Origin: Streptomonospora salina | GTDB lineage: Bacteria > Actinomycetota > Actinomycetes > Streptosporangiales > Streptosporangiaceae | Length of the DNA: 64,000 bases | Reading direction: 5' to 3' | Assembly: GCF_014204715.1 (NCBI RefSeq) | Contig: NZ_JACHLY010000001.1 | Span: forward strand, 3,432,501-3,496,500 | Shown here: positions 1 through 64,000 of the stretch, piece after piece | How the letters are laid out: each line of letters starts with the position of its first letter | How positions within the stretch are numbered: position 1 is the first letter of the stretch | Notes under the pieces: generated by a model | Seen by the model: only the letters and a program-made list of their open reading frames with translations | Database searches by the model: none | What the model was told of the DNA's origin: nothing | Made by a program: the position numbers and the translations under genes

Positions 1-1
1 G

Positions 2-559
2 CAGCCGCTGGAGACCGCCGCCGAGCCGCTCGTGCGCTCGATGCGGTCGTTCCGCCCGCACGTGGTCACCACCTACGACGAGCAGGGCGGATACCCCCAC
101 CCCGACCACATCATGACCAACAAGGTGTCGGTCGAGGCCTTCGACGCCGCGGGCGACCCCGAGCGCTACCCCGGTACCGGCGACCCGTGGCAGCCGCTCA
201 AGCTCTACTACCACGTGTCCTTCCCCCGGGCGCGGTTCGAGCGGGTGGCCGAACTCCTCGACGCGCGCGGCCTGGAGAACCCCCTCACCGAGTGGCTGGA
301 GCGGATGCGCAAGCGCGAATTCCCCGAGTGGGACATCACCACCCAGGTCGAGTGCGACGAGTTCTTCGAGACCCGCGACCGGGCGCTGATCGCCCACGCC
401 ACCCAGATCGACCCCAACGGCTTCTGGTTCGCGGTGCCGATGGACGTCCAGCGCGAGGCCTGGCCGTATGAGGATTACCACCTCGCGCGCTCGCTGGTGG
501 ACACCGACGTCCCCGAGGACGACCTCTTCGTGGGCGTGCGCGAGACGGTGCGAGTATGA
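2..559 (+). CDS. mca: mycothiol S-conjugate amidase Mca (3' part)
   Basis: Mca cleaves mycothiol S-conjugates of electrophiles into a mercapturic acid and GlcN-Ins; it is a cytosolic, zinc-dependent detoxification enzyme of actinomycetes. The frame is open from base 2, so the gene begins upstream of the window and only about 185 C-terminal residues of a usual ~290 are visible. The visible part starts close to the GGYPHPDHIM segment, whose HPDH is the conserved metal-site stretch of the Mca/MshB family. It continues through the family's W/Y-rich C-terminal half. Its stop overlaps the next start (ATGA at 556-559), so the two are probably co-translated. MshB is the alternative within the same family; the tail fits Mca better. 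Confidence 0.9.
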   Translation, partial: QPLETAAEPLVRSMRSFRPHVVTTYDEQGGYPHPDHIMTNKVSVEAFDAAGDPERYPGTGDPWQPLKLYYHVSFPRARFERVAELLDARGLENPLTEWLERMRKREFPEWDITTQVECDEFFETRDRALIAHATQIDPNGFWFAVPMDVQREAWPYEDYHLARSLVDTDVPEDDLFVGVRETVRV

Positions 560-825
560 GCGGCATGAACGCCCTTCTTACGCTCGCCGGCGAGGGACCC
601 GCCGCCGAGACCGTCACGCCCGGCGTGCTCGGGTTCATCGCCATCGCCTCCATCGGCGTCGCGCTGTACTTCCTGATGAAGTCCATGCGCGAGCGCCTCG
701 ACGGCATCCAGGTCGAGCGCGACGACACCGGCGACGCCCGCGCGGATTCCGACTCCGCGGAGGCCGCCGACGAGGGCTCCGACTCCGCCGCCGACACGAC
801 GGGCACCGCCTCCCCGTCGTCGTAG
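556..825 (+). CDS. small single-pass membrane protein next to mca
   Basis: An 89-residue protein of unknown function. Residues about 22-42 form one hydrophobic segment (VLGFIAIASIGVALYFLM). A short basic/charged stretch (KSMRERLDG) follows, and then a very acidic, Ser/Ala/Asp-rich tail. The topology is probably N-out with a cytosolic acidic tail. It overlaps the mca stop by four bases and should be translated with it. Comparable small membrane proteins sit beside mca in other actinomycetes, but I know of no assigned role. Confidence 0.75.
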   Translation: MSGMNALLTLAGEGPAAETVTPGVLGFIAIASIGVALYFLMKSMRERLDGIQVERDDTGDARADSDSAEAADEGSDSAADTTGTASPSS

Positions 826-831
826 GCGTCT

Positions 832-876
832 GCGCCGCCTCCGCCGACCGCCCTGCGGCGAGGGCTGGGGCGGCGC
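832..876. terminator. possible bidirectional terminator hairpin
   Basis: GCGCCGCC at 832-839 pairs with GGCGGCGC at 869-876, closing a GC-rich loop between two convergent genes. There is no T-run, as is common for actinomycete terminators. Confidence 0.4.
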
Positions 877-1521
877 TCAGCCGGTCGGGCAACGCGACCG
901 CAGGGTCGCGACTCCGTCGCCGGTGAGGTCGTCGCAGTAGGCGGAGCGCCCGGCCATCGCCATGGTCAGCGCCAGCGTGCCGCCGCGCACCACGGGACCG
1001 GAGCCGACGGCGAACGGGCCGTCGTCGGCCTCCAGACGCAGCCCTGCGGCCGCTTTGCGGCTGTCGACGGTGAAATCGCGCACGGCGAAGAACCGTGCGA
1101 CCTCGGTCACCGCGTCGCTCTCCGGGGTCGTCTCCAAGCCCAGCGGGTGCCGGATGTCCTGGCCGTGGACCACGACCTCGCCCAGCCACGCAGCCGTGTC
1201 GCGCGTGGGTGCCACCGTGCTGCGGATCACATCGCGGAAGCGGTCGAGCGTATCGGCGGGCGTGGCACCCCGGTACTCCTCCAGCCGTCGGCGATTGTGC
1301 ACGTCGGGGTCGAACCGCGCGCCGGCGATGCTGCGCAGCCAGCGCAGCCTGCCCACGCTCGCGGTCGCCGTCAGGTGGGCCACGACCTCTTCCACGGTCC
1401 ATCGCCCGCACAGCGACGGCGCGGCCCATTGCTCAGCGCGCAGACCGGAGAGGTCGTCGGCCAGTCTCGCGCGCTCCGCGTGGACGGACTCCCACAGCCG
1501 CTCGCGCCCAGTCTCCGCCAT
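877..1521 (-). CDS. maleylpyruvate isomerase/DinB-type mycothiol-dependent enzyme family protein
   Basis: A 214-residue protein of the MDMPI/DinB-like superfamily, whose members bind a metal through a four-helix bundle and use mycothiol as thiol cofactor. The N-terminal half has the family's helix with [14 protein letters not shown], where the HL pair lies in the metal-binding helix. A later [10 protein letters not shown] segment carries two more candidate metal-ligand histidines. The start is the ATG at 1521 (MAETGRER); a longer frame to 1560 adds only a Pro-rich, unlike N-terminus. The actual substrate cannot be told from sequence; many paralogs per genome exist. Proximity to mca may be coincidental. 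Confidence 0.75.
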
Positions 1522-1615
1522 GACGCCATCCAAGCAGAACCCGGGAGGCGGCGCCGGCACCGCCGCGCCGCTTCCGCGGTGGCGTCCGCGGCGGATGCGT
1601 GGGCAGAGTGGGGGT

Positions 1616-3616
<2,001 letters not shown>

Positions 3617-3622
3617 CGCCGG

Positions 3623-3664
3623 GCCCGCCGCCGCGTGTCCGCCTGCGGACCCGGGGCGGCGGGC
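3623..3664. terminator. bidirectional terminator hairpin
   Basis: GCCCGCCGCC at 3623-3632 pairs with GGCGGCGGGC at 3655-3664. A second inner stem (GTCCGC/GCGGAC) sits inside the loop. It lies between two convergent genes. Confidence 0.6.
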
Positions 3665-3667
3665 GGG

Positions 3668-5044
3668 TCAGTGCGTCAACCGGGTGGCGGCGATGATGCG
3701 GTCGACCGTGTCCAGGCGCCGTCCGGTCTGGCGGACCTCCAGGTACAGCGTCTTCTCGCCGTGCGCGCCGGCCAGCGACGCCACGGTGACAGCGCCCGGC
3801 CGGCCGGGGCACGACGGCCACTGGCGGATCTGGCCCGACCAGTCCGGCCCGGCGAACGTCCGCTGTTCCACCGGGCTCGGGCAGGGCGCTCCGTCGAGCA
3901 GGGAGTCGAGGTCGTGACCGGTGCCCGGAAGCAGCGCCGCGAACACGCCGGCCACGGCGGCCCGGGGTTCGTCCCATGCTTCGAGGTCGGTCGCCACCAG
4001 GACCCCTGAGGTGCGGTCGGACTCCACGGCGCTGGGTACGGCGCGTCCGTTGTGGAACTGGCGGGCCCAGGTCTGGGGCACCGCCAGGCGCAGTTCGTCG
4101 CCGGCGTAGCGCACTTCGGTGAGCGCCCCGACCGGCGGCGATGCCGCGGCACCGGTGGTACCGGCCAGCACCAGCACCAGCGCGGCGGCCGCGGCCGCGG
4201 CCCGCCGCCACACGGAGCGGTAGCGCACCCACCACGGAAGTTCCGAACGCAGGTCGGGCACCATACGGATGGCCCGGATACGGTCGGTGAAGGCCTTGGC
4301 GTCGGACGGCCGGGCGGTGCGGTCCTCGGCCAGAGCGGACATGATCAGCTCGTCGAGTGCCGCCGGCACCCCCGGGCGCAGCCGCCGCGGCGGCAACCGA
4401 ACGGGCGGCTGCGGCGGGCGGTGGCCGGTGATCAGCTCGTAGGCGACCGCGCCCAGCGAGTAGACGTCGGCGCGCACGTCCAGATCGCCGCCGGGCCCGT
4501 GCTGCTCGGGCGACATGTAGCCGGGGGTGCCCGCGGCCGCGGTGAACCCGGACGCGCCGTCGATGCTCTTGGCGAAGCCGAGGTCGGCCACCAGGACCCG
4601 TTGGCCGACGGGGGACGATTGCAGGAGTACGTTGGAGGGCTTGATGTCGCGGTGGATGGTGCCGTGACGGTGGAGGACGGTGACGCCTTGGCCGATTTCG
4701 GTCAGCAGCCGCAGGGCCTCGTCCAAGGGGAGAGGGCCTTTGGCGATGAGGTCGGCGACGCTGCCCTGGTCGGCGTAGGGCATGACGAAGTAGGGGCGCT
4801 CGTCGGAGAGCGTCCCGATGTCGTGCACCCGCACCAGCCACGCGGAGTCGGCTTGGCGCAGGATCCGGGCCTCGGCCATGAAGCGGTGGTGGACGTCGAG
4901 CTGGTGCGCCCAGTTCTCGGCGAGGACCTTGACGGCCACGGGGGTGTCGAGCTGGTCGTCGTGCGCGAGCCATACGGTCGCGAACGAGCCCGAGCCGAGA
5001 TGCCGGATGACGCGGTATCGGCCGAAAGTGTCCGGTTGTGCCAC
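3668..5044 (-). CDS. membrane-anchored Ser/Thr protein kinase (Hanks/PknB type)
   Basis: A 458-residue receptor-like kinase. The glycine loop LGSGSFATV is near residues 16-24, the ATP lysine is K39 (VAVK), and the catalytic loop HRDIKPSN is at 131-138. The metal-binding DFG is replaced by DLG at 154-156, a tolerated variant. The kinase domain ends near residue 265. It is followed by a juxtamembrane W/R-rich stretch, one Ala/Leu/Val transmembrane helix (about 285-305) and a ~155-residue extracytoplasmic domain without a fold I recognise. The gene is divergent from the sigma-factor gene across 183 bp, so the two may share regulation, which is inference only. Confidence 0.85.
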   Translation of the reverse strand: MAQPDTFGRYRVIRHLGSGSFATVWLAHDDQLDTPVAVKVLAENWAHQLDVHHRFMAEARILRQADSAWLVRVHDIGTLSDERPYFVMPYADQGSVADLIAKGPLPLDEALRLLTEIGQGVTVLHRHGTIHRDIKPSNVLLQSSPVGQRVLVADLGFAKSIDGASGFTAAAGTPGYMSPEQHGPGGDLDVRADVYSLGAVAYELITGHRPPQPPVRLPPRRLRPGVPAALDELIMSALAEDRTARPSDAKAFTDRIRAIRMVPDLRSELPWWVRYRSVWRRAAAAAAALVLVLAGTTGAAASPPVGALTEVRYAGDELRLAVPQTWARQFHNGRAVPSAVESDRTSGVLVATDLEAWDEPRAAVAGVFAALLPGTGHDLDSLLDGAPCPSPVEQRTFAGPDWSGQIRQWPSCPGRPGAVTVASLAGAHGEKTLYLEVRQTGRRLDTVDRIIAATRLTH

Positions 5045-5226
5045 AGGAACTGCCTTACCAGTGCCGCGGGGGTCAAACGTGGGTAATCGCGTGCGCAGCG
5101 CGGGGGCCTGGCGGCTGCGGAGCCGTCGGGGATTCCTACGCGTCCAATACGGATGTGAACCTCATGATGGGGGATGGACGTGTAACACAGGTAGACGGCG
5201 AACGGTAGCGCAGGGAGCTGGCAGTC
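5045..5226. promoter_or_regulatory. divergent promoter region, kinase / sigma factor
   Basis: This 182-bp space separates two divergent genes and must hold both promoters. The sigma gene has a clear ribosome binding site, CAGGGAGCTGG, just before its GTG. No exact -35/-10 pair can be assigned with confidence. Confidence 0.4.
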
Positions 5227-5814
5227 GTGGACAACAGTGACAAAGGCCCCGGATCCCGGCGGTCGGCCGCCAAGGTCGACGACTCCCTTGAGGAGCTGGC
5301 CCGGAAGGCGCGCGACGGCGACTCCGCGGCGCTGGACGATCTGCTGCGCAGGGTCCAGCCGGAGGTGCTGCGGCGGTGCGCGCGGTTCCTGCCGTACCGC
5401 CAGGACGCCGAGGAGGCCTGCCAGGACGCGCTGCTGCGCGTCGCGCGCAACATCGGCGGGTTCAAGGGCGACTCGCTCTTCACCACATGGCTCTATACGG
5501 TGGTGTCGAATTCGGCGCGGCAGACCTACCGGTCGATGAAGCGGCGCGCTGCGGAGATGCCCACGGAGTCCGACCGGATTCCGAACCAGCGCGACCCCCG
5601 CACCACGAGCGTGATCGCCGGTTCGCGGATCGACCTGCTGGAAGCGCTCGACCAGCTCGAACGCGACCGGCCCAATCTGGTCGCCCCGCTGGTACTGCGC
5701 GATCTGTGCCAGATGGACTACAAGGAGATCGCCTCCGAGCTCGGCCTCGCCCTGGGCACGGTGAAGTCCCGTATCCACGAGGGCCGCAAGCACGTACGCG
5801 CGTCACTGCAGTAA
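5227..5814 (+). CDS. ECF-type RNA polymerase sigma factor (sigma-70 family)
   Basis: A 195-residue sigma factor. Region 2 spans about residues 40-105, including DAEEACQDALLRVARNI and a TTWLYTVVSNSARQTYRS stretch that matches the promoter-melting helix. Region 4 is at about 140-190, with the helix-turn-helix YKEIASELGLALGTVKSRIHEGRKH. The GTG start at 5227 is set by the upstream GGGAG. No zinc-binding anti-sigma gene follows, unlike most ECF pairs. The nearest candidate regulator is the divergent kinase. The target promoters are unknown. Confidence 0.9.
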   Translation: MDNSDKGPGSRRSAAKVDDSLEELARKARDGDSAALDDLLRRVQPEVLRRCARFLPYRQDAEEACQDALLRVARNIGGFKGDSLFTTWLYTVVSNSARQTYRSMKRRAAEMPTESDRIPNQRDPRTTSVIAGSRIDLLEALDQLERDRPNLVAPLVLRDLCQMDYKEIASELGLALGTVKSRIHEGRKHVRASLQ

Positions 5815-5944
5815 CGCGAACCGGGCGAATCGCTCTACGCTGGACCTGGTGGCACGCATGCTCGCGGTCGCCGCGCCGGGGCGCGGCGAACCGGACGGGT
5901 GCGTCGGCGCCTGTCCCCCCGAACGCGGCGAAAGGTAGCGTCCC

Positions 5945-6706
5945 ATGGGGCTTCGTAACCCCTTGTACTGGCTGTACGAGCGCCGGCTGGAGCGGTCGCT
6001 CGGCAGCTTCGAGATCCCCCGCCACGTCGGCGTCATTCTGGACGGCAACCGCAGGTGGGCCCGGATCAGCGGACTCTCCAGCGTCGAGGCGGGCCACCAG
6101 GCCGGAGCCGAGAAGATCTTCGACCTGCTCGGCTGGTGCGACGAAGTCGGTGTGCAGGTGGTCACGTTGTGGCTGCTGTCCACCGACAACCTCACGCGCA
6201 AGCGCGAGGAGCTCGAACCGCTGCTGAAGATCATCGAGGACACGGTGACCCGCCTTCGCCGCGAAGGCTGGAACGTCAACCCCATGGGCGCCCTCGACCT
6301 GCTGCCCGACTCCACCGCACGGGTGGTGAAAGAGGCGCAGGCGGCCACATCCGGAAACTCCGGCCCGATTGTGAATGTCGCGGTCGGGTATGGAGGAAGG
6401 CGTGAGATCGCTGATGCGGTGCGGTCGCTCCTCGTCGCCGAGGCGGCCAAAGGCACCGGTATCGAGGAGCTCGCCGAGCGACTCGATCTGGACCACATCG
6501 CCGAGCATCTCTACACGCGTGGCCAGCCCGATCCCGATCTCCTCATCCGCACCTCGGGTGAGCAGCGGCTTTCCGGGTTCATGCTCTGGCAGAGCGCGCA
6601 GGCGGAGTTCTACTTCTGCGAAGTCTTCTGGCCGGCTTTCCGGAAGGTGGACTTCCTGCGGGCGCTTCGCGCCTATGGTGCACGCAACCGGCGTTTCGGC
6701 TCCTGA
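5945..6706 (+). CDS. isoprenyl transferase (cis-prenyl diphosphate synthase, UppS family)
   Basis: A 253-residue cytosolic enzyme that elongates an allylic diphosphate with isopentenyl diphosphate in Z configuration. The family signature HVGVILDGNRRWAR near residue 27 carries the catalytic aspartate. The C-terminal signature PDLLIRTSGEQRLSGFMLWQ and the AEFYF motif are intact. Actinomycetes usually have two paralogs, one making decaprenyl/undecaprenyl carrier lipid and one a short Z-farnesyl product. From the divergent N-terminus (NPLYWLYERRLERSL) this resembles the second, shorter-chain type, but product length cannot be read from the sequence with certainty. Confidence 0.9.
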   Translation: MGLRNPLYWLYERRLERSLGSFEIPRHVGVILDGNRRWARISGLSSVEAGHQAGAEKIFDLLGWCDEVGVQVVTLWLLSTDNLTRKREELEPLLKIIEDTVTRLRREGWNVNPMGALDLLPDSTARVVKEAQAATSGNSGPIVNVAVGYGGRREIADAVRSLLVAEAAKGTGIEELAERLDLDHIAEHLYTRGQPDPDLLIRTSGEQRLSGFMLWQSAQAEFYFCEVFWPAFRKVDFLRALRAYGARNRRFGS

Positions 6707-7003
6707 ACCGCCCCCGCGCCGGACCGGCCGCACCGCCCCGCTGTCGGAACGGAGGAGTCGCGGCGTAACGGGGTGTTCATGTGCAGTGCGGCCCGGGGGC
6801 CTTGCTGTATTGCCGGAGCCGGGTACCGTCGAATCCAGTGAGCGGTGCCCATCCGCTTACTCGGGAGGCCCCGAGCGTTTGAGGTCCTGGCCAGTCGAGG
6901 AGCTCATGGTGACGAGGGCCGGTCCCGGCCCTCGCGGGGCCGGTCCCGGTCCTTGGTATCCCGTGAGACCAGGGCGCCGCGGCGCGCCCAAAGGGGAGAA
7001 CGA
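6707..7003. other. intergenic region upstream of the phoH-like gene
   Basis: About 300 bp without a convincing gene. It holds a short GC inverted repeat (GGTCCCGGCC/GGCCGGTCCC, around 6921-6950) and the GGGGAGAA ribosome binding site about eight bases before the GTG at 7004. A promoter must lie here but cannot be fixed. Confidence 0.4.
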
Positions 7004-8350
7004 GTGGCTAGTTCCTCGATCCACCTCAGTGCCGACGACACTCCCGACCTAGCCGAGCGAGGAGGCGAGCGCCGCACGTACGTGCTGGACACGAGCGTGC
7101 TGCTGGCCGATCCCGCCTCGATCGGCCGGTTCGCCGAGCACGCGGTGGTTCTGCCGATCGTGGTCATCACCGAGCTGGAGAGTAAGCGACACCACCCCGA
7201 ACTGGGATATTTCGCCCGCGAGGCGTTGCGCCGGCTGGACGGCCTGCGGATCGACAACGGCGGCCTCGACGCCGACATCCCGGTGAACGAGGAGGGCGGC
7301 ACGCTGCGGGTGGAGCTCAACCACAGCGACCAGTCCGTCCTTCCGGCGGGGTTCCGGCTCGGCGACAACGACGCCCGAATCCTCACTGTCGCCTCCAACC
7401 TGCGGGCCGAGGGCGCCGACGTCGTCCTCGTCAGCAAGGATCTGCCGATGCGGATCAAGGCGTCCTCGATCGGGCTCACGGCCGACGAATACCGTGCCGA
7501 ACTCCCGATCGAGCACGGGTGGACCGGCATGGCCGAACTGGAGGTCCCCGCCCACGAAGTCTCTGCACTGTTCGAAGGAGACGGCACCGCCGACATCGAG
7601 GCGGCACGCGACCTGCCCTGCCACACCGGGCTCGTTCTGGTGTCCGAGCGCGGCAAGGCCCTGGGCCGCGTCCTGCCGGACAAGTCCGTCAAGGTCGTCA
7701 AGGGCGACCGCGACGTCTTCGGCCTCCACGGGCGCAGCGCCGAGCAGCGCATCGCCCTCGACCTGCTCTGCGACCCCGACGTCGGCATCGTCTCCATGGG
7801 CGGCCGCGCCGGCACGGGCAAGTCCGCACTCGCGCTGTGCGCGGGCCTGGAGGCCGTTCTGGAGCGCGGCCGACACCGGAAGGTCATGGTCTTCCGGCCG
7901 CTGTACGCCGTGGGCGGCCAAGATCTGGGCTATCTGCCCGGCAGCGAGAACGAGAAGATGTCGCCCTGGTCGCAGGCGGTGCACGACACCCTGTCCGCTG
8001 TCACCACGCAGGACGTCATCGACGAAGTGGTCGACCGCGGGATGCTGGAGGTCCTGCCGCTGACCCACATCCGCGGCCGCTCGCTGCACGACGCCTTCGT
8101 CATCGTCGACGAGGCGCAGTCGCTGGAGCGCGGCGTGCTGCTGACCGTGCTGTCGCGGCTGGGCGAGAACTCCCGGGTGGTGCTCACCCACGACGTCGCC
8201 CAGAGCGACAACCTGCGGGTGGGCCGCTACGACGGCATCGTCGCGGTGATCGAGAAGCTCAAGGGGCACCCGCTGTTCTCCCACACCACCCTCACCCGGT
8301 CCGAGCGGTCCCCGATCGCCGCCCTGGTGACCGAGATGCTGGAGGGCTGA
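7004..8350 (+). CDS. PIN domain-PhoH family ATPase (PhoH2 type)
   Basis: A 448-residue fusion. An N-terminal PIN domain (about residues 25-165) begins with [13 protein letters not shown] and carries the acidic residues expected of a Mg2+-dependent RNase. The C-terminal PhoH ATPase (about 240-445) has Walker [11 protein letters not shown] and Walker [11 protein letters not shown]. PhoH2 proteins of mycobacteria act as sequence-specific RNA helicase/RNases; the same is expected here. GTG at 7004 is chosen because GGGGAGAA precedes it and the PIN fold starts shortly after; the frame stays open upstream with no homology. A perfect hairpin closes the transcription unit. Confidence 0.9.
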
Positions 8351-8368
8351 GCCGGGCACACTCCGCCG

Positions 8369-8404
8369 GCCGCGCCGCCCCGGGAAGGCCCGGGGCGGCG
8401 CGGC
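8369..8404 (+). terminator. intrinsic terminator, perfect 16-bp stem
   Basis: GCCGCGCCGCCCCGGG at 8369-8384 pairs perfectly with 8389-8404 around the loop AAGG, 18 bp after the phoH-like stop. There is no T-run. Confidence 0.7.
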
Positions 8405-8690
8405 CGCGTGTGTTCGCGGCCGCCGTACCGCTATTGCGGCCGCAGGGACCGGTTCACGTCGGCGATGATCCGGCCGTGGCGGGAGCGGCAGCGCCCGCCG
8501 CACCGGTCGCCTGGCCCCGGCCGGAGGGGCGGCAACAGGGGAGGTGGCGGGTGCCCGCCGCGGGTTCCGGAGAGGACTCGTCGTCGATCGGCGTCGTTAA
8601 TCCGGCATTACCCCTACCCGAACAACGGTGCGGTAGAACCACGAGGGAGCGCTCCACAGCCCCGCGCCCCGTTCCCGCAGGAGGCATCCC
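8405..8690. other. promoter and leader region of the phoD-like gene
   Basis: This holds a local AT-richer stretch near 8596-8650 (GTTAATCCGGCATTACCCC). It ends with GCAGGAGGCATCCC directly before the GTG at 8691, a strong ribosome binding site. I looked for repeats resembling a Streptomyces PHO box and saw none that are convincing. Confidence 0.35.
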
Positions 8691-10280
8691 GTGCCGTCGT
8701 CCCCCGATTCCTCGCGCACCCCCGGCACCCCCGGCGACGCACCCTCGCCCGCACGTCCCGACCGCCGCCGGGTGCTGCGCTACGGCGCCGCCGGCCTGGG
8801 CGCCGCCGCGATGGGTGCGGTGCCCGCCGCCCCCGCGCTCGCCCAGGGCCGCAACCGGCCGCGGCTCACCCACGGTCTGCAGTTCGGCGACCCCCGGCGC
8901 GACGGCGCCGTGGTGTGGACCCGCGCGGACCGGCCCGCGCGCATGGTCGTCGAAGTCTCCGGCCGCCCCGACTTCGCCGACGCGCGGACGCTGCGCGGTC
9001 CACGGCTCACCCCCGGGGCGGACGGCACCGGCCGGGTCCGTATCCGCGGGCTCGATCCGGGAAGCGAGACCTACGTGCGGGTGCACGCCGAATCCGGCAG
9101 CCACACCAGCGAGGTGCTGGAGGGCTCCTTCCGCACACCCGGGGGCGACCGTCCGATCCGGTTCGTGTGGTCGGGCGACGTCGTCGGGCAGGGATGGGGC
9201 ATCAACCCCGACATCGGCGGCATGCCGGTCTTCTCCGCCATGGCCGATCGGGACCCCGACTTCTTCCTGCACAGTGGCGACACCTGCTACGCCGACGGGC
9301 CGCTGGAGGAGCGGGTGGAGCTGTCCGACGGGCGGATCTGGCGCAACGTGGTCACCGAGGCCAAGTCCAAGGTGGCGGAGAGCCTGGACGAATTCCGCGG
9401 GCAGTACGCCTACAACCTGCTCGACGACGCGCTGCGCGGATTCGCCTCCGGCGTCCCGCAGATCGTGCAGTGGGACGATCACGAAGTCGTCAACAACTGG
9501 TACCCGGGCGAGGTCCTCGACGACGACCGCTACCGGGTGCGCGAGGTGGACGTGCTGGCCCGCCGGGCGCACCGGGCCTTCCACGAGTGGCAGCCCATCG
9601 TCGCCGCCGAGGCGGTCGACGGCCGCATCTACCGCAGGATCGGCTACGGTCCCGATCTGGACGTGTTCGTCGTCGACATGCGCCCCTACCGGGACGCCAA
9701 CACCGCTCATGCCGACGGTTTCGAACGCATTCTCGGACGGCGCCAGGCCGCCTGGCTCCAGGACGAGCTGGCACGCTCCCGGGCCACCTGGAAGGTCGTC
9801 GCCGCCGATATGCCGGTCGGGCTGGTCGTGCCCGACGGTGAAGCGGTCGAAGGCGTGGCCGACGGCGCCGCGGGCCGCCCGCGCGGGCGCGAGTCGGAGC
9901 TGGAGCGCGTGCTGCACGGCCTGCACCGCCGCGGTGTGCGCGACGTCGTGTGGCTGACCGCCGACGTGCACTACACGGCCGCCCATCACTACTCGCCCGA
10001 ACGCGCCACCGCGCGCGAGTTCTCCCCGTTCTGGGAGTTCGTGTCCGGCCCGCTGCACGCCGGCGGGTTCGGCCCCAACGAACTCGACCCCACATTCGGC
10101 CCTGAGGCCGCCTTCGTGCACGCGCCGCCGACGGCCAACGCCTCGCCGATGGAGGGATTCCAGCACTTCGGCGAGGTCGAGATCGACCCGGTCGGCAAGG
10201 AACTGACCGTGACCCTGCGCGACGCCCGGGGCGGCGCCCTCTGGGCGACGACCCTCACTCCCGAGGCCGGCGGCGTGTAG
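8691..10280 (+). CDS. phoD: alkaline phosphatase D family protein, Tat-exported
   Basis: A 529-residue secreted metallophosphatase/phosphodiesterase. The N-terminus has a twin-arginine signal (DRRRVLRYGAAGLGAAAMG, RR near residue 25) ending with an APALAQ cleavage context. An N-terminal PhoD domain follows (LTHGLQFGDPRRDGAVVWTR). The catalytic core has FVWSGDVVGQGWG, HSGDTCYADGP, QWDDHEVVNNW and WLTADVHYTAAHHY, which together provide the Fe/Ca ligands of the PhoD family. It would release phosphate from organic phosphodiesters outside the cell. Start GTG 8691 is supported by AGGAGG. The transcription unit appears monocistronic, with a short hairpin downstream. Confidence 0.9.
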   Translation: MPSSPDSSRTPGTPGDAPSPARPDRRRVLRYGAAGLGAAAMGAVPAAPALAQGRNRPRLTHGLQFGDPRRDGAVVWTRADRPARMVVEVSGRPDFADARTLRGPRLTPGADGTGRVRIRGLDPGSETYVRVHAESGSHTSEVLEGSFRTPGGDRPIRFVWSGDVVGQGWGINPDIGGMPVFSAMADRDPDFFLHSGDTCYADGPLEERVELSDGRIWRNVVTEAKSKVAESLDEFRGQYAYNLLDDALRGFASGVPQIVQWDDHEVVNNWYPGEVLDDDRYRVREVDVLARRAHRAFHEWQPIVAAEAVDGRIYRRIGYGPDLDVFVVDMRPYRDANTAHADGFERILGRRQAAWLQDELARSRATWKVVAADMPVGLVVPDGEAVEGVADGAAGRPRGRESELERVLHGLHRRGVRDVVWLTADVHYTAAHHYSPERATAREFSPFWEFVSGPLHAGGFGPNELDPTFGPEAAFVHAPPTANASPMEGFQHFGEVEIDPVGKELTVTLRDARGGALWATTLTPEAGGV

Positions 10281-10291
10281 GCCGCGGCCTT

Positions 10292-10313
10292 CCGGCGGAG
10301 CCGGTTCCGCCGG
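10292..10313 (+). terminator. hairpin downstream of phoD
   Basis: CCGGCGGA at 10292-10299 pairs with TCCGCCGG at 10306-10313 around a 6-nt loop, 12 bp after the stop. Confidence 0.5.
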
Positions 10314-10431
10314 GTGCGCGCCGGTGCTGCGCGCGCCCCATCCCCCCGTGCGCCCCGGAAGCCGAGGTGGCAGGGGTGGACGCTGTTGCGGGCCTGTGGG
10401 AAGCTACAGCCGTTTCGGGAGGGGGAGTCCC

Positions 10432-10647
10432 ATGGACACACAGACGCGGGAATGCTGTGCGCTTACCGACTGCCCGTGGTGCGGCCGCACCGACCTCGCC
10501 TGCCACTACTGCGACGGCGCAGGGCGGTGGGTCCCCGAGCGCCCGGTCGCCGACGGCAACGGCGTGATCACGTGGGAGCGGGTCGAGGAGCCGTGCCGCA
10601 TGTGCGCGGGTACCGGCAAGGAGCACCGGCACCTGCCGCTCGACTAG
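10432..10647 (+). CDS. small Cys-rich protein with DnaJ-type zinc-binding repeats
   Basis: A 71-residue protein. It has a CPWC pair, a CHYCDGAG repeat and a C-terminal CRMCAGTG repeat. The last two match the CxxCxGxG zinc-binding repeats of DnaJ. With an odd number of repeats it may bind a single zinc ion, alone or as a dimer. ATG 10432 is preceded by GGGAGGGGGAG, an unusually strong ribosome binding site, so the longer frame from 10324 is rejected. No partner gene adjoins it and no function is known to me. Confidence 0.7.
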   Translation: MDTQTRECCALTDCPWCGRTDLACHYCDGAGRWVPERPVADGNGVITWERVEEPCRMCAGTGKEHRHLPLD

Positions 10648-11082
10648 ACCCCGCGGGCCGCGCGCGCCGAGGGCGGCCGGGGTGGGCGTGACCATCCCGG
10701 CCACCCTCGGTGATGGTCCGCTCTTCGCTTTCCTTCGACCCGGTTCCTCCTCGGTACGCGGTCGAGTTCAGGAGCGCTATGTCCCGACAAGCCGTGATTT
10801 CCGGCGACGACCCTGCGTACTGTGAATCACGTCATAGCGAAATCGGTGTTACGCAGTCGTGACCATGCGGCAGGGTGGTCACAGTTGTATTAGGGAGCCT
10901 TTGGGGCGCGTGTGACGGGTCTTTGACCCCCGATCCCCACGCGGTTTTCTCCTCGGGGCGGGGCCGACCGGCGGTCGACGTGAAGCGCACCCCGCCCCGC
11001 ATCTTCTTTCTGTCCAGCGGAGACCCAGGGCACAAGCTTGCTCGCGCATGCATCGCCGGGTGCGCGACCGGCGGAAAGGCGA
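10648..11082 (+). promoter_or_regulatory. long structured leader upstream of the transglycosylase gene
   Basis: About 430 bp without a gene. Two structures stand out. The first is an inverted repeat GTGACCA/TGGTCAC at 10859-10882. The second is GGGGCGGGG (10955-10963) paired with CCCCGCCCC (10990-10998), which encloses a nested CGACC-GGC-GGTCG hairpin. Such leaders before actinomycete muralytic genes often hold cyclic-di-AMP (ydaO) riboswitches, but I do not find that consensus here. A regulatory RNA is therefore an open possibility. Confidence 0.35.
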
Positions 11083-11754
11083 TTGTTGCTACTCAACCGG
11101 ATCTCGCTGCGGGTGGCCTCGGCGGTCGGCTCGGCAGCGGTGGTCGCAGGTACGGCGTTCGCCGTCACCGCATTCGCCGACAAGGGAGGCGACCCGGGCC
11201 AAAGCGCTGCGGTGGTGGTACCGGACGCGGCCAGTGGCACACAGCGGTTCTTCGGTAAGCCGGAGCAGGTTTCCGACCAGGAGCTGGAGCAGCAGCGCGA
11301 CAAGGTGCGCGACCGCCTCGGCGACGTCACCGGCGCAGCCAACGGGTCGGCCACGGTCGAGGAGGAGAAGAAGGAGGAACCCGAGGATCCGGAAGACACC
11401 GGTTCCGACGACGACTCCGGTTCCGGCTCCTCCGGAGGCGGATCGGCCGACACCGGCGACCCCAAGTCCATCGCCCGCTCGATGCTCTCCGACTACGGGT
11501 GGGGAGCGGACCAGTTCTCCTGCCTGGAACCCCTGTGGGAGAAGGAGAGCAACTGGGACCACACCGCGCAGAACCCCAGCTCGGGCGCGTACGGCATCCC
11601 GCAGTCCCTGCCGGGCAGCAAGATGGCCGACGCCGGCGCGGACTGGCAGACCAACCCCGCCACCCAGATCGAGTGGGGACTCGGCTACATCGAGCGGGAG
11701 TACGGATCCCCGTGCGGCGCCTGGGAACACTCCCAGGCCAACAACTGGTACTAG
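11083..11754 (+). CDS. secreted lytic transglycosylase/SLT-like cell-wall protein
   Basis: About 223 residues. The N-terminus has a signal-like hydrophobic segment (VASAVGSAAVVAGTAFAVTAF). A Gln/Glu-rich possible coiled coil follows, and then a Glu/Asp/Ser linker. The C-terminal catalytic region starts with ARSMLSDYGWGADQFSCLEP. It contains the catalytic glutamate in WEKESNWDH, the AYGIPQSLPGSKM segment and a final CGAWEHSQANNWY, as in actinobacterial SLT/resuscitation-factor-like hydrolases that cut peptidoglycan outside the cell. Two cysteines probably form a disulfide. The start is ambiguous: TTG at 11083 (or 11086) follows GGAAAGG, and TTG 11038 is also in frame. Confidence 0.8.
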   Translation: MLLLNRISLRVASAVGSAAVVAGTAFAVTAFADKGGDPGQSAAVVVPDAASGTQRFFGKPEQVSDQELEQQRDKVRDRLGDVTGAANGSATVEEEKKEEPEDPEDTGSDDDSGSGSSGGGSADTGDPKSIARSMLSDYGWGADQFSCLEPLWEKESNWDHTAQNPSSGAYGIPQSLPGSKMADAGADWQTNPATQIEWGLGYIEREYGSPCGAWEHSQANNWY

Positions 11755-11892
11755 AGCCCGAGCGCTCCGAACGGGCAGTGCGGCTCCCGTATCCGAAAAG
11801 CCGCCGACAAGCGTCGAGCCGGTCCGCCGGCTCGTCCCCGCGGCCCCGGGCACCCCTCTCGTCCGGGGCCGCACCCCTGTCCGGTCCCGCGC

Positions 11893-11933
11893 GTCCGGCG
11901 CCGCGGCACCTGCCGGGTGCCGCGGCGCCGGAC
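11893..11933. terminator. bidirectional terminator, perfect 18-bp stem
   Basis: An 18-bp perfect inverted repeat (11893-11910 with 11916-11933, loop TGCCG) lies between the convergent transglycosylase and fumC genes. Confidence 0.75.
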
Positions 11934-11940
11934 GGCGGAC

Positions 11941-13329
11941 TCAGCGCGAGTTGGTCATCCGCAGCGTGTCGAGCGCTTCGTCGAGCTGGTCCTCGGTGAG
12001 GTCGCCCGCACCGATGTAGCCGCGCTCCAGCACCACCTCGCGGATGGTCTTGCGCTCGGCCAGGGACTGCTTGGCGACCTTGGCCGCCTCCTCGTAGCCG
12101 ATGTAGCGGTTCAGCGGCGTCACGATCGACGGAGAGGACTCGGCGAACGTGCTGCAGCGCTCTTCGTCGGCCTCGATGCCGGACACGCACCGGTCGGCGA
12201 AGACCCGCGAGACGTTGGCCAGCAGCCGGATCGACTCCAGCACGTTGCGCCCGATCACCGGCAGCTGCACGTTCAGTTCGAAGTTGCCCGACGCCCCGCC
12301 GAACGACACGGCCGCGTCGTTACCCACCACCTGCGAGGACACCTGCAGCATGGCCTCGCACAGCACCGGGTTGACCTTGCCGGGCATGATCGAGGAGCCG
12401 GGTTGCAGGTCCGGCAGCCGGATCTCGGCCAGGCCGGTGCTCGGCCCCGAGCCCATCCACCGGATGTCGTTGGCGAGCTTGGCGTAGCCCACCGCGACGG
12501 TCCGCAGCTGGCCCGACAGCTCCACCAGGCCGTCGCGCGCGCCCTGGGCCTCGAAGTGGTCGCGGGCCTCGGTCAGCGGCAGGCCGGTAGCCGAAGCGAT
12601 CTCGGCGATCACCTTGGCGGCGAAGCCCTCGGGGGTGTTGATGCCGGTGCCCACCGCGGTTCCGCCCAGCGGCAGCTCCGCGACGCGCGGCAGGGTCGCC
12701 TCCAGCCGCTCCACACCGTTGCGGACCTGGGCCGCATAGCCGGCGAACTCCTGGCCCAGCGTGACCGGAGTGGCGTCCATCAGGTGGGTGCGCCCGCTCT
12801 TGACGACGGTGGAGAACTCGTCTGCCTTGGCGCGCAGCGCGCCCTCCAAGTGCCGCAGCGCCGGAACCAGATCGTCCACCACGGCCGCGACGGCGGCGAT
12901 GTGCAGCGACGACGGGTACACGTCGTTGGAGGACTGCGAAGCGTTGACGTGGTCGTTGGGGTGGACCGCGGCGCCCGACCGCTCAGCGGCGACGGACGCG
13001 ACCACCTCGTTGGCGTTCATGTTGCTCGACGTGCCCGAGCCGGTCTGGAACACGTCGATGGGGAACTCGTCGTTCCACTCGCCCTCGGCGACCTCCAGGG
13101 CCGCATCGCGGATCGCGGTGCCGAACTCCGCGGGGATCACCCCCAGTTCCGCGTTCACCTTGGCCGCGGCGGCCTTGATGTGCCCGAGGGCACGGATATT
13201 GGCGTGCTCGATCCCCTGCCCGGAGATCGGGAAGTTCTCCACGGCACGCTGCGTCTGCGCGCGCCACTTGGCTTCGGCGGGGACCCTGACCTCGCCCATC
13301 GAGTCGTGCTCGACGCGGAAACCGCTCAT
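11941..13329 (-). CDS. fumC: class II fumarate hydratase
   Basis: A 462-residue homotetrameric enzyme that interconverts fumarate and L-malate in the TCA cycle, iron-independent. The N-terminus ([15 protein letters not shown]) matches class II fumarases. The [13 protein letters not shown] stretch and the superfamily signature [16 protein letters not shown] are intact, and the active-site region [13 protein letters not shown] is present. ATG 13329 is chosen because GAGGTG lies about 10 bases upstream on the coding strand; the longer frame to 13506 has no homology. It is convergent with the transglycosylase gene through a shared hairpin. Confidence 0.95.
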
Positions 13330-13528
13330 CGTTGGATCACACCTCATGACACCTCGCGGGAAAGCCTGGATCCAAGAGTGCCAGATCGCCGCGCCGCACC
13401 CGTCGGCAACCCCGCACCGCCTGGAGCGATGCGCGTGCACGGGCCCCTCGGCCGCCGGCGCGCGACCGGGCGTCCACAGCGCTGAAAAACTGTGGCCGAG
13501 GGGCACCGCCTGCTTCTACGGTTGTCCC

Positions 13529-14599
13529 ATGTCGCTATCGGGACACCGCTCTCACGTGGGCTCATCCGAACCGTCCTACCCCGACGATTCGGCGGCCCCC
13601 TCCGACCGCACCCGGCCCGCCGAACCCGACGGGCCCGACGGCCCCGTCGCGGGCGCCGCGCCGGCACGCGGCGCCGGATCCCACTCCGGCTCCGCGCCCG
13701 CCATCGCGCTGCGCGACGTCGTCAAACGCTTCGGCTCCTTCACCGCCGTCGACGGCCTCGACCTCGACGTCCCCAGCGGCACCGTCTTCGGACTGCTCGG
13801 CCCCAACGGCGCCGGCAAGTCCACCACCATGAAGATGCTCACCGCGCAGAGCCGCGCCGACTCCGGTGAGATCACCGTGCTCGGCCACGCCGTCCCCCGC
13901 GCCTCCAAGCGCGCCCGCGCCCGGATGGGGGTCGTGCCCCAGCACGACAACCTCGACGAGGAACTGACGGTGCGGGAGAACTTGGAGGTCTTCACGCACC
14001 TGTACCGGGTGCCGCGGGCACACCGCGCCGAGGCCGTCGACCGCGGGCTGCGCCTGGCCCATCTCGAAGACCGCCCCCACCTGCGCGCCGACAAGCTCTC
14101 CGGCGGCATGCGCCGCCGCCTGCTGATCGTGCGCGGGCTGGTGCACCGCCCGCACCTGGTGCTGCTGGACGAACCCACCGTCGGACTCGACCCCCAGGTG
14201 CGCCAGGAACTGTGGGGACTGATCACCGACCTGCGCGCCGAGGGCGTCACCGTGCTGATGTCCACCCACTACATCGAGGAGGCCGAACGCCTCGCCGACG
14301 TCGTGGCCCTGATGGCCGGGGGCCGGGTCGTGTCCGAGGGGGTTCCCGCCGACCTCATCGCCCGCCACGCGGGATCGACCGTCGAGGAGTTCCCGCTGGA
14401 AGCGGGTGCGCGGGCCGACGAGATCGAGGAGCGCGTCGCCGCCGCCGGCCTCGCCACCCGCCGCACCGGCGCCACCCTGTCGGTGCTGCGCGCCGACCGG
14501 ATCCCCGAGTCCCTGCGCGAATCGCTGGGCCGCGGCAACGCCCGCGCGGGCAACCTCGAAGACGTATTCGTCACCTTGACCGGGGAGAGAGTCGAATGA
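13529..14599 (+). CDS. ABC transporter ATP-binding subunit (ABC-2 drug/lipid exporter type)
   Basis: A 356-residue ATPase. The first ~50 residues are a Pro/Asp/Ser-rich tail with no fold. Then come the P-loop GPNGAGKST, the ABC signature LSGGM and Walker B LVLLDEPTVGLDPQ. A short C-terminal regulatory domain follows. This layout is typical of NodI/DrrA-type exporters. The ATG at 13529 lies 6-7 nt behind a possible TACGGT -10 box, suggesting a leaderless transcript; GTG at 13556 is an alternative. Its stop overlaps the permease start (ATGA), so it forms a two-gene operon. The substrate is unknown. Confidence 0.88.
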   Translation: MSLSGHRSHVGSSEPSYPDDSAAPSDRTRPAEPDGPDGPVAGAAPARGAGSHSGSAPAIALRDVVKRFGSFTAVDGLDLDVPSGTVFGLLGPNGAGKSTTMKMLTAQSRADSGEITVLGHAVPRASKRARARMGVVPQHDNLDEELTVRENLEVFTHLYRVPRAHRAEAVDRGLRLAHLEDRPHLRADKLSGGMRRRLLIVRGLVHRPHLVLLDEPTVGLDPQVRQELWGLITDLRAEGVTVLMSTHYIEEAERLADVVALMAGGRVVSEGVPADLIARHAGSTVEEFPLEAGARADEIEERVAAAGLATRRTGATLSVLRADRIPESLRESLGRGNARAGNLEDVFVTLTGERVE

Positions 14600-15438
14600 G
14601 CACGGATGCGAGCACGGATGCGAGCGCGGAAGGCCGACCGGCAGGCGCGGCCCCCGTCGCCCAGGCGCCGCCGGGACGGTTCGAACTCGCGCCGATCGCG
14701 GGCGTGCTGGCCCGCGAGTGGGCCCTGTACCGGCGCAGCTGGAAGCCCACGACCTTCGCCGCGGTCGTCGAGCCGGTCATCATGCTGCTGGCCTTCGGCG
14801 TCGGCCTCGGCTCTCTGGTGGGCGCGATCGGCGGCTACGACTACATCCACTTCCTGGGCACCGGGATCGTGGCGACCTCGGTGCTGTTCACGTCGATGTT
14901 CCCCGGGCTGATCGACACCTACGTGCGGCGGGTCTTCCAGCACACCTACGACGGCATGCTGGCCGCCCCCGTCGACGTGCGCGAGCTGGTCACCGGCGAG
15001 GCCTGCTGGATCGCCTGCAAGGCGGGCGTCTACGGCTGCGCCCCGCTGCTGGTGGCGATCGGCTTCGGGCTTCCGGCGTCGTGGGCGATGCTGCTCGTGC
15101 CGGTCGTGGCGTTCGTCACCGGGTTCGGGTTCGCGCTGACCGGTATCTGGATGTCGGCGGCGGTGCCGTCCATCAAGACGATGGACTACATCATCTCCGG
15201 GATCATCACGCCGCTGTTCCTCATCGCGGGCACCTTCTTCCCGATCGACACGCTGCCGGGATGGGCCCAGGCCGTCGCGAAGGTCAATCCGCTTTACCAC
15301 TGCGTCGAGCTGGTGCGCGGCACCGCGTTCGGCATCGGCATCGGCGAAGCCGCCCTCCACTTCGCCGCTCTCGCGGCGTTCGTGGTGGTCGCGTGGTGCT
15401 TCGCGGTGTTCCAGATGCGCCGCAAGCTCATCGACTGA
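14596..15438 (+). CDS. ABC-2 type transporter permease
   Basis: A 280-residue membrane protein with a short cytosolic N-terminus and about six hydrophobic segments. These start with VVEPVIMLLAFGVGLGSLVG and end with AALAAFVVVAWCFAVF. The stretch FFPIDTLPGWAQAVAKVNPLYHCVELVRG is the conserved periplasmic-side loop of the NodJ/DrrB family. It pairs with the ATPase encoded just upstream through a 4-bp overlap and would form a homodimeric export channel. Substrate candidates (drug, polysaccharide or lipid) cannot be separated from sequence. Confidence 0.88.
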   Translation: MSTDASTDASAEGRPAGAAPVAQAPPGRFELAPIAGVLAREWALYRRSWKPTTFAAVVEPVIMLLAFGVGLGSLVGAIGGYDYIHFLGTGIVATSVLFTSMFPGLIDTYVRRVFQHTYDGMLAAPVDVRELVTGEACWIACKAGVYGCAPLLVAIGFGLPASWAMLLVPVVAFVTGFGFALTGIWMSAAVPSIKTMDYIISGIITPLFLIAGTFFPIDTLPGWAQAVAKVNPLYHCVELVRGTAFGIGIGEAALHFAALAAFVVVAWCFAVFQMRRKLID

Positions 15439-15470
15439 CGGCGCTCCTACGGGTGCGGCCCCGAGCGCCG

Positions 15471-15509
15471 GGCCGGGCCCCTCGGCGCATCACGCCGAGG
15501 GGCCCGGCC
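15471..15509. terminator. bidirectional terminator, perfect 17-bp stem
   Basis: GGCCGGGCCCCTCGGCG at 15471-15487 pairs perfectly with 15493-15509 around CATCA, between the convergent permease and DUF3352 genes. Confidence 0.75.
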
Positions 15510-15529
15510 GGAGTGCGCGTCGTGTTCCG

Positions 15530-17125
15530 TCAGCCGCCGTCGGGCGCCCAACGGGCCTGAAGCGATATCGCCTCCTGGGTGTAGCCCACCGAGGCCCCGA
15601 CCGCGCCCCACTGGTCGGGCGCGTCCTCGTCGGTGCTCTCGGCGACGGGCCGCAGGTCCAGGTACACCCCCAGGTGGGCGGATCCGGTGTCGGCCATCGT
15701 CTTCTCGAAGACGGGATCGTCGCCTAGCCGGCCGGTGCCGGTGGTGCCCGAGGTCGCGATGGTCGTCGACCCCTCGGACGTGACGCCGGGCGGCGAGTTG
15801 TAGGAGCCCTCCCACATCCGCTCGACCACGTCCTCCACGGCGCCGGAGTCGGCGCCCTCGGCACGGTACTGCAGCGACGGCATGCTCGACGTCCCGTTGA
15901 AGAACTGGTCGAGCGACCCGCCGAGGTCGGTGATCCCCACCGCGGTGCTGTCGCCCAGCAGGCTGCCGATCCCGTCGGGCATCGTCAGCCCGAGTTCGGA
16001 CATCATCCCTTCGAGGTCGGCGAATTCGTCGGGATCGTCCTCGTAGGCCTGTGCGGCGAAGTCGGATATCCCGGTGCCGCCGAACGCGGCCTTCGTATCG
16101 TCGGGCAGGTCTGCCATCACCGGCAGGCCGGGCTCGGGAACGTCGTAGTCGGCCAGACTGACCCCGTCGACGCCGAGGTCGAACGCGTCGCCGCGCAGCT
16201 CCAGGTACTCGGGACGGATGCGCAGCCCCACGGCCATGCGGCCGCGGACCTCCTCGTAATCCTCCAGCGACTCCAGCGGGCCGGGCTGGCCGTACCCGTC
16301 GTAGGTCGCGGCCTCCGAGTCCCCGCCGCCCAGGGCGGCGATCCGCTCCAGGTCCATCCAGGCCGACGCGACGTTGTCGGCCCCGATCGCGTCCATGTCC
16401 GCGGTGTAGACCTCGTTCTCGGCCAGGGTTCCGCCCGAGGCGACCTGGGAGTCCAAGTGGTCGAGAGCGGCGGAGTCCTCCGTGATGACGGCGAAGCCGC
16501 CGTCCACGTCGATGGCCGGTTCGGTGTCCACCTGGCTGCGGATCTTCTCCAGGGTCTCTTCGGCGGCGGTCTCGTCCTCGGCCTCGATGGCCACGGCCAA
16601 GGCTTCGCCCGACTCGCCGGAGCCGGCGTCGCCGGCGTTCCAGACCGCCGCGCCGAAGCGCCCGCCCAGCCACGGCTCGAAGTCCTGCTCGTAGGTGACA
16701 CCGTCGAGCTCGGCTTCCTCGATGTAGGCGTCGACGACCTCCTTGGCCGGGTCGGCCTCCGGGTCGACCTCGTCGCGCAGGGAGGCGGGCAGCCGATTCA
16801 CGAAGCGGGCGTAGTCGGTCAGCTGACTGCCGTCGGGCTTCAGGTCGAGCTTGACGAAGGCCATGGAGGAAGCGGGCATCACCTCTTCGGGCTGGGCGCC
16901 CACGAAGACGTTCTGGGCGACGCTGGTCGTCGCCCACACGGTGCCGGCCATCATGACCACACCCAGCCCCGCTGCCACCGGGATCATCCACACGCGGTTC
17001 GACCGCCGCGGCGGGCCCGGCGCCGGCGCGTAACCCGCGCTCGGGTGGGGCGGCGGGTACTGGCCGCCGGGCGGTCCCGGCGGCGCTCCCCACGGCGGCT
17101 GATTGGGGGGATCAGGGTAGGACAT
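15530..17125 (-). CDS. DUF3352 family membrane-anchored protein
   Basis: A 531-residue protein. A Pro/Gly/Tyr-rich cytosolic N-terminus (about 45 residues) precedes one transmembrane segment (VWMIPVAAGLGVVMMAGTVWA). A large acidic extracytoplasmic region follows, matching the DUF3352 family by its VMPASSMAFVKLDLKPDGSQ start and repeated Asp/Glu-rich blocks. The family is frequent in actinomycetes with no established function. ATG 17125 is used because the Pro-rich leader begins there (MSYPDPPNQPPWG). It is probably a single-gene unit. Confidence 0.8.
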   Translation of the reverse strand: MSYPDPPNQPPWGAPPGPPGGQYPPPHPSAGYAPAPGPPRRSNRVWMIPVAAGLGVVMMAGTVWATTSVAQNVFVGAQPEEVMPASSMAFVKLDLKPDGSQLTDYARFVNRLPASLRDEVDPEADPAKEVVDAYIEEAELDGVTYEQDFEPWLGGRFGAAVWNAGDAGSGESGEALAVAIEAEDETAAEETLEKIRSQVDTEPAIDVDGGFAVITEDSAALDHLDSQVASGGTLAENEVYTADMDAIGADNVASAWMDLERIAALGGGDSEAATYDGYGQPGPLESLEDYEEVRGRMAVGLRIRPEYLELRGDAFDLGVDGVSLADYDVPEPGLPVMADLPDDTKAAFGGTGISDFAAQAYEDDPDEFADLEGMMSELGLTMPDGIGSLLGDSTAVGITDLGGSLDQFFNGTSSMPSLQYRAEGADSGAVEDVVERMWEGSYNSPPGVTSEGSTTIATSGTTGTGRLGDDPVFEKTMADTGSAHLGVYLDLRPVAESTDEDAPDQWGAVGASVGYTQEAISLQARWAPDGG

Positions 17126-17210
17126 CGAACCTCCGCAGCGACGCACGTAATCCGCTTCGAAGGTACCAATGCGCAAACGTCCCATTGCAGATGATGGGTG
17201 CGGTTACGGG

Positions 17211-18242
17211 TCAGTGCGCGGTTGCGGGGGACGCGAAGTCCACGCCGCTGAACGCGGCGAGCTTCGCCAGCCGGTGTTCGCTGCGCACCTGGCGCACGGT
17301 CCCCGTCCGACCCCGCATGACCAGGGAGTCGGTGAGCGCACCCCCGGCCTCGTAGCGCACGCCGCCGACGAGCTCCCCGTCGGTGATGCCGGTGGCGGCG
17401 AAGAACACGTCTTCCGCGGAGACCAGGTCGTCGGTGCTCAGCACCTGCTGCGGATCGAGCCCGGCAGCGCGCGCACGCGCGCGCTCGGCGTCGTCGGTTG
17501 GCCACAACCGGCCTTGGATCACGCCGCCGAGGCACTTCATCGCGCAGGCCGCGATGATGCCTTCGGGGGTGCCGCCGATTCCCAGGAGCAGGTCGACGCC
17601 GGTGTCGGCGCGCGCCGCCATGATCGCCCCGGCCACGTCGCCGTCGGTGATGAACCTGATCCGGGCGCCGGCGCCGCGCACCTCGCGCACGATGTCCTGG
17701 TGGCGGGGCCGGTCGAGGATGACGACCGTCACGTCCTGAGGCGTGATTCCCTTGGCGCGCGCCACGGCGCGCACGTTGTCGGCGATGGGAGCGTCGATGT
17801 CGACGGCGTCCGCCGCATCGGGGCCGGTGGCCAGCTTCTCCATGTAGAACACGGCCGAAGGGTCGAACATCGAGTTGCGCGGGGCCACCGCCAGTACGGA
17901 GACGGCGTTGGGCATGCCCATCGCGGTCAGGCGCGTGCCGTCGATGGGGTCGACCGCCACGTCGCACTCGGGGCCGGCGCCGTCGCCGACGGACTCGCCG
18001 TTGTACAGCATGGGGGCGTCGTCCTTCTCGCCCTCACCGATCACCACGGTGCCGGTCATCGACACGGTGCTGATCATGTGCCGCATCCCGCGCACCGCGA
18101 CGCCGTCGGCGCCGTTCTTGTCGCCGCGGCCGACCCAGCGGGCGGCGGCGAGGGCTGCGGACTCGGTGACCCGGGCCAGCTCCAGCGCCAGGTTTCGGTC
18201 GGGGGCACCCGGGGACTCCGGCGGGGTGGTGGGAACGCTCAT
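17211..18242 (-). CDS. glpX: class II fructose-1,6-bisphosphatase GlpX
   Basis: A 343-residue cytosolic gluconeogenic enzyme that hydrolyses fructose-1,6-bisphosphate to fructose-6-phosphate using Mn2+/Mg2+. Visible signatures are the [11 protein letters not shown] stretch, [17 protein letters not shown], the metal/phosphate motif DPIDGTRL and [22 protein letters not shown]. The length is normal for the family, and most actinomycetes rely on GlpX as their only FBPase. The gene lies upstream of the DUF3352 gene on the same strand with an 85-bp gap, so weak co-transcription is possible. Confidence 0.95.
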
Positions 18243-18379
18243 CGCTCAACCCTTCCAAGCCGGCGCTGCGTGCCGGGCGGGACGTGGTCGGTGGTTTGGG
18301 GCAAGCGTAATCACTTGTCGTAATCTCGACCTAGGCGGGCCGACGGCACGCCGCCGCGGAAAGGAACGGTACGTCGACG

Positions 18380-18991
18380 TTGACTGTGGACAAAGCGCCC
18401 AAACCCGTACGGACCTCGCAGCGGGGTGCGGCTACGCGCAGCGCGCTGCTCGACGCCGCCGCGCACGTGTTCCGCACCGTGGGCTTCGCGCGGGCCGGAG
18501 TCAGCGAGGTCGTCGAATACGCGGGAGCCAGCGTCGGCAGCCTCTACCACCACTTCACCGGCAAGGCCGACCTGTACACCGCGCTGTACGAGGAGTTCCA
18601 GCAGCGCCAGCAGGAGCGCACCCACCAGGCGGTGACCCGCGCCCGAACCCGGGGCGAGACCGATCCCACACGGCTGATGTACATCGCCGCGCGCGCCTAC
18701 CTCGACGGCGCGATCGACGAGCGCGACACCACCGTGCTGTTCTTCTCCGGCGACGGCCCGCCCGGATTCGAGTCCAAGCTGCGCGACCGCCTGCGGGAGT
18801 GGACCGACCGGAACGTGGCGCTGTTCCGCAAGGCCGACGAGCCGGTGGACGAGGCGCTGCTCATGGTGGTCAGCGGCGCGATGCTGGTCGCCGTCAACGA
18901 GGTCGTGCGCCGCGACGACGCCGACGCCCGGCGCCTGGCCGACGACATCACCTCGCTGCTGTCGCGCCTGGAGCCGCGCGAACGCCGGTAG
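18380..18991 (+). CDS. TetR family transcriptional regulator
   Basis: A 203-residue protein. The N-terminal TetR DNA-binding domain (about residues 15-65) shows TRSALLDAAAHVFRTVGFARAG followed by the recognition-helix stretch GASVGSLYHHFTGKADLYTALY. The C-terminal ligand domain is not typed. It is divergent from glpX over about 135 bp, so it may regulate itself and possibly glpX; this is inference. The start is TTG 18380 or GTG 18386, both behind a GGAAAGGA that sits rather far upstream (15-21 nt). Confidence 0.85.
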   Translation: MTVDKAPKPVRTSQRGAATRSALLDAAAHVFRTVGFARAGVSEVVEYAGASVGSLYHHFTGKADLYTALYEEFQQRQQERTHQAVTRARTRGETDPTRLMYIAARAYLDGAIDERDTTVLFFSGDGPPGFESKLRDRLREWTDRNVALFRKADEPVDEALLMVVSGAMLVAVNEVVRRDDADARRLADDITSLLSRLEPRERR

Positions 18992-19005
18992 CCGCAGGGG
19001 CCGTC

Positions 19006-19051
19006 GCCCGGCGCGCCCGCCGCCGACCGGGGCCGGGCAGGCGCGCCGGGC
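19006..19051. terminator. bidirectional terminator hairpin
   Basis: GCCCGGCGCGCC at 19006-19017 pairs with GGCGCGCCGGGC at 19040-19051, between the convergent TetR and ispH genes. Confidence 0.65.
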
Positions 19052-19085
19052 GAGGCGGTGCCGGGCGGCACCGCCGCCGCGGGAA

Positions 19086-20054
19086 TCAGTTCGCGGTCTC
19101 GGCCCGCAGGTCGCGGCGCAGCTCCTTGGGCAGCGAGAACGTGAGGCTCTCCTGCGCGGTCTCGACCTCGTGCACGTCCTCGTAACCCGAGCGCGCGAGG
19201 CGGTCCAGCAGGTCCTGGACCAGCAGGTCGGGGACCGAGGCGCCGCTGGTGACGCCGACCGTCTCGACGCCCTCCAGCCAGGACTCGTCCATCAGGTCGG
19301 CGGTGTCGATGAGGTGGGAGCTGGTCGCACCGGCGTCCAGGGCGACCTCGACGAGCCGCACCGAGTTGGAGGAGTTGTCCGAGCCGACGACGATCACCAG
19401 GTCGCACTGGGCCGCCATCTCCTTGACGGCGTCCTGCCGGTTGGAGGTGGCGTAGCAGATGTCGTCGCTGGGCGGGTCGAGCAGATTGGGGAAGCGCTCA
19501 CGCAGCGCCTCGACGGTGGCGTTGGTCTCGTCGACCGACAGCGTGGTCTGCGACAGCCACGAGACGTTGTCGGGGTTGCGGACCTCGACCTTGTCCACCT
19601 CGTCGGGGCTGTCGACGACCTGGATGTGCTCGGGCGCCTCCCCGCTGGTGCCTTCGACCTCCTCGTGGCCGGTGTGGCCGATGAGGATGATGTCGCGGTC
19701 CTCGTCCGCGAACCGCTTCGCCTCCTTGTGGACCTTGGTCACCAGAGGGCAGGTGGCGTCGATGGTCTTCAGCTCGCGCCGCTGGGCCTCCTCGTGGACC
19801 TGCGGCGAGACGCCGTGGGCGGAGAACACCACGATGGCCTCTTCGGGGACCTCGGTGGTGTCTTCGACGAAGATCGCGCCGCGCTTCTCCAGCGAGCTGA
19901 CGACGTGGGTGTTGTGCACGATCTGCTTGCGCACGTAGACGGGAGCGCCGTACTGCTCCAGGGCCTTCTCGACCGTGATGACGGCGCGGTCCACGCCGGC
20001 GCAGTAGCCGCGGGGCTTGGCGAGCAGGACTCGGCGGCGGTTCGTCGCAGTCAT
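19086..20054 (-). CDS. ispH: 4-hydroxy-3-methylbut-2-enyl diphosphate reductase IspH
   Basis: A 322-residue iron-sulfur enzyme of the MEP pathway that makes IPP and DMAPP. All three cluster cysteines are visible: [10 protein letters not shown] near residue 18, [11 protein letters not shown] near 100 and ICYATSNRQ near 200. The SSNSVRL substrate loop and the family [12 protein letters not shown] end are also present. The start is the ATG at 20054, which has a GGGGAG just upstream; the ATG at 20063 has no proper site. The product feeds prenyl synthesis such as the cis-prenyltransferase at 5.9-6.7 kb. Confidence 0.95.
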
Positions 20055-20063
20055 GCTCCCCAT

Positions 20064-20416
20064 CCTAAGGGCCGCTTTCCGCGGCGGGTTCTGGGAAGGG
20101 GAGCGGGGCGGGCCGTACCGCCCGCAGGCGACCCGCGGTGCGGGGGCCGGGACCCGGCGCCGCCTGAGGTGACCCGGCGATAACGGTCGGCGCTCGTTTG
20201 CGTCGCGACGGGGCGAAAGCATTCACATCGGGCGCACTTCCGGCGACGCTTGCTCCCCTATTCTTGACTCATCGGTGAACGAACAGGCCGCTCCGGCGGT
20301 GTCAGATCGCGCGGGACGGGACAGACGTGCGTGTGCTACGTGTACCGTCCGAGCCGAGTCCGCGGGGCCGCGCGCAGCCCCGTCCTATGACGAGAGCATC
20401 AGGAGCCCCCAGTCCC
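20064..20416. promoter_or_regulatory. divergent promoter region, ispH / acidic protein
   Basis: About 350 bp between divergent genes, with no coding signal. An AT-richer stretch near 20195-20280 (CATTCACATC, TATTCTTGACTCATC) is the likeliest promoter zone. AGGAG lies 12 bases before the ATG at 20417. Confidence 0.35.
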
Positions 20417-21034
20417 ATGTCGAATCCGTCCATCGCCAGCAAGTTGATGTCCATGGTCAAGGGCATCTTCGGACAGAAGGAAGATGCGGCCGAGCCGAGC
20501 CCGGCGTCCGCCCCCGCTGAGAAGAAGGCGCAGACGGGAACGGCCGAGAGCACCACCGCCGCGGCCAACGGCACGGCGACCGCCGCGCCGGCCGAGGAGG
20601 AGGCCCCCGCCGAGAAGCCGGTGTCCGCCCCCGCCGGCGGGACCGAGGAGAAGGCCGCGCACAGCGCCGAGACCGGGGCCTCCGCCCCGGACGCTTCCAC
20701 CGGGGAGACCTCCGGCGAGGGCTCCCATGCCGTCACTCCCGAGGAGCGCGCCGCCGTCGCCGACGAGCTCGCCACCGCCGAGGCCACCACCCAGGAGGCC
20801 GACGACTCCGTCCTGGAGGGCGTCCGCCGCCAGGCCGCCCCTGCGGCCGACGACCTGCCGGTGCCCGGCTACGACGACCTCACCCTCCCCTCCATCCGCG
20901 CCCGCCTGCGCAAGCTCACCATCGACCAGGTGCGCGAGCTGCGCGCCTACGAGGTCGCCCACGGCGAGCGCCCGGAGTTCATCAAGATGTACGACAACCG
21001 CATCGCCAAGCTGCAGAGCGAGGACCAGGAGTAG
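20417..21034 (+). CDS. acidic low-complexity protein with C-terminal helical domain (lipid-droplet-associated-like)
   Basis: A 205-residue protein. An amphipathic N-terminus (SIASKLMSMVKGIFG) is followed by ~110 residues rich in Ala/Glu/Thr/Pro. A conserved C-terminal ~60-residue helical module comes last, with LPVPGYDDLTLPSIRARLRK, IDQVRELRAYE and RPEFIKMYDNRIAKL. That module recurs in actinobacterial proteins sometimes labelled lipid-droplet-associated, typically encoded near ispH/xseA as here. This assignment is from memory of the family and the function is unproven. ATG 20417 is supported by AGGAG upstream. Confidence 0.65.
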   Translation: MSNPSIASKLMSMVKGIFGQKEDAAEPSPASAPAEKKAQTGTAESTTAAANGTATAAPAEEEAPAEKPVSAPAGGTEEKAAHSAETGASAPDASTGETSGEGSHAVTPEERAAVADELATAEATTQEADDSVLEGVRRQAAPAADDLPVPGYDDLTLPSIRARLRKLTIDQVRELRAYEVAHGERPEFIKMYDNRIAKLQSEDQE

Positions 21035-21319
21035 CCGAACCCCGGCCGTACGCCGCCCGGGCCTGCCATGGCGACGGCGGTCGCCGGCCGCCGGGGCGGG
21101 GCCGGTGCCCGACCGGTGCACACCCGCATCCGCGGTAGGGCCACAATTTCGTTTCCCGACATCCGGAACCGGGCGGTGCCGTCCTGCCGCCGCGGCCGCC
21201 GCTCCGGCACCGCAGCGGTCCGCGCCGGGGGCGGCCGGTGCGCCGGGCCGGGAGCTCCGCGGCTGCTGTCTCCGGACCGTCGGCCGAGCGTTTTCCCGGC
21301 GCCCAGCGCCGCGCTCGGC

Positions 21320-21724
21320 TCAGGTAACCGCCGATCCGGTCGCCGAACCCCCGATCTTCACGGGGCCGCGGAACGCGGGGCCCTGCACGGCGTAGCTGCC
21401 GGAGCCGCGGTATTCGCAGGCCTCGGCGAGCAGATTCTGCAGCTCCTCGGCCAGACCGGGATCCTCTTCGAGACGCCGGCGCAGCCGCTCCCGCCACAGC
21501 GCCTGGGCTCCGGCGCGCACCGCCGGCAGACCGGTGCCGGACGCCGCCGCGATGTCGCCGCTGGACCGTTCCAGATCAGCGAGGGCGCGCATTTCGCCGT
21601 CGTGGTCCCCGCGTCCCAGCAGCGGTGCCAACCGGTCGCGCAGCGCGGTCCATCCGTCGGCGGTCATGGCCTCGACCAGGGCGGTAGAGGCCGAGGCGGC
21701 CAATGCGGCGATCTGCTCGTGCAC
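21320..21724 (-). CDS. conserved hypothetical helical protein
   Basis: A 134-residue protein with a GTG start at 21724. It begins with an Ala-rich helix (QIAALAASASTALVEAMTADGWTALRDRLAPLLGR). An acidic middle and a LWRERLRRRLEEDPGLAEELQNLL helix follow, then a Gly/Ser tail. The pattern resembles a common actinomycete family of small proteins of unknown role. It is divergent from xseA. Confidence 0.6.
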   Translation of the reverse strand: MHEQIAALAASASTALVEAMTADGWTALRDRLAPLLGRGDHDGEMRALADLERSSGDIAAASGTGLPAVRAGAQALWRERLRRRLEEDPGLAEELQNLLAEACEYRGSGSYAVQGPAFRGPVKIGGSATGSAVT

Positions 21725-22040
21725 TCACGACTCCTCGGTTCCGGGCGGTTCCTGACCGCACCCTAGGCGACCTTCTGCAGAGCCGGAAAGCCCGCGCAGA
21801 CGGGGGAACGGCTCCTCCTGAGGGCCGTGGGGCGGGCCCGCCGCCGCGCACCCGACGGGGCCGGTGACTAAACCCCGCACGCTGGCCGCACCCGGCCACC
21901 GATCGGCCGCCACCCTGCCGCCCGCGGCCCCGCGTCCGTCCCGGCGCCGGAGCGCGGAGCCCTGAACCGCAGGCCGCTGACCGGCAGCGCGCCGTGCCCG
22001 AGGACGTGTTCTGTCGGCGGGCTGCTCTAGGCTCGCAGCC
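21725..22040. promoter_or_regulatory. divergent intergenic region upstream of xseA
   Basis: About 316 bp with no gene. The xseA ATG is preceded by CTCTAGGCT seven bases upstream. This looks like a -10 element placed for a leaderless transcript, and there is no Shine-Dalgarno site. Confidence 0.4.
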
Positions 22041-23279
22041 ATGGGTATGGAGAGCTCGGCCGAGTCCCCGCAGCCCGTTCGCGTCGTGATGCAGGCGGTC
22101 GGCGGCTGGATCGGGCGGTTGGGCAAGATCTGGGTCGAGGGACAGGTCGCCGAGATGAGCCGCCGGGGCGGCACGGTATTCATGACCCTGCGCGATCCCG
22201 TGTCCAACGTTTCGGCGCGCGTGGTGTGCCCGGTGCGGGTGCTGGAGGCGGTCGCTCCGGTCCCCGAGGCCGGTGCCCGGCTCGTCGTGCACGCCAGACC
22301 CGACTTCTACGTCGCCCGCGGCACGTTCTCGCTGCTCGCGCTGGAGATCCGGCACGTCGGGATCGGCGAGCTGCTGGCGCGGCTGGAGCGCCTGCGGGCG
22401 ACCCTGGCTTCCGAAGGCCTGTTCGCCGACAACCGCAAGCGCCCGCTGCCGTTCCTGCCGGGCACGGTCGGGCTGGTGTGCGGTCGCGAGTCGGCCGCCG
22501 AGCGCGACGTCCTGGAGAACGGCCGCCGCCGGTGGCCCGCCGTGCGCTTCGAGGTGCGCGAAGTCGCCGTCCAGGGCGACCGCGCCGTCGGCGAGGTTCT
22601 GGAGGCGCTCACGGAGCTCGACGACGACCCCGAGGTCGAGGTCGTCGTCGTCGCACGCGGCGGCGGATCCTTGGAGGACCTGCTGCCCTTCTCCGACGAA
22701 GCGCTGGTGCGCGCCGTGGCCGCCACCCGCACCCCCGTGGTCAGCGCGATCGGCCACGAGCAGGACAGCCCGCTGCTCGACCTGGTCGCCGACCTGCGTG
22801 CCTCCACGCCCACCGACGCCGCCAAGAAGACGATTCCCGATGTCGGCGAGCAGCTCCAGTTCGTCCGGCAGCTGCGCGACCGCGGCAGGCGCGTGCTGAC
22901 GGGCGGCATCGAGCGGGAGCGGTCGTGGCTGGCCGGCATGCGGTCGCGGCCCGTACTGGCCAGCCCGCTGCGGGAGATGGACCGGCTGACCGAGCAGGTG
23001 AACGGGCTGCGCGACCGTGCGCGGCGGTGCATGAGCGCGGCGCTGGACCGATCCGGCGACGACCTCTCCCACACCCGCGCCCGCCTGCACGCGCTTTCGC
23101 CCGCCACCACGCTGGCGCGCGGCTACGCGATCGTGCAGCGGTCGGACGGATCCGTGGTGCGCTCGGCCGACGACGTCGAGCGCGGCGATCCGTTGCGGGT
23201 CCGCTTCGCCGAGGACAGCATCACCGCGACCGTCGACGGGACCGATCCCGGCGGCGGCGACAGCGACAGCGACGAGTAG
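22041..23279 (+). CDS. xseA: exodeoxyribonuclease VII large subunit
   Basis: A 412-residue catalytic subunit of ExoVII, which degrades single-stranded DNA bidirectionally. An N-terminal OB fold ([23 protein letters not shown]) is followed by the catalytic domain. That domain has [45 protein letters not shown] and, near the end, [14 protein letters not shown] coiled-coil region in between binds many XseB copies. ATG 22041 or 22047 are both possible starts. It forms an operon with xseB, whose ribosome binding site overlaps the xseA stop. Confidence 0.95.
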
Positions 23280-23293
23280 GAGGGGGAAGCGCA

Positions 23294-23629
23294 GTGGCCG
23301 CCGAGAAGAGCACCGGCACGGACAGCGCCGGCCAGGGCGCCGGCGACGGCGCGGGACAGGAGGCCGCGGACGCCGCCGGAACCGGCGCCGGGACCGAGGG
23401 CGCCGCCCCCGAGATGAGCTACGAGGAGGCGCGCGACGAACTCGATTCCGTCGTGCGCAAGCTCGAAGCCGGCGGTTTGACGCTGAAGGAGTCGCTGGCG
23501 CTGTGGGAGCGCGGCGAGAGCCTCGCCGCCACCTGCGAACGGTGGCTCGAAGGTGCCCGCGCCAAGCTCGCCGTGGCGATGGAGGAGCGCGGCCGGGGCG
23601 GGGATTCCGACGAGGACGCCCCGTTCTGA
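23294..23629 (+). CDS. xseB: exodeoxyribonuclease VII small subunit
   Basis: A 111-residue subunit. The first ~45 residues are a Gly/Ala/Asp-rich extension not usual in short XseB proteins. The conserved XseB helices follow: MSYEEARDELDSVVRKLEAGGLTLKESLALWERGE. The GTG start at 23294 is preceded by AGGAGGGGGAAG, which spans the xseA stop, so translation is coupled. It binds the XseA coiled coil and is needed for ExoVII activity. Confidence 0.92.
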   Translation: MAAEKSTGTDSAGQGAGDGAGQEAADAAGTGAGTEGAAPEMSYEEARDELDSVVRKLEAGGLTLKESLALWERGESLAATCERWLEGARAKLAVAMEERGRGGDSDEDAPF

Positions 23630-23644
23630 CCCGACCCGCGCTGG

Positions 23645-23697
23645 TCGTGTAGCTACCGAGAGTGAAAGCGATTTCCCGTGACGGTGGCTACGCGATC
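23645..23697. repeat. 53-bp imperfect palindromic repeat, copy A
   Basis: This matches the element at 57123-57175 at 43 of 53 positions without gaps. The core is GTGAAAGCGATTTCC, flanked by TAGCTAC on the left and GGCTAC on the right, giving a nested dyad. It lies 16 bp after the xseB stop and reaches the stop codon of the convergent DUF6542 gene. It could act as a hairpin at the ends of both transcripts or as a dispersed repeat. Confidence 0.7.
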
Positions 23698-24229
23698 AGC
23701 GGGGGCGGCGGCCGTTGACCTGGTCGCTGAACTCGCGGATGTTGCTGGGCAGGCCGCGGAAGACGGCGATCACCAGGACCAGTGCGGTGCCCAGGAAGAG
23801 TGACGGCGCGACGTCGGCGAGCCGGGTGGCCATGCCGATGGCGACCGCCCGGGAGAAGCCCTCCTCGCCCAGTGTCACTGCGATCTCGGCGATGAGCGCG
23901 GCGACGAAGTAGGCCAGCGGCGGGCTCACGGTCAGCGACAGCAGGTCGGTGGGCCGCACCAGCAATGCCGCCACCACGCAGGCGGCGGTGAACGCGATCC
24001 CGCTGACCAGGGGCGAACCGGCCAGATGGCCGATCAGGGCGAAGGCCAGGCTGACGGCGGTGATCAGCAGGATGCCGCCGCGCCCGGTGAGGCGGATGCC
24101 GCCGACCGGTCCTCCGGCCGGGGCGCCGCCCGCGGGGCTCGCGGGTTCGGTGCGGGGGGTGGCGCGGTGGGGCGTCCGCGGTCCGGCGGACGGCGCCGTG
24201 TCCGTGCGCTGCGGTTTGCGCGTCACCAT
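23696..24229 (-). CDS. DUF6542 family integral membrane protein
   Basis: A 177-residue protein. A ~50-residue basic/Pro-rich cytosolic N-terminus is followed by four hydrophobic segments (ILLITAVSLAFALIGHLAG, SGIAFTAACVVAALLV, VSPPLAYFVAALIAEIAV, SLFLGTALVLVIAVFRG). The family is typically encoded between xseAB and rmuC in actinomycetes and has no known role. ATG 24229 has GGGAG nine bases upstream. It is convergent with xseB. Confidence 0.8.
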   Translation of the reverse strand: MVTRKPQRTDTAPSAGPRTPHRATPRTEPASPAGGAPAGGPVGGIRLTGRGGILLITAVSLAFALIGHLAGSPLVSGIAFTAACVVAALLVRPTDLLSLTVSPPLAYFVAALIAEIAVTLGEEGFSRAVAIGMATRLADVAPSLFLGTALVLVIAVFRGLPSNIREFSDQVNGRRPR

Positions 24230-24261
24230 ATCGGCACGCTCCCTTGTGTTGCCCACGGTGT

Positions 24262-25722
24262 TCAGTATGTCACTCCCGGTGAAGAGTGTGTCTCCTCTCT
24301 CCACGCCGTGTCCCCACTGCGGTGCCCGCCGGATTCCGCGGCGGAGCCGCCGTCCGGACCGTCGGCCCCCGCGTCGTTCTCCGTCGCGGGGCCGCCGGAC
24401 ACGGGCGCCGCCGCGAACGGCGCTCCGTACAGCTCGGTGCGGGGATCGGCGGCGGGGGGCTCGGCGGTCGCATCCGGTCCGGAGCCTTCCCCGCGCGCGG
24501 TGTCCGCATCCGCGAGTTCCGCCGAGGCGAGCGGTCGCGCCTGTTCCTCGACTCCGCCGGGGCGCCCGAGGTCGCCCTCGACCAGCCCCAGCTCCTCGAA
24601 CCTGCGCGCCGTCACCAGCACGCGGCTCTCCAGCGACCCCACCGTCTGGTTGTACGCCGTGACGGTACGCGAGAGCGCCTTGCCCAGCCCCTCCATGTGG
24701 CCGCCGAGTGTCGACAGCCGCGAGTACAGCTGCTTGCCCAGGTCGAAGACCGCCCGGGCGTTCTCGCTGAGGGCTTCCTGCTGCCAGGCGTACTGCGCGG
24801 TGCGCAGCAGCGAGACCAGTGTGGTGGGGGTGGCGATGTGCACCTTGCGGCCCATCGCGTGCTCCAGCAGCTGCGGGTCGTACTCCAGCGCCGGCGCCAG
24901 GAACGCCTCGCCGGGCACGAACAGCACGACGAACTCCGGCGCGGGCGTGAACGCCGCCCAGTAGGACTTGGCGGCGAGCTGGTCGACGTGGGAGCGCAGC
25001 TGCTTGCTGTGGGCGCGCAGGCGATCGGCGCGCGTGTCGGCGTCGTCGGTCTCGACGGCTTCCAGGTAGGCGGACAGCGACACCTTGGAGTCGACGACGA
25101 TGTTCTTGCCGCCGGCGAGCCGCACCACCATGTCCGGCCGCAACCGCCCGTTGTCGGTATCCGCCCCGGCCTGCTCCTCGAAGTCGCAGTAGGAGCTCAT
25201 TCCCGCCAGCTCGGCCACGCGCCGCAGCTGCAGCTCGCCCCACCGGCCGCGGGCCTCGGGCCGCCGCAGCGCGCTCACCAGCGACTGGGTCTGGTCGCGC
25301 AGCCGCTCCGACCCCTGGCGGACCTGGTCGACCTGCTGGGCCAGCTCCGCGTGCGCGGCCCGCCGCCCCGCGTCGACCTCGCGCAGCTGGGTCTCGACCC
25401 GGCCGAGGGTGTCCTTGAGCGGTGTCACGAGCTGTTCGACGGCCGCGCGGCGCTCCTCCATGTCCTTGCCGGTCTCGGCGCCGACGGCGCGCAGCCGCCC
25501 TTCGGCCATTTCCATGAACCGGCGGTTGGTCTCGTCCAGGGCCTCGGCCGACAGCGACCGGAAGCGCTCGCCGAGCCGGTCCTCGATGTAGGCGGCGCGC
25601 TCGTCGGCGGCGCTAGCCTGCGCCCGCGCCTCGGCGAGGCGGCTGCGCGCCAGCATCCACCCCAGTGCCGTGCCGATCGCGAGTCCCACCAGAAGCACCA
25701 GGATCAAGTCAAGACCGTCCAT
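24262..25722 (-). CDS. rmuC: RmuC family DNA recombination protein
   Basis: A 486-residue protein. One N-terminal membrane helix (LILVLLVGLAIGTALGWMLA) is followed by a long coiled coil (residues ~30-150). The conserved RmuC nuclease-like domain spans about 160-390, with RGRWGELQLRRVAELAGM, RPDMVVRL, IVVDSKVSLSAYLEA and FVPGEAFLAPALEYDP. The last ~90 residues are a disordered acidic tail. RmuC limits inversions at short inverted repeats in E. coli. ATG 25722 begins right at the membrane helix. It may be co-transcribed with the DUF6542 gene (33-bp gap). Confidence 0.9.
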   Translation of the reverse strand: MDGLDLILVLLVGLAIGTALGWMLARSRLAEARAQASAADERAAYIEDRLGERFRSLSAEALDETNRRFMEMAEGRLRAVGAETGKDMEERRAAVEQLVTPLKDTLGRVETQLREVDAGRRAAHAELAQQVDQVRQGSERLRDQTQSLVSALRRPEARGRWGELQLRRVAELAGMSSYCDFEEQAGADTDNGRLRPDMVVRLAGGKNIVVDSKVSLSAYLEAVETDDADTRADRLRAHSKQLRSHVDQLAAKSYWAAFTPAPEFVVLFVPGEAFLAPALEYDPQLLEHAMGRKVHIATPTTLVSLLRTAQYAWQQEALSENARAVFDLGKQLYSRLSTLGGHMEGLGKALSRTVTAYNQTVGSLESRVLVTARRFEELGLVEGDLGRPGGVEEQARPLASAELADADTARGEGSGPDATAEPPAADPRTELYGAPFAAAPVSGGPATENDAGADGPDGGSAAESGGHRSGDTAWREETHSSPGVTY

Positions 25723-25838
25723 AGCCGCCCATCGTCTCAACCCGCCCGGCCCCGCAACCGCGCGCCACGCGCGGGCAAGAGAAGGCAAAAGACGTGCCGG
25801 GCGGCTGGCGCGCACCGTCGGCGGCCCCCGCGGGGGTG

Positions 25839-26798
25839 TCAGAGCCGCGGCGCGGGCCGGCCCAGGGCGCGGTACCAGTCGCGGACGGTGTCCCAGACCC
25901 GGTCGGGCACCGGCTCGGGCGCGAACAGCCACATCCGCTGGGCGGGGTCGGGCCCGCGGCCGGCGATGACCGCGCGCAGCGGGTAGGGGGGCTCGCCGCA
26001 CAGGTGGTACCAGCAGTAGCCGAAGGGCTCCAGCAGCGCCATCAGCCGCTCTTCGGCGCCGTGCTCGGGGTGCACCTCGCAGAAGATCCACGGGCGGAAG
26101 CGCCGCAGCACCTCGAAGGCGCCGGAGACGACGTCGGGCTCGGTGCCCGCGGTGTCGATCTTGACGATCGCGGGGGCCGCGCAGGCGCGCTCGCGCCAGT
26201 GGGAGAGGGTCTCCACGCCGACGACGACCCGCCCGAGCTGGGATCCCGCGTCGGGGAGCAGCATGTTGGCGGTGTCGGCGACCGGGGACATCCGCAGCGC
26301 CGCCGTTCCGCTGTGGTTGCTCAGCGCGAGCCGGACGACCTCGACGTCGAGCCCGTTGTCGCGGGCGATGGCCTCGGCGGTGTCGGCGATGCGGGGCGCC
26401 GGTTCGAAGGCGTAGACGCGGCGGCGGCTGCGGGCGGCGGCGAGCGCGGCGTAGAGGCCGATGTTGGCGCCGACGTCGAGCACGGCTCCGGGGCGGGCGT
26501 GCTCCAGCGCAGCGAGGTAGCAGGCCAGCGTCTCGGGTTCGTAGGAGGCCAGGCCCCCGTAGTGCAGGCGCCGCGGCACCCGGTAGTAGCCGGGGGCGGT
26601 GACGGTCACCGAGGAGCGGCCGGTTTCGGCCCTGCCGGTGCGGCGCGGCAGCGGAAGCTCGAACCGGCGCTGCCACGGCGGGACGTGTTCCGGGTTCAGC
26701 CCGCCCAGGCGCTGGGGCAGCCGGATCCGGATCTGGCGGGTCGCGTAATGCACCGCCGGGTATCGGTGCACGAAGGCGCGCATCTGGCCGTGTACCAC
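25839..26798 (-). CDS. FkbM family methyltransferase
   Basis: About 319 residues. A SAM-binding Rossmann core begins at AVLDVGANIGLYAALAAARSRRRVYAFEP. The FkbM-type later motifs IVKIDTAGTEPDVVSGA and PWIFCEVHPEHG are present. Most members O-methylate sugars or secondary metabolites; the substrate here is not evident and no biosynthetic neighbours adjoin it. The start is uncertain. GTG 26798 follows GGGGGG at a 7-nt distance and is preferred, ATG 26783 is next, and a long frame to 26966 has an unlike, low-complexity N-terminus. Confidence 0.75.
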   Translation of the reverse strand: MVHGQMRAFVHRYPAVHYATRQIRIRLPQRLGGLNPEHVPPWQRRFELPLPRRTGRAETGRSSVTVTAPGYYRVPRRLHYGGLASYEPETLACYLAALEHARPGAVLDVGANIGLYAALAAARSRRRVYAFEPAPRIADTAEAIARDNGLDVEVVRLALSNHSGTAALRMSPVADTANMLLPDAGSQLGRVVVGVETLSHWRERACAAPAIVKIDTAGTEPDVVSGAFEVLRRFRPWIFCEVHPEHGAEERLMALLEPFGYCWYHLCGEPPYPLRAVIAGRGPDPAQRMWLFAPEPVPDRVWDTVRDWYRALGRPAPRL

Positions 26799-27092
26799 GA
26801 ACGGTCCCCCCACTCTGTGCCTCGCATGCTGCGGCGGCCCGTACGCACCCGTCCCCCCGACGGCGCGTCCGGATGCCTCCGCCGTCCCCGCCCGTCGAAC
26901 CGGATCCCCTCCCGGGCCGGGCGGCCCCGTGGGGGCGCCCTCGTGCATACGTGACCGGTTCAACATGAAACTACTCCGAAACGGGGCAGCTCGCAGGGCG
27001 TTTCATCCGAAGATGGCATGCGTGTCCCAGAAAAGTCCGCGTCTGCGCCCGACGGTGAGTCCGCCCCTCGTGACGGCCTAGACTCGGTACCC

Positions 27093-28187
27093 GTGAGTCT
27101 GTCAATTGGGATCGTCGGCCTGCCGAACGTCGGCAAGTCCACACTGTTCAACGCACTGACCAAAAACGAAGCTCTGTCGGCGAACTACCCGTTCGCCACC
27201 ATCGAGCCCAACGTCGGGGTCGTGGGGGTGCCCGACTCCCGGCTCGGCACCCTGGCCGAGATGTTCGCCTCGGCCAAGACCATCCCGGCGACGGTCGACT
27301 TCGTGGACATCGCCGGCATCGTCCGCGGCGCCTCCGAAGGCGAGGGGCTGGGCAACCAGTTCCTGGCGAACATCCGCGAGAGCGATGCGATCTGCCAGGT
27401 CATCCGTGTCTTCAATGACGACGATGTCACCCACGTCGAGGGCGACATCCAGCCGTCGCGCGACATCGACACCATCAACACCGAGCTGATCCTCGCCGAT
27501 CTGCAGACTCTGGAGAAGGCGGTCCCGCGGCTCGAAAAGGACGCGAAGCGCAACGCCAAGGACAAGACCGCCCAGGAGACGCTGGCCGCCGCACAGGAGG
27601 CCCGCAAGGTTCTGGAGGAAGGCGTCGGGCTTTCGGCCGGCGCCGCGCCGGCGGGCGTCGACGTGTCCCTGCTGCGTGAGCTGAACCTGCTCACGGTCAA
27701 GCCGTTCATCTACGTGTTCAACCTCGACACCGACGAGCTGGGCGACGACGCCCTGCGCGCCAAGCTCTCGGAGCTGGTGGCCCCGGCCGAGGCGATCTTC
27801 CTCGACGCCAAGATCGAGGCGGAGCTGGCCGAGCTCGACGAGGAGGAAGCGGCCGAGCTGCTGGAGTCGATGGACCAGACCGAATCCGGGCTGGCCAAGC
27901 TGGCCCGCGTCGGATTCTCCACCCTCGGCCTGCAGACCTATCTCACCGCCGGGCCCAAGGAGGCCCGCGCCTGGACGATCCGCAAGAGGGCCACGGCCCC
28001 CGAGGCGGCCGGCGCCATCCACTCCGACTTCCAGCGCGGCTTCATCAAGGCCGAGATCGTCTCCTACGACGACCTGATGGCGGCCGGCTCCATGCAGGCG
28101 GCCCGATCGGCGGGCAAGGTCCGCATGGAGGGCAAGGAGTACGTGATGGCCGACGGCGACGTGGTGGAGTTCCGGTTCAACGTGTAG
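27093..28187 (+). CDS. ychF: redox-regulated ATPase YchF (Obg-family)
   Basis: A 364-residue Obg-related P-loop protein that prefers ATP, binds ribosomes and is linked to oxidative-stress control. G1 is GLPNVGKSTLFNALT, and the family's ANYPFATIEPNVGVV and DFVDIAGIVRGAS (G3) follow. After the coiled coil comes the TGS domain ending in YVMADGDVVEFRFNV. GTG 27093 begins directly at the conserved SLSIGIVGLP; an in-frame upstream start at 27018 adds a non-conserved leader. It is the last clear core gene before the accessory region. Confidence 0.95.
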   Translation: MSLSIGIVGLPNVGKSTLFNALTKNEALSANYPFATIEPNVGVVGVPDSRLGTLAEMFASAKTIPATVDFVDIAGIVRGASEGEGLGNQFLANIRESDAICQVIRVFNDDDVTHVEGDIQPSRDIDTINTELILADLQTLEKAVPRLEKDAKRNAKDKTAQETLAAAQEARKVLEEGVGLSAGAAPAGVDVSLLRELNLLTVKPFIYVFNLDTDELGDDALRAKLSELVAPAEAIFLDAKIEAELAELDEEEAAELLESMDQTESGLAKLARVGFSTLGLQTYLTAGPKEARAWTIRKRATAPEAAGAIHSDFQRGFIKAEIVSYDDLMAAGSMQAARSAGKVRMEGKEYVMADGDVVEFRFNV

Positions 28188-28567
28188 TCGCGTTCCGGTT
28201 CGACCTCGAGCATGAGCTGCGGGTCTGGCTGTCTCTCCGACAGAGATTTCCCCGTGCGGCTACGTGATGGGGTTCCGCTTCAGCGTGTGAGGTCGGAGTA
28301 CGACCCGCGTTCCCGGGCGGGCCGTACTCCCGTGTCGCACTTCTACGTCGTGGGCGGCTCGCGGCGGTCGGCGAACCATTGCGCGGACAGCGCGGACAGC
28401 AGGGAGCGACGGCCCGCCCGAGCGGGCGGATCCGCGGATGCTCCACCGGTGTCGGTAGCGGGCCTTCAGCATGTCCAGGAGACCCCGGGGCGGGTCGGCG
28501 GTGTCCTCGCGCGCGTCGGTCATCAGCCGTCCGCCGTGCAGTGCGGCTGCATGGGCCTGACCCGAGC

Positions 28568-28696
28568 TTCAGCGCGGCGACCGCCGCCGCGCACGGATTG
28601 ACCGTCGTCACCCGCACCATCGCCGACGTCGCCCCGACCGGTGTGGCGATCGTCGACCCGTGGCAATCGTGGGCGGCTGCCGCTCGGGTGCTGTAG
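28568..28696 (+). pseudogene. C-terminal remnant of a PIN-domain (VapC/FitB-like) toxin
   Basis: The 42 codons before the TAG read as the last part of a VapC toxin: FSAATAAAHGLTVVTRTIAD followed by VAPTGVAIVDPW. This matches the family's pattern of alanine-rich helix, HGLTVVTRN, aspartate and NPW. The catalytic N-terminal two thirds and the antitoxin gene are missing. The sequence upstream in the same frame has no PIN character, so this is a deletion remnant. Confidence 0.6.
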
Positions 28697-28737
28697 GCGC
28701 CTGTTTCGGACAGCTTGTTACGACGTTCACGCCGTGT

Positions 28738-28757
28738 CCGGTTGTCCGACCGGTTTT
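28738..28757 (+). terminator. hairpin with T-run
   Basis: CCGGT (28738-28742) pairs with ACCGG (28749-28753), followed by TTTT. It is 42 bp downstream of the toxin remnant. Confidence 0.45.
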
Positions 28758-29253
28758 ACACGTTGGGTAGTGATTCCAGTTCAGACGTTTTCGGTCGCTT
28801 TGATGCGAACCGATTAGGAAACTCCGGGTGAAAGGCGACACATGCCCGGCCGCCCGTACCGTGCCCGTCCCGCTCGCCCGCCGGCGGGCGGTCTCCCTTC
28901 TGCGGTATGGATTCGCAGGTGAAAGCCCGTCCAGAGTTCCCGTGGCGCCCCTTTCCCGAGACACCGCCGACACAGAAACCTTCCTGTAGAGCGATAGCTT
29001 CCTTTCCGGCCGGACCGCAATCGGTGCGTTGACCGTGCCTGATTCAGGGGCTTTGCTGGTATCGCCCGGTGTGTACTGAACGCTCCCTTGCTCCTGAGGC
29101 ATGCCGGTAGGTACACCGTGCGGGTCAGACACGAAACACGGAGAGGTAGACGCGGCCGAGATGCGTAACAATGGCGCACCATAGGTGTGGGATAGACAGG
29201 GCACCGGGAATCCGGCCGGTGGACCGCGTCCACGAGGGGATGGGGAGGCGTAG

Positions 29254-30231
29254 ATGGCTCGCAAGCCGACCGCGCGGCGCGGCGGCGGACCCGTCGAGGA
29301 TCCCGCCGAGGCGGGCGGCCCCGACGAGTTCGGCGACTCCCCGCGGCGCAGTCGCCGCCCCCGCGCCGGCGCCGGCGGGCGCTGGTGGATCGGGGTCGGA
29401 CGCGCGGTGCTGTGGGCGTTCATCATCGTCGTGATCTTCAACGGCGTCTGGATGCCGCTGCGCGGCGGACTGGCCGAACCCGCGACCGACGACGAATCCG
29501 ACGCCCAGCAGGAGCCCGACTTCCCCGAGACGGCCGCCTCCGGCTTCGCCGCGCGCTTCGCCGGCGTCTACCTCGACGCCGACGGCCTGGAGGACGAGGA
29601 GCGCGCCGACGCCCTGGCCGCCTTCGTCCCCGAAGGCCGGGCCGCCTCCTTCGCCGCCGAGGGCCAGTCGGTCAGCGGCGACGGCATCGGCGTCGTCGGG
29701 GTGGACGTCCGCGACGAGGAGAACGCCGTCGTCACGCTCAGCGCCGACGTCGACGGCGCCCCGATGAGTCTGGACGTGCCGATCTACGCCGCCGGCCCCG
29801 ACAGCTTCGTCGTCTCGGGTCCGCCCGCCCTGCTGGCCGCTCCCGGCCGGGCCGAGCTGCCCGCCCCCGAGACCGCCGACACCGACGCAGCGGCGCGTGA
29901 CGAACTGCTTCCGCGGCTGGAGCGCTTCTTCGGCGCCTACGCCGAAGACCCCGACTACCTGTCCGACTTCGTCGAGCCCGGCGCGCGCATCGACCGGCTG
30001 CCTCCCGACACGCTCGAATTCGTCGAACTTGTGGACATCGTCGTGCCCGCATCCGGTTCGGGGGACAATGATGGGCGGCAGGTCACGGCCGAGGTCGTAT
30101 GGACCCCGGCCGGGGCCGGAGAGGACGCTTCCAGCGAACTCACCCAGAGTTACGAACTCACCGTCGTCAAGGACGGAGAGAGCTGGTATGTGCGAGAGAT
30201 CCATGGAGCCCCGCAGTCGTTCGGCGAATAG
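29254..30231 (+). CDS. TcpC-like conjugation-apparatus protein
   Basis: A 325-residue bitopic protein. A basic/Gly-rich cytosolic N-terminus (~45 residues) is followed by one transmembrane helix (VGRAVLWAFIIVVIFNGVW). Two extracytoplasmic domains follow, reminiscent of the tandem NTF2-like (VirB8-like) folds of TcpC from Clostridium pCW3-type systems. In such systems TcpC is a bitopic inner-membrane scaffold. The recognition rests on topology, cluster context and the general SGFAARFAGVYLD / WYVREIHG pattern rather than a strong motif. It is the first gene of the cluster; ATG 29254 follows GGGGATGGGGAGGCG. Confidence 0.7.
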   Translation: MARKPTARRGGGPVEDPAEAGGPDEFGDSPRRSRRPRAGAGGRWWIGVGRAVLWAFIIVVIFNGVWMPLRGGLAEPATDDESDAQQEPDFPETAASGFAARFAGVYLDADGLEDEERADALAAFVPEGRAASFAAEGQSVSGDGIGVVGVDVRDEENAVVTLSADVDGAPMSLDVPIYAAGPDSFVVSGPPALLAAPGRAELPAPETADTDAAARDELLPRLERFFGAYAEDPDYLSDFVEPGARIDRLPPDTLEFVELVDIVVPASGSGDNDGRQVTAEVVWTPAGAGEDASSELTQSYELTVVKDGESWYVREIHGAPQSFGE

Positions 30232-30278
30232 CCGCAGCGACACCCCGCAGGGCCGCGATGCCGAGGAGACGAGCAACC

Positions 30279-30317
30279 ATGCAACCCAGATGTGAGACGC
30301 GAGGGGACGGCGACTGA
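30279..30317 (+). CDS. possible 12-residue leader peptide
   Basis: An ATG at 30279 sits behind GAGGAGACG. It opens a 12-codon frame (MQPRCETRGDGD) that stops one base before the ATG of the next gene. The next gene lacks a good ribosome binding site of its own, so translational coupling through this small frame would explain its expression. There is no homology, and it could be chance. Confidence 0.25.
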   Translation: MQPRCETRGDGD

Positions 30318-30318
30318 C

Positions 30319-30624
30319 ATGCACCCCCTGCTTACGGGTCTCACCCCCGCGGTCGCCGACGCCGCGGGCCCCATCGCCCTCGCCGCGACCGAGAACGCCC
30401 CGGACACCTCCGGGCTCGCCGACTTCCTGCGCGGGTTCTTCGGCCCCCTGTTCCTGGTCATCGTCTCCGTCGTCGCCATCTTCTTCCTGTTCACCAGGGA
30501 GATCACCCGATTCGCTCAATTCATCATTCTGGCGATCTTCATCGGGATCGTGTTCTACGTGCCGGGGATCATCGAGGTGACCGCGCGGGCAATCGCCCAA
30601 GCGATGGGCGTGTCGACCGAGTAG
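30319..30624 (+). CDS. small membrane protein of the conjugation-like cluster
   Basis: A 101-residue protein with two or three hydrophobic segments (FFGPLFLVIVSVVAIFFLF and FAQFIILAIFIGIVFYVPGII) and an N-terminal Ala-rich start. Size, topology and place between the TcpC-like and TcpE-like genes suggest a pilin-like or TcpD-like channel component, comparable to VirB2/VirB3-type subunits. This is inference from context; no sequence motif proves it. The stop is 12 bp before the next GTG, which has AGGAGG. Confidence 0.6.
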   Translation: MHPLLTGLTPAVADAAGPIALAATENAPDTSGLADFLRGFFGPLFLVIVSVVAIFFLFTREITRFAQFIILAIFIGIVFYVPGIIEVTARAIAQAMGVSTE

Positions 30625-30636
30625 GAGGCCACAGAC

Positions 30637-33600
30637 GTGGACCTGCCCACGTACACCAACATCTGGCGGATCGAGAAGAAGCTCTACAAGCTGTATGACT
30701 TCCGGCTTCCCCAGCCGGTCTCGGTCGTCTTCATCGGTGTCGTCGTGGGCGTGGCCTTCGTCTGGGTGATGCTGCTGCGCCTGGTCGGCGTCCCGCTTGA
30801 GATGCCGCTGCACGTCGTCTACATCGTTCCCCCTTTCGTCATCGCCTTCCTGGCCACCCGTCCCGTCATCGAAGGCAAGCGGCTCAGCGAGCTCATCTCC
30901 TCCCAGACCCGCTACCTCGCCGAGCCCCGGACGTTCACGCGGCTGCGCCCTGAGCGCGAATCCGGCCGAGCCGCGGTCATCGTGCGCGTCTGGCACCGCG
31001 ATCCCCGGGCCGGACCGCTGCCCGAGGCCGCCGTACCGGCACCCGCACGCGGGCGCGCCCGCTCGGGTGAGGGCGAGCCGGAACCGGCCGTGGAGGAAGA
31101 GCAGCAGCCGGTCCGGGCGGCCGCAGCGCCGCACCGCACGGCCGATCAGGCGCCTCCGCTCGCCGATGCGCTGCCGTTCGCGTCGCCGCTGGACGAGCCC
31201 GCGCCGGCGGAGCGGGAGCACACCGCCGACCCGCTGGGGGAGGGCGAGGAGCCGGTGCCGGCGGCCGCGCCGTCCGGCCGCGGGCCCGCGGATCCCGCGA
31301 GCGGGTCCGGGCCCGAGCTTGAGCACGAACCCGAACCGGACGCTGTTCCGGAACCGGGCGCGGGCACGTCCGGGCATATCCCCGAGTTCGCGCGCCCCGC
31401 CACCGGGCCCGAGCCTGCGGCTGCCGCCGAGCCGGTCGCCGAGCCGGTCGCCGAGCCGGTCGCCGAGCCGGTCGCCGAGCCGGTCGCCGAGCCGGTCGCC
31501 GAGCCGGTCGCCGAGGAGGCGCCGGCCGACGGGCACGCCGTTGCCGCCGCTTCGTCGGCCGCCGAATCCGCACCGCCCGACCTGCGGCGGGAATGGGAGT
31601 ACGACCGCGAGACCGCCCAGTCGGCACCCGAGCGCGGTCTGGGCGTGCGGATCCTGAACTACTTCGGGTTCGCCCTCCACAAGGCGCCCCCGGCCGGTGC
31701 CGATCCCGACACCCGGAACCGCGGCCCCGCTCCGGGCACCCGCGGCCCCGTGACCGGGCCGATCCCCGGTGCGGCCCGTACCCCCGCCGAACTCGCCGAG
31801 CGCTTGGCCGCGGCCGAGAGCCCGGCACTGAGCGAGGACGAGCACTCCCGCGCGGCAGCCGACGCCGAGCGCGCGGCCGCCGGGGCCGAACCGCCCGCGG
31901 CCGTCGACCGCCCCGCCGCGGGCGACGCCGCGGCCCGCCGGCCCACCGAGGAGATGATGGCGGCGCCGGTGCCCGCCGAGCCCGAGCCGGAGCGCGAGCA
32001 CGCCGCAGCGTCCGAGCACGACGAATCGGCCGCACCCGCGCTCGGGCCGCAGCGCCGGCTGCGCGGGCGCGCCCAAGGAATGGAGGTCGCCCGCCGCCTG
32101 GAACACGCACGCTCCGACGAACGCGCCCCGGGGCAGGCCGCCCGGTCCGCCGCCTCCGCCCCCGCGGACCCGCCCGTCCGGACCGAGCCCGTCCGCGAAC
32201 GCGCCCTCCCTCCCGAACCCGCCGAACCCGGACGCGGCGCGGGAGAGGCCGCGCCGACCGGCCGCCCCTCTCTGCGCGAGCGCCGCGCCCAGCGCCGCCC
32301 GCACGCCGCGCCGTGGGACCTGCCCGTCCCGCTGGACGGGGGCTCCGACGAGCACGCCGACGCCCCCGACCCGCAGCGGCGCGGAGAGGACACGGCGCCG
32401 GCAGCGGAGACCGCGGGGCCGGATTACGCGGACGCGCGGGATGGGCAGGACGCGCTGGGCGGATCCGCGGGTGCCCCGGCCGCGCGGGAGGCTTCGGGCA
32501 AGCCGTCCCTGCAGCTCGACCACGGGACCGACGAGCACAACAGCCTCTCCGGACTCGTGCGCGTGTCGGCGGCCTCCGCCGAGCGGGGGCGGACCGGTAC
32601 CGGCACCGAGTCCGCCGGTGAGGGCATCCGTCCCGGGACCGGTACCGGCACCGAGCCCGCCCGCCCCGAAGCCGATGCCGACCGGGACGCCGCGAGTGGC
32701 GGCGACGAGCAGCGGCCTTCGGACGCCGACCAGGCGGACCAGGTCGACCAGGCGGCCCCGGCGGACCGGGAGGCTTCCGGAAAGCCGCCGCTGCAACTCG
32801 ACCACGGCACGGACGCACACGAGAACCTGGCCCAGGTGGTACGGGCCTCTACCGCGGTGCCCGGTAGCGCAGACCGGTGGACCGGGAACGCCGCCCGGGG
32901 CGGGTGGGACGGCGCCGACGACGCCGCGCCCGGCCGCCGGCCGGACGAGGACGCGGAACCGGTCGCGGCCCCCGGATCCGCGGCGGAATCCGAGGCGGAA
33001 TCCGCGCCGGAGGAGACCCGGGCGGCGGACCACGGCGTCCGCGAGGAGCCCGACGGGGAGCCCGCCGCGCCGGGCGGCGAGCGGCAGAACGGGCCGCCGC
33101 GCACCGCAGACGACCGGGACGATCACGCCGACCAGTTGGCGGTCCTGGACCGCTACCTCGGCCACACCGACACCCCGCCGCCGCCTCGCCCCCGCTTCCA
33201 GGAAGCCGGCGGCCCCGAGCCCCGCCGACCGGTGGCCTGGTTCACCGACACCCCGGAATCCCGCGGTACCGACCGCGAGGACGGAACGAACGCCGACGGC
33301 GAGCGCAGCGGCCGGCTCTCCGACGGCGGGGGCCACGGGCCCGCGCCCGCCGCCGAGCACCCGGCCGACGACGACCGGCCGGGTGCACCCCGGCAGGAGC
33401 GCACCGCCGAGAGCGCCGAGCCGGCCGCAGAGGACGGCGGCCGCGCCGCCGGCGGCCACCATGCCCTTCCGCCGCTGGCGGGCCCTCCGGTCGAAACCGG
33501 CGCCGCCCCGTCGCTGCGCGTCGCCGCCACCACCGGTGACAGCGACCGCCCCGACGGCATCGAACCGTCGGCCCCCGCCGAACCGTCCGCCCCCGCCCCC

Positions 33601-35460
33601 GCCACCGCTGACGGAGGGGACGCCCGGGATGCGGCGGACCAGCCGCCCCTTCCGCCGCTGGCCGGGCCTCCGGACGGAACCGACCGCAGAGCGCAGCCCG
33701 GAAGCGGAGCGGGCGCCGGCCGCAGCGCCGAACCCGACCGTGGTACCGACGTCGACCGTGCGGTCGACGGCACGGACCGCGCGGCGCCGGCTGCCATGAC
33801 CGGCAAACCCTCGCTCGAACTCGACCACGGCACCGGTGAGCACGCCTCCTTCGGCCGCGTCGACACCCCGCACCGCCCGGCCCCGGCATCGGCCCCGGAC
33901 ACCCGCGCGGACGCGGCCGGACGGCCGCGCCCCAGCGGCGCGGAGCCCGACCAGGCCGCCCGCCGCGCGGACACCGCCGACCCCCCCGAGCCCGCCGCGG
34001 CCGCCCCAGTCGGCGACGACGCGGGCACCGGCGCCGACGCCGGTACCGATACCGCCGACGCCGGTCCCGATGCCGTCGGCGGCGACCGGCACGGCGACCG
34101 GTCGGACCGGCTCTCGCGCACCATCCGGTCCAGCCCCACCGGCGGCTCGCCCGCGATGTCCGCCGACACCGCCGACACCGACACCGGCGGCGCCGATGCG
34201 CCGTCCCCGGCGGTCGGCGACCGCCCCGTCCGCAACGCCCCATCCGCCGACATCGACGACGGCGTGTTCGCGCGGGTCGCCCACAACGCCCGCCGGCTCA
34301 GCCACCTGTTCGGCCAGACCCCGCCCGGTACCCCGCCGGTCCCCCGGACGGACGCCGACCCCGCGCCCGGCACCGCCGCCCAGCCCGACGGCGGCGGCTC
34401 CACCGGCAGCCGGAGCGACGACGAAGCCGACAAACCCGAACTGCAGCTCGACCACGGCACCGGCGAGCAGCAGCGGATGAGCGCGCCCTCCGACGGCGAC
34501 CCCGCGGCCCAGGCCCCCTCGGCCGACTCCGACCGGTCGGCGTCCGGCGACCCCAGCGGCACCCGCGGCTGGCGCCGCCTGGCCCGCGTCGTCACCGGCG
34601 GTTCCCCGGCGGCAGCCAAGTCCGACCTGCCCGACGGCGACATCGGCCGGCTGCGCACTCCCCTGCCGGCCGCGCGCAATGTCGTCGTGCTCGGCTGCAC
34701 CGGGGGAGCGGGCCAGACCGCCACCACCCTCATGCTCGGCCACACCCTCGCCGCTTACCGCGACGAGCGCGTCGCCGCCGTCGACGTCAACCCCGGCAGC
34801 GGCGGCCTGTCGCGGCGCATCCGCTCCGAGACCCCCGAGACGGTCACCTCGCTGCTGGCCAACGCCGACTCCGTGCACACCTACGCGGGCATGCGCCGCT
34901 ACACCTCCCGCCTGCAGTCCACCGGCCTGGAGATCGTGGCCACCCTCGACGACCCGTACGTGCAGACCCTCGACGACCGCGACTACGCGGGCCTGGCGGG
35001 GCTGCTGGAACGGTTCTACGAGGTCACCGTGCTCGACCCCGCCGCCACCGGCGTCGCGCGGGCCCTGCCCGCCGCCGACGGCATGGTGCTGGTGGCGCCC
35101 GCCAGCGAGGACGCCGCGCGGGCCGTCGCCATGACATTCGAATGGCTCGACGGCCACGGATACGCCGCGCTGCGTTCCACCGCGGTGGTCGTCATCAACG
35201 GGGTGAGCAAACGCAGCCTCGCCGACGTCGACGCCGCGGAGCAGGTGGCGCGCGGCCGCTGCCGCGCCATCGTCCGGGTGCCGTGGGACGACCACCTGGC
35301 CGCGGGCAAGGTCGTCGACGTCGGCGCGCTGCGCTCCACCACGCGGCGCGCCCACGGCGCCCTCGGCGGGGTCCTGGTGCGCGGGCTGGAAGGCTCCGCG
35401 CCCCCCGGAGGGCCCCACCCGGGCGGCCCCCGGCGCCGAACGTCGGAGGCCCGCCGATGA
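30637..35460 (+). CDS. giant TcpE-like / disordered / MinD-ParA-like fusion protein
   Basis: A 1,607-residue protein. Residues 1-115 form a TcpE-like membrane module (YKLYDFRLP, then two hydrophobic helices and LISSQTRYL). Residues ~120-1,335 are Ala/Pro/Asp/Glu/Arg-rich and probably disordered. They include seven EPVA repeats (~265-292), two LPPLAGPP copies and four KPxLxLDHGT motifs at about 622, 716, 1057 and 1266. Residues ~1,345-1,590 resemble a MinD/ParA P-loop fold (NVVVLGCTGGAGQTATT, VAAVDVNPGSGGLSRRI, VVVINGV). Both lysines normal for the deviant Walker A are absent, with T and Q (residue 1360) in their place. It may be a regulatory, non-hydrolysing domain. GTG 30637 follows AGGAGGCC. 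Confidence 0.75.
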   Translation: MDLPTYTNIWRIEKKLYKLYDFRLPQPVSVVFIGVVVGVAFVWVMLLRLVGVPLEMPLHVVYIVPPFVIAFLATRPVIEGKRLSELISSQTRYLAEPRTFTRLRPERESGRAAVIVRVWHRDPRAGPLPEAAVPAPARGRARSGEGEPEPAVEEEQQPVRAAAAPHRTADQAPPLADALPFASPLDEPAPAEREHTADPLGEGEEPVPAAAPSGRGPADPASGSGPELEHEPEPDAVPEPGAGTSGHIPEFARPATGPEPAAAAEPVAEPVAEPVAEPVAEPVAEPVAEPVAEEAPADGHAVAAASSAAESAPPDLRREWEYDRETAQSAPERGLGVRILNYFGFALHKAPPAGADPDTRNRGPAPGTRGPVTGPIPGAARTPAELAERLAAAESPALSEDEHSRAAADAERAAAGAEPPAAVDRPAAGDAAARRPTEEMMAAPVPAEPEPEREHAAASEHDESAAPALGPQRRLRGRAQGMEVARRLEHARSDERAPGQAARSAASAPADPPVRTEPVRERALPPEPAEPGRGAGEAAPTGRPSLRERRAQRRPHAAPWDLPVPLDGGSDEHADAPDPQRRGEDTAPAAETAGPDYADARDGQDALGGSAGAPAAREASGKPSLQLDHGTDEHNSLSGLVRVSAASAERGRTGTGTESAGEGIRPGTGTGTEPARPEADADRDAASGGDEQRPSDADQADQVDQAAPADREASGKPPLQLDHGTDAHENLAQVVRASTAVPGSADRWTGNAARGGWDGADDAAPGRRPDEDAEPVAAPGSAAESEAESAPEETRAADHGVREEPDGEPAAPGGERQNGPPRTADDRDDHADQLAVLDRYLGHTDTPPPPRPRFQEAGGPEPRRPVAWFTDTPESRGTDREDGTNADGERSGRLSDGGGHGPAPAAEHPADDDRPGAPRQERTAESAEPAAEDGGRAAGGHHALPPLAGPPVETGAAPSLRVAATTGDSDRPDGIEPSAPAEPSAPAPATADGGDARDAADQPPLPPLAGPPDGTDRRAQPGSGAGAGRSAEPDRGTDVDRAVDGTDRAAPAAMTGKPSLELDHGTGEHASFGRVDTPHRPAPASAPDTRADAAGRPRPSGAEPDQAARRADTADPPEPAAAAPVGDDAGTGADAGTDTADAGPDAVGGDRHGDRSDRLSRTIRSSPTGGSPAMSADTADTDTGGADAPSPAVGDRPVRNAPSADIDDGVFARVAHNARRLSHLFGQTPPGTPPVPRTDADPAPGTAAQPDGGGSTGSRSDDEADKPELQLDHGTGEQQRMSAPSDGDPAAQAPSADSDRSASGDPSGTRGWRRLARVVTGGSPAAAKSDLPDGDIGRLRTPLPAARNVVVLGCTGGAGQTATTLMLGHTLAAYRDERVAAVDVNPGSGGLSRRIRSETPETVTSLLANADSVHTYAGMRRYTSRLQSTGLEIVATLDDPYVQTLDDRDYAGLAGLLERFYEVTVLDPAATGVARALPAADGMVLVAPASEDAARAVAMTFEWLDGHGYAALRSTAVVVINGVSKRSLADVDAAEQVARGRCRAIVRVPWDDHLAAGKVVDVGALRSTTRRAHGALGGVLVRGLEGSAPPGGPHPGGPRRRTSEARR
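31429..31512 (+). repeat. 12-bp tandem repeat (7 copies) encoding EPVA
   Basis: Seven identical head-to-tail copies of GAGCCGGTCGCC encode (EPVA)7 inside the giant fusion gene. Perfect DNA identity suggests recent slippage expansion, so copy number probably varies between strains. Confidence 0.9.
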
Positions 35461-35540
35461 CCCGCGGCGGCGCCCCGCCCCTACGCCGGGGAGCGCGCCA
35501 CCGGACCACCACGCCCACGATCGGGGAGGATCAGCGATGA
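35457..35540 (+). CDS. possible 27-residue coupling ORF
   Basis: ATG 35457 overlaps the stop of the fusion gene (ATGA). The 27-codon frame, rich in Arg/Thr/Pro, ends in a TGA that overlaps the start of the VirB4-like gene (ATGA). The double overlap would couple translation across the 76-bp gap. However, the downstream gene has its own GGGGAGGAT site. There is no homology, so this may be chance. Confidence 0.25.
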   Translation: MTRGGAPPLRRGARHRTTTPTIGEDQR

Positions 35541-38050
35541 ACGGCAGCAGGAGCGGTACCCGCCTCTCCGTCCGCTACTTCGACGACCGCATCCTGCTCA
35601 GCGATGCCGAGGCCTGGGCCTACTTCCGCCTGCCCACCGTGTCGTACGAGTTCGCCACCCCCGACGAACGCGAAGCCCTGGCCACCAACATCACCATCGC
35701 GCTGGCGGCCATCCGGATGAACGACGCCGAAGTGCACCTGCGCGTCGCCCACCGCACCTACCCCGCCGCCGAATGGGCCACCCGGCTCGACGCCACATCC
35801 GACTCCGGGCCCGGCTGGTTCGACTACCTCGACGAGATGTACCGGCACGTGTGGGCCAAGGACTTCTGGACCAAGGAGGTCTACCTGGGTGTGCGCCTGG
35901 GCCAGCGCGGCGGTGTGCGCGGCCAGCTCTCCCAGGGGGTGTTCGCCCAGTTCATCAGCGCCTACCAGCGCACCGAGCAGGTGCTGGGCCTGGAGGACGA
36001 CGCCATCGACGCCAAGGAGCTGGCCAACTGGACCGACCAGGCCGAGCGCCTCGGCCGGGCGCTGGCCGCCAGCTCGCTGCACGCCCGCCACGCCACCTCC
36101 GACGAGATCGCGTGGCTGATCCGGCACGCGGTCACCGGCACCATCGAGGAGTCCCGCCGCTCCGCCGCGGGCCGCCGCACCTGGGGCAAGGGCGAAATCG
36201 AGCAGCTGGTCGAAGGCGTCGTCCACAACGGCCGGTCCATGCTGCGGCTGGACCAGCCCACCGGCTCCACCTACGTCGCCTACCTGTCCTTCTCCCGGTT
36301 CCCCGACCTGATGCCCTTCCCCGACGGGGAGCCGTGGCTGCACTACGCCGACGCGCTGCCGTTCCCCGTGGAGCTGTCGCTGCGGATGAAGCTCGTTCCG
36401 CCGGCGAAAGCCAGCAAGGACGTCGGCCGCAAGCTCGCCCATGCACGCGACATGGACGCCCACATCCGCGAAGCCGGGGCGGACGCCCCGATCGCGCTCG
36501 CCGAGCAGATCGACGCCGCGCGCATGCTGGAGCACGGCATCACCAAGGAGCGGCTGCCCTTCGTCTACGGCTGGCACCGCCTGATGGTGTCGGCCCCCAC
36601 CGAGAACCTGCTGGTGCAGCGGGTGGAGGCGGTCGTCGAGCACTACCGCGACATCGGCATCGACGTCGTCAACTCCACCGGCGACCAGTTCTCGCTGTTC
36701 TCGGAGTCGCTTCCGGGCGACCGGATCCGGCTCAACGCCTACGCCCAGCGCCAGCCGCTGCGCACCATCGCCGGCGGTATGCCCACCGCCACCATCGACT
36801 TGGGCGACCGCCGCGACTCGGCTGGCGCGGGCTGGACCGGTCCCTACATCGGCGAGACCATCGGCCGGGCGCGCTCGGTCGTGCATTTCGACCCGATGGT
36901 GGCGGCGGCACGCAACCGCCCCACGGCCATCGCGATCACCGGCGAGCCCGGTGGCGGAAAAACCACGCTGGCGCTGCTGCTGATCCACCAGCTCGCGCTG
37001 CGCGGCGTCACCGTCGCCGCCATCGACCCCAAGGGCGATGCGGAGTCGCTGGTCCGGCTGCTGCAGCGGCGCGGCCGCAAGGCCCGGATCATGTCCATGG
37101 CCTCGGCCGAACCGGGGTTGCTGGACCCGTTCGCCTTCGGCGACGACCTGTCCGCGCAGAAGACCATGGCCACCGAGACGCTGCGGCTGCTCCTGCCCAG
37201 AATGAGCGAGGAACGGGAATCGGCGATGATCCAGGCGGTGGCCGCCGTCGCCAACCAGCCCCGCCCCAGTCTCGCCAAAGTCGTCGAGCACCTGGAGGAC
37301 TCCGACGACCCCGCCTCCCGCAACCTCGGTGCCGTGCTGCGGTCCATGTCGGAGATGCGGCTGGCGGGCCTGTGCTTCGATCCGCAGGGCGAAACCCAGA
37401 TCGACACCGAAGGCTGGACCACCGTCTTCACGCTCGGCGGACTCACCCTGCCCGACTCCGCCGTCCAGCGTGACGACTACTCCTACGAGCAGCGGCTCAG
37501 CGTCGCCCTGCTCTACCTGGTCAGCCAGTTCGCCCGGAGGCTGATGAACGGCCTCGACCGCCACCTGCCCAAAGCCATCTTCCTGGACGAGGCCTGGGCC
37601 GTCACCTCCACGCCCGAAGGCGCCAAACTCGTGCCCGAAGTGTCTCGGATGGGGCGTTCCCGCAACACCGCCCTGATCCTGGTCAGCCAGAACGCCGGCG
37701 ACCTCCTCAACGAGCAAGTCACCAACTGCCTGTCCAGTGTGTTCGCCTTCCGCTCCAGCGAGCGCCACGAGGTCGAAAGCGTCATGTCGCTGCTGGGGGT
37801 CGATTCCTCGGAGGAGCACCAGGCGATGCTGCGCAACCTCGGCAACGGCGAAAGCATCTTCCGCGACCTCGACGGCCGCGCTGGACGGGTCGCCGTGGAC
37901 CTGGTGTCCGAAGAACTCCTGGAGTGGCTGGACACCAACCCCACACGGAACCGGCCGGACGACATCCCCGACGACGACGGCGCAGGCGCCGGGCCCCTGG
38001 TTGCGACAGGCGGCACCGGCGGTACCAGGAGGATGGGGCAGGACCAGTGA
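35537..38050 (+). CDS. VirB4/TcpF-like conjugation ATPase
   Basis: An 837-residue cytosolic/membrane-associated ATPase that powers assembly or transport in type IV secretion-like machines. Walker A is GEPGGGKTT (469-477) and Walker B AIFLDEAW (680-687). The IDPKGDAESLV and LILVSQNAGDLL segments are typical of VirB4/TraC-type and HerA-related ATPases. The ~450-residue N-terminal domain (SVRYFDDRILLSDAEAWAYF start) matches the actinobacterial branch. The GTGA overlap with the next gene indicates a tight operon. No FtsK/TcpA-type coupling protein is present besides this. Confidence 0.88.
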   Translation: MNGSRSGTRLSVRYFDDRILLSDAEAWAYFRLPTVSYEFATPDEREALATNITIALAAIRMNDAEVHLRVAHRTYPAAEWATRLDATSDSGPGWFDYLDEMYRHVWAKDFWTKEVYLGVRLGQRGGVRGQLSQGVFAQFISAYQRTEQVLGLEDDAIDAKELANWTDQAERLGRALAASSLHARHATSDEIAWLIRHAVTGTIEESRRSAAGRRTWGKGEIEQLVEGVVHNGRSMLRLDQPTGSTYVAYLSFSRFPDLMPFPDGEPWLHYADALPFPVELSLRMKLVPPAKASKDVGRKLAHARDMDAHIREAGADAPIALAEQIDAARMLEHGITKERLPFVYGWHRLMVSAPTENLLVQRVEAVVEHYRDIGIDVVNSTGDQFSLFSESLPGDRIRLNAYAQRQPLRTIAGGMPTATIDLGDRRDSAGAGWTGPYIGETIGRARSVVHFDPMVAAARNRPTAIAITGEPGGGKTTLALLLIHQLALRGVTVAAIDPKGDAESLVRLLQRRGRKARIMSMASAEPGLLDPFAFGDDLSAQKTMATETLRLLLPRMSEERESAMIQAVAAVANQPRPSLAKVVEHLEDSDDPASRNLGAVLRSMSEMRLAGLCFDPQGETQIDTEGWTTVFTLGGLTLPDSAVQRDDYSYEQRLSVALLYLVSQFARRLMNGLDRHLPKAIFLDEAWAVTSTPEGAKLVPEVSRMGRSRNTALILVSQNAGDLLNEQVTNCLSSVFAFRSSERHEVESVMSLLGVDSSEEHQAMLRNLGNGESIFRDLDGRAGRVAVDLVSEELLEWLDTNPTRNRPDDIPDDDGAGAGPLVATGGTGGTRRMGQDQ

Positions 38051-40494
38051 CCGACACCGCGACGCCGACCGCCGCGTACGCCTCCGAGGACGACGCACAA
38101 CCTCCGTCAGCCGCACCGCCCCGCCGGCGGCGGCGCCGGGGCCCGAGGCGCTTCAAGCGCAACCTGGTGATGGCTGCGCTCATGCTGGCCTTCCTGATGA
38201 CACCGATCGGCAGCGCCCAGGCCGCCCCGGTCTGCGAAGGGGAACCCGCCCCCCAGCCGGAGGCCGCAGGCAGCGGAGCGGACGGCCTGCTGGTGCCGCC
38301 GCAGGCCGCCGAAACCGCCGCGCAGTCCCCTGACGGCCTGCCCCCGGACTCCAGTCTGTACGGGCAGTACGGGACCGCCGGGCAGCAATGGCACGTGGTC
38401 CGGGAATCCTGCGTCGACAAAATGGGCTCGGCGGCCGTCGCGACGCTGAGCAACACGGCGTGGAACCTCTCGAAGACCATCAACCAGTCGACGATCACGG
38501 TTTATCAGGCGGCGACCTCAGACGGACTCCTCGCCAGTTTCAACACGCTGGTCGAAGACGTCGTCATGCAGCTCCGAGAAGGAATCTGGCGCCCGCTGCT
38601 GCCGACGGTGATCATCCTCGGTGCCGTCTGGCTCGGGTGGTACGGACTCATCCGAAAGCGCGTCACCCTCACCATCGAGAGTGCGGTCTGGATGGTGCTG
38701 GCAACCACGCTCGGAATGTGGATCCTCGTCAATCCGGGACAGATCCTGGGCTACGCGGGAACTATAGTGAACTCGGGCGGCCAGCTGGTGAATTCGGCGA
38801 TTTCGAGGGTTGCGACGCCGAGTGGCGGAGCCACGTGTCCAACTTCTGCGCCGGAGATTGAAAAGGCCAACTGGGAGAGCGAAAGTGACTTCGCTGTCCG
38901 AAAAAATGCTCAGATGTTGTGGTCCGGACTTGTCTGCCGCCCTTGGGTGTCTGGAGAATTCGGGAGTGGTGTGGCTGCAAACTCCGCTTCCGAGCGTTAC
39001 GCAATGCCCTTACTTGAGGCGCAAGGGATCAGTCGTGCTGAGCAGCAGCAAATCGCCAATGGTGAGACGGATCCCACGGAGCTCGTGGAGCAAAAACAGG
39101 AAGACTATCAGGAAATCGCTAGTGGAATCGAGCGGACTTACCCAGAGGTCTACCCGCTATTCGAAGGCGAACAGCAAGGGAGTCGTCTGGGTGTTGCTAC
39201 ACTTGCATTGTTTGCGGCAGTTTTTGCTGGCGGGCTAATACTTGCTGCGTCAGTGGCACTGATTGTCTTGAAAATCGGATTTCTACTCTTGCTTTTGCTT
39301 TCTCCGATATTCTTGCTCATTGGGATTCACCCTGGATATGGCCGGACGGTGCTGCTGCGCTGGTTCGAGATGTTGCTTGGATTGCTTCTCAAGCAGATAT
39401 TCATCATGCTTCTCGTATCGCTTTTGGTTGTTTGTTACGGTATGGTAATGGCTACGAATCTGGGATGGGGGCTGCAGATGATCCTGCTTGCCCTCTTTAC
39501 CCTCGCTCTGTTCATATACCGACGGCCGTTCGCTCATCTCTTTCAATCCGTGAATGCGAATACCTTCACGTCGCGGATGGTGAGTGACGCTGCATCGAGC
39601 AGCGCCTTGAGCAAGAGCTCGAACGTGCTGCCTCCCGTGGCCTACATGCGGGCTCAGAAGTGGGGCCTCAAGCGGAGCCCTCAGCTTGCCGGAGCGGCGG
39701 CCGCGGTTCCGGCCGGTGGAGGCGGAGCGGCGGCCGGTGCCGGGGAAGCGGCCGAGGCGCCCCGTGGCGGCGGAGTCCCGCAGCAGGAAGCGGCCGAAGC
39801 AGAGGTCGGCCGCGCCCGCGGCGACGCCGGGCGCGGGCGTGCCGGCGGCGGCTACGGCAGGGTGCGCGGCAATTCGGCCCCCCCGCCCCTCAACCTCGGG
39901 CAGGACGGAGAACGGGGCCAGCAGCGGGCCGCCGCGGCCGGCCGCTCGACGTCGGAAGCGCCACGACTCAGCGAGGCCGCGTCCGGAGGAGCGGGCAACG
40001 GCAGCGCCCGCGCCGCTTCCTCCGGATCGGGAAGCATCCCGCCGCGCCCCGCCGGCGGTTACACCGGAAGCGGCGATACCGGCTGGTCTTCGGTGTTCGG
40101 CAGCGGAGGCGGCGGCGACCAGCGGTCGGCTCCGCAGCGGTCCTCGGGCGACGAGGCGCCGTCGGGCGACGGGGGAGCGCGCCGTGCCGATCCGAACTCC
40201 GGCGCCGGCATCTTCCGCGGCCGCGAGGCCACACCGCCGCAAGGAAACGTCAATCGCGGCTCCCGGTGGGGCGGTCCCCGATCCAAGCAGGGCCGCAGCG
40301 CGCCGCCCCCGCGCGAACCGCGCCAGCCCCGCCCCGCACCGTCGAAGGGGTCCGGTGAGGGCGGAAGCTGGATCAGCGGATCCGGCGACAAGAACAACGA
40401 CGCCCCGAGCAGCCCCTTCTGGACCGGTACTGAATCCCAGCGCCGCCGCGACGTCCGGCGCGACCGGCCGTTCTGGTTGCGGGACGAAGACTGA
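38047..40494 (+). CDS. VirB6/TrbL-like polytopic channel protein (TcpH-like), mosaic base composition
   Basis: An 815-residue protein. A basic leader and a signal-like helix end in SAQAAP. An extracellular segment with paired cysteines follows, then two groups of membrane helices (LLPTVIILGAVWLGWYGL and later). A Leu-rich cluster spans about residues 385-505. A ~300-residue Gly/Ala/Arg/Ser-rich cytosolic tail ends in WLRDED. This is the topology of VirB6/TrbL or TcpH channel proteins. The core region around 38,780-39,640 is clearly lower in GC (codons such as TTG, AAA, ATA, TTT) than its flanks, so the gene looks recombinant. GTG 38047 overlaps the previous stop. Confidence 0.75.
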   Translation: MTDTATPTAAYASEDDAQPPSAAPPRRRRRRGPRRFKRNLVMAALMLAFLMTPIGSAQAAPVCEGEPAPQPEAAGSGADGLLVPPQAAETAAQSPDGLPPDSSLYGQYGTAGQQWHVVRESCVDKMGSAAVATLSNTAWNLSKTINQSTITVYQAATSDGLLASFNTLVEDVVMQLREGIWRPLLPTVIILGAVWLGWYGLIRKRVTLTIESAVWMVLATTLGMWILVNPGQILGYAGTIVNSGGQLVNSAISRVATPSGGATCPTSAPEIEKANWESESDFAVRKNAQMLWSGLVCRPWVSGEFGSGVAANSASERYAMPLLEAQGISRAEQQQIANGETDPTELVEQKQEDYQEIASGIERTYPEVYPLFEGEQQGSRLGVATLALFAAVFAGGLILAASVALIVLKIGFLLLLLLSPIFLLIGIHPGYGRTVLLRWFEMLLGLLLKQIFIMLLVSLLVVCYGMVMATNLGWGLQMILLALFTLALFIYRRPFAHLFQSVNANTFTSRMVSDAASSSALSKSSNVLPPVAYMRAQKWGLKRSPQLAGAAAAVPAGGGGAAAGAGEAAEAPRGGGVPQQEAAEAEVGRARGDAGRGRAGGGYGRVRGNSAPPPLNLGQDGERGQQRAAAAGRSTSEAPRLSEAASGGAGNGSARAASSGSGSIPPRPAGGYTGSGDTGWSSVFGSGGGGDQRSAPQRSSGDEAPSGDGGARRADPNSGAGIFRGREATPPQGNVNRGSRWGGPRSKQGRSAPPPREPRQPRPAPSKGSGEGGSWISGSGDKNNDAPSSPFWTGTESQRRRDVRRDRPFWLRDED

Positions 40495-40524
40495 ACGACC
40501 GTCCTCCACTAGGAAACCCCCGAT

Positions 40525-41217
40525 ATGCCCAGATCTCTCAGTGAAGGTCAGCAGCGCCTCGTGTTCGGCGCTCTCGTCGTCGTGCTCGTGGCATTCGGCA
40601 TCTACCTGAGCCTGGGCGGGTGGAGCGACGGCTCCGGCGACGACGCGGCGTCCTCCGGGGCCGCCTCCGAGCCGCCCGCCGTGGGCGGCGAGCAGGCGAG
40701 CGGTACCGGGGACGTCGCGCCGCCGAGCCCGATCCCCACCACGGCCGCCCAGGACATGCCGGTGATGGAGTGGTTCCCCTTCAGCGAGGAGGAGTTCAAG
40801 GCCGCGGCGGCGACAGCGCAGGAATTCGGCCGGTCATACGGGACCATCGACTATTCGGGGTCCCCCGAGGATTACTACGCCGGCATGCAGGAGCTCGCGA
40901 CGGACGACTACGCCCAGACCCTCGCCGAAAGCTCCGGCGCCAGCGCCCTCTGGCAGGACATGGCCGATCAGGAGGCCGTCTCCGAGGGACGGGCGAACGT
41001 CGAATCCGTCCGCACGTTCGGCGACGATTCCGTGACGTTCGTGGTGCAGGTGCAGTCGATCACCGAAGGCGAGGACGGAACTACCGACGACCTGGGCGAG
41101 TTCGCCGTCACCGTCGCGGATCAAGGCGGCGAGTGGCGGGTCTACGACTTCCAGCCCTCCGATGCCGGGAACCTCGGCGACGTCCCCGATCAGCCGGGAG
41201 ATTCGGCAGGTGACTGA
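40525..41217 (+). CDS. membrane-anchored accessory protein of the conjugation-like cluster
   Basis: A 230-residue bitopic protein. It has a short N-terminus, one transmembrane helix (LVFGALVVVLVAFGIYLSL) and a Ser/Gly/Pro linker. The extracytoplasmic ~150-residue domain (WFPFSEEEFKAAAATAQEFG to GGEWRVYDFQPSD) has the size and ending of an NTF2-like/VirB8-like fold, a weak inference. Its stop directly abuts the ATG of the wall hydrolase gene. Confidence 0.65.
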   Translation: MPRSLSEGQQRLVFGALVVVLVAFGIYLSLGGWSDGSGDDAASSGAASEPPAVGGEQASGTGDVAPPSPIPTTAAQDMPVMEWFPFSEEEFKAAAATAQEFGRSYGTIDYSGSPEDYYAGMQELATDDYAQTLAESSGASALWQDMADQEAVSEGRANVESVRTFGDDSVTFVVQVQSITEGEDGTTDDLGEFAVTVADQGGEWRVYDFQPSDAGNLGDVPDQPGDSAGD

Positions 41218-42390
41218 ATGATCTCTTTGTTCGCCGGACCGGCCGCCCGGAATGCGGACACCGGGGCCGCCGTCACGCGGTTGGCGATCGCCGTCGGCCT
41301 GTTCCTGCTCGGCGCGATCGTGGTCGGCGTCGTCATCGTTCCGCTGACAGCGCTGAACCCGGGGATCATCAGCTCGGTCGGAGCGTTGCAATGCACCTCC
41401 GATGGAGCGACTGACCAGGCGGAGAGCAGCGGCTATGCCGAGGACTCCATCCCGGAGGACTATCTGGACCTCTACCGTTCGGTCGGGGAGGAGAAGGACG
41501 TTCCCTGGAACGTCCTTGCCAGCGTCGGACAGGCCGAGAGCGACCACGGCCGCTGGCCGGGGGCGGGTATCACCGAGGGCCACAACGATGCCGGCGCTGC
41601 GGGCCCCATGCAGTTCGGCGCTCTCGACGGCTCGGCCGCGGGTAACAGCTGGGGAGGCGAGCCGGTCATGGACGCCGACGACCGGCCCGAGGAGGGCTAC
41701 GGCCAGGACGGCAACGGCGACGGAACCGTGAGCGTCTACGATCCCGCCGATGCGATCCCCGCGGCGGCCGACTACCTCCTCGCCCACGGTGCGCAGGAAG
41801 ACATGGACGAGGCGATTTTCGCCTATAACCATTCGTGGGGGTACGTCGACGAGGTCACGAGCTGGGCCGACCGCTACGCTGAGGGCGACTTCGAGACCAG
41901 CGGATCCGTCCAGCGGGCCGTCAACTGCGAACTCGACGACGAAGGCGAGCCGATCAGTCTGCTGGCGTCGAGCGATCTGGCGCAGGACGTCGTGGAATGG
42001 GCGATGGACCAGCGCGGAAAGCCGTACGTGTGGAGCGCTACCGGCCCGGACGCATTCGACTGCTCGGGGCTGACACAGGGCGCGTACGGGAGCATCGGTG
42101 TTTCCATTCCGCGGGTGTCCCAAGACCAGTGGGCCTTCGGCCCGAAGATTCCGGAGGGCGAGGAACAGCCCGGAGACTTGGTCTTCTTCGATGTGAACGG
42201 CCCCGGCGGAACGCCCGGGCACGTCGGCATGGTCGTCGGGGACGGGCTCATGGTCGAGGCATGGTGCACCGACTGCGGGCCGATCGCGACGCGCGAGTAC
42301 GATGCTCCCGGCCGGTCTGCCATCCTCGGGTTCACCCGCCCTTTGGAGCATCCCGACGTGAAGGCTCAACTGGGTGACCGGGCACAGTAG
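41218..42390 (+). CDS. bifunctional transglycosylase / NlpC-P60 peptidoglycan hydrolase (CwlT/TcpG-like)
   Basis: A 390-residue membrane-anchored enzyme that would open the cell wall for the envelope-spanning complex. One N-terminal membrane helix (AIAVGLFLLGAIVVGVVIVPL) comes first. A lytic transglycosylase domain (about 75-220) follows, with the catalytic glutamate in VGQAESDHGRW and AAGPMQFG. The NlpC/P60 endopeptidase domain (about 250-375) has the nucleophile in FDCSGLTQ and the histidine in GHVGMVVGDG. The same pairing occurs in CwlT of ICEBs1 and TcpG of pCW3. It is the strongest functional link to conjugation-type systems besides the VirB4 ATPase. Confidence 0.9.
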   Translation: MISLFAGPAARNADTGAAVTRLAIAVGLFLLGAIVVGVVIVPLTALNPGIISSVGALQCTSDGATDQAESSGYAEDSIPEDYLDLYRSVGEEKDVPWNVLASVGQAESDHGRWPGAGITEGHNDAGAAGPMQFGALDGSAAGNSWGGEPVMDADDRPEEGYGQDGNGDGTVSVYDPADAIPAAADYLLAHGAQEDMDEAIFAYNHSWGYVDEVTSWADRYAEGDFETSGSVQRAVNCELDDEGEPISLLASSDLAQDVVEWAMDQRGKPYVWSATGPDAFDCSGLTQGAYGSIGVSIPRVSQDQWAFGPKIPEGEEQPGDLVFFDVNGPGGTPGHVGMVVGDGLMVEAWCTDCGPIATREYDAPGRSAILGFTRPLEHPDVKAQLGDRAQ

Positions 42391-42429
42391 TCTGCGACCG
42401 CTTCCCTCGTCACTGCTGAGGATCGGAAA

Positions 42430-43179
42430 ATGACTGAAGAGAAGGCCGCGCCGCGCAAAAGGCAGGGAGTCCGCGGGTGGCGTGCTTTCTTCCTGGTGTT
42501 CGGATGTGGAACTACAGCGGCGTTGCTCGTAGTCGGTACGTTTGTCGGAGCCGTCCGGATGCTCGGATCGGCAGTCACGCAAGACTCGGAATCTCCTGGG
42601 GGCGGTGTCGCCGAGGGAAGCTGGGAGCCACCGTCTGCGATGCCAGCGGATGCTCTAAAACTGTGTAGGCATATCGAGCGGTCTCCTGAAACTGCAGCGT
42701 TTACCTCCATGTTTCCAGAGCGAATAGACGATGATGATGACTATAAGGATCCAGGCCCCGGGGCGAACCCTCGGTTGGTATTCGATGATTGTGAATGGTC
42801 GCTTCAGTCTCCGGAAAACGGGGAATGGAGATTTGTTCTTTCGTATTATGCTTGGGCATCCCAGGATTCAAACGAAGTTCGCACGGGCAGGGCGGAAGAT
42901 CGTTTTTCCGGGTTGAGTTCGAAGTCTCAGCAGCGACTGTCCGAGGTGTCAGGTTCGGGTGAGGTTGGTGGAATAGTAAATAAATCTCGTTTTTGGTACG
43001 GGAGTCCTCAGGGGGAGGGGTACTCGCGTTACGTATTTCTTGGGCAGGCTCGTAGTAGTATCTTGCAAATTGAAGTGTCAAGTATTTCGCAAGAGGTTTC
43101 TTCCATGGAATTCGAAGCATTGGTTGAGGGGGTTTCTCCAGCGTTGGTGGACCTATTGAGGCGGAATATCCCTGCCTGA
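42430..43179 (+). CDS. low-GC membrane-anchored hypothetical protein
   Basis: A 249-residue protein. A basic N-terminus precedes one transmembrane helix (FFLVFGCGTTAALLVVGTFVGAV). An extracytoplasmic domain of ~200 residues follows, with two cysteines (KLCRHIE and FDDCEW) that could form a disulfide. The size and the CEW pattern recall DUF3558-like actinomycete exported proteins, but this is a weak resemblance. Base composition is clearly lower in GC than the neighbours, with many T/A-ending codons, suggesting separate transfer. It closes the cluster, 40 bp after the hydrolase gene. Confidence 0.65.
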   Translation: MTEEKAAPRKRQGVRGWRAFFLVFGCGTTAALLVVGTFVGAVRMLGSAVTQDSESPGGGVAEGSWEPPSAMPADALKLCRHIERSPETAAFTSMFPERIDDDDDYKDPGPGANPRLVFDDCEWSLQSPENGEWRFVLSYYAWASQDSNEVRTGRAEDRFSGLSSKSQQRLSEVSGSGEVGGIVNKSRFWYGSPQGEGYSRYVFLGQARSSILQIEVSSISQEVSSMEFEALVEGVSPALVDLLRRNIPA

Positions 43180-43288
43180 TATTCGAGTGAGATGTTGATC
43201 GAATCCAGTGGTGGTGACACGACGGCCGCCGTCCACAACCCCACGATCCGTCTGGCGCTCGCCCCTCCGGTCCCGCGACTGTTGAAGC

Positions 43289-43918
43289 ATGGTCTTCACG
43301 AAGTCGCTTCCCTGCCGCGGCGACGACGCCGTGGTGCTCTTCGCCGCCGCCCAGTTCGGACTTGTCAGCCGTGAGCAGGCCCGGCGGGCCGGGCTCTCCT
43401 TCGCGGATATCTCCGCGCGCCTGCGCCGGGGAGCGTGGGCGCGGACGCTGCATCGGGGTGTGTTCCGGGTGCTGGACTACGGCACGTTGGCCTCGCCTCT
43501 GAAGCAGGCCGTCGTCGCGGCGCAGTTGGCGCTGCCTACCGGCGCGTTCGCCTGCCGGGCCACCGCCGCGCGGCTGTGGCGGTTGGACGGGCTTGCGCCG
43601 TGGGACGGCCACACGGTCGATATGGCTGTTCCGGGCCGGCGGACGTCCGCACCGCCTCCGCCCTCCACACCTTCCCGGGCGGTGCCGCCCGCCGTCCGGA
43701 TCCATGCGCTGCGCGTGTGCGACAGCGACATCGCCGTCCGGGCGCCGATCCGCCTGACCGGGGTGGGGCGGACGCTGCGCGACATGGCGGCGTGCAGCCC
43801 GGCACGCACGCGCACGCGCCTGCGCGGTTCCGCGGTCGGGCGCGGGCTCGTCGTCTCCGGTAGGCCCGACGGGCGGTCGCGGTGTCGTGGGCGGCCGCCG
43901 CCGGTGTCATCCCCGTGA
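43289..43918 (+). pseudogene. truncated AbiEi-type antitoxin / DUF559-associated protein
   Basis: The first ~95 codons match the N-terminal winged-helix domain of type IV AbiEi antitoxin-like proteins (VVLFAAAQFGLVSREQARRA, RRGAWARTLHRGVFRV, HGVFR-type signature). The middle (PIRLTGVGRTLRDMAACSPA) resembles the start of the second domain. After that the reading becomes Arg/Pro-rich without homology, and the frame runs into the 3' end of the convergent kinase gene. The C-terminal half has evidently been lost by deletion or frameshift. Confidence 0.55.
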
Positions 43919-44974
43919 CCGCGCCCATGGCCACACCGCCGGGCGCTGCCGGGGTGGCGAAGGTAGTCGTGCCGTGACCTCGGTCCAGTGCGTGGCCAGC
44001 AGGTTGCGGACGGCCGGAGGCAGCGCGGCGGCGGTTGCGGGCGGTTCGCCGCCGTCCGCGGCGATCACGTCGCGGAGCAGCCGGGTGGAGTCCGGTCGCT
44101 GTGCGGGGTCCTTGGACAGCGCGGAGACCACCAGGGGTTCCAGCTCGGCGGGCAGCCCGTCGAGGTCGGGTTCCTCGCGCAGCACCCGGCGGGCGAGCTC
44201 TGCGGGGTGGCCGTGGCCGAACGGGTTGCGGGCTGCCGCCGCGAACGCCACGAGGCATCCCCACAGGAACACGTCGGAACGGTCGGTGGCGGGTTCGCCC
44301 CGGTACTGCTCGGGGCTGATCCACCCGGGTGTGCCTACACGGCCGCGCGGCCCGGACGCCCGGTGGTCGTCGTCGGGCAGGCCCTCCGGTTCCGGAAGCC
44401 CCATGCGCCGCAGCCCCGCGCGGAAGCGGCGCAGCCGTATCCACCGGGTGGGGTCCTCGCGCCTGGTGGGGCGGGCGATCCCGAAATCGAGGATCTTGGG
44501 TCCCGAGGGCGCGATGACCACATTGCTGGGTTCGAGGTCGCGGTGGACGACCTCCACCGAGTGCACGCCCCGGATCGCTTCCGCCGCCCCCGCGGCGAGC
44601 CCGGTCAGCATGCCGCCGCGCAGCGGGCCGTGCCGCTCGACGTGGTGGCGCACGGTCGGCCCGGGCACGTACTCCGTCGCCAGCCACGGAGGTTCGGCCT
44701 CCACGTCGGCCTGCACGAACCGGGCCACGCACGGGCTGTTCACCCGCGCCAGCAGCCGCGCCTCGTGGGCGAACTGCCGCCGGAAATCCGCGCTCGCGGC
44801 GTGCTCGCCGTTGATCACCTTGACCGCCAGGTACCCGCGTATGCCCGGGGCGGTCCCGGCGTAGACGGTTCCCATGCCGCCGGTGCCGACACGGCCCACC
44901 AGCTCGTAGCCGCCGACCTGTGCCGGGTCGTCGGGGAGCAGCCGACCCAGGCGGCGCGTCCCCCGGGCCTTCAT
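43907..44974 (-). CDS. Ser/Thr protein kinase with altered catalytic loop
   Basis: A 355-residue kinase domain without a transmembrane helix. The Gly loop VGTGGMGTVYAG (29-40) and ATP lysine K52 (LAVKV) are intact. The catalytic loop reads HRDLEPSN (144-151), with glutamate at position 148 replacing the near-invariant lysine, while the aspartate and asparagine remain. DFG is intact at 163-165. It may be weakly active or a pseudokinase. ATG 44974 follows GGGAGGCGCC; an in-frame TTG lies at 44986. The lack of a membrane anchor and extracellular domain separates it from the kinase at 3.7-5.0 kb. Confidence 0.8.
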   Translation of the reverse strand: MKARGTRRLGRLLPDDPAQVGGYELVGRVGTGGMGTVYAGTAPGIRGYLAVKVINGEHAASADFRRQFAHEARLLARVNSPCVARFVQADVEAEPPWLATEYVPGPTVRHHVERHGPLRGGMLTGLAAGAAEAIRGVHSVEVVHRDLEPSNVVIAPSGPKILDFGIARPTRREDPTRWIRLRRFRAGLRRMGLPEPEGLPDDDHRASGPRGRVGTPGWISPEQYRGEPATDRSDVFLWGCLVAFAAAARNPFGHGHPAELARRVLREEPDLDGLPAELEPLVVSALSKDPAQRPDSTRLLRDVIAADGGEPPATAAALPPAVRNLLATHWTEVTARLPSPPRQRPAVWPWARSRG

Positions 44975-45190
44975 GGCGCCTCCCAAGCGGTTCGCAGCGG
45001 TGGCCGCGCTCGTTCCGCCCGTCGTTCTCCGCTCCCACCCGCCTACCCGGCAGCGCTCGGAGGAGCGGGCCGAACCGGGGGAGCGGGGGATACGGGGCGG
45101 CGGCGTGCGCGCTTCAGGACCGCGAGTCTAGCGCCGCACACCCCGGTCCGGCTCTGCACCGGCGTTCGCGCCGTCGCCGGGCCCGGAGCG

Positions 45191-45586
45191 TCACCGGTCC
45201 CCGTGCAGGTCCGCCGCCGTATTCAGGCGCGCCAGGATGTCTTCGCTGAGCTTCTTGAAGTCCGATCTGCACGTCCCCACGTACTGCTGGGTGCTCCCGA
45301 TGGCCCCGTCAGCGGGTTTGAGGTCGAACATCGGCTTGTGGGCGTCGTGGGCCAGCGGCATGAGGCTCCGGTAGTTCCGGATCGTCGCGATCTCGTGCGG
45401 GGTGAGTACCTCTTCGCTCGCCATCCCCTGCACGACGTGCTGCTGGAATTCGACGGGGATCCGTTCGAGCCACCGCTGGTAGGCCTTCACCGGGCGGTCC
45501 AGGCGTACCCCGGGTTGCATGATTACGTAGCCGAGCGGTGTCATGTCCCCGCGGGGATGCTCGATGTTGGGCGGCATATTGTCCAT
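45191..45586 (-). pseudogene. C-terminal fragment, ParA/AAA-like protein
   Basis: The 131 codons end with YRSLMPLAHDAHKPMFDLKP, followed by ADGAIGSTQQYVG and a final FKKLSEDIL helix. I recognise this tail from actinomycete ParA-like AAA ATPases of plasmids and integrative elements, an identification from memory. No P-loop is present and the upstream half is missing. The fragment directly follows the AlbA-type remnant in another frame. The ATG at 45586 is probably not a native start; homology may extend a few codons upstream. Confidence 0.45.
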
Positions 45587-45623
45587 GACGGTGCCCCGCC
45601 AGGTCGCGCGCCAGTCGCGGACG

Positions 45624-46205
45624 TCCGAAGCGGTTGACGTAACCGAGGTTCTTCATGGCTCCCGCCAGCGAAGGGTTCCGGTAGTCGTTGACCCTGTCGT
45701 AGTTGTCCGCCCGGACCTGACCGTACGGGCCGCCGGGGTTGGAGACCTCGACCCTGTCGTCGAACCACTGGATTCGCACGGGAGCGTTCGACGACTCGTA
45801 GTTGCGGTGCATCAGGGCGTTCATACAGGCCTCGCGCAGGGCGGGAAACGGGAAGTCGGCGACTTCGCGCTCCCGGAAGCCGCCGTCGTCGGTAAGCTTC
45901 GTGTGGACCACCGGCTCTCCTCGATAGCCGCCGACAGCGACTGTCATGGACGGACGATCGAGGATCTTGCCGTCATCGCGGATATCGGTCAGTTGCCGGA
46001 GCGCGGCGTCCGTAGTATCGACGGATCCGTATGGGGTGCCGTCGTTCTGCACGCCGATGAGGAGGTCTCCTCCGTCGTTTCCGCCGAGGTCGTTGGCGAG
46101 TGCGCATATCGCCTTGCGGATCGCATAGCGGTCCTTCGCTTCGCGCTTGAACTCCAGGGTGCTGGACTTTCGTGTCCCCAGCGCTTCGGCGAGATCGTTC
46201 TCCAT
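45624..46205 (-). pseudogene. AlbA_2 (Schlafen-type) ATP-binding protein, 3'-truncated
   Basis: ATG 46205 opens a frame with the AlbA_2 pattern: SSTLEFKREAK, IRKAICALANDLGGNDGGDLLIGVQNDG and PALREACMNALMHRNYE. GHKL-like residues follow up to NLGYVNRFG at about 45624. In intact relatives this last motif leads into a ~200-residue C-terminal winged-helix part. Here the similarity ends abruptly although the frame stays open to 45309. The following DNA encodes a ParA-like tail in a different frame, so a deletion has joined two genes. Confidence 0.6.
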
Positions 46206-46263
46206 GGGGATCCATTCTCCGGGCCATGCATGTGTACCCGCCACCGTAGACACCTGTCGGCGC

Positions 46264-46304
46264 GCCCCGCGCCCCGCGCCGTGCGTCTGCGCGGGGCGCG
46301 GGGC
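46264..46304 (-). terminator. intrinsic terminator, perfect 16-bp stem
   Basis: GCCCCGCGCCCCGCGC (46264-46279) pairs perfectly with 46289-46304 around a 9-nt loop, just downstream of the two-gene reverse operon. A diverged second copy of this segment lies at about 48215-48260. Confidence 0.6.
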
Positions 46305-46314
46305 CGCGGGGCGG

Positions 46315-46518
46315 TTACCGGTCGGCGTCGTCGAGCAGGGCGCCGAGGCGGCGCCTGATCTCAAGTGCGGCTTCGCGGGCGCGGCCGAACCAGAAGACGT
46401 GGTCCTCGGTCGCTTCGACCATCTCGTCCAGCAGGTCGCGCAGCGCGATCCGTTCGGCGTCGGTCAGGGCGCTGTCGGCGGGCGGAGGCGGCTCCTGGGG
46501 CGGGTCGTCGGTGTTCAT
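46315..46518 (-). CDS. small acidic hypothetical protein
   Basis: A 67-residue protein. A Pro/Asp N-terminus precedes a helical C-terminal half (ERIALRDLLDEMVEATEDHVF, then ALEIRRRLGALLDDADR). There is no known family. Its ATG overlaps the stop of the upstream 110-residue gene (ATGA), giving a two-gene operon divergent from the first GntR gene. The last ~17 codons and the terminator are duplicated near 48.2-48.3 kb. Confidence 0.55.
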   Translation of the reverse strand: MNTDDPPQEPPPPADSALTDAERIALRDLLDEMVEATEDHVFWFGRAREAALEIRRRLGALLDDADR

Positions 46519-46847
46519 GCGACCACACCCGTCGCGGCGGGGCGGAGCGCCGGTTGCAGCCCGACGAATTGCAGCGTTCCGGCGAAGGCGCGCAGGTTGG
46601 TGAACCGGTGGTTGCGCCGGAGTGCGGCGAGTGCGTAGGGGCGCACGGACGGCGTGCGGGTGCGGCCTGCGTGAGGCGGCGCTACGGCGGTTGCGGAGGT
46701 GGCGGCCGGCGCGGGGGCGTAGGGGCGGATCCGTGCTGCTCGGCGGTTGCGTGGGCGGGCGGAGGGGGCAGGTACGGGCTCGGGTGTGCACGTGCGGGCG
46801 GGCGTGACGTTTCGGCCGTGCAACCCACGGCCGATAAGGTCGGTCAT
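46515..46847 (-). CDS. Arg/Ala/Pro-rich hypothetical protein
   Basis: A 110-residue, strongly basic and probably disordered protein with no recognised domain. Support comes from the AGGAGC ribosome binding site eight bases before ATG 46847 and the ATGA overlap with the following gene. It is divergent from GntR gene 1 and may be its target. A duplicate of its ribosome binding site and first codons is found at 47573-47600. Confidence 0.5.
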   Translation of the reverse strand: MTDLIGRGLHGRNVTPARTCTPEPVPAPSARPRNRRAARIRPYAPAPAATSATAVAPPHAGRTRTPSVRPYALAALRRNHRFTNLRAFAGTLQFVGLQPALRPAATGVVA

Positions 46848-47001
46848 GTCATCAGCTCCTAGATAGCTGGTGGCCGTGCCCCGGGCCGTTGCAGCGGCCG
46901 CGGGGTCTATTCGATCAATTCAGAGTAAGGGAACTCCTATACCCTCGTCTACCAACGTGGGTATTCGCTAGCCGACAGATGCCTTCTTCTACCTTCGTTG
47001 C
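46848..47001. promoter_or_regulatory. divergent promoter region with possible GntR operator
   Basis: This is the AT-richest part of the region. TATACCC at 46938-46944 and GGGTATT (about 46961-46967) form an inverted repeat like GntR operators. A TACCTT placed six bases before ATG 47002 would give a leaderless transcript. The left 70 bp are duplicated at 47573-47646. Confidence 0.45.
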
Positions 47002-47250
47002 ATGCCCGACGAGGAGATCGACTATGACTCGCCCCTACCGCCGTACCGGCAGATCGCGGCCGTCATCATCGGTGAGATCGAACGCGGGGAACTTCGTCCG
47101 AACCGGCCGATCCCTTCGGAGGCGACGATGATTCAGCGATGGGGCGTCGCGCGGGATACCGTCCGCCGCGCCGTGCGGTATCTCCGCGATGAGGGCTATG
47201 CCTACACGGTTGCCCAGCGCGGAACATTCGTGGCCGAGAACGGTCACTGA
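47002..47250 (+). CDS. single-domain GntR winged-helix regulator 1
   Basis: An 82-residue protein that is only a GntR DNA-binding domain: PPYRQIAAVIIGEIERGELRP, IPSEATMIQRWGVARDTVRRA and the wing YTVAQRGTFV. There is no ligand or oligomerisation domain. It likely acts as a dimer on the divergent promoter. Similar solo GntR proteins (KorSA-like) occur in actinomycete integrative elements. Confidence 0.8.
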   Translation: MPDEEIDYDSPLPPYRQIAAVIIGEIERGELRPNRPIPSEATMIQRWGVARDTVRRAVRYLRDEGYAYTVAQRGTFVAENGH

Positions 47251-47297
47251 AACCCGGAACCATGCCACCGTGTCCTTCGCTGGTGCAGTCTGTCCGC

Positions 47298-47561
47298 ATG
47301 GACTTGCCGACCGGGTACGGGCCCGATACCGAGATCGATCACGACGGCATGGACCCCGTGTGGCTGCAGCTGGCGGCGATCCTCGCCGCACGCATCGAAT
47401 CCGGTCGCTATGTGCCCGGGCGGCCCATCCCGTCGTTGAATCAGCTCCGCCAGGAGTTCGAGGTGGCCCGGGGAACCGCGGTCAAGGCCACGGACTACCT
47501 CGTGGAGGGCGGGCTCGTCCGGGCCGTGCACGGGAGAGGTGTGTACGTACTCCCGCGGTGA
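47298..47561 (+). CDS. single-domain GntR winged-helix regulator 2
   Basis: An 87-residue solo GntR DNA-binding domain: PVWLQLAAILAARIESGRYVP, IPSLNQLRQEFEVARGTAVKA and VHGRGVYVLPR. It lies 47 bp after regulator 1 without a good ribosome binding site. ATG 47298 is chosen because the GntR fold starts 18 residues later; GTG or other starts upstream are possible. Confidence 0.7.
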   Translation: MDLPTGYGPDTEIDHDGMDPVWLQLAAILAARIESGRYVPGRPIPSLNQLRQEFEVARGTAVKATDYLVEGGLVRAVHGRGVYVLPR

Positions 47562-47572
47562 CCGCGCAATAG

Positions 47573-47731
47573 GGTCGGTCATGTCATCAGCTCCTGTTTA
47601 GCTGGTGGCCACGCCCCCGGACCGTTGGCGCGGCCGCGGAGTCTCTCACTTTGCGAAGTCTATGTCATACGTATAGCTCTGCATAGCCTTCCAAGCGTTT
47701 TCGTGGGACACGGGGGCCATACATTGCTCCC
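47573..47731. repeat. duplicated promoter/start segment of the 110-residue gene
   Basis: Positions 47573-47646 repeat 46838-46912: the GGTCGGTCATGTCATCAGCT stretch, TAGCTGGTGGCC and GCGGCCGCGG-GTCT are shared. The copy keeps the reverse-strand ribosome binding site and ATG of the 110-residue gene but then runs into GntR gene 2. The right part (47647-47731) has ATACGTAT and CATACATT, likely operator and -10 elements of GntR gene 3. Confidence 0.65.
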
Positions 47732-48019
47732 GTGAGTGAGGACAGTGAGATCCCGGAGTTCGATCCGCAGGGCCCGGACCTCGTCTACGCCGCCCTCGCG
47801 GACCACGTCGTGGCACGCGTGGCGGCCGGCGATCTGGTGCCCGGTGCTCGTCTGCCGGCCGAGCGTGATCTGGCCGAGGAGTACGGCGTCGCCTACATGA
47901 CTGTGCGCCGGGCTATGCAGGTGCTACGCGAGCGCGGTGTGATCGTCACGGTCCACGGCAAGGGAACGTTCATCGCCCAGGACGCTGCTCAGAACGTCGC
48001 CGAGAACGACGGCGAGTAG
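47732..48019 (+). CDS. single-domain GntR winged-helix regulator 3
   Basis: A 95-residue solo GntR domain: VYAALADHVVARVAAGDLVPG, LPAERDLAEEYGVAYMTVRRAMQ and VHGKGTFIAQ, with a short acidic tail. The GTG start sits seven bases after a CATACATT element with no ribosome binding site, which suggests a leaderless transcript. It is the closest regulator upstream of the Wadjet operon, but two hairpins separate them. Confidence 0.8.
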   Translation: MSEDSEIPEFDPQGPDLVYAALADHVVARVAAGDLVPGARLPAERDLAEEYGVAYMTVRRAMQVLRERGVIVTVHGKGTFIAQDAAQNVAENDGE

Positions 48020-48050
48020 CACGTGGGAGGTACCCGCCGGGAACCGCCGG

Positions 48051-48068
48051 GGCCGGTGATCACCGGCC
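48051..48068. other. 18-bp perfect palindrome after GntR gene 3
   Basis: GGCCGGTGATCACCGGCC reads the same on both strands. It is 31 bp after the stop of regulator 3 and could be a terminator stem or a protein binding site. Confidence 0.5.
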
Positions 48069-48191
48069 GGGACACGCATCCACCGCGCGGATATCACCAA
48101 GTGTGAGCGATCACAGTGGCGAAAACCTCGCGGTCGATGACGTGGAACGTGGGTGACACTCCACCCCCTCCCCGGAGGTTCTTGGCCAGGG

Positions 48192-48275
48192 CCGACCGCC
48201 TCTACCGGCCCCGCGCCCCGCCCTGCGCCGTGCGTCTGCGCGGGGCGCGAGGCGGGGGCCGGTAGAGGCGGTCGG
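48192..48275. repeat. 84-bp inverted repeat including a duplicated terminator and gene end
   Basis: A 19-bp perfect arm (48192-48210) pairs with 48257-48275, enclosing a diverged copy of the terminator at 46264-46304. The following bases to about 48320 repeat the last 17 codons of the 67-residue gene (46315-46370). Confidence 0.65.
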
Positions 48276-48348
48276 TGTCGTCGAGCAGGGCGCCGAGGCG
48301 GCGCCGGATCTCAAGTGCGGCCGATAGCGGGCGCTACGCGCGCGGTCG

Positions 48349-48406
48349 TCGGGGGTGTCATAGGGGACACTCTCGGCGCCGAGAGTGTCCCCTATGACAC
48401 CCCCGA
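48349..48406. other. 58-bp perfect loopless palindrome upstream of Wadjet
   Basis: Positions 48349-48377 are the exact reverse complement of 48378-48406 (centre CTCGGC|GCCGAG). It lies about 130 bp before jetA, within otherwise non-coding DNA. It could insulate the operon as a terminator, be the scar or end of a mobile element, or be a binding site. Its perfect identity indicates recent origin or selection. Confidence 0.75.
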
Positions 48407-48537
48407 GGCGGCCGGATCGCCCACAGCAGCGGCGGTGTGGCCGCCCCCGGCGGCCCTTGTCCGCCCCACCCTCCCCGCTGCCCCGATTGCCGGATCCGTC
48501 GGACGCGGTGCCCGCCCATCGGGTACCAATGAGGGTG

Positions 48538-50157
48538 ATGTCTGCCGACCGCGCCCCCTCTGCGGCTCCGGAATCCGCATCGGGTTCCGCGTCTGTCGAT
48601 TACCAGCCCTTCGCCCACCTCACCGCGCCCAACGCGGAGCTGTACCGGGCGATCATGGGCGTGTTCGTCGCGGAGAAGGAACGCTTCACCGTCCACCTGC
48701 GGCCCGAGGACGTGCACCGGCTGCTGCCCGCGGACCCGGGCGTCGACGCCGACGACACCGTCAAGGCGCTCGACCGGCTCGCCGAGTGGGGCAACCTGCG
48801 CCCCGACCCCGACACCGGGCGGGTCACCGCCGTCGAGGACTTCTACCGGCGCCGCTACATCTACCAGCTCACCCGCGCGGGCGAAGCCGCTGAGGAGGCG
48901 CTCGCCGCCTACGACTCCGGGCTCGGCCGGCGCGGCTCCCTGCAGTCGGTGGCCCTGGCCGACATCGCGGCGCGCCTGCGCGAGCTCCTCGCCTGGGCCG
49001 ACCCTGCCTCCGACGCCGCCGAACCCGACCCCGCCCTGGTCCACCGCGCGCTGCGCGACCTGGCCGGACGGTTCGGCGAGCTCGCCGACAACGCCCGCGC
49101 GTTCATGGGTTCGCTCCAGCGCACCATCGATCTGCACGACGCCGAGGTCGAGGCGTTCCTCGCCTACAAGGACCGGCTGATCGACTACCTGGAACGGTTC
49201 ATCGCCGACCTCATCACCACCGGCTCCGAGATCGCCCGGCTGCTGTCCGACCTGGAGCGCACCGGCCCTTCCGGCGCGCGCGCCGTCGATCCGCTGCTGA
49301 CCGCGGCCGCCGACCGCGAAGCCGCCGACACCCTCCCGGGCGAGGAGCAGGGCGCCGACGACGCGGCGCGCGCGGCGGCGCTGGCCGAATGGCACCGCCG
49401 CTGGGACGGGCTGCGCGGCTGGTTCCTGTCCGCGCCCGACCACGAGCCGCAGGCCAAACTGCTGCGGTCGGCCGCCCGCAGCGCCATCCCGCAGCTGCTG
49501 GCGGTGGTCGCCGCGCTGAACGAGCGCCGCTCGGGCCGCTCCGACCGGTCGGCCGACTTCCGGGTGCTGGCGCGGTGGTTCGCCGAAGCGCCCGACGACG
49601 CCTCGCGCCACCGGCTGTGGCGCAGCGCGTTCGGGCTGCACCCGGCCCGCCACCTCACCGTCGACTCCGAAACCCTGCAAGCCCGCGAGGACGAACCCGA
49701 GACCGCCACGACGCCCTGGGACCGGGCCCGCCCCGTGCACATCAGCCCGCAGCTGCGCCGCACCGGCCAGTACGAGCGGCGGGGCCGCCCCCGCAAGGTC
49801 GCCGACCGCAGCGCCGAACGCCGCCGGCTCGCCGAGCACGCCCGCAAACAGGCCGAAGAGACCGCGGCCGCACGCGCGCGTCTGGACACCGGCGGTCGGA
49901 TCCGGCTGTCCGACGTCGCCGAGCTCGACCCCGCCGCCTTCGGCCTGTTCCTCGGGCTGCTCGGCGACGCCCTGGCGCACTGGGCCTACGACTCCCGGGA
50001 AACCTCCACCACCAGCAACGACGGCGGCCTGCGGATCCGGATGCGCGCGCTCGGCGACGGCGCCACCGCCGAGATCGCCACCCCCGACGGCGTTTTCCGC
50101 GGCCCCGACCACATCGTGGAGATCACCGACCTGGAAGGGCGGGCGGCCACACCGTGA
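48538..50157 (+). CDS. jetA: Wadjet type I JetA (DUF2397, TIGR02677-like; kleisin-type subunit)
   Basis: A 539-residue protein matching the DUF2397/TIGR02677 pattern. The N-terminus has YQPFAHLTAPNAELYRAIMGVF and VHRLL, with DFYRRRYIYQLTRAGEAAE in the winged-helix part. A long helical middle (SLQRTIDLHDAEVEAFLAYKD) and a C-terminal DPAAFGLFLGLLGDAL region follow. JetA is the MukF/kleisin-like subunit of the plasmid-restricting SMC complex. The start could be ATG 48529, GTG 48535 or ATG 48538. The stop overlaps jetB (GTGA). Confidence 0.9.
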   Translation: MSADRAPSAAPESASGSASVDYQPFAHLTAPNAELYRAIMGVFVAEKERFTVHLRPEDVHRLLPADPGVDADDTVKALDRLAEWGNLRPDPDTGRVTAVEDFYRRRYIYQLTRAGEAAEEALAAYDSGLGRRGSLQSVALADIAARLRELLAWADPASDAAEPDPALVHRALRDLAGRFGELADNARAFMGSLQRTIDLHDAEVEAFLAYKDRLIDYLERFIADLITTGSEIARLLSDLERTGPSGARAVDPLLTAAADREAADTLPGEEQGADDAARAAALAEWHRRWDGLRGWFLSAPDHEPQAKLLRSAARSAIPQLLAVVAALNERRSGRSDRSADFRVLARWFAEAPDDASRHRLWRSAFGLHPARHLTVDSETLQAREDEPETATTPWDRARPVHISPQLRRTGQYERRGRPRKVADRSAERRRLAEHARKQAEETAAARARLDTGGRIRLSDVAELDPAAFGLFLGLLGDALAHWAYDSRETSTTSNDGGLRIRMRALGDGATAEIATPDGVFRGPDHIVEITDLEGRAATP

Positions 50158-51407
50158 CCACAGGCACCCGTACCGAGGACCAGACCCGCGCGGAGGTCCG
50201 CCGGGCCGCGCGGGCGCTGCTGCGCGAACCCCTGCTGCGCGGGGGCGGCCGCACCGCCGACGACTTCCGGCTGGTCCGCCAGCACGCCCGGGAGCTGCGC
50301 GAATGGTTCGACCGCAACACCGGCTGGGGGCTGCACGTCGACAGCGAGACCGCCCGGCTGCGCAAGACCCCGGGGGCCCCGGACGACGCCACCCACCCCG
50401 CGCGCGAGACCGGCGGCGCCCGGCTGCCGTTCACCCGCCGCCGCTACGTCCTGCTGTGCCTGGCCCTGGCGGTGCTGGAGCGCTCGGAGAACCAGATCGC
50501 GCTGGGGCGGCTGGCCGAACAGGTGGTGCTGGAGGCGGCCGACCCCGCCCTGGCCGAAGCCGGGATCTCCTTCACCCTTGAGGAGCGCAGCGAACGGGGG
50601 GATCTGGTCGCGGTGGTGCGGCTGCTCACCCGGCTGGGCGTCATCGCGCTGGTGGCGGGCGACGACGAGGACTACCTGCGCTCCACCGGCGACGCGCTCT
50701 ACGACGTGCGCCGCCGCGTCCTGGCCGGGCTGCTCGCCGGCGGGGTGGGCCCGTCGACGGTGGCGGCCGGGACCGACGGCGACCGCCTCGCGGCCCTGAC
50801 CGCCGACCCCGTCCTGGAGTCGATGGACAGCGCCGATCTGCGCAACCGGCGGTTGCGCCACACCCTCACCCGCCGACTGATCGACGACCCGGTGCTGTAC
50901 TACGGCACCCTCACCGAGGAGGAGTCGGCGTACCTCGCCAGCCAGCGCACCGCCATCACCAGCCGGATCACGGAGCTGACCGGGCTGGTCGCCGAGGCGC
51001 GCGCCGAAGGCATCGCCATGGTCGATCCCGACGACGACCTCACCGACGTGCGCATGCCGGAGAAGGGCACGCACGGCCACGTCACCCTGCTGCTGGCCGA
51101 GTACCTCGCCTCCGGCCCGCCGCGCCCGGTGCCGCGCGCCGAACTGGAGGAACAGGTGCGCGGGTTCGCCCGCCAGTACGGCGGCCACTGGTCCAAAACC
51201 GCCAAGGAGCCCGGTGCCGAGGCCGAGCTGGTGCACCGGGCCGTGGAGAAGCTGGAGGCGCTCGCGCTGGTGCGCACGGCGACGGAGGCCGACGGCACCC
51301 GGTCGGTGCGCGCCCTGCCGGCGCTGGCGCGCTTCGCCGTCGGCGCGGCCGTCGTGCGCGGCGGCTCGGCCACCGACCCCACCGACGAACAGGAGCCCAG
51401 GCGATGA
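50154..51407 (+). CDS. jetB: Wadjet type I JetB (DUF2398, TIGR02678-like; KITE-type subunit)
   Basis: A 417-residue protein of the DUF2398/TIGR02678 family. The N-terminus has ARALLREPLLRG and LREWFDRNTGW, and FTRRRYVLLCLALAVLERSE is highly typical. VLYYGTLTEEESAYL and MPEKGTHGHVTLLLAEYL occur later. It is the MukE-like winged-helix partner that bridges kleisin and SMC. GTG 50154 overlaps the jetA stop and its own stop overlaps the jetC ATG, so the subunits are translated in step. Confidence 0.9.
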   Translation: MTTGTRTEDQTRAEVRRAARALLREPLLRGGGRTADDFRLVRQHARELREWFDRNTGWGLHVDSETARLRKTPGAPDDATHPARETGGARLPFTRRRYVLLCLALAVLERSENQIALGRLAEQVVLEAADPALAEAGISFTLEERSERGDLVAVVRLLTRLGVIALVAGDDEDYLRSTGDALYDVRRRVLAGLLAGGVGPSTVAAGTDGDRLAALTADPVLESMDSADLRNRRLRHTLTRRLIDDPVLYYGTLTEEESAYLASQRTAITSRITELTGLVAEARAEGIAMVDPDDDLTDVRMPEKGTHGHVTLLLAEYLASGPPRPVPRAELEEQVRGFARQYGGHWSKTAKEPGAEAELVHRAVEKLEALALVRTATEADGTRSVRALPALARFAVGAAVVRGGSATDPTDEQEPRR

Positions 51408-54400
51408 CCGATCCGCTGCCCGTTGCCGCCGACGACCCGCCGGCGGCCCCGCCCGCTGCCCGCGCGGACTCCGGCGGCGCGTACGCGGAGCCGGACACCG
51501 CGGGCTCTCCGCCGTTGCCGCACCCCGCGCAGGGCCGCTGGCAGCCGCTGCGGCTGGGGCTGGTCGACCTGTTCTACTACGAGGACGAGGAGTTCCGCTT
51601 CCGCGACGGCCGGCTGCTGCTGCGCGGCAACAACGGCACCGGCAAGTCCAAAGTCCTCGCGCTGTCCCTGCCGTTCCTGCTGGACGGCAACCTGTCCGCG
51701 AGCCGCGTCGAGCCCGACGGCGACCCCAAGAAGCGCATGGACTGGAACCTGCTGCTGGGCGGTGAGCACGACAACCCCGAACGGCTCGGCTACACCTGGA
51801 TCGAGTTCGGCCGCGTCGACGCGGCCGGCACCGCGCACTTCCGGACCCTGGGCTGCGGCCTCAAGGCGGTGACCGGCCGCGGGATCGCCCGGCACTGGTT
51901 CTTCACCACCTCCCAGCGCATCGGCGACGACACCGGCGACGGGCTGCGGCTGCTCGACAACACCCGCACCGCGCTCACCCGCGACCGGCTGGCCGAAGCG
52001 GTCGGCGGGCACGGCCGGGTCTACGACAACGCCCGCGACTACCGCCGCGCCGTCGACGAGGAACTGTTCGGGCTCGGCGAGGAGCGCTACCGCGCACTGG
52101 TCGACCTGCTCATCCAGCTGCGCCAGCCCCAACTGTCCAAGCGGCCCGACGAGGCCGCGCTCTCGCGGGCCCTCACCCAGGCGCTGCCGCCGCTGGACGA
52201 GGCGGTGGTCGCCGACGCCGCCGAGGCGTTCCGCAGCCTCGATGAGGACCGGGCCGAGCTGGACGCGATGAAGGAGGCCCACGGCGCCGCCGAGCGGTTC
52301 CTCGGCCACTACCGCTCCTACGCCCGCGTGGCCGCGCTGCGCCGGTCGCGGCCACCGCGCGACCGCAACGCCGAGTACGAGCGGCTGCGCGAGCGGCTGC
52401 GCGAAGCCGAGGCGCAGCGGGACGCGGCCCAAGCGCGGGTCTCCGAAGCCGAGGAGTCCCGGCGCAGCCAGCGCGAGCGGGCGGCCCGCCTGGAAGCCGA
52501 GGAGAAGGCGCTGCGGGCCGGACCCGAGATGCGCAGCGCCCACGAGCTGGAGCGCGCCGCCGAGGAGGCCCGCAGCGCCGAGGAGCGGTTCCGCGGCCAC
52601 AGCGGCGACGCCGAGCGGGCCTCCGGCGACCACGCACGCGCCCGCACGCGGCTGGCCGACGCCGCCGAACGCGGCCGCGCCGCCGCCGACCGGGTGGAGG
52701 CGGCGCTGGCGCGTGCTGCCGACGGCGCCGCCGACGCCGGCATCGGCGACGTCCACCGCAGCGAGGTCGCCGCCCCGCTGGACCGGGCCGATCCCGCGGA
52801 CTCGGGCGGCGAAGCGCCGCAGCGCACCGCCGGCGCCGGCGACGACACCGCCCGCGCGGCGGCCGACGCCCTCACCGGCCGCAGGGACCGGAGCCTGGAC
52901 CACGTCGAGCGGCTGTCGGCGGCCGCGGCGGAAGCCGAGACCGCCCGGGCGGCGGCGGAGAGCCGGCTGTCCGAAGCCGAGGACGAGCTGGCCGCCTGCG
53001 AGCAGCGCCGCTCCGAGGCCGAAACCGCGGTCGGTTCCGCCGCGGCCGCCCTGGTCGAGGCGGTGCGCGTGCACCTGTCGGGCTGTTCGCAGCTGCGTCC
53101 CGACGATCCGGAAGGGCTCCTCGACCGGCTCCAGGCGTGGGCCGGCGACCTGGAGGGGGCCAATCCCGCCCGGGCCGAGAGCGACGAGGCGGCGCGCCGC
53201 GCCGGGGAGGACCTGGCCGACGCGGCGGCCAGGCTCAAGCAGGAGCGCGCGACCCGCACCGGGCGCCGCGGCGAGCTGCAGGAGGAACTGGACCGGCTGC
53301 GCGAAGGCGGCCAGTCCGCACCGCCGGTGCCCTACACCCGTGCCGACGGCGCCCGCGCGCAGCGGCCCGGCGCCCCGCTGTGGCGGCTCGTCGACTTCCG
53401 CGACACGGTCCCCGACGGCGACCGCGCCGGTCTGGAAGCCGCGCTGGAGGCGGCCGGCCTGCTCGACGCCTGGGTCGCGCCCGACGGCGACGTGTCCTCG
53501 GCCCAAACCCACGACGTCGTGCTGCGCCCCGCCGACCCCGTGGACGGGCCGTCGCTGGCCGACGCCCTCGTCCCCGCCGTGGACACCGGCGACCCGCAGG
53601 CGTGTGCCGTCGCACCCGCCGTCGTCGCCCGGCTGCTGGGCGGCGTCGCTCTGCACACACCCGCCCCCGGAACGGGCGCCACCCCCGACGCCGGCGGCCC
53701 CGCTCCGGCCGGCGCCGCGGGCGTGGACACCCACGGGCGCTTCCGGCTGGGTGTGCTGCGCGGGCGCTGGAGCAAGGAGCGCGCCGAATACCTCGGCGAG
53801 GGCGCCCGCGAAGCCGCCCGCCGCGCCCGCATCGACGAACTCGGCGCCGAAATCGCCGAGCTGGACGCCGCTGTCGCCGAGCTCGACTCCCGCGCCGCCG
53901 AACTCGATCGGCGCCGTACCGCCCTCCAGGCCGAACTGGCCGCCCTTCCGGGCGACGACACGCTGGTGGCCGCCCACGCCGCCCACACCGAAGCGGCCAA
54001 CGCCTGCCGGCGCGCCCGCGACGTGCGCGACGAGCGGGACACGGCCGCGAGCGCCGCAGCCGAGCGGGCGGCCGCCGCCTCCAGCGAGCTGCACGCGGCA
54101 GCGGCCGACCTGGGGCTTCCCACCGACACGGGGGAACTGCGCAGCCTGCGGCGGGCGCTGGACGCCTACCGGGTGGCGCTGGCCGACGTGTGGCCGGCCC
54201 TGCGCGAACGCAGGGGTGCGGCCGAGGACGAACGCGTGCGCGGCGAGGAGACCGAGCGCCTGCGCGCCTACGCCGAGGAGATGGCCGAACGCTCCGCCCG
54301 CGCCGAGGACGAGTGGGCCGCCGCGCACGAACGCCACACCACCCTGAAGGACACGGTCGGGGCCGCCGTGGAGGAGCTGCAGCGCCGCCTCGCCGAGAAC

Positions 54401-55732
54401 GGCCAGGCCCAGCGCGACTGCGAACAGCTGCGCGAGGCCGCCGAGCAGGAGCTGATCGAAGCGTCCAAGCTGCTCGGCAGTGAGCAGACCCGCATCGACG
54501 ACCTGCAGTCCGGAATCGAGACCGCCGCCCAGGCCCGCGCCGACGCCGTCGCCGCGCTGCGGCGCTTCTCCGCCACCGGCCTGCTCGGCGTCGCCCTGCC
54601 CGACGCCGAAACGCCCCCGCCCGGCGAGGAGTGGGCCGTGCGCCCGGCCGTGGACCTGGCGCGCACGATCGGGGCGCGTCTGGCCGAGGCCGACGACTCC
54701 GACGCGGCGTGGGAGCGGGTGCAGAAACGCCTCTCGGCGGAGCTGGCGCCCCTGGGCGAAACGCTGTCGGCGCGCGGGCACCAGGCCAGCACCCAGTCCC
54801 TGGAGGAGGGGGTCGTGGTGCGGGTGGTGTTCAACGGCCGCGAGCGCGAGGTGCCCGAACTCGTCGGCGCCCTGGACGCCGAGGTCGAGGAGCGCGAGCG
54901 CCTGCTCACCGCGCGCCAGCGCGAACTGCTGGAGAACCACCTGATCACCGAGGTCGCCGGGTCGCTGCAGGAGCTGATCGTGGCCGCCGAACGGCGGGTG
55001 ACCCAGATGAACGAGGAGCTGGAGGAGCGCCCCACCAGCACCGGTATGCGGCTGCGGCTGGTGTGGCGGCCGTCGCGGCGGGACGCGCCGCCGGGGCTGG
55101 AGGACGCGCGGCGCCGCCTGCGCCAGGACAGCGACGCCTGGTCCCCCGAGGACCGGTCGGTGCTGGGCGGTTTCCTGCAGGGCCAGATCGACCGGGTGCG
55201 CGCCGCCGACCAGAGCGGCGGGACCTGGTACGAGCACCTCAAGCAGGCGCTGGATTACCGGACCTGGCACGAGTTCGGGGTGGAGCGCCACCAGAACGGC
55301 CGGTGGCAGCCGGCCACCGGGCCCGCTTCGGGCGGCGAGCGGGTGCTGTCCATGTCGATCCCGCTGTTCGCCGCCGCGTCGGGGCATTACGCCAGCGCCG
55401 GCGATCCGCACGTTCCGCGGCTGATCACGCTGGACGAGGCCTTCGCCGGGGTCGACGACGACTCGCGGGCCAAGTGCCTGGGGCTGCTGGCCTCCTTCGA
55501 TCTCGACGTCGTCATGACCAGCGAGCGCGAGTGGGGGTGCTACCCGCAGGTGCCCGGTCTGGCGATCTGCCAGCTGTCGAGGATCGAAGGGGTTCCGGCG
55601 GTACTGGTGACACGCTGGGAGTGGGACGGCTACCGCCGGATCCGCGTGCCCGACGAGCCGGAGGACGCCCCGGCTCCTGCGGCCGCACCCGCCGACGCCG
55701 GTATCGGCGGCCAGGACGCGCTCTGGCCGTGA
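51404..55732 (+). CDS. jetC: Wadjet type I JetC (TIGR02680-like SMC/MukB ATPase)
   Basis: A 1,442-residue SMC-like motor that extrudes DNA loops. Walker A is GNNGTGKS (75-82), the ABC signature SGGER (1309-1313) and Walker B LITLDEAFAGVDD (1340-1352). Between the two head halves lie long Ala/Glu/Arg coiled coils with a hinge-like region near residues 640-810 (PLWRLVDFRDTV, GLEAALEAAGLLDAWV). This layout and length fit the family. The N-terminal ~45 residues are a Pro/Ala-rich extension. ATG 51404 overlaps the jetB stop. Confidence 0.93.
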   Translation: MTDPLPVAADDPPAAPPAARADSGGAYAEPDTAGSPPLPHPAQGRWQPLRLGLVDLFYYEDEEFRFRDGRLLLRGNNGTGKSKVLALSLPFLLDGNLSASRVEPDGDPKKRMDWNLLLGGEHDNPERLGYTWIEFGRVDAAGTAHFRTLGCGLKAVTGRGIARHWFFTTSQRIGDDTGDGLRLLDNTRTALTRDRLAEAVGGHGRVYDNARDYRRAVDEELFGLGEERYRALVDLLIQLRQPQLSKRPDEAALSRALTQALPPLDEAVVADAAEAFRSLDEDRAELDAMKEAHGAAERFLGHYRSYARVAALRRSRPPRDRNAEYERLRERLREAEAQRDAAQARVSEAEESRRSQRERAARLEAEEKALRAGPEMRSAHELERAAEEARSAEERFRGHSGDAERASGDHARARTRLADAAERGRAAADRVEAALARAADGAADAGIGDVHRSEVAAPLDRADPADSGGEAPQRTAGAGDDTARAAADALTGRRDRSLDHVERLSAAAAEAETARAAAESRLSEAEDELAACEQRRSEAETAVGSAAAALVEAVRVHLSGCSQLRPDDPEGLLDRLQAWAGDLEGANPARAESDEAARRAGEDLADAAARLKQERATRTGRRGELQEELDRLREGGQSAPPVPYTRADGARAQRPGAPLWRLVDFRDTVPDGDRAGLEAALEAAGLLDAWVAPDGDVSSAQTHDVVLRPADPVDGPSLADALVPAVDTGDPQACAVAPAVVARLLGGVALHTPAPGTGATPDAGGPAPAGAAGVDTHGRFRLGVLRGRWSKERAEYLGEGAREAARRARIDELGAEIAELDAAVAELDSRAAELDRRRTALQAELAALPGDDTLVAAHAAHTEAANACRRARDVRDERDTAASAAAERAAAASSELHAAAADLGLPTDTGELRSLRRALDAYRVALADVWPALRERRGAAEDERVRGEETERLRAYAEEMAERSARAEDEWAAAHERHTTLKDTVGAAVEELQRRLAENGQAQRDCEQLREAAEQELIEASKLLGSEQTRIDDLQSGIETAAQARADAVAALRRFSATGLLGVALPDAETPPPGEEWAVRPAVDLARTIGARLAEADDSDAAWERVQKRLSAELAPLGETLSARGHQASTQSLEEGVVVRVVFNGREREVPELVGALDAEVEERERLLTARQRELLENHLITEVAGSLQELIVAAERRVTQMNEELEERPTSTGMRLRLVWRPSRRDAPPGLEDARRRLRQDSDAWSPEDRSVLGGFLQGQIDRVRAADQSGGTWYEHLKQALDYRTWHEFGVERHQNGRWQPATGPASGGERVLSMSIPLFAAASGHYASAGDPHVPRLITLDEAFAGVDDDSRAKCLGLLASFDLDVVMTSEREWGCYPQVPGLAICQLSRIEGVPAVLVTRWEWDGYRRIRVPDEPEDAPAPAAAPADAGIGGQDALWP

Positions 55733-55754
55733 CCGCGGCGGCGCCGGACGGTAC

Positions 55755-57122
55755 GTGGACGACGACGGGAAGAGGAGTGGCGTGCGGGGCCGGGACGAGA
55801 CCGATGCGGCGCCGGACGCCGGCGGGCGGGAGCGGCCCGGCGGGGTCGACCGCCTCCGCCTGGACCGGCTGCTGGGCGGCGACGACACGGAATGGCTCGT
55901 GGAACGGGTGCGCACCCGCATCGCGCGCGGCCGCGACCTCACGGCAACGGTGACGCTGTCCCGTGCCACCGACGGGCAGCGCATGGCGGTGCAGCGGCTG
56001 CTGGGCCGGCGCCCCGCAGCCGGGCGGTCGCTGACGGTTCCGCTGGACGCGGTCGACGACGTGCTGCGCCGGTCGGGGGTGAGCCCGCACGGCCTGCGGG
56101 CGGCGGTCGAGGAGCTGCGCGGCCCGGTCCCGGTGCACGCGGACACGGCGGCGGTCGAGGCCCGGGCGTGGGACCGGGCGTTCGCCCCGCTGGAGCGGGC
56201 GTGCGCGCCGCGCGGGGAACTCGCCGCCTGGTGCGAACGCGTGCGCGGTTCGGGGCTGGTGCGCCGGCTGCTGGGCGGGCCCGACGCCGCCGCCCCGGAG
56301 CTGGCGACACTGTCCGCGGTGGTGGAGCACCTGCCGGCGGCGGGCGAGGGCGTGCCCGTGTTCGCCGCCCGGGTCTGCGGCGACGCCCATGCGCTCGACC
56401 ACGGGCGGCCGTTGGGGACGCTGGCGCTGGGTGCCGCCCGGGCGCTGTCGGGGCTGGATCCCGCCGACGGGGGAACCGGCGGCACGGGGGCGGAGGCCCG
56501 GCGGGAACTGTGGGCGGCGGTGGGGCTGCTGCAGGACGACCTGTCGGCGACGGCCCTGGCCGCCGGGCTGGGCGGCGACTCGGCCACCGCCACCGGACGC
56601 GCCCTGGCGGAGCTGCGGGCGGCGGGCCAGCCGGCGGTGCTGACGCTGCGCCAGCTGGTGCGGGATCCGCCGCGGCGGCCCGGCGGCGCGGCGCCCGTCC
56701 ACGTCTGCGAGAACCCGGCTGTGGTCGCCGCGGCGGCCGACCGGTTGGGGCCGTCCTGCCCGCCGCTGGTGTGCACGCGCGGCCAGCCCAACGCGGCCGT
56801 GCTCACACTGCTGCGGCTGCTGGCCGGGGGCGGCGCGGTGCCGCGCTACCACGGCGACTTCGACTGGGGCGGTGTGCGTATCGCCAACGCCCTGCTGCGG
56901 CGCCTGGCGTGGCGCCCGTGGCGCTACACCGCCGCCGACTACCGGGCCGCCGCGGATGCGGGCGGCGGTGCGCAGCTGGGCGGGACCCCGGTGGACGCGG
57001 ACTGGGACGAGGACCTGGCGCCGGCGATGGCCGAATCGGGGCGGCGGGTGGAGGAAGAGGCGGTGCTGCCCGGGCTGCTGGCCGACTTGGAGGAGGCCGC
57101 CGACCCGCCGAGGTCCCGGTGA
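55755..57122 (+). CDS. jetD: Wadjet type I JetD (DUF2399/TIGR02679-like Toprim nuclease)
   Basis: A 455-residue nuclease subunit that cleaves small circular DNA once the SMC complex has looped it. An N-terminal DUF3323-like region is followed by a C-terminal Toprim-type domain with VCENPAVV (E319) and YHGDFDWGGVRIAN (D368, D370), the expected metal ligands. All catalytic residues appear intact. GTG 55755 is used; GTG 55782 is also plausible because AGAGGAG sits shortly before it. The 53-bp repeat starts immediately after its stop. Confidence 0.88.
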   Translation: MDDDGKRSGVRGRDETDAAPDAGGRERPGGVDRLRLDRLLGGDDTEWLVERVRTRIARGRDLTATVTLSRATDGQRMAVQRLLGRRPAAGRSLTVPLDAVDDVLRRSGVSPHGLRAAVEELRGPVPVHADTAAVEARAWDRAFAPLERACAPRGELAAWCERVRGSGLVRRLLGGPDAAAPELATLSAVVEHLPAAGEGVPVFAARVCGDAHALDHGRPLGTLALGAARALSGLDPADGGTGGTGAEARRELWAAVGLLQDDLSATALAAGLGGDSATATGRALAELRAAGQPAVLTLRQLVRDPPRRPGGAAPVHVCENPAVVAAAADRLGPSCPPLVCTRGQPNAAVLTLLRLLAGGGAVPRYHGDFDWGGVRIANALLRRLAWRPWRYTAADYRAAADAGGGAQLGGTPVDADWDEDLAPAMAESGRRVEEEAVLPGLLADLEEAADPPRSR

Positions 57123-57175
57123 TCGTGCAGCTACAGCGAGTGAAAACGTTTTCCAGTGGCAGTGGCTACAGGATC
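57123..57175. repeat. 53-bp imperfect palindromic repeat, copy B
   Basis: It begins at the base after the jetD stop and matches the element at 23645-23697 at 43 of 53 positions. The core is GTGAAAACGTTTTCC, containing the perfect palindrome GAAAACGTTTTC, with flanking CAGCTAC and GGCTAC arms. It lies about 50 bp before the recD2-like gene, so it could affect jetD termination or recD2 expression. Confidence 0.75.
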
Positions 57176-57225
57176 GACGGTGCCATCATGGGTGTCGGCG
57201 CTGGTGCGGAAATTGGGGAGTACTG

Positions 57226-59484
57226 ATGTCCCGAGGATCGGGCGGGGGCGGTTCCGGTGAGCGCGGCGGGTTCCGGCCGACGGTGCTCGAAGGGGTCCTG
57301 GAGCGCATCACCTACGCCAACGAGGAGACCGGCTACACCGTCGCCAAGATCGACAACGGCCGCGGCGGCGGCGGGGGAGACGACCTGACCACGGTGGTCG
57401 GCGCGCTGCTGGGCGCCAACCCCGGGGAGTCGCTGCGGCTGGAGGGCCGCTGGGGATCCCACCCCACGTACGGGCGCCAGTTCATGGTCGACGACTACAC
57501 CACCGTCCTGCCCGCCACCGTCCAGGGCGTGCGCCGCTACCTGGGATCGGGACTGGTCAAAGGGATCGGCCCGAAGCTGGCCGAGCGGATCGTGGGCCAC
57601 TTCGGCGTGGACGCCCTCGACGTCATCGAGGAGACTCCCGAGCGCCTCATCGAGGTCCCCAAACTGGGCCCCAAGCGCACCAAGCTGATCGCCGACGCCT
57701 GGGAGGAGCAGAAGGCCATCAAGGAGGTGATGGTCTTCCTGCAGGGGATCGGGGTCACCACCTCGCTGGCTGTGCGGATCTACAAGAAGTACGGCGACTC
57801 CTCGATCTCCGTGGTGCGCAACGAGCCCTACCGGCTGGCCACCGACGTGTGGGGGATCGGTTTCAAAACGGCCGACACCATCGCCCAAGCCGTCGGCATT
57901 CCGCACGACAGCCCGGAGCGGGTGATGGCCGGGATCCAGTTCACGTTGTCGGAGTCCACCGACGACGGGCACTGCTACCTGCCCGAAGAGCGGCTGATCA
58001 CCCAGGCGGTGAAGATCCTGCAGGTCGACTCCGGCCTGGTGATCGAGTGCCTGGCCCGGCTGGTGGCGGAGGAGGGCGTCGTGTCGGAGAAGGTGGCCGG
58101 GCCCGACGGAGAGGAGGCCACCGCCGTCTACCTGGTGCCGTTCCAGCGTGCCGAGGACGCCCTGGCCGGGCAGCTGCGGGGGCTGCTGAACGCGTCGGCG
58201 GACCGTATGCCCGCCTTCGCCGACGTCGATTGGGACGTGGCGCTGAACTGGCTGAGCCGGCGTACCGGGGCCGACCTGGCACAGGAGCAGCAGAACGCGG
58301 TCAAGCTGGCGCTGAGCCGCAAGGTGGCGGTGCTCACCGGCGGACCCGGATGCGGCAAGTCCTTCACCGTCGCCTCGATCATCACCCTGGCCGCCGCGAA
58401 GAAGGCCAGGATCACCCTGGCGGCGCCCACCGGGCGGGCCGCGAAGCGGCTGACCGAGTTGACCGGCCACGAAGCCTCCACCGTGCACCGGCTGCTGGAG
58501 CTCAAACCCGGCGGCGACGCCTCCTACGATCGCGACAACCCGCTGGACTGCGACCTGCTCGTGGTGGACGAGGCGTCCATGCTCGACCTGCTGCTGGCCA
58601 ACAAGCTGGCCAAGGCGGTGCCGCCGGGTGCGCACCTGCTGCTGGTGGGCGATGTGGACCAGTTGCCGTCGGTGGGGGCCGGGCAGGTCCTGCGCGACCT
58701 GTTGGACGAGCGCTCCCCGCTGCCGCGGGTCCGGCTGACGCACGTGTTCCGCCAGGCGCAGGAGTCGGGCGTGGTGACCAACGCCCACCGGGTCAACACC
58801 GGCACCGCGCCGCAGTTCGCGGGGATGTCGGACTTCTTCCTGTTCCCCAGCGAGGAGACCGAGGCCGCGGCCGAGTTGACCGTGGACGTGGTCGCCAACC
58901 GCATCCCGCGCACGTTCGGCCTCGATCCGCGCCGCGACATCCAGGTGCTGGCCCCCATGCGCCGCGGCCCGGCCGGGTCCGGAAACCTCAACGGACTGCT
59001 GCAGCAGGCGCTGACTCCCGCGCGCGAGGGTGTGGCCGAGCGGCGGTTCGGCGGCCGGATCTTCCGCGTCGGCGACAAAGTCACGCAGATCCGCAACAAC
59101 TATGACAAAGGCGAGAACGGTGTCTTCAACGGCACCCTCGGCGTCATCGCCGGCATCGACGGCGTGGAGCAGTCGGTGACGGTGCGGACCGACGAAGACG
59201 AGGACATCGCCTACGACTTCGCGGAGCTCGACGAGCTGGTGCACGCCTACGCCGTGACGGTCCACCGCTCGCAGGGCAGCGAATACCCGGCCGTGGTCGT
59301 GCCCGTCACGACCAGCGCGTGGATGATGCTGCAGCGCAACCTGCTCTATACGGCGATCACGCGGGCCAAGAGCCTGGTCGTGCTGGTGGGGTCGCGCCGC
59401 GCGCTCGCCCAGGCGGTGCGCAACGCGGGCGCCGGGCGGCGGTTCACCGCTCTCGCCGAGCGGCTGGCCGATTCCCGACCGTAG
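57226..59484 (+). CDS. recD2: RecD2-like ATP-dependent DNA helicase (SF1B)
   Basis: A 752-residue 5'-3' helicase without RecBC partners nearby. The N-terminal OB/HhH region (VLERITYANEETGYTV, GIGPKLAERIV, PKLGPKRTKLI) is characteristic of RecD2. Helicase motifs are Walker A GGPGCGKSFT (372-381), APTGRAAKRL, VVDEASMLD, GDVDQLPSVGAGQVL, LTHVFRQ and, near the end, YAVTVHRSQGSEYP and LYTAITRAK. ATG 57226 is set by GGGGAG seven bases upstream. It follows Wadjet on the same strand after the 53-bp repeat; whether it belongs to the defence operon is open. Confidence 0.93.
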   Translation: MSRGSGGGGSGERGGFRPTVLEGVLERITYANEETGYTVAKIDNGRGGGGGDDLTTVVGALLGANPGESLRLEGRWGSHPTYGRQFMVDDYTTVLPATVQGVRRYLGSGLVKGIGPKLAERIVGHFGVDALDVIEETPERLIEVPKLGPKRTKLIADAWEEQKAIKEVMVFLQGIGVTTSLAVRIYKKYGDSSISVVRNEPYRLATDVWGIGFKTADTIAQAVGIPHDSPERVMAGIQFTLSESTDDGHCYLPEERLITQAVKILQVDSGLVIECLARLVAEEGVVSEKVAGPDGEEATAVYLVPFQRAEDALAGQLRGLLNASADRMPAFADVDWDVALNWLSRRTGADLAQEQQNAVKLALSRKVAVLTGGPGCGKSFTVASIITLAAAKKARITLAAPTGRAAKRLTELTGHEASTVHRLLELKPGGDASYDRDNPLDCDLLVVDEASMLDLLLANKLAKAVPPGAHLLLVGDVDQLPSVGAGQVLRDLLDERSPLPRVRLTHVFRQAQESGVVTNAHRVNTGTAPQFAGMSDFFLFPSEETEAAAELTVDVVANRIPRTFGLDPRRDIQVLAPMRRGPAGSGNLNGLLQQALTPAREGVAERRFGGRIFRVGDKVTQIRNNYDKGENGVFNGTLGVIAGIDGVEQSVTVRTDEDEDIAYDFAELDELVHAYAVTVHRSQGSEYPAVVVPVTTSAWMMLQRNLLYTAITRAKSLVVLVGSRRALAQAVRNAGAGRRFTALAERLADSRP

Positions 59485-59632
59485 TCCCGCCCCGCTGATT
59501 CGGTGCGCTGTTGCGCGAAACCCGGTAAGCGGCGGTGAATGTCCCCGATGTCGAAAAACAGGGAGCACGGGGCAGCATTCTTTCGTCTCTATTGCGGCAT
59601 ACAAGACGATTCGGGCGTCTTTCGAGGGAGCT

Positions 59633-59938
59633 GTGTCGAACTCCCCAATGGATTCGTATAACCGGACAACTGAAATATCCGGGACCGTCCAGTACCGTGA
59701 TCCGGGTCGGGCAGCGGTACCGCCCCCCTCTCCCCGTGCCGCCGCCCGCAGGCCGGATCCGCCTCCGATCCCTCCCGGACGGCGGTCCGGCCGGCCGGGG
59801 CCGCCGCCTTCTCCGCAGCGGGTGCACACGTGCAGCCGTCCGGGTGTCGCGAAACGGAGTTCGGCGGCGGCGCCCGGCCTTCGTCCCGTTCGCGTGAACC
59901 TTTTTCCGGGTTCCGCCCCCGAGCGCCGAAGCCGTTGA
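59633..59938 (+). CDS. weak candidate small ORF
   Basis: A GTG with GGGAGCT upstream opens a 101-codon frame. The first ~25 residues (MDSYNRTTEISGTVQYRDPG included) look protein-like, then it becomes Pro/Arg/Ala-rich without character. It may be a short gene whose end has been lost, or chance. No family is recognised. Confidence 0.2.
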   Translation: MSNSPMDSYNRTTEISGTVQYRDPGRAAVPPPSPRAAARRPDPPPIPPGRRSGRPGPPPSPQRVHTCSRPGVAKRSSAAAPGLRPVRVNLFPGSAPERRSR

Positions 59939-60270
59939 ATAGGCTTGCCTTATGAAGCGGAAACCGGACGGGAATCCGCGGTTCGGCGCAGAGGTCGTGC
60001 CCGCATCCGGTGCCGGAACCGGCGTTGGACGCCGACCGGCCCCGGCCGCTGGTACGCGCCGCCGTGGTGCAGCGGGAGGGGCGGTATCGGCACACCGCCC
60101 CGCTTACCGCAGCGCTCCCTGCTCCCTCCGGCCCCTCTTCTGGCCGCCGCACCGCAGCACCCTCCCCGGTCGGCCGTCGGCGCGGCAGCCGACCGGCGGT
60201 GCAGGCGCGCCGCGATGCAGCCGCACCGGACACGACGCTGCCAGCACTCCCCCCGGACAGCGTCGGTCCG

Positions 60271-60301
60271 CCTCGGGCGCCGGCCCCACCGGCGCCCGAG
60301 G
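60271..60301. terminator. perfect 13-bp hairpin
   Basis: CCTCGGGCGCCGG (60271-60283) pairs with 60289-60301 around CCCCA. It has the form of a terminator although no clear gene ends before it. Confidence 0.4.
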
Positions 60302-60392
60302 GCTGCGTCAGTAAAGGCGTCCCGCCGGGGAGGCCGTTCCTCCCCGTGCCCCGGCGTCCCGGCGGATACCCGCCCGCCGCTAACCTTGGCGC

Positions 60393-60806
60393 GTGCCACA
60401 CACCCAGATCGTCGTCGGTGCCGCGATCGTCCGCGGCGGCGCCGTGCTCGCCGCGCAGCGGGCCCACCCCCAGGCGATGCGCGGGCGCTGGGAACTGCCC
60501 GGCGGAAAAGTCGACCCCGGCGAATCCGACACCGACGCCCTCGTGCGCGAGTGCGACGAAGAGTTGGGCGTGCGGATCGCGCCGGTGCACCGGATCGGCG
60601 GCGACGTCGCCTTTCCCGAACGCGGCGACGGCTCGACCGCCGTGCTGCGGGTGTGGCTGGCCGAGCTGCCCGCGGACGAGTCCGAGCCCCGTGCACTGGA
60701 GCACCTCGCGCTGCGCTGGCTGGACGCCGAATCGCTCGGCGGCGTCGACTGGCTGCCCGCCGACCTCCCGTTCCTCACCGAGATCCGGCCGCGGCTGCTC
60801 GGCTGA
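60393..60806 (+). CDS. Nudix (MutT-type) (deoxy)nucleotide pyrophosphohydrolase
   Basis: A 137-residue protein. The Nudix box GX5EX7REUXEEXGU is complete: G38-KVDPG-E-SDTDALV-RE-C-D-EE-L-GV. It is preceded by GRWELPGG. The length and LRWLDAESLGGVDWLPAD ending fit the small MutT group that removes oxidised or non-canonical (d)NTPs. The true substrate is not visible. GTG 60393 begins right before the first beta strand (QIVVGAAIVRGG). Confidence 0.9.
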   Translation: MPHTQIVVGAAIVRGGAVLAAQRAHPQAMRGRWELPGGKVDPGESDTDALVRECDEELGVRIAPVHRIGGDVAFPERGDGSTAVLRVWLAELPADESEPRALEHLALRWLDAESLGGVDWLPADLPFLTEIRPRLLG

Positions 60807-60821
60807 GGCCGCCGCGGCACC

Positions 60822-60849
60822 CCGTCGGCCGGGACGTCCCGGCCGACGG
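60822..60849 (+). terminator. 28-bp perfect palindrome, terminator of the Nudix gene
   Basis: CCGTCGGCCGGGAC (60822-60835) is the exact reverse complement of 60836-60849. It is 15 bp after the stop and upstream of typA. Confidence 0.65.
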
Positions 60850-60966
60850 AACATCCCTGCCATCCGCTGACCTGGCCGTTTTTCGGCGTACTCGGCAGCG
60901 GCCCATAAACTGGGAGAGCGCCGCGGGAGTCGCGGCATTCCCACCACATGAGATCGAGACACTCGC

Positions 60967-62850
<1,884 letters not shown>

Positions 62851-62875
62851 GCGACGGGGCCGCTCCGCCCCGGTA

Positions 62876-62917
62876 CCGCGTGCCGGACCCGGCCGCCCGG
62901 TCGGTTACGGCACGCGG
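62876..62917 (+). terminator. terminator hairpin after typA
   Basis: CCGCGTGCCG (62876-62885) pairs with CGGCACGCGG (62908-62917), with an inner CCCGG/CCGG stem, 26 bp after the stop. Confidence 0.55.
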
Positions 62918-63100
62918 CTCCGGAGTCCGGGGCTGGAGCGGGCCGGGCGGCCCCGCGAGCAGGGCCGCCGCACCCGGGCGTCCACAGGATCGGGCATTCC
63001 GTAGCGCCGCCGGGCCGTCGGCTCTAGCCTTGGAACCGACCACGGTTCCGCGCAGGCCCGGCCTCGGGACCGCAGGCGCGATTCCCGGAGGGGCGAGCCC

Positions 63101-64000
63101 ATGGCACAGCCGCACGCCGTCGTCGTCGGAGGCGGAATCGGCGGCTTGGCCGCGGCGCTGGCCCTGCACCGCGACGGCTGGGCGGCCACCGTCTGCGAGC
63201 GCGCCCCCGGGATCGACCCCGCCGAGGTCGCCCTGGCGCTGGCCCCCAACGCCCTGCGCGCCCTCGACACCCTCGACCTCGGCGAAGACGTCCGCAAACG
63301 CTCCCCGCACCAGGGAATCGCCGCGATCCGCCGCAGCGACGGCCGATGGATCCTGCGCGTGTCGGCCGAGCGCACCCGCGAACGGTTCGGCGACGCCGTG
63401 TGCGTGCTGCGCCGCAGCGAACTGTGCACCATGCTGCTGGATCGGCTGCCCCCCGACGCCGTGCGTACGGGTGCCACGGTCACCGCGGTCGAGCCCGGCG
63501 ACACCCGCCGCCCGGCCCGCGTGGTGACGAGCGCGGGCGAGCACACCGCCGACCTCGTCGTGCTGGCCGACGGTGCGCGTTCCGCGCTGCGCACCGAACT
63601 GTTCCTGGAACACCCCGGCGCCGTCTACGCGGGCTTCGCCTGCTGGAGCGCGGTCGTGCCGCGGCCCGATCCGGCCATGGCCTTCGGCGAGACCTGGGGC
63701 CGCGGCGGAACGGCCGGGATCCTGCCGCTCAGCGGCGACCGGGTGTTCTGCTACGCCACCGGAAACGCCCCTGCCGGCGGCAGCAGCACCGACGAACGCG
63801 CCGAGCTCGCGGCGCGGGTGGAGGGGTGGCACGACCCGCTGCCGCGCCTGGCCGGGGCCGCGAGCCCCGAATCGGTGGTGCGCTCGGACGTGTGGCACGT
63901 CGACACCCCGCTGCCCGCCTTCCACAAGGGCCGTGTGGCGCTGGTGGGTGACACCGCACACGCCATGACCCCCAACCTCGCCCAGGGGGGAGGCCAGGCG
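63101..64000 (+). CDS. FAD-dependent monooxygenase (PHBH-like), 5' part
   Basis: 300 codons are visible and the frame is open at the window edge. The N-terminal dinucleotide motif VVVGGGIGGLAAALALHRDGW binds FAD. The middle has LVVLADGARSALR (the DG motif) and VALVGDTAHAMTPNLAQGGG (the GD motif). This is the standard layout of group A flavoprotein hydroxylases (about 370-400 residues in full), which oxygenate aromatic or polyketide substrates with NAD(P)H. The substrate is unknown. ATG 63101 follows GGAGGGGCGAG. Confidence 0.9.
   Translation, partial: MAQPHAVVVGGGIGGLAAALALHRDGWAATVCERAPGIDPAEVALALAPNALRALDTLDLGEDVRKRSPHQGIAAIRRSDGRWILRVSAERTRERFGDAVCVLRRSELCTMLLDRLPPDAVRTGATVTAVEPGDTRRPARVVTSAGEHTADLVVLADGARSALRTELFLEHPGAVYAGFACWSAVVPRPDPAMAFGETWGRGGTAGILPLSGDRVFCYATGNAPAGGSSTDERAELAARVEGWHDPLPRLAGAASPESVVRSDVWHVDTPLPAFHKGRVALVGDTAHAMTPNLAQGGGQA

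Follow-up and report, generated by a model that had tools for sequence, protein, structure and literature searches.

A relaxase-less Tcp-type type IV secretion cluster fixed in the chromosomes of the Streptosporangiales, possibly domesticated as a contact machine

The window, a stretch of 64,000 nucleotides from Streptomonospora salina, carries at positions 29254-43179 of the + strand eight collinear, densely packed genes that form the core of a type IV secretion system (T4SS) of the Tcp type, resembling those of Tn916, pCW3 and ICEBs1. The initial annotation had described eight closely set genes encoding a core of TcpC, TcpE, VirB4, VirB6/TrbL and a transglycosylase-NlpC/P60 hydrolase; the ORF coordinates bore out the arrangement and the profile matches the identities. 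The genes and the block preceding them are as follows:

29164..29200, +: conserved promoter-like block 5' of the cluster (AACAAT ... ATAGG ... GGGATAGACAGG)
29254..30231, +: TcpC (VirB8-like), 325 aa, one transmembrane (TM) segment plus an extracytoplasmic domain (Pfam TpcC, 1.2e-11)
30292..30624, +: small two-TM protein in the TcpD position, 110 aa, with a weak pilin-like signal
30637..35460, +: TcpE (VirB3-like)-linker-MinD/ParA-fold protein, 1607 aa (Pfam TcpE, 3.5e-21; CbiA, 0.0012)
35537..38050, +: VirB4/TcpF ATPase, 837 aa (AAA_10, 2.7e-66; TcpF, 6e-75)
38047..40494, +: VirB6/TrbL polytopic membrane protein, 815 aa (TrbL, 5e-7; CD3337/EF1877 family, 5e-25)
40525..41217, +: P0006, second VirB8/NTF2-like protein with one TM segment, 230 aa (profile matches and AF2 fold)
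41218..42390, +: SLT-like plus NlpC/P60 cell-wall hydrolase (VirB1/TcpG/CwlT role), 390 aa (NlpC/P60, 1.4e-20)
42430..43179, +: P0008, 249 aa, hypervariable protein with a membrane anchor, candidate partner of VirB6 in self-recognition/exclusion

The profile matches of the cluster proteins (TcpC, TcpE, VirB4, TcpF, TrbL, NlpC/P60) lie well above chance, the TcpF score of VirB4 remaining under that model's own cut-off, and the presence of TcpC, TcpE, VirB6 and an NlpC/P60 hydrolase within one collinear cluster fulfils the criterion for a Tcp-type T4SS. TcpC was seen in 97 of 104 loci (at least 14 kb), the remaining loci being broken by contig ends. The small protein following it has two hydrophobic segments, is strongly conserved and gave weak matches to TrbC/VirB2 (Pfam, 0.011) and to TraA pilin (0.012). 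Because the GTG start of VirB6 at 38047 lies within the VirB4 stop codon, its gene extends over 38047-40494 and not over the mechanical ORF 37924-40494. P0006 had no Pfam match; its profile matches were OmamC (1.3e-6) and Tn916 ORF13-like (0.0083), and its AF2 fold resembles structures of the VirB8 family. The hydrolase matches Tn916-like Orf17 structurally and conserves the catalytic Cys and His. The TcpE-MinD fusion, P0006 as a second VirB8-like protein and the hypervariable, membrane-anchored P0008 are features that the first reading had not included. The region 5' of TcpC is alike across Nocardiopsaceae-like genera, and the other genera have a related GGAACAATTG...TAGGG block ahead of TcpC; both patterns were recognized post hoc, and a role for them can at most be inferred. 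A pattern fitted for a sigma-factor assignment of this block occurred in 34 of 97 loci, the window not among them, and any such assignment would be tentative.

In all 97 loci of 97, the TcpE membrane domain is joined to a C-terminal domain of ParA/MinD fold by a disordered Pro/Ala/Glu-rich linker of 294-1762 residues. An LDHGT-type repeat motif was rejected as a general linker feature, being restricted to certain lineages (28/97 loci). The fold itself is well supported (AF2 pLDDT of 90; Foldseek hits to ParA, Soj, FlhG and MinD), whereas the criterion for a MinD/ParA ATPase is not met, since the lysines of the deviant Walker A motif KGGxGKT are missing. Both were absent from 104 of 104 loci, the motif reading GCTGGAGQ[TS] in 102 and differing by one residue in the other two, likewise without lysines. 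The claim of intact ATPase motifs made in the initial annotation consequently stands for VirB4 (Walker A GEPGGGKT, Walker B IFLDEA) and fails for the MinD-like domain, which it had not mentioned and which reads GCTGGAGQT in the window. TcpE thus appears to carry a conserved but inactivated MinD-like ATPase domain as a tethered module. No account of such a tether was found in the literature searched.

The cluster is a nearly constant property of the order. Of 200 genomes, 197 carried VirB4, and 44 of the 45 genera were represented; the gene was nearly always in single copy, with 78-98% identity among the matches listed. The machine is present in hundreds of soil actinomycetes, one scan having retrieved 342 relatives. 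Gene order was fixed and intact in 104 loci from 31 genera, at the same chromosomal place, usually behind ychF. Mean identity was 0.846 for VirB4 vs 0.821 for YchF, with a Mantel correlation between the two of r = 0.90; in the tree the cluster formed one clade (100/100 support) with short branches next to the long branches of ICEs, and dN/dS values of 0.05-0.11 indicated purifying selection. The locus is chromosomally fixed and vertically inherited, and does not follow the pattern of a mobile element. In-frame stops were apparent in VirB4 of some Nocardiopsis-like genomes; in the sole readable case of three (L033) the stop was the natural C-terminus with aligner read-through.

These data bear on the two alternatives left by the initial annotation, a decayed integrative element or a machine kept for a purpose other than DNA transfer. 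A decayed integrative conjugative element would fit the missing relaxase, coupling protein and integrase, but it is refuted by the order-wide fixation, the kept synteny and the purifying selection, and retains next to no plausibility. The comparison across genomes and the dN/dS analysis that the annotation had proposed gave the same place and the same genes in many genera, with no linked relaxase, and purifying selection; what it had named as refuting, namely a conserved integrase or relaxase adjoining the cluster, a patchy distribution or widespread frameshifts, was not found. Retention for another purpose is strongly favored of the two, the actual purpose being inferred.

In line with the initial annotation, the window ORFs scanned yielded neither a relaxase nor a coupling ATPase, an integrase or a gene for replication; no tRNA was found either. 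The T4CP and relaxase queries used gave no homolog in the 2.35 Mb that surround 127 loci of the cluster, the window's among them; MOB_P (PF03432) is absent from the S. salina genome, and in genomes with coordinates listed no Replic_Relax or TrwC match was linked to the cluster. An internal control is provided by the four other T4SS modules of this genome, all of which have a Replic_Relax gene at a distance of no more than about 11 kb (2411214, 4208224, 2009347 and 2748074), whereas the window cluster has none. A conserved coupling protein (TcpA/FtsK or VirD4/TraG) was not found at the cluster. In the sole neighbor case, genome G024, a TraG-like gene follows the cluster at a distance of about 5 kb; it was rejected as the cluster's coupling protein, given that it sits in a stretch missing from the congener G115. 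Claims on the neighborhood are restricted by draft assemblies, and the families listed from the Pfam scan of flanking ORFs are the commonest 25 of 89. Within these bounds, without relaxase, coupling protein or integrase at the locus and without a patchy distribution, the criteria for a conjugative or integrative element are not met. Replacement of a type VII system by the cluster was also considered and set aside: EccC scored above the family cut-off in 63 of 81 genomes of the order, though it is absent from that of S. salina.

Even with none linked to the cluster, a coupling protein could be encoded elsewhere (TraG-D occurs in 53/81 genomes). The cluster might be a chromosomal mating-pair apparatus that serves in trans resident plasmids or integrative elements, whose relaxases and coupling proteins would use it, its function still being DNA transfer. 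Replic_Relax, TraG-D and TrwC proteins do occur elsewhere in many genomes of the order, and exclusion-type pairs are known in conjugation (ICEBs1 ConG-YddJ, cited in PMC9086855). Their distribution is, however, patchy (Replic_Relax 44/81, TrwC 23/81) beside a near-universal cluster, with Replic_Relax unmatched in 37 of the 81 genomes; the four other modules of S. salina bring their own VirB4-like and TrbL-like genes, and three of them a TraG-like gene; and a helper fixed chromosome-wide has no evident benefit for the host. We regard this explanation as quite unlikely.

P0008 was not found outside the Nocardiopsaceae-like genera of the order. There it is hypervariable (28-49% identity of the window protein to its five congeners) and its alleles cross species; its GC3 in the window is 0.52 vs 0.75-0.93 for the other seven cluster genes. 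It matched no profile of a named family and nothing in an anti-phage library. Across Nocardiopsaceae-like genera, P0008 co-varies with one loop of VirB6 (residues about 229-378, peak 276-350; partial Mantel r = 0.50, p = 0.0001, n = 49), predicted from hydropathy to be extracytoplasmic. Given the loop, the remainder of VirB6 showed no correlation with P0008 (r = -0.01), and the genes between the two showed no appreciable co-variation (NTF2, r = -0.002; NlpC, r = 0.11). The nearest P0008 coincided with the nearest VirB6 loop in 32 of 49 cases, compared to 3-8 of 49 for control regions. In these genera alone, the criterion of a ConG-YddJ-type pair, a VirB6 loop allele-matched with an envelope protein encoded nearby, is therefore fulfilled, and loop and P0008 change together in a manner that resembles a self-recognition pair. 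As P0008 is confined to this part of the order, its self-recognition cannot be the whole of the order-wide function.

Co-variation could also arise if VirB6 and P0008 were merely subunits of a single complex that phages or predators put under pressure. In that case the machine would serve general export of proteins or envelope factors, as do Ptl and Brucella VirB, and VirB6 and P0008 would not be a recognition pair. Direct contacts within a complex likewise predict co-variation, and the missing coupling protein, the two VirB8-like proteins with the hydrolase, and the unusual GC3 and species-crossing alleles of P0008 agree with this proposal; that a single VirB6 loop is involved while two intervening proteins are not, and that no effector candidate was identified, makes it unlikely. 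DNA import is a further alternative, modeled on Helicobacter ComB, a DNA-importing T4SS without coupling protein. It can draw on the absence of that protein, as in ComB, Ptl and Bartonella Trw (PMC12857230), and on the weak pilin matches of the small two-TM protein, yet no competence gene was seen within the cluster and the allele pairing of P0008 and VirB6 is left unexplained, so that we consider it very unlikely.

Our best explanation of the observed composition, fixation, purifying selection, lack of a linked relaxase or conserved coupling protein, fusion with lysine loss and P0008-VirB6 co-variation is that the order Streptosporangiales maintains a conjugation-derived Tcp-type T4SS as a non-conjugative, domesticated contact machine, with self-recognition in Nocardiopsaceae-like genera and unknown cargo. 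We hold this reading at about even odds (roughly 0.5); the function is inferred, without experiment and with no substrate identified. VirB6, TcpE and the two VirB8-like proteins would build a membrane channel powered by VirB4, and the SLT-NlpC/P60 enzyme would open the cell wall locally. The tethered MinD-like domain, borne on its long flexible arm, may stand in for the absent coupling protein, either as a receptor for substrates or as a module for positioning, working through binding and not through ATP hydrolysis. In Nocardiopsaceae-like genera, surface P0008 would read the putatively extracytoplasmic VirB6 loop, such that cells of the same type recognize or exclude each other. The most likely role would be contact-dependent delivery or exchange among neighboring hyphae or cells, with self-recognition. 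The fuller version, an order-wide domesticated Gram-positive T4SS that moves non-DNA cargo between neighboring hyphae, with a tethered pseudo-ATPase for coupling protein and a fast-diversifying VirB6 loop-P0008 pair for kin discrimination in Nocardiopsaceae, remains a tentative possibility.

According to a 2025 review (PMC12857230), nearly all known functions of Gram-positive T4SSs are unidirectional DNA transfer, and effector-type roles are a long-standing question. The present locus, for which the literature searches gave no description, is a strictly maintained T4SS without relaxase and apparently without coupling protein in hundreds of soil actinomycetes, many of them named cultured strains. 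Its natural series of matched alleles of VirB6 and a surface protein makes the recognition step open to allele swaps, and the tether of TcpE to a degenerate MinD domain is a conserved protein architecture.

The reference gene orders for Tcp-type (MPF_FA) modules are orf13-17 of Tn916, tcpC-tcpH of pCW3 and conB-cwlT of ICEBs1. The cluster shares with them, in nearly the same order, the core of TcpC, small TM protein, TcpE, VirB4, VirB6 and NlpC/P60 hydrolase; it differs in lacking a linked relaxase, coupling ATPase, integrase and replication gene, and in having the TcpE-degenerate MinD fusion, an extra VirB8-like protein and order-wide chromosomal fixation. In ICEBs1, the envelope protein YddJ is encoded downstream of the hydrolase gene. 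By analogy with the exclusion exerted by ConG-YddJ (Avello et al. 2019, cited through PMC9086855), in which an envelope protein is matched to a VirB6 protein, VirB6 and P0008 may be a specificity pair, although P0008 matches no named-family profile, co-variation and not exclusion has been demonstrated, and there is no DNA transfer to exclude. Coupling-protein-free T4SSs listed in PMC12857230 include Bordetella Ptl, Brucella VirB, Helicobacter ComB and Bartonella Trw; like the cluster, these are VirB machines without VirD4, and they have a job other than conjugation, but all are Gram-negative and none is of the Tcp type. The T4SSs of Patescibacteria (PMC12102498) are similarly monoderm-type, chromosomal, broadly conserved and mostly without relaxase, and co-option has been proposed for them; their hosts are epibionts, their loci have VirD4-like and VirB2-like components unlike the cluster (PMC12857230), and the portions available of this literature describe no TcpE-MinD fusion. 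Lastly, the tethered domain shares the fold of positioning ATPases of the MinD/ParA/TadZ type, and is set apart from them by the replacement of the deviant Walker A lysines with Thr or Ala, and with Gln, at all loci, and by its attachment to a membrane subunit of a T4SS.

The initial annotation had described eight collinear genes forming the core of a type IV secretion system (T4SS), and we could confirm this cluster, which lies in the following setting:

29164-29200, conserved promoter-like block, also present upstream of TcpC in other loci, a different but related form occurring in each of two parts of the order Streptosporangiales
29254-43179, + strand, eight collinear genes: tcpC, a small two-TM gene, tcpE/minD, virB4, virB6, virB8-like, nlpC and the gene for P0008, a membrane-anchored hypervariable protein
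38047, GTG start codon of virB6, overlapping the VirB4 stop codon
43289-43918, AbiEi-like antitoxin gene immediately past the cluster, conserved in the genus (59-86% identity); the next ORF (325 aa) has no family match
48385-57122, complete Wadjet gene set of the JetABCD type, flanked by two GntR-type regulators immediately upstream and by a RecD2-like helicase on the downstream side

Profile matches identified TcpC, TcpE, VirB4/TcpF, TrbL/VirB6 and an SLT-NlpC/P60 hydrolase, and a 110-residue protein has two hydrophobic segments but only weak pilin signals. The sixth product, P0006 (230 aa), lacks a Pfam match. Because it matches the profiles of OmamC (1.3e-6) and a Tn916 ORF13-like protein (0.0083), and its AF2 model (pLDDT 83) resembles VirB8-family structures, P0006 is a second VirB8-like protein of the cluster. 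The initial gene list correctly included TcpE but missed that the C-terminus of this 1607-residue protein forms a ParA/MinD-fold domain (AF2 pLDDT 90; Foldseek matches to ParA, Soj, FlhG and MinD). In 97 of 97 loci no stop codon separates the two parts, which are joined through a linker of 294 to 1762 residues that its composition indicates to be disordered. The deviant Walker A motif, KGGxGKT, contains two lysines. Neither is present in the MinD-like domain in any of 104 loci; the motif reads GCTGGAGQ[TS] in 102 of them and is a one-residue variant in the other two. We infer from this conserved yet degenerate P-loop a role in binding or positioning, and not in hydrolysis.

Among 200 genomes of the order, 197, spanning 44 of 45 genera, carry VirB4; nearly all have a single copy, and the matches listed show 78-98% identity. 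The three genomes lacking it come from a single genus in one other family. Beyond the order, a match of any kind at E 1e-20 was obtained for just 16 of 295 genomes in a phylum sample, the best of them (46-49% identity) falling in one family, with a patchy presence there. Clusters were located in, among others, Nonomuraea, Actinomadura, Microbispora, Streptosporangium, Nocardiopsis, Planotetraspora, Sphaerisporangium and Actinocorallia, and an outgroup cluster in a Euzebyales MAG. The order (ychF)-tcpC-small TM-tcpE/minD-virB4-virB6-virB8-like-nlpC is kept in 31 genera and is identical in 104 loci, each 14 kb or longer, except for genes truncated at contig ends or so diverged that tblastn missed them; the same genes do occupy the same place in many genera. 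Nocardiopsis-type genomes retain the machine genes despite insertions of unrelated genes at two junctions, minD-virB4 and virB4-virB6; several such genes were seen within the clusters of loci L066, L110, L111, L161 and L188, including a Ser/Thr kinase-like ORF in L066. In outgroup locus L089 (genome G414), a 1455-aa protein containing PD40 and Ig-like repeats is encoded upstream of TcpC (3570-7937), with a BTAD-type regulator after the hydrolase (15616-18657).

VirB4 is about as conserved as YchF (means of 0.846 and 0.821), and the distances of the two proteins are correlated (Mantel r 0.90, a value not reached in any of 999 permutations). In the VirB4 tree the members of the order form one clade (100/100) with short branches, adjoined by long-branched ICE and outgroup VirB4s whose placement is unsure. 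Purifying selection, a test for which the initial annotation had pointed to the VirB4-like and hydrolase genes, was evident from dN/dS values of 0.05-0.11 and 0.16-0.25, respectively, with 0.14-0.18 for the MinD-like domain and 0.2-0.42 for TcpC.

The S. salina genome carries four Replic_Relax genes, each of them no more than about 11 kb away from a different T4SS module (contig C1, at 2.41, 2.01, 4.21 and 2.74 Mb; VirB4-like ATPases, TrbL, PrgI or TraG-like genes), whereas none lies beside the window cluster; this genome lacks a MOB_P relaxase. The modules at 2.41, 2.01 and 4.21 Mb (L097, L098, L099) are paralogs of a type unlike the window cluster, with TrbL-like, PrgI-like, VirB4-like, TraG-like and Replic_Relax genes; that at 2.74 Mb (L100) has VirB4, TrbL and SLT-NlpC/P60, with Replic_Relax about 9-11 kb away. 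EccC above the family cut-off is missing from the S. salina genome but present in 63 of the 81 genomes sampled from the order, congeners included, an apparent recent loss of the type VII system in this genome. Across 81 genomes, Replic_Relax (44), TraG-D (53) and TrwC (23) are patchy, and no relaxase lay nearer than about 0.2 Mb to VirB4 where both had listed coordinates on one contig, a scope limited by draft assemblies and unlisted coordinates. The 2.35 Mb surrounding 127 cluster loci, window included, contain no homologs of the local relaxases or TraG-like proteins; the sole nearby coupling-type gene, in genome G024, lies in a stretch missing from its congener G115. When 117 flanking ORFs were scanned against Pfam, the 25 commonest of 89 families included no transfer family, rarer ones being unlisted.

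Within the genus, tcpC to virB4 track species relations, and virB6, virB8-like, nlpC and P0008 diverge sharply: genomes G053 and G039 share 99% in VirB4 versus 75, 65, 72 and 31% in these four, and P0008 allele types cross species boundaries. In a first set of 21 loci, P0008 co-varied with VirB6 residues 276-375, within a segment (about 229-378) assigned to the extracytoplasmic side from hydropathy and the positive-inside rule, without a topology program. Fetching 38 further stretches gave 49 distinct loci, in which P0008 correlated with this loop given VirB4 (partial Mantel r 0.50, p 0.0001, the floor of 9999 permutations). The remaining VirB6 added nothing once the loop was given (r -0.01), and the intervening virB8-like and nlpC genes gave -0.002 and 0.11. 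For 32 of the 49 loci, the nearest relatives by P0008 and by the loop coincided; the corresponding counts were 7 for VirB4, 6 and 8 for the two genes in between, and 3-6 for the other variable stretches of VirB6. Since the residues were picked in the first set, which is included among the 49, this is a confirmation on an enlarged, non-independent sample. P0008 was not found in loci beyond Nocardiopsaceae-like genera, and the corresponding loop is less variable in Nonomuraea and Actinomadura.

Between a decayed integrative element and a machine kept for a purpose other than DNA transfer, the alternatives initially offered, the second is well supported, with cargo and cellular benefit unidentified. 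Such a machine may consist of a channel powered by VirB4, a hydrolase that would open the cell wall, and a tethered MinD-like domain that could replace the coupling protein as a receptor or positioning arm, with VirB6 and P0008 as a putative self-recognition pair.

No published description of this locus was found in the literature searched, which mostly excluded subscription journals. Gram-negative T4SSs without a coupling protein are known to perform other jobs (Ptl, Brucella VirB, ComB, Trw), and Patescibacteria harbor a monoderm, mostly relaxase-less T4SS (PMC12857230, PMC12102498). The closest functional parallel to VirB6-P0008 is provided by ICEBs1, in which exclusion is described as depending on specificity between the donor's ConG (VirB6) and the recipient's YddJ (PMC9086855).

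Follow-up and report, generated by a model that had tools for sequence, protein, structure and literature searches.

TcpE is the VirB3 equivalent of the T4SS discussed here (PMC12857230), and VirB3-type proteins are small, of 10-15 kDa (PMC12857230). In the 64,000-nucleotide stretch of Streptomonospora salina DNA analysed here ("the window", contig positions 3432501-3496500 of a 5.6 Mb genome), one gene joins TcpE through a very long linker to a MinD/ParA-like domain in which both P-loop lysines are replaced. The locus thus raises the question of whether such a fusion is real and, if so, what a degenerate MinD/ParA fold might do on a core subunit of a secretion channel. A literature search of partial coverage found no description of a TcpE-MinD fusion. 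Coordinates below are window positions unless stated otherwise.

Results

One reading frame with three parts

The fusion gene (30637-35460, + strand) is a single stop-free frame of 1,607 aa with a GTG start and a G+C content by codon position of 0.82/0.62/0.90; the frame was re-checked, and the coordinates, strand and length given in the first-pass annotation are exact. A 2,097-aa ORF on the opposite strand (29125-35418, -) was attributed to G+C bias and rejected, as both the orthologs and the composition by codon position favour the + strand. The proposed order of TcpE, long linker and MinD/ParA fold is borne out by Pfam, the structure model, Foldseek and the orthologs.

The TcpE module occupies residues 1-125 (30637-31011, +), of which residues 5-99 match PF12648 with 76.0 bits (E 3.5e-21), over the curated cut-off of 29.9, and its mean column identity is 77% in an alignment of 12 orthologs. 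The AlphaFold model of this module contains two membrane-length helices, with a mean pLDDT of only 63 that makes it too weak for a fold search, and the helices at residues 29-50 and 59-79 are the likely membrane spans. The gene lies directly upstream of virB4, as is usual for TcpE, and it is the fusion that takes this 1,607-aa protein out of the small size range of its family.

In 80 loci from named genomes, the fusion runs in one frame in 66, is cut by a contig edge in 10 and is broken within the linker in four (L039, L044, L056 and L065), the breaks reflecting either sequencing error in very G+C-rich DNA or real changes. Of the 70 loci in Streptosporangiales that allow a test, 66 therefore have an intact fusion, and among loci picked through VirB4, this window included, both gene ends share one frame wherever enough sequence is available (12/12). 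Since the same fusion recurs in independent genomes, an assembly or frame artefact, the alternative raised at the outset, is ruled out. The locus L071 (NYMS01000058.1) is titled Glycomyces fuscus and groups inside Nocardiopsis-type sequences; the genome may be misnamed.

A ParA/MinD fold without P-loop lysines

The C-terminal MinD/ParA-fold domain spans residues 1309-1585 (34561-35391, +), as supported by alignment, AlphaFold, Foldseek and dN/dS. It opens with a conserved GWRR box at residue ~1309 that is common to canonical paralogs, so that the homology begins upstream of residue 1340, where the domain had been taken to start. At the sequence level, residues 1350-1554 match the CbiA/MinD/ParA profile weakly (E 0.0012, below cut-off), and a PDB sequence search returned marginal matches only. 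The AlphaFold model of residues 1308-1607 reaches a pTM of 0.82 and a mean pLDDT of 79, its ends being poor, and its best Foldseek match is 3ea0 of the ParA family (TMt 0.76), alongside MinD (1hyq, 0.75) and Soj (2bek, 0.73). By name, the best-matching structures are a Chlorobium ParA together with McdA, Soj and MinD, with FlhG/FleN also among the fold neighbours. The C-terminus thus has the ParA/MinD P-loop fold that the first-pass annotation had proposed, and the prospect of a prediction showing no such fold did not materialise.

The P-loop of this domain is VVVLGCTGGAGQT (GCTGGAGQT, residues 1353-1361; 34693-34719, +). Canonical relatives mostly read SLKGGVGKTT at this place and the fused clade GCTGGAGQ[TS], which corresponds to a change from lysine to threonine at 1355 and from lysine to glutamine at 1360. 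Both P-loop lysines are lost, as had been read from this one sequence, and T1355 and Q1360 are invariant in the fused clade; the domain accordingly lacks the signature and P-loop lysines of a deviant Walker A motif. Because the 80-locus set had partly been found through the pattern GCTGGAGQ, the count for the P-loop was restricted to loci picked through VirB4 or through the profile; these were chosen without reference to the P-loop, and the two sets overlap in a few genomes. In the ortholog alignment of these loci, Q1360 is present in 41 of 41, a 42nd regex match being spurious and set aside, and the motif is invariant through this glutamine except for one glycine-to-serine change in each of two loci. 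Synonymous variation is present at the motif's other codons across loci.

Outside the P-loop, the aspartate at the Walker B position, D1467 (35035-35037, +), occurs in all fused and all canonical sequences, and Asp 1383 and the Ser/Thr that follows the glutamine are likewise kept, whereas the aspartate at 1387, found in 95% of canonical relatives, is replaced by glycine. The alignment contains no conserved lysine anywhere in the fused C-domain. The fused clade invariably has arginine at 1475, 1513 and 1526, where canonical relatives mostly lack it.

Distribution, phylogeny and selection

In a profile search of 297 genomes of the class, the fused-clade C-domain was found in 28/28 same-family genomes with at least 387 bits. 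TcpE accompanies it in 27 of the 28, the contig of the remaining genome ending inside the linker, and TcpE was detected in no other genome of the 297. With the same profile, canonical relatives score about 200 bits in numerous genomes across the class, and every same-family genome holds two or more C-domain matches. The sampled fused domains form one clade (support 100/100) apart from the canonical KGGVGKT paralogs even with the P-loop columns left out, so that a single loss of the lysines, on the long stem of this clade, is the simplest account.

Simple Nei-Gojobori estimates on four pairs gave dN/dS values of 0.10-0.16 for the C-domain, 0.20-0.33 for TcpE and 0.53-0.77 for the linker. By these values the degenerate C-domain is under strong purifying selection, tighter than that on TcpE, and the linker is fast-evolving.

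The fusion lies in a chromosomal T4SS locus

The fusion belongs to a same-strand run of genes that starts with a 325-aa VirB8-like TcpC (29254-30231, +; PF12642, E 1.2e-11), which adjoins the fusion in orthologs too. It is followed by a 110-aa small membrane protein (30292-30624, +) that matches VirB2/TrbC weakly (PF04956, E 0.011, below cut-off) and is a possible occupant of the TcpD position, its place being conserved. Downstream of the fusion stands the 837-aa VirB4/TcpF ATPase (35537-38050, +; AAA_10, E 2.7e-66), which also matches TcpF NF052333 (E 6e-75, below the strict cut-off). It carries an intact P-loop, AITGEPGGGKTTLA, that is likewise intact in 13/13 orthologs, and it is 75-98% identical in all 13 nearest relatives, which include one member of a different family within the order. 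A VirB6/TrbL-like membrane protein of uncertain start codon overlaps virB4 (37924-40494, +; PF04610, E 5e-7, over cut-off) and matches the CD3337/EF1877 family below cut-off (E 5e-25). The run closes with a 230-aa protein with an N-terminal membrane anchor (40525-41217, +), which has no family match, lies beside virB6 in relatives and is a possible second VirB8-like subunit, and with a VirB1-like cell-wall hydrolase with NlpC/P60 and SLT-like parts (41218-42390, +; PF00877, E 1.4e-20). Homologs of VirB1, VirB3, VirB4, VirB6 and VirB8 thus occur together, as in MPF-FA systems, and the locus stands next to ychF, which the T4SS gene order also follows in most relatives with that stretch in view.

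The genes scanned around the cluster include no relaxase or coupling protein, and a search for the TrwC family found no such relaxase in the genome. TraG-type matches in the genome are weak and lie more than 700 kb away; among 26 family genomes, eight have no TraG-type match and one (G248) has a match about 13 kb from the fusion. The locus appears to be a chromosomal T4SS of the Gram-positive (Tn916/pCW3, MPF-FA) kind that has been passed on by vertical descent, and it is probably domesticated, as far as we infer.

Three further features were observed nearby or elsewhere in the genome. An AbiEi-like antitoxin/regulator gene (43289-43918) lies directly downstream of the T4SS genes, in a place conserved in the closest relatives. 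Matches to JetA2, JetC2 and JetD2 of the Wadjet type II plasmid defence stand in a row at 48385-57122, the expected position of JetB in this row being about 50150-51400. A second, divergent T4SS cluster in the same genome (L022, contig 2730000-2748000) encodes a VirB4 that is about 30% identical, TcpC-like and VirB6-like proteins, NlpC/P60 and a weak, unfused TcpE match in a 182-aa frame; the cluster may have arrived recently, given its lower G+C at the third position of codons.

Canonical paralogs and unfused pairs

The same genome encodes a canonical paralog with SLKGGVGKTT at about 2.86 Mb (L167:8103-10820). Profile and tree together support shared ancestry of the fused domain with actinobacterial SCO5717-like MinD, and a streptomycete canonical relative matches NF041021, "SCO5717 family growth-regulating ATPase"; this N-terminal signature found no match in the fusion protein at E up to 1.

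Two Nocardiopsis plasmids carry T4SS with a VirB4 that is 75-78% identical to the one encoded beside the fusion, and in both TcpE is a separate protein (158/169 aa), with a separate MinD/ParA bearing CIKGGVGKTT about 7 kb away. Plasmids of Pseudonocardia, Rhodococcus koreensis and Brevibacterium likewise have MinD/ParA genes of this family within T4SS regions; the annotation of one R. fascians plasmid and of one Streptomyces plasmid places no T4SS gene closer than 9 kb to MinD/ParA. The presence of a separate TcpE and a canonical MinD/ParA in one plasmid T4SS region argues for a functional link between the two. The plasmids were considered as the ancestral, unfused state, which the VirB4 tree does not support, as it nests the Nocardiopsis plasmid pair among Nocardiopsis chromosomes (98/97); a constraint holding all chromosomal VirB4 copies together was not rejected (AU p 0.153), which allows either direction. 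Whichever the direction, T4SS and MinD/ParA occur together in these sequences, fused or not.

A variable linker with repeated peptides

The linker spans residues 126-1308 (31012-34560, +) and is a low-complexity sequence rich in Ala, Pro, Gly, Asp, Arg and Glu (20% Ala, 14% Pro). By its charge and hydropathy it is classed as disordered, and order-promoting residues make up 9% of it versus 29% of the C-domain. The "~1,200 disordered residues" of the first-pass annotation are about right in length (1,183 aa), their disorder being predicted from composition. Total ortholog lengths range from 781 to 2,137 aa in loci picked through VirB4, plus the window.

Four copies of a peptide, KPxLxLDHGTxEH, are embedded in the linker: KPSLQLDHGT (32500-32529), KPPLQLDHGT (32782-32811), KPSLELDHGT (33805-33834) and KPELQLDHGT (34432-34461), all on the + strand, with their lysines at residues 622, 716, 1057 and 1266. 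The first-pass annotation had remarked on neither these peptides nor the T4SS genes around the fusion. The motif has no occurrence elsewhere in the Streptomonospora salina genome; one to six copies are found in orthologs of Streptomonospora, Nocardiopsis and close genera, and none in orthologs of Actinomadura and allies. Among 149 copies gathered by the letters LDHG, which are therefore fixed by the search, LDHG is followed by T in 149, G is present in 142 and E in 142, and the preceding K is present in 118 and P in 132. Such repetition of short peptides within a fast-evolving linker suggests putative binding sites. An aromatic segment, ILNYFGFALHK (31660-31692, residues ~342-352), lies in the first third of the linker and is conserved in Streptomonospora and one further genus.

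Discussion

A proposed docking arm on the VirB3-position subunit

The TcpE-MinD fusion is real and conserved, and its architecture is unusual; what follows on its function is what we infer. We give about even weight to the reading, drawn from sequence and predicted structure, that the long tether and MinD fold carried by TcpE form a docking arm, located in the cytoplasm, of the subunit at the VirB3 position in a vertically inherited, probably domesticated T4SS. TcpE would sit at the membrane beside VirB4, with the tether and the MinD fold on the cytoplasmic side; given that VirB3 binds VirB4 at the membrane (PMC12857230), the tether probably starts beside the VirB4 motor on that side. The MinD fold would no longer run a normal ATP-driven cycle of dimerisation and release, and would instead serve permanently for docking or as a scaffold, keeping a partner near the motor. 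Candidate partners are the canonical MinD paralog, substrate DNA, which could be contacted through the clade-specific arginines, and a cell-pole or septum factor. Where present, the KPxLxLDHGTxEH peptides may offer extra binding sites for one partner; their absence from Actinomadura and other lineages means that a general mechanism does not depend on them.

A separate ParA-type helper would in this way have been hard-wired onto the channel, and the simplest reading of the lost cycling is that recruitment to the channel no longer needs switching. The ParA-like VirC1 of Agrobacterium and the gonococcal ParA act with the T4SS relaxosome or DNA substrate (PMC8716806). The wider proposition, that an order-wide class of T4SS carries a catalytically dead MinD/ParA fold on VirB3 by a motif-bearing tether, as a docking arm serving a domesticated machine that translocates DNA or protein, we hold with slightly less than even confidence.

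Two other accounts are each unlikely in our judgement. One is the positioning idea of the first-pass annotation: by analogy with TadZ/CpaE, the fused fold might plausibly target the T4SS to hyphal tips, septa or branch points, an idea drawn from ParA-like helpers of T4SSs and from the nature of the paralogs. Its fold neighbours MinD, Soj, McdA and FlhG/FleN are positioning ATPases, the NF041021 match of its streptomycete relative concerns growth regulation, and the analogous streptomycete operon cmdABCDEF influences both spore septation and the segregation of chromosomes (PMC2782261), but positioning of the classical kind needs a nucleotide cycle that the fused domain probably lacks, and the 50 fold matches listed include none named TadZ. 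Alternatively, as a special case of docking, the fused domain might be a pseudo-subunit in a regulated hetero-dimer, with the canonical MinD paralog supplying the ATPase. The SLKGGVGKTT paralog in this genome, the two or more C-domain matches of all same-family genomes and the canonical MinD beside unfused TcpE on plasmids are consistent with such a pairing; canonical paralogs are nevertheless widespread in actinobacteria that lack the fusion, which points to another primary role for them.

The docking-arm reading assumes a domain that does not cycle, and the loss of both lysines does not by itself imply that it cannot hydrolyse nucleotide, as the first-pass annotation had supposed it might not: TadZ of Eubacterium rectale lacks both lysines yet hydrolyses ATP, using a lysine supplied by an adjacent helix, and MSMEG_3743 variants mutated at lysine are still active ATPases (PMC10482377). 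The retention of Asp 1467, Asp 1383 and the Ser/Thr after the glutamine would fit an active, atypical ATPase in which an arginine or other residue replaces the lost lysines. We consider this quite improbable, as the domain has no conserved lysine, which makes a rescue of the TadZ type unlikely, and Asp 1387 has become glycine. That the fusion is an accident tolerated without function is hardly credible: a fast-evolving linker that varies more than two-fold in length would fit it, but the C-domain is retained order-wide at a dN/dS below that of TcpE, a strong purifying selection that rules out a neutral leftover as far as sequence can.

The fused ParA-type domain most likely lost its lysines once and was kept throughout the order. 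The fusion therefore makes it testable whether the link between T4SS and ParA needs nucleotide cycling at all, and what role a conserved, apparently relaxase-less T4SS locus plays in filamentous actinobacteria.

Comparison with known systems

With TcpE of the pCW3/Tn916 and ICEBs1-type conjugation systems, the VirB3 equivalents, the Streptomonospora salina protein shares PF12648, two membrane helices predicted at low confidence and a place adjoining virB4 upstream, whereas VirB3-type proteins have neither tether nor MinD domain and this protein extends to 1,607 aa. MinD/ParA proteins of the SCO5717 kind are homologous to it over the whole C-domain, GWRR box included, and several have a long low-complexity N-terminal part; they differ in their canonical KGGVGKT P-loop, where the fused clade has GCTGGAGQ and an attached TcpE. 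Streptomyces cmdABCDEF (SCO4126-4131), a T4SS-like operon likewise located on the chromosome, encodes a VirB4-like ATPase and is conserved within a genus; mutants in it form spores poorly and fail to segregate their chromosomes correctly (PMC2782261). It is described as five membrane proteins and one ATPase, with no TcpE-MinD fusion reported there. TadZ/CpaE, likened here by description, is also a MinD-fold protein of a secretion or pilus machine, and that of E. rectale also lacks both lysines, but it is a separate protein, unlike the fused C-domain. VirC1 and the gonococcal ParA are, similarly, ParA-like proteins serving T4SS, yet both are separate proteins, unfused to a channel subunit, and the gonococcal ParA needs its Walker A box. 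ParA/MinD-type helpers of T4SS are known as separate ATPases, whereas here one is joined to a core membrane subunit.

Follow-up and report, generated by a model that had tools for sequence, protein, structure and literature searches.

A perfect 58-bp palindrome next to a Wadjet operon of Streptomonospora salina is one copy of a dispersed palindrome family

Introduction

Long stable hairpins with few U residues are described at transcript ends in Streptomyces (PMC12207403), and highly structured, U-lacking transcript ends of S. clavuligerus have been likened to I-shaped terminators (PMC8269248). Bidirectional transcript ends are over-represented at XRE-DUF397 units in this species (PMC8269248). 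Termination without a U-tract is poorly understood in GC-rich actinomycetes. The Wadjet complex JetABCD is presented in a review as cleaving circular DNA independently of sequence, with hairpin sensing assigned there to Lamassu (PMC10586767). Here we analyse a perfect palindrome situated directly upstream of a Wadjet operon in a 64,000-nucleotide stretch of the Streptomonospora salina genome (the window), for which an earlier note had considered an insulating role, an element boundary and a site targeted or sensed by the SMC complex.

Results

The palindrome occupies positions 48349-48406 (no strand assigned) and, as first described, is made of two arms of 29 bp that match exactly without a spacer. 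At the base composition of the window, loopless palindromes with 29-bp arms are expected by chance 4e-11 times per window and 3.5e-9 times per 5.6-Mb genome, and the longest arm in 30 windows simulated under a Markov-1 model was 13 bp. Folded as RNA it reaches -63.7 kcal/mol on the plus strand and -60.2 kcal/mol on the minus strand (z about -10.5; 0 of 200 shuffles as good), and it has the GC-rich hairpin stability expected of an I-shaped terminator. The U-tract of a canonical terminator is absent, with flanks of GGCGGCCGG on one strand and CGACCGCGC on the other, and no T-run follows the palindrome on either strand. The statement that it is longer and more perfect than the other terminators of the window holds for perfect loopless palindromes, the next longest of which (60822-60849) has 14-bp arms, but not for hairpins in general, as an imperfect, looped structure at 48189-48276 is longer and folds more strongly (-86.6 kcal/mol). 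The 60822-60849 palindrome lies 16 bp 3' of the stop codon of the gene at 60393-60806 and resembles an ordinary terminator. An Rfam scan of the window and of two further loci (L209 and L153) matched no family, and plasmid records gave no match to 48020-48530.

Palindromes become seriously unstable in Escherichia coli from about 150 bp or more. Because 58 bp is below this length and another perfect palindrome, 62 bp long, occurs in the S. salina genome (C1:4514610), the perfection of the window copy calls for no site-specific explanation. An assembly artefact is unlikely, since the site lies inside a 5.07-Mb contig and has diverged relatives in separately assembled genomes.

The exact 58-bp sequence occurs once in the S. 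salina genome (DNA search, both strands), and a single-arm scan with up to three mismatches returned 2 + 4 sites, a small excess over the 2 + 2 of a reversed control, and two of these six sites belong to the palindrome. Diverged relatives are found readily: a 76% relative, itself palindromic, lies at about C1:3847874, and in a DNA search of five congeners (G001 to G005) related palindromes were matched 48 times in one genome, that of Streptomonospora sp. PA3 (G005). We built a covariance model, R1, from 25 palindromes of S. salina (G000), G002, G005 and a further relative, G076, aligned over 70 columns; these 25 training copies match R1 by construction. The window copy scores 82.8 bits with this model, and the S. 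salina genome contains seven R1 places at E < 2e-4, including the 62-bp palindrome. At E <= 0.01, counted on both strands among 150 scored candidates per genome, R1 matches number 17 in S. salina, 28 in G001, at least 128 in G002 (a lower bound), 1 in G003, 2 in G004 and 68 in G005; expressed as palindromes, there are about 34 in G005, at least about 64 in G002, about 14 in G001 and essentially none in G003 and G004. Under stricter filters, a match at E <= 1e-4 was obtained in 11 of 200 genomes of the host family, spread over 6 of 68 genera. The palindrome at 48349-48406 is one copy of a dispersed palindrome family that occurs in Streptomonospora and in a small number of related genera. The search for further copies proposed earlier thus had a divided outcome, the exact sequence being single-copy and the family having several diverged copies, as predicted for a mobile repeat. 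A degenerate pattern of the palindrome found 15 stretches among genome contigs, all from Streptomonospora sp. PA3 in a collection where records of or near the S. salina genome may be missing, and none in viral contigs. The family is undescribed in the literature that we found on Wadjet palindromes, Streptomyces and mycobacterial termination, and Streptomonospora or actinobacterial palindromic repeats.

Aligned, the 25 palindromes display invariant words and co-varying arms: the core TCGGCGCCGA is flanked by conserved arm words of the GAGGGTGTC type, in loopless palindromes of about 58-66 bp. Changes in one arm are compensated in the other; 90% of alignment cells are paired and 20 of 29 pairs have changed on both sides, versus 10.2 in shuffles (0 of 500 as high), among copies that were chosen as palindromes and whose arms would likewise be matched by template-switch repair of imperfect palindromes. 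Conserved words within an otherwise free stem, the palindromic architecture and the adjacency of small GntR regulators in the window would also fit a double-stranded operator or nucleoid-protein site, on which a dimer would sit on the arm words and the hairpin would be incidental. Such a site, however, has no need of co-variation at its variable stem positions, the copies avoid divergent promoters (see below), and exact matches to the arm word GAGGGTGTC number just three in the window (both strands), none of them inside 48349-48406; we therefore consider a protein-binding site unlikely. As separate observations, several congeners have a concentration of palindromes around murG (G001:C68:203500-222900, L212; G005:C21:198000-206500, L214; and in S. 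salina itself G000:C1:1239500-1256500, L213), G001 having four strong R1 matches in a stretch of about 20 kb, and an 11-base word, ATAGCGGGCGC, recurs by eye at a like offset in the window and in several G076 copies, which may be chance.

The position of the copies relative to genes was assessed with a home-made codon-usage gene caller trained on the window. From 87 distinct copies in five genomes 77 were placed, the other 10 having reached the edge of the DNA taken around them, and G005 was represented by 24 loci, its 2-kb loci being left out as too short to reach genes. The placed copies are biased towards convergent gene ends and avoid divergent promoters, with 25 in convergent, 43 in tandem and 9 in divergent gaps compared to 10.9, 50.1 and 16.0 expected by gap length (p = 1.4e-5); by gap counts p is 6e-5, and 1e-4 after dropping further alike G076 copies, although the baseline gaps come from palindrome-chosen loci plus the window and copies from the same island subfamily cannot be treated as independent. 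In S. salina six of the seven copies could be placed, none of them in a divergent gap. Four lie 12-40 bp from the nearest preceding stop codon and one 76 bp, and the least typical is the window copy at 326-329 bp, where a gene remnant and a hairpin intervene between the stop codon of the preceding regulator gene (GntR3) and the palindrome. The copy at C1:3847870 sits behind a gene that by eye reads as DUF397-like.

Two of these slots could be compared with congeners. Orthologues of the gene preceding C1:4514610 have no family palindrome at the matching place in the five congeners; sequence-unrelated hairpins closely follow the orthologous stop codon in G002 (-61 kcal/mol), G004 (-64 kcal/mol) and G003 (-67 kcal/mol), that of G001 is weaker (-51 kcal/mol), and G005 reaches -39 kcal/mol, no better than shuffles. 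Another G003 alignment, judged spurious (-38 kcal/mol), was left out of this comparison. Behind murG (identified by reading) a palindrome is present in both S. salina and G005. The 87-bp unit of G001 that matches the S. salina murG palindrome is found at another place on the contig, separate from the two flanking genes.

In G002, G005 and G076 the palindrome often lies midway in non-coding islands, with gaps between called genes of 184-2825 bp. Flanking direct repeats, at spacings near 72-73 bp or multiples, accompany 20 of 29 copies in G005, 23 of 40 in G002 (there mostly 136-143 bp) and 9 of 14 in G076; the flanks show inverted similarity to each other at 4 of 29, 15 of 40 and 13 of 14 copies, and GC skew on the left exceeds that on the right at 26 of 29, 33 of 40 and 14 of 14 copies, respectively. 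Neither flanking repeats nor inverted flanks were found at the seven S. salina copies or at four G001 copies. The foldback architecture, with inverted arrays of short tandem repeats around a centre, is absent at the S. salina copies (0 of 7 with flanking repeats). Among the 14 G076 copies a terminal motif is present at both ends of four islands (L067, L202, L203 and L206) and at one end of two (L066 and L210); these terminal repeats were not found around the given S. salina, G001, G002 and G005 copies, nor in the window. The G005 and G076 repeat units resemble each other by eye. Plasmid and phage records gave no match to the G005 island. One orthologous gap, a single case, is 0.15 kb long in S. 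salina, where its palindrome is decayed (37.6 bits), and 1.3 kb long in G002, where an island surrounds a near-perfect palindrome.

Several islands deserve separate mention. L134:1850-3820 of strain PA3 and L066, L067, L202 and L203 of G076 consist of inverted minisatellite arrays, with a repeat unit of about 72 bp, around the palindrome, with a flip in GC skew at the centre. Small inverted pairs of the terminus motif, about 55 bp, lie inside L211 (+84 to +140 from the palindrome centre) and L210 (+87 to +141), and might represent another small palindromic element lying within the first one. At L134:7122-7632 strain PA3 also has a match (96 bits) to Rfam RF02735 (Sernc350, a Saccharopolyspora antisense sRNA), unrelated to the palindrome.

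These data bear on whether the family is a selfish, non-autonomous mobile repeat of the MITE or foldback kind, with no part in transcription and with gene ends as the places where insertion does least harm. The multiple copies expected of MITEs are present, and their number varies strongly among congeners, from essentially none to at least about 64. In G076 the same palindrome stands between different genes at four places within about 530-640 bp of 91-96% identity, inverted terminal repeats bound both sides of 4 of the 14 islands and one side of 2, and the 87-bp unit of G001 stands apart from the genes that flank its S. salina counterpart. Yet no target-site duplication is obvious by eye at the S. 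salina copies or at the four G076 islands, the S. salina copies are bare of terminal repeats, the arms stay matched as they diverge, and the slot of one copy is filled by unrelated hairpins in relatives. We regard a repeat with no transcriptional role as a possible explanation, and a less probable one than termination (see Discussion).

The nearest gene upstream of the window copy is GntR3 (47732-48019, plus strand), the last of three tandem genes for small GntR-family regulators; GntR1 (47002-47250) and GntR2 (47262-47561, scanned as 47298-47558) are also on the plus strand and were identified by Pfam. The cluster has a repeated leader (near 46845 and 47572). Before them, on the minus strand, lies a small gene with no Pfam match (about 46315/46318 to 46518) with a strong hairpin behind its stop codon (core 46264-46304). 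The hairpin at 48189-48276 (found by RNA folding, no strand assigned), between GntR3 and jetA and 72 bp left of the palindrome, repeats in its right part the 3' end and hairpin of this small gene (86% over 126 bp, against 46261-46382). By repeat alignment and direct reading, 48272-48334 (minus strand) is the 3'-end remnant of a copy of the gene, with homology ending about 15 bp left of the palindrome. In the duplicated 3' end with its hairpin (48192-48334), the outer stem is longer than in the original.

On the right the locus is bordered by recD2 (57229-59484, plus strand; Pfam), which is conserved in all six congeners, S. salina included. Upstream of it, G003 and G004 have a protein kinase gene as the immediate neighbour; G001 has the kinase, a gene like 46318-46518 and then GntR2; in G005, GntR1 and GntR3 are separated from recD2 by a short gap, and a palindrome is absent; G002 has GntR2, a gene like 46318-46518, GntR1 and a family palindrome (64 bits), without jet genes; and S. 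salina has the small gene, GntR1, GntR2, GntR3, the remnant with its hairpin, the palindrome and jetABCD. The kinase, whose product starts MKARG or VKARG, immediately precedes recD2 in G003 and G004, and in G001 it occupies the far end of the interval; in the window a Ser/Thr protein kinase gene is located at 43907-44974 on the minus strand (Pfam). Since gene content upstream of recD2 differs among the six congeners, the interval from kinase to recD2 (43907-57229 in the window) forms a variable cassette spot of the genus, ranging from a few hundred bp in G003 and G004 to more than 12 kb with Wadjet in S. salina. No connection of this palindrome with RmuC or RecD2, both named earlier for the processing of such structures, was seen; recD2 borders a variable locus on the right as a conserved gene.

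The idea of an element boundary survives in a weak sense only, in that the palindrome lies within the interval where jet is unique to S. salina among the six congeners. A stronger version would make the palindrome a mark of, or former attachment or recombination site for, the entry of the Wadjet operon, given that jet lies between GntR and recD2 in S. salina and is absent there in the five other congeners, and that the palindrome stands on the jet side of the interval beside a truncated gene copy. Against this, the right border near 57123-57229 has no matching palindrome, no integrase was found among the Pfam-scanned genes of the window, G002 has a palindrome at the same spot without jet (the flanks of the two do not align), and the six other S. 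salina palindromes (E < 2e-4) are far from the single jetA match. We think a role in operon entry very improbable.

The operon itself comprises jetA (48529-50157; DUF2397, JetA2), which starts 122 bp past the palindrome, jetB (50154-51407; DUF2398, JetB2), jetC (51404-55732; JetC2, a MukB-like SMC protein) and jetD (55755-57122; DUF3323/DUF2399, JetD2), all on the plus strand, and is of type II by the best PADLOC models. Relatives of jetA occur in 129 of 200 genomes of the host family; S. salina has a single jetA match and those of its congeners are distant (about 30% identity). We scanned 30 jetA loci among the matches listed, S. salina included, each with about 1.5 kb of upstream DNA, and R1 found no family palindrome upstream of the 29 others (best other match E = 0.095). 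The proposed tie to jetA is contradicted by this absence from all 29. Its position 122 bp upstream of jetA is what commends the palindrome as a site that the Wadjet SMC complex might target or sense, a reading refuted as a general rule by the 29 loci and at odds with the presence of family copies in congeners whose sole jetA relatives are about 30% identical. It also disagrees with the sequence-independent action of JetABCD and the assignment of hairpin sensing to Lamassu (PMC10586767), and we give it next to no credence. The palindrome at 48349-48406 is a neighbour of the Wadjet defence system and not a part of it.

Discussion

We favour the interpretation that the palindromes are bidirectional hairpin terminators without a U-tract which spread as a repeat, the window copy probably insulating the GntR cluster from jetA. 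RNA transcribed from either strand would fold into one long uninterrupted hairpin of about -60 kcal/mol, which may stop or block RNA polymerase in the manner of I-shaped terminators, with Rho or processing possibly completing termination. Copies would spread as a repeat, enter or survive in slots behind genes and do the work of an ordinary terminator there. At the locus studied here, the palindrome and the hairpin at 48189-48276 would together cut jetA off from transcripts of the upstream GntR cluster, leaving 122 bp before jetA for a promoter of its own. This reading as a bidirectional terminator or polymerase block is based on the positions behind genes, the hairpin on either strand and the U-poor, stable-stem transcript ends of Streptomyces (PMC12207403, PMC8269248). 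Insulation of jetA, one of the suggestions of the earlier note, is in keeping with the positions of the family copies and is a prediction from them.

Some observations pull the other way. Most strong copies in G002, G005 and G076 lie in long non-coding islands and not close behind a gene, as functionless repeats also would, and the positional bias could equally be explained by promoter avoidance on the part of any insertion. Mycobacterial polymerase is reported to need a U-tract in vitro, which speaks against a simple intrinsic mechanism.

As a tentative possibility, the bare palindrome of the window might be the seed or stripped core of an undescribed foldback-like element, which would form symmetrical non-coding islands of about 0.5-2.5 kb with inverted arrays of a repeat unit of about 72 bp around a perfect loopless palindrome, some with inverted terminal repeats, growing and moving around the 3' ends of genes both in Streptomonospora and in a related genus. 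The symmetrical islands of relatives, with their large inverted symmetry, resemble bacterial counterparts of foldback elements. More broadly, the analysis uncouples a conspicuous palindrome from the defence system that it only adjoins, and a clade-limited repeat family may provide ready-made bidirectional terminators in GC-rich actinomycetes.

Compared with known systems, the palindromes probably make up a new family within a known class, that of dispersed hairpin repeats; they likely act as terminators, and in relatives they take on the unusual form of islands. With the I-shaped terminators of GC-rich actinobacteria they share a stable GC-rich stem, the absence of a U-tract and a bias to gene 3' ends (PMC8269248), but they differ in being a multi-copy family with conserved words, no loop and perfect arms of up to 31-33 bp, and termination is here a prediction. 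Like REP/BIME and other bacterial stem-loop repeats they are dispersed, extragenic, palindromic and clade-restricted, although longer, loopless and perfect, and the tetranucleotide head that REP elements have was not seen. REP elements are also said to be targets of insertion sequences. REP elements proper are short, imperfect, looped hairpins in genomes with a RAYT (Y1) transposase; the loopless, perfect stem at 48349-48406 does not match the hairpin part of this description. DNA-uptake-sequence dyads, which act as terminators in Neisseria and Haemophilus, likewise place an inverted pair of a conserved word in a terminator-like hairpin, whereas the single word GAGGGTGTC is rare in the window. 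The architecture of foldback (FB) transposons is known from Drosophila, and the inverted tandem arrays, the central palindrome and the inverted terminal repeats on both sides of some G076 islands recall FB elements and MITEs; unlike these, the copies have no target duplication discernible by eye, those of S. salina are bare, and the G076 termini do not recur in the G002 and G005 islands.
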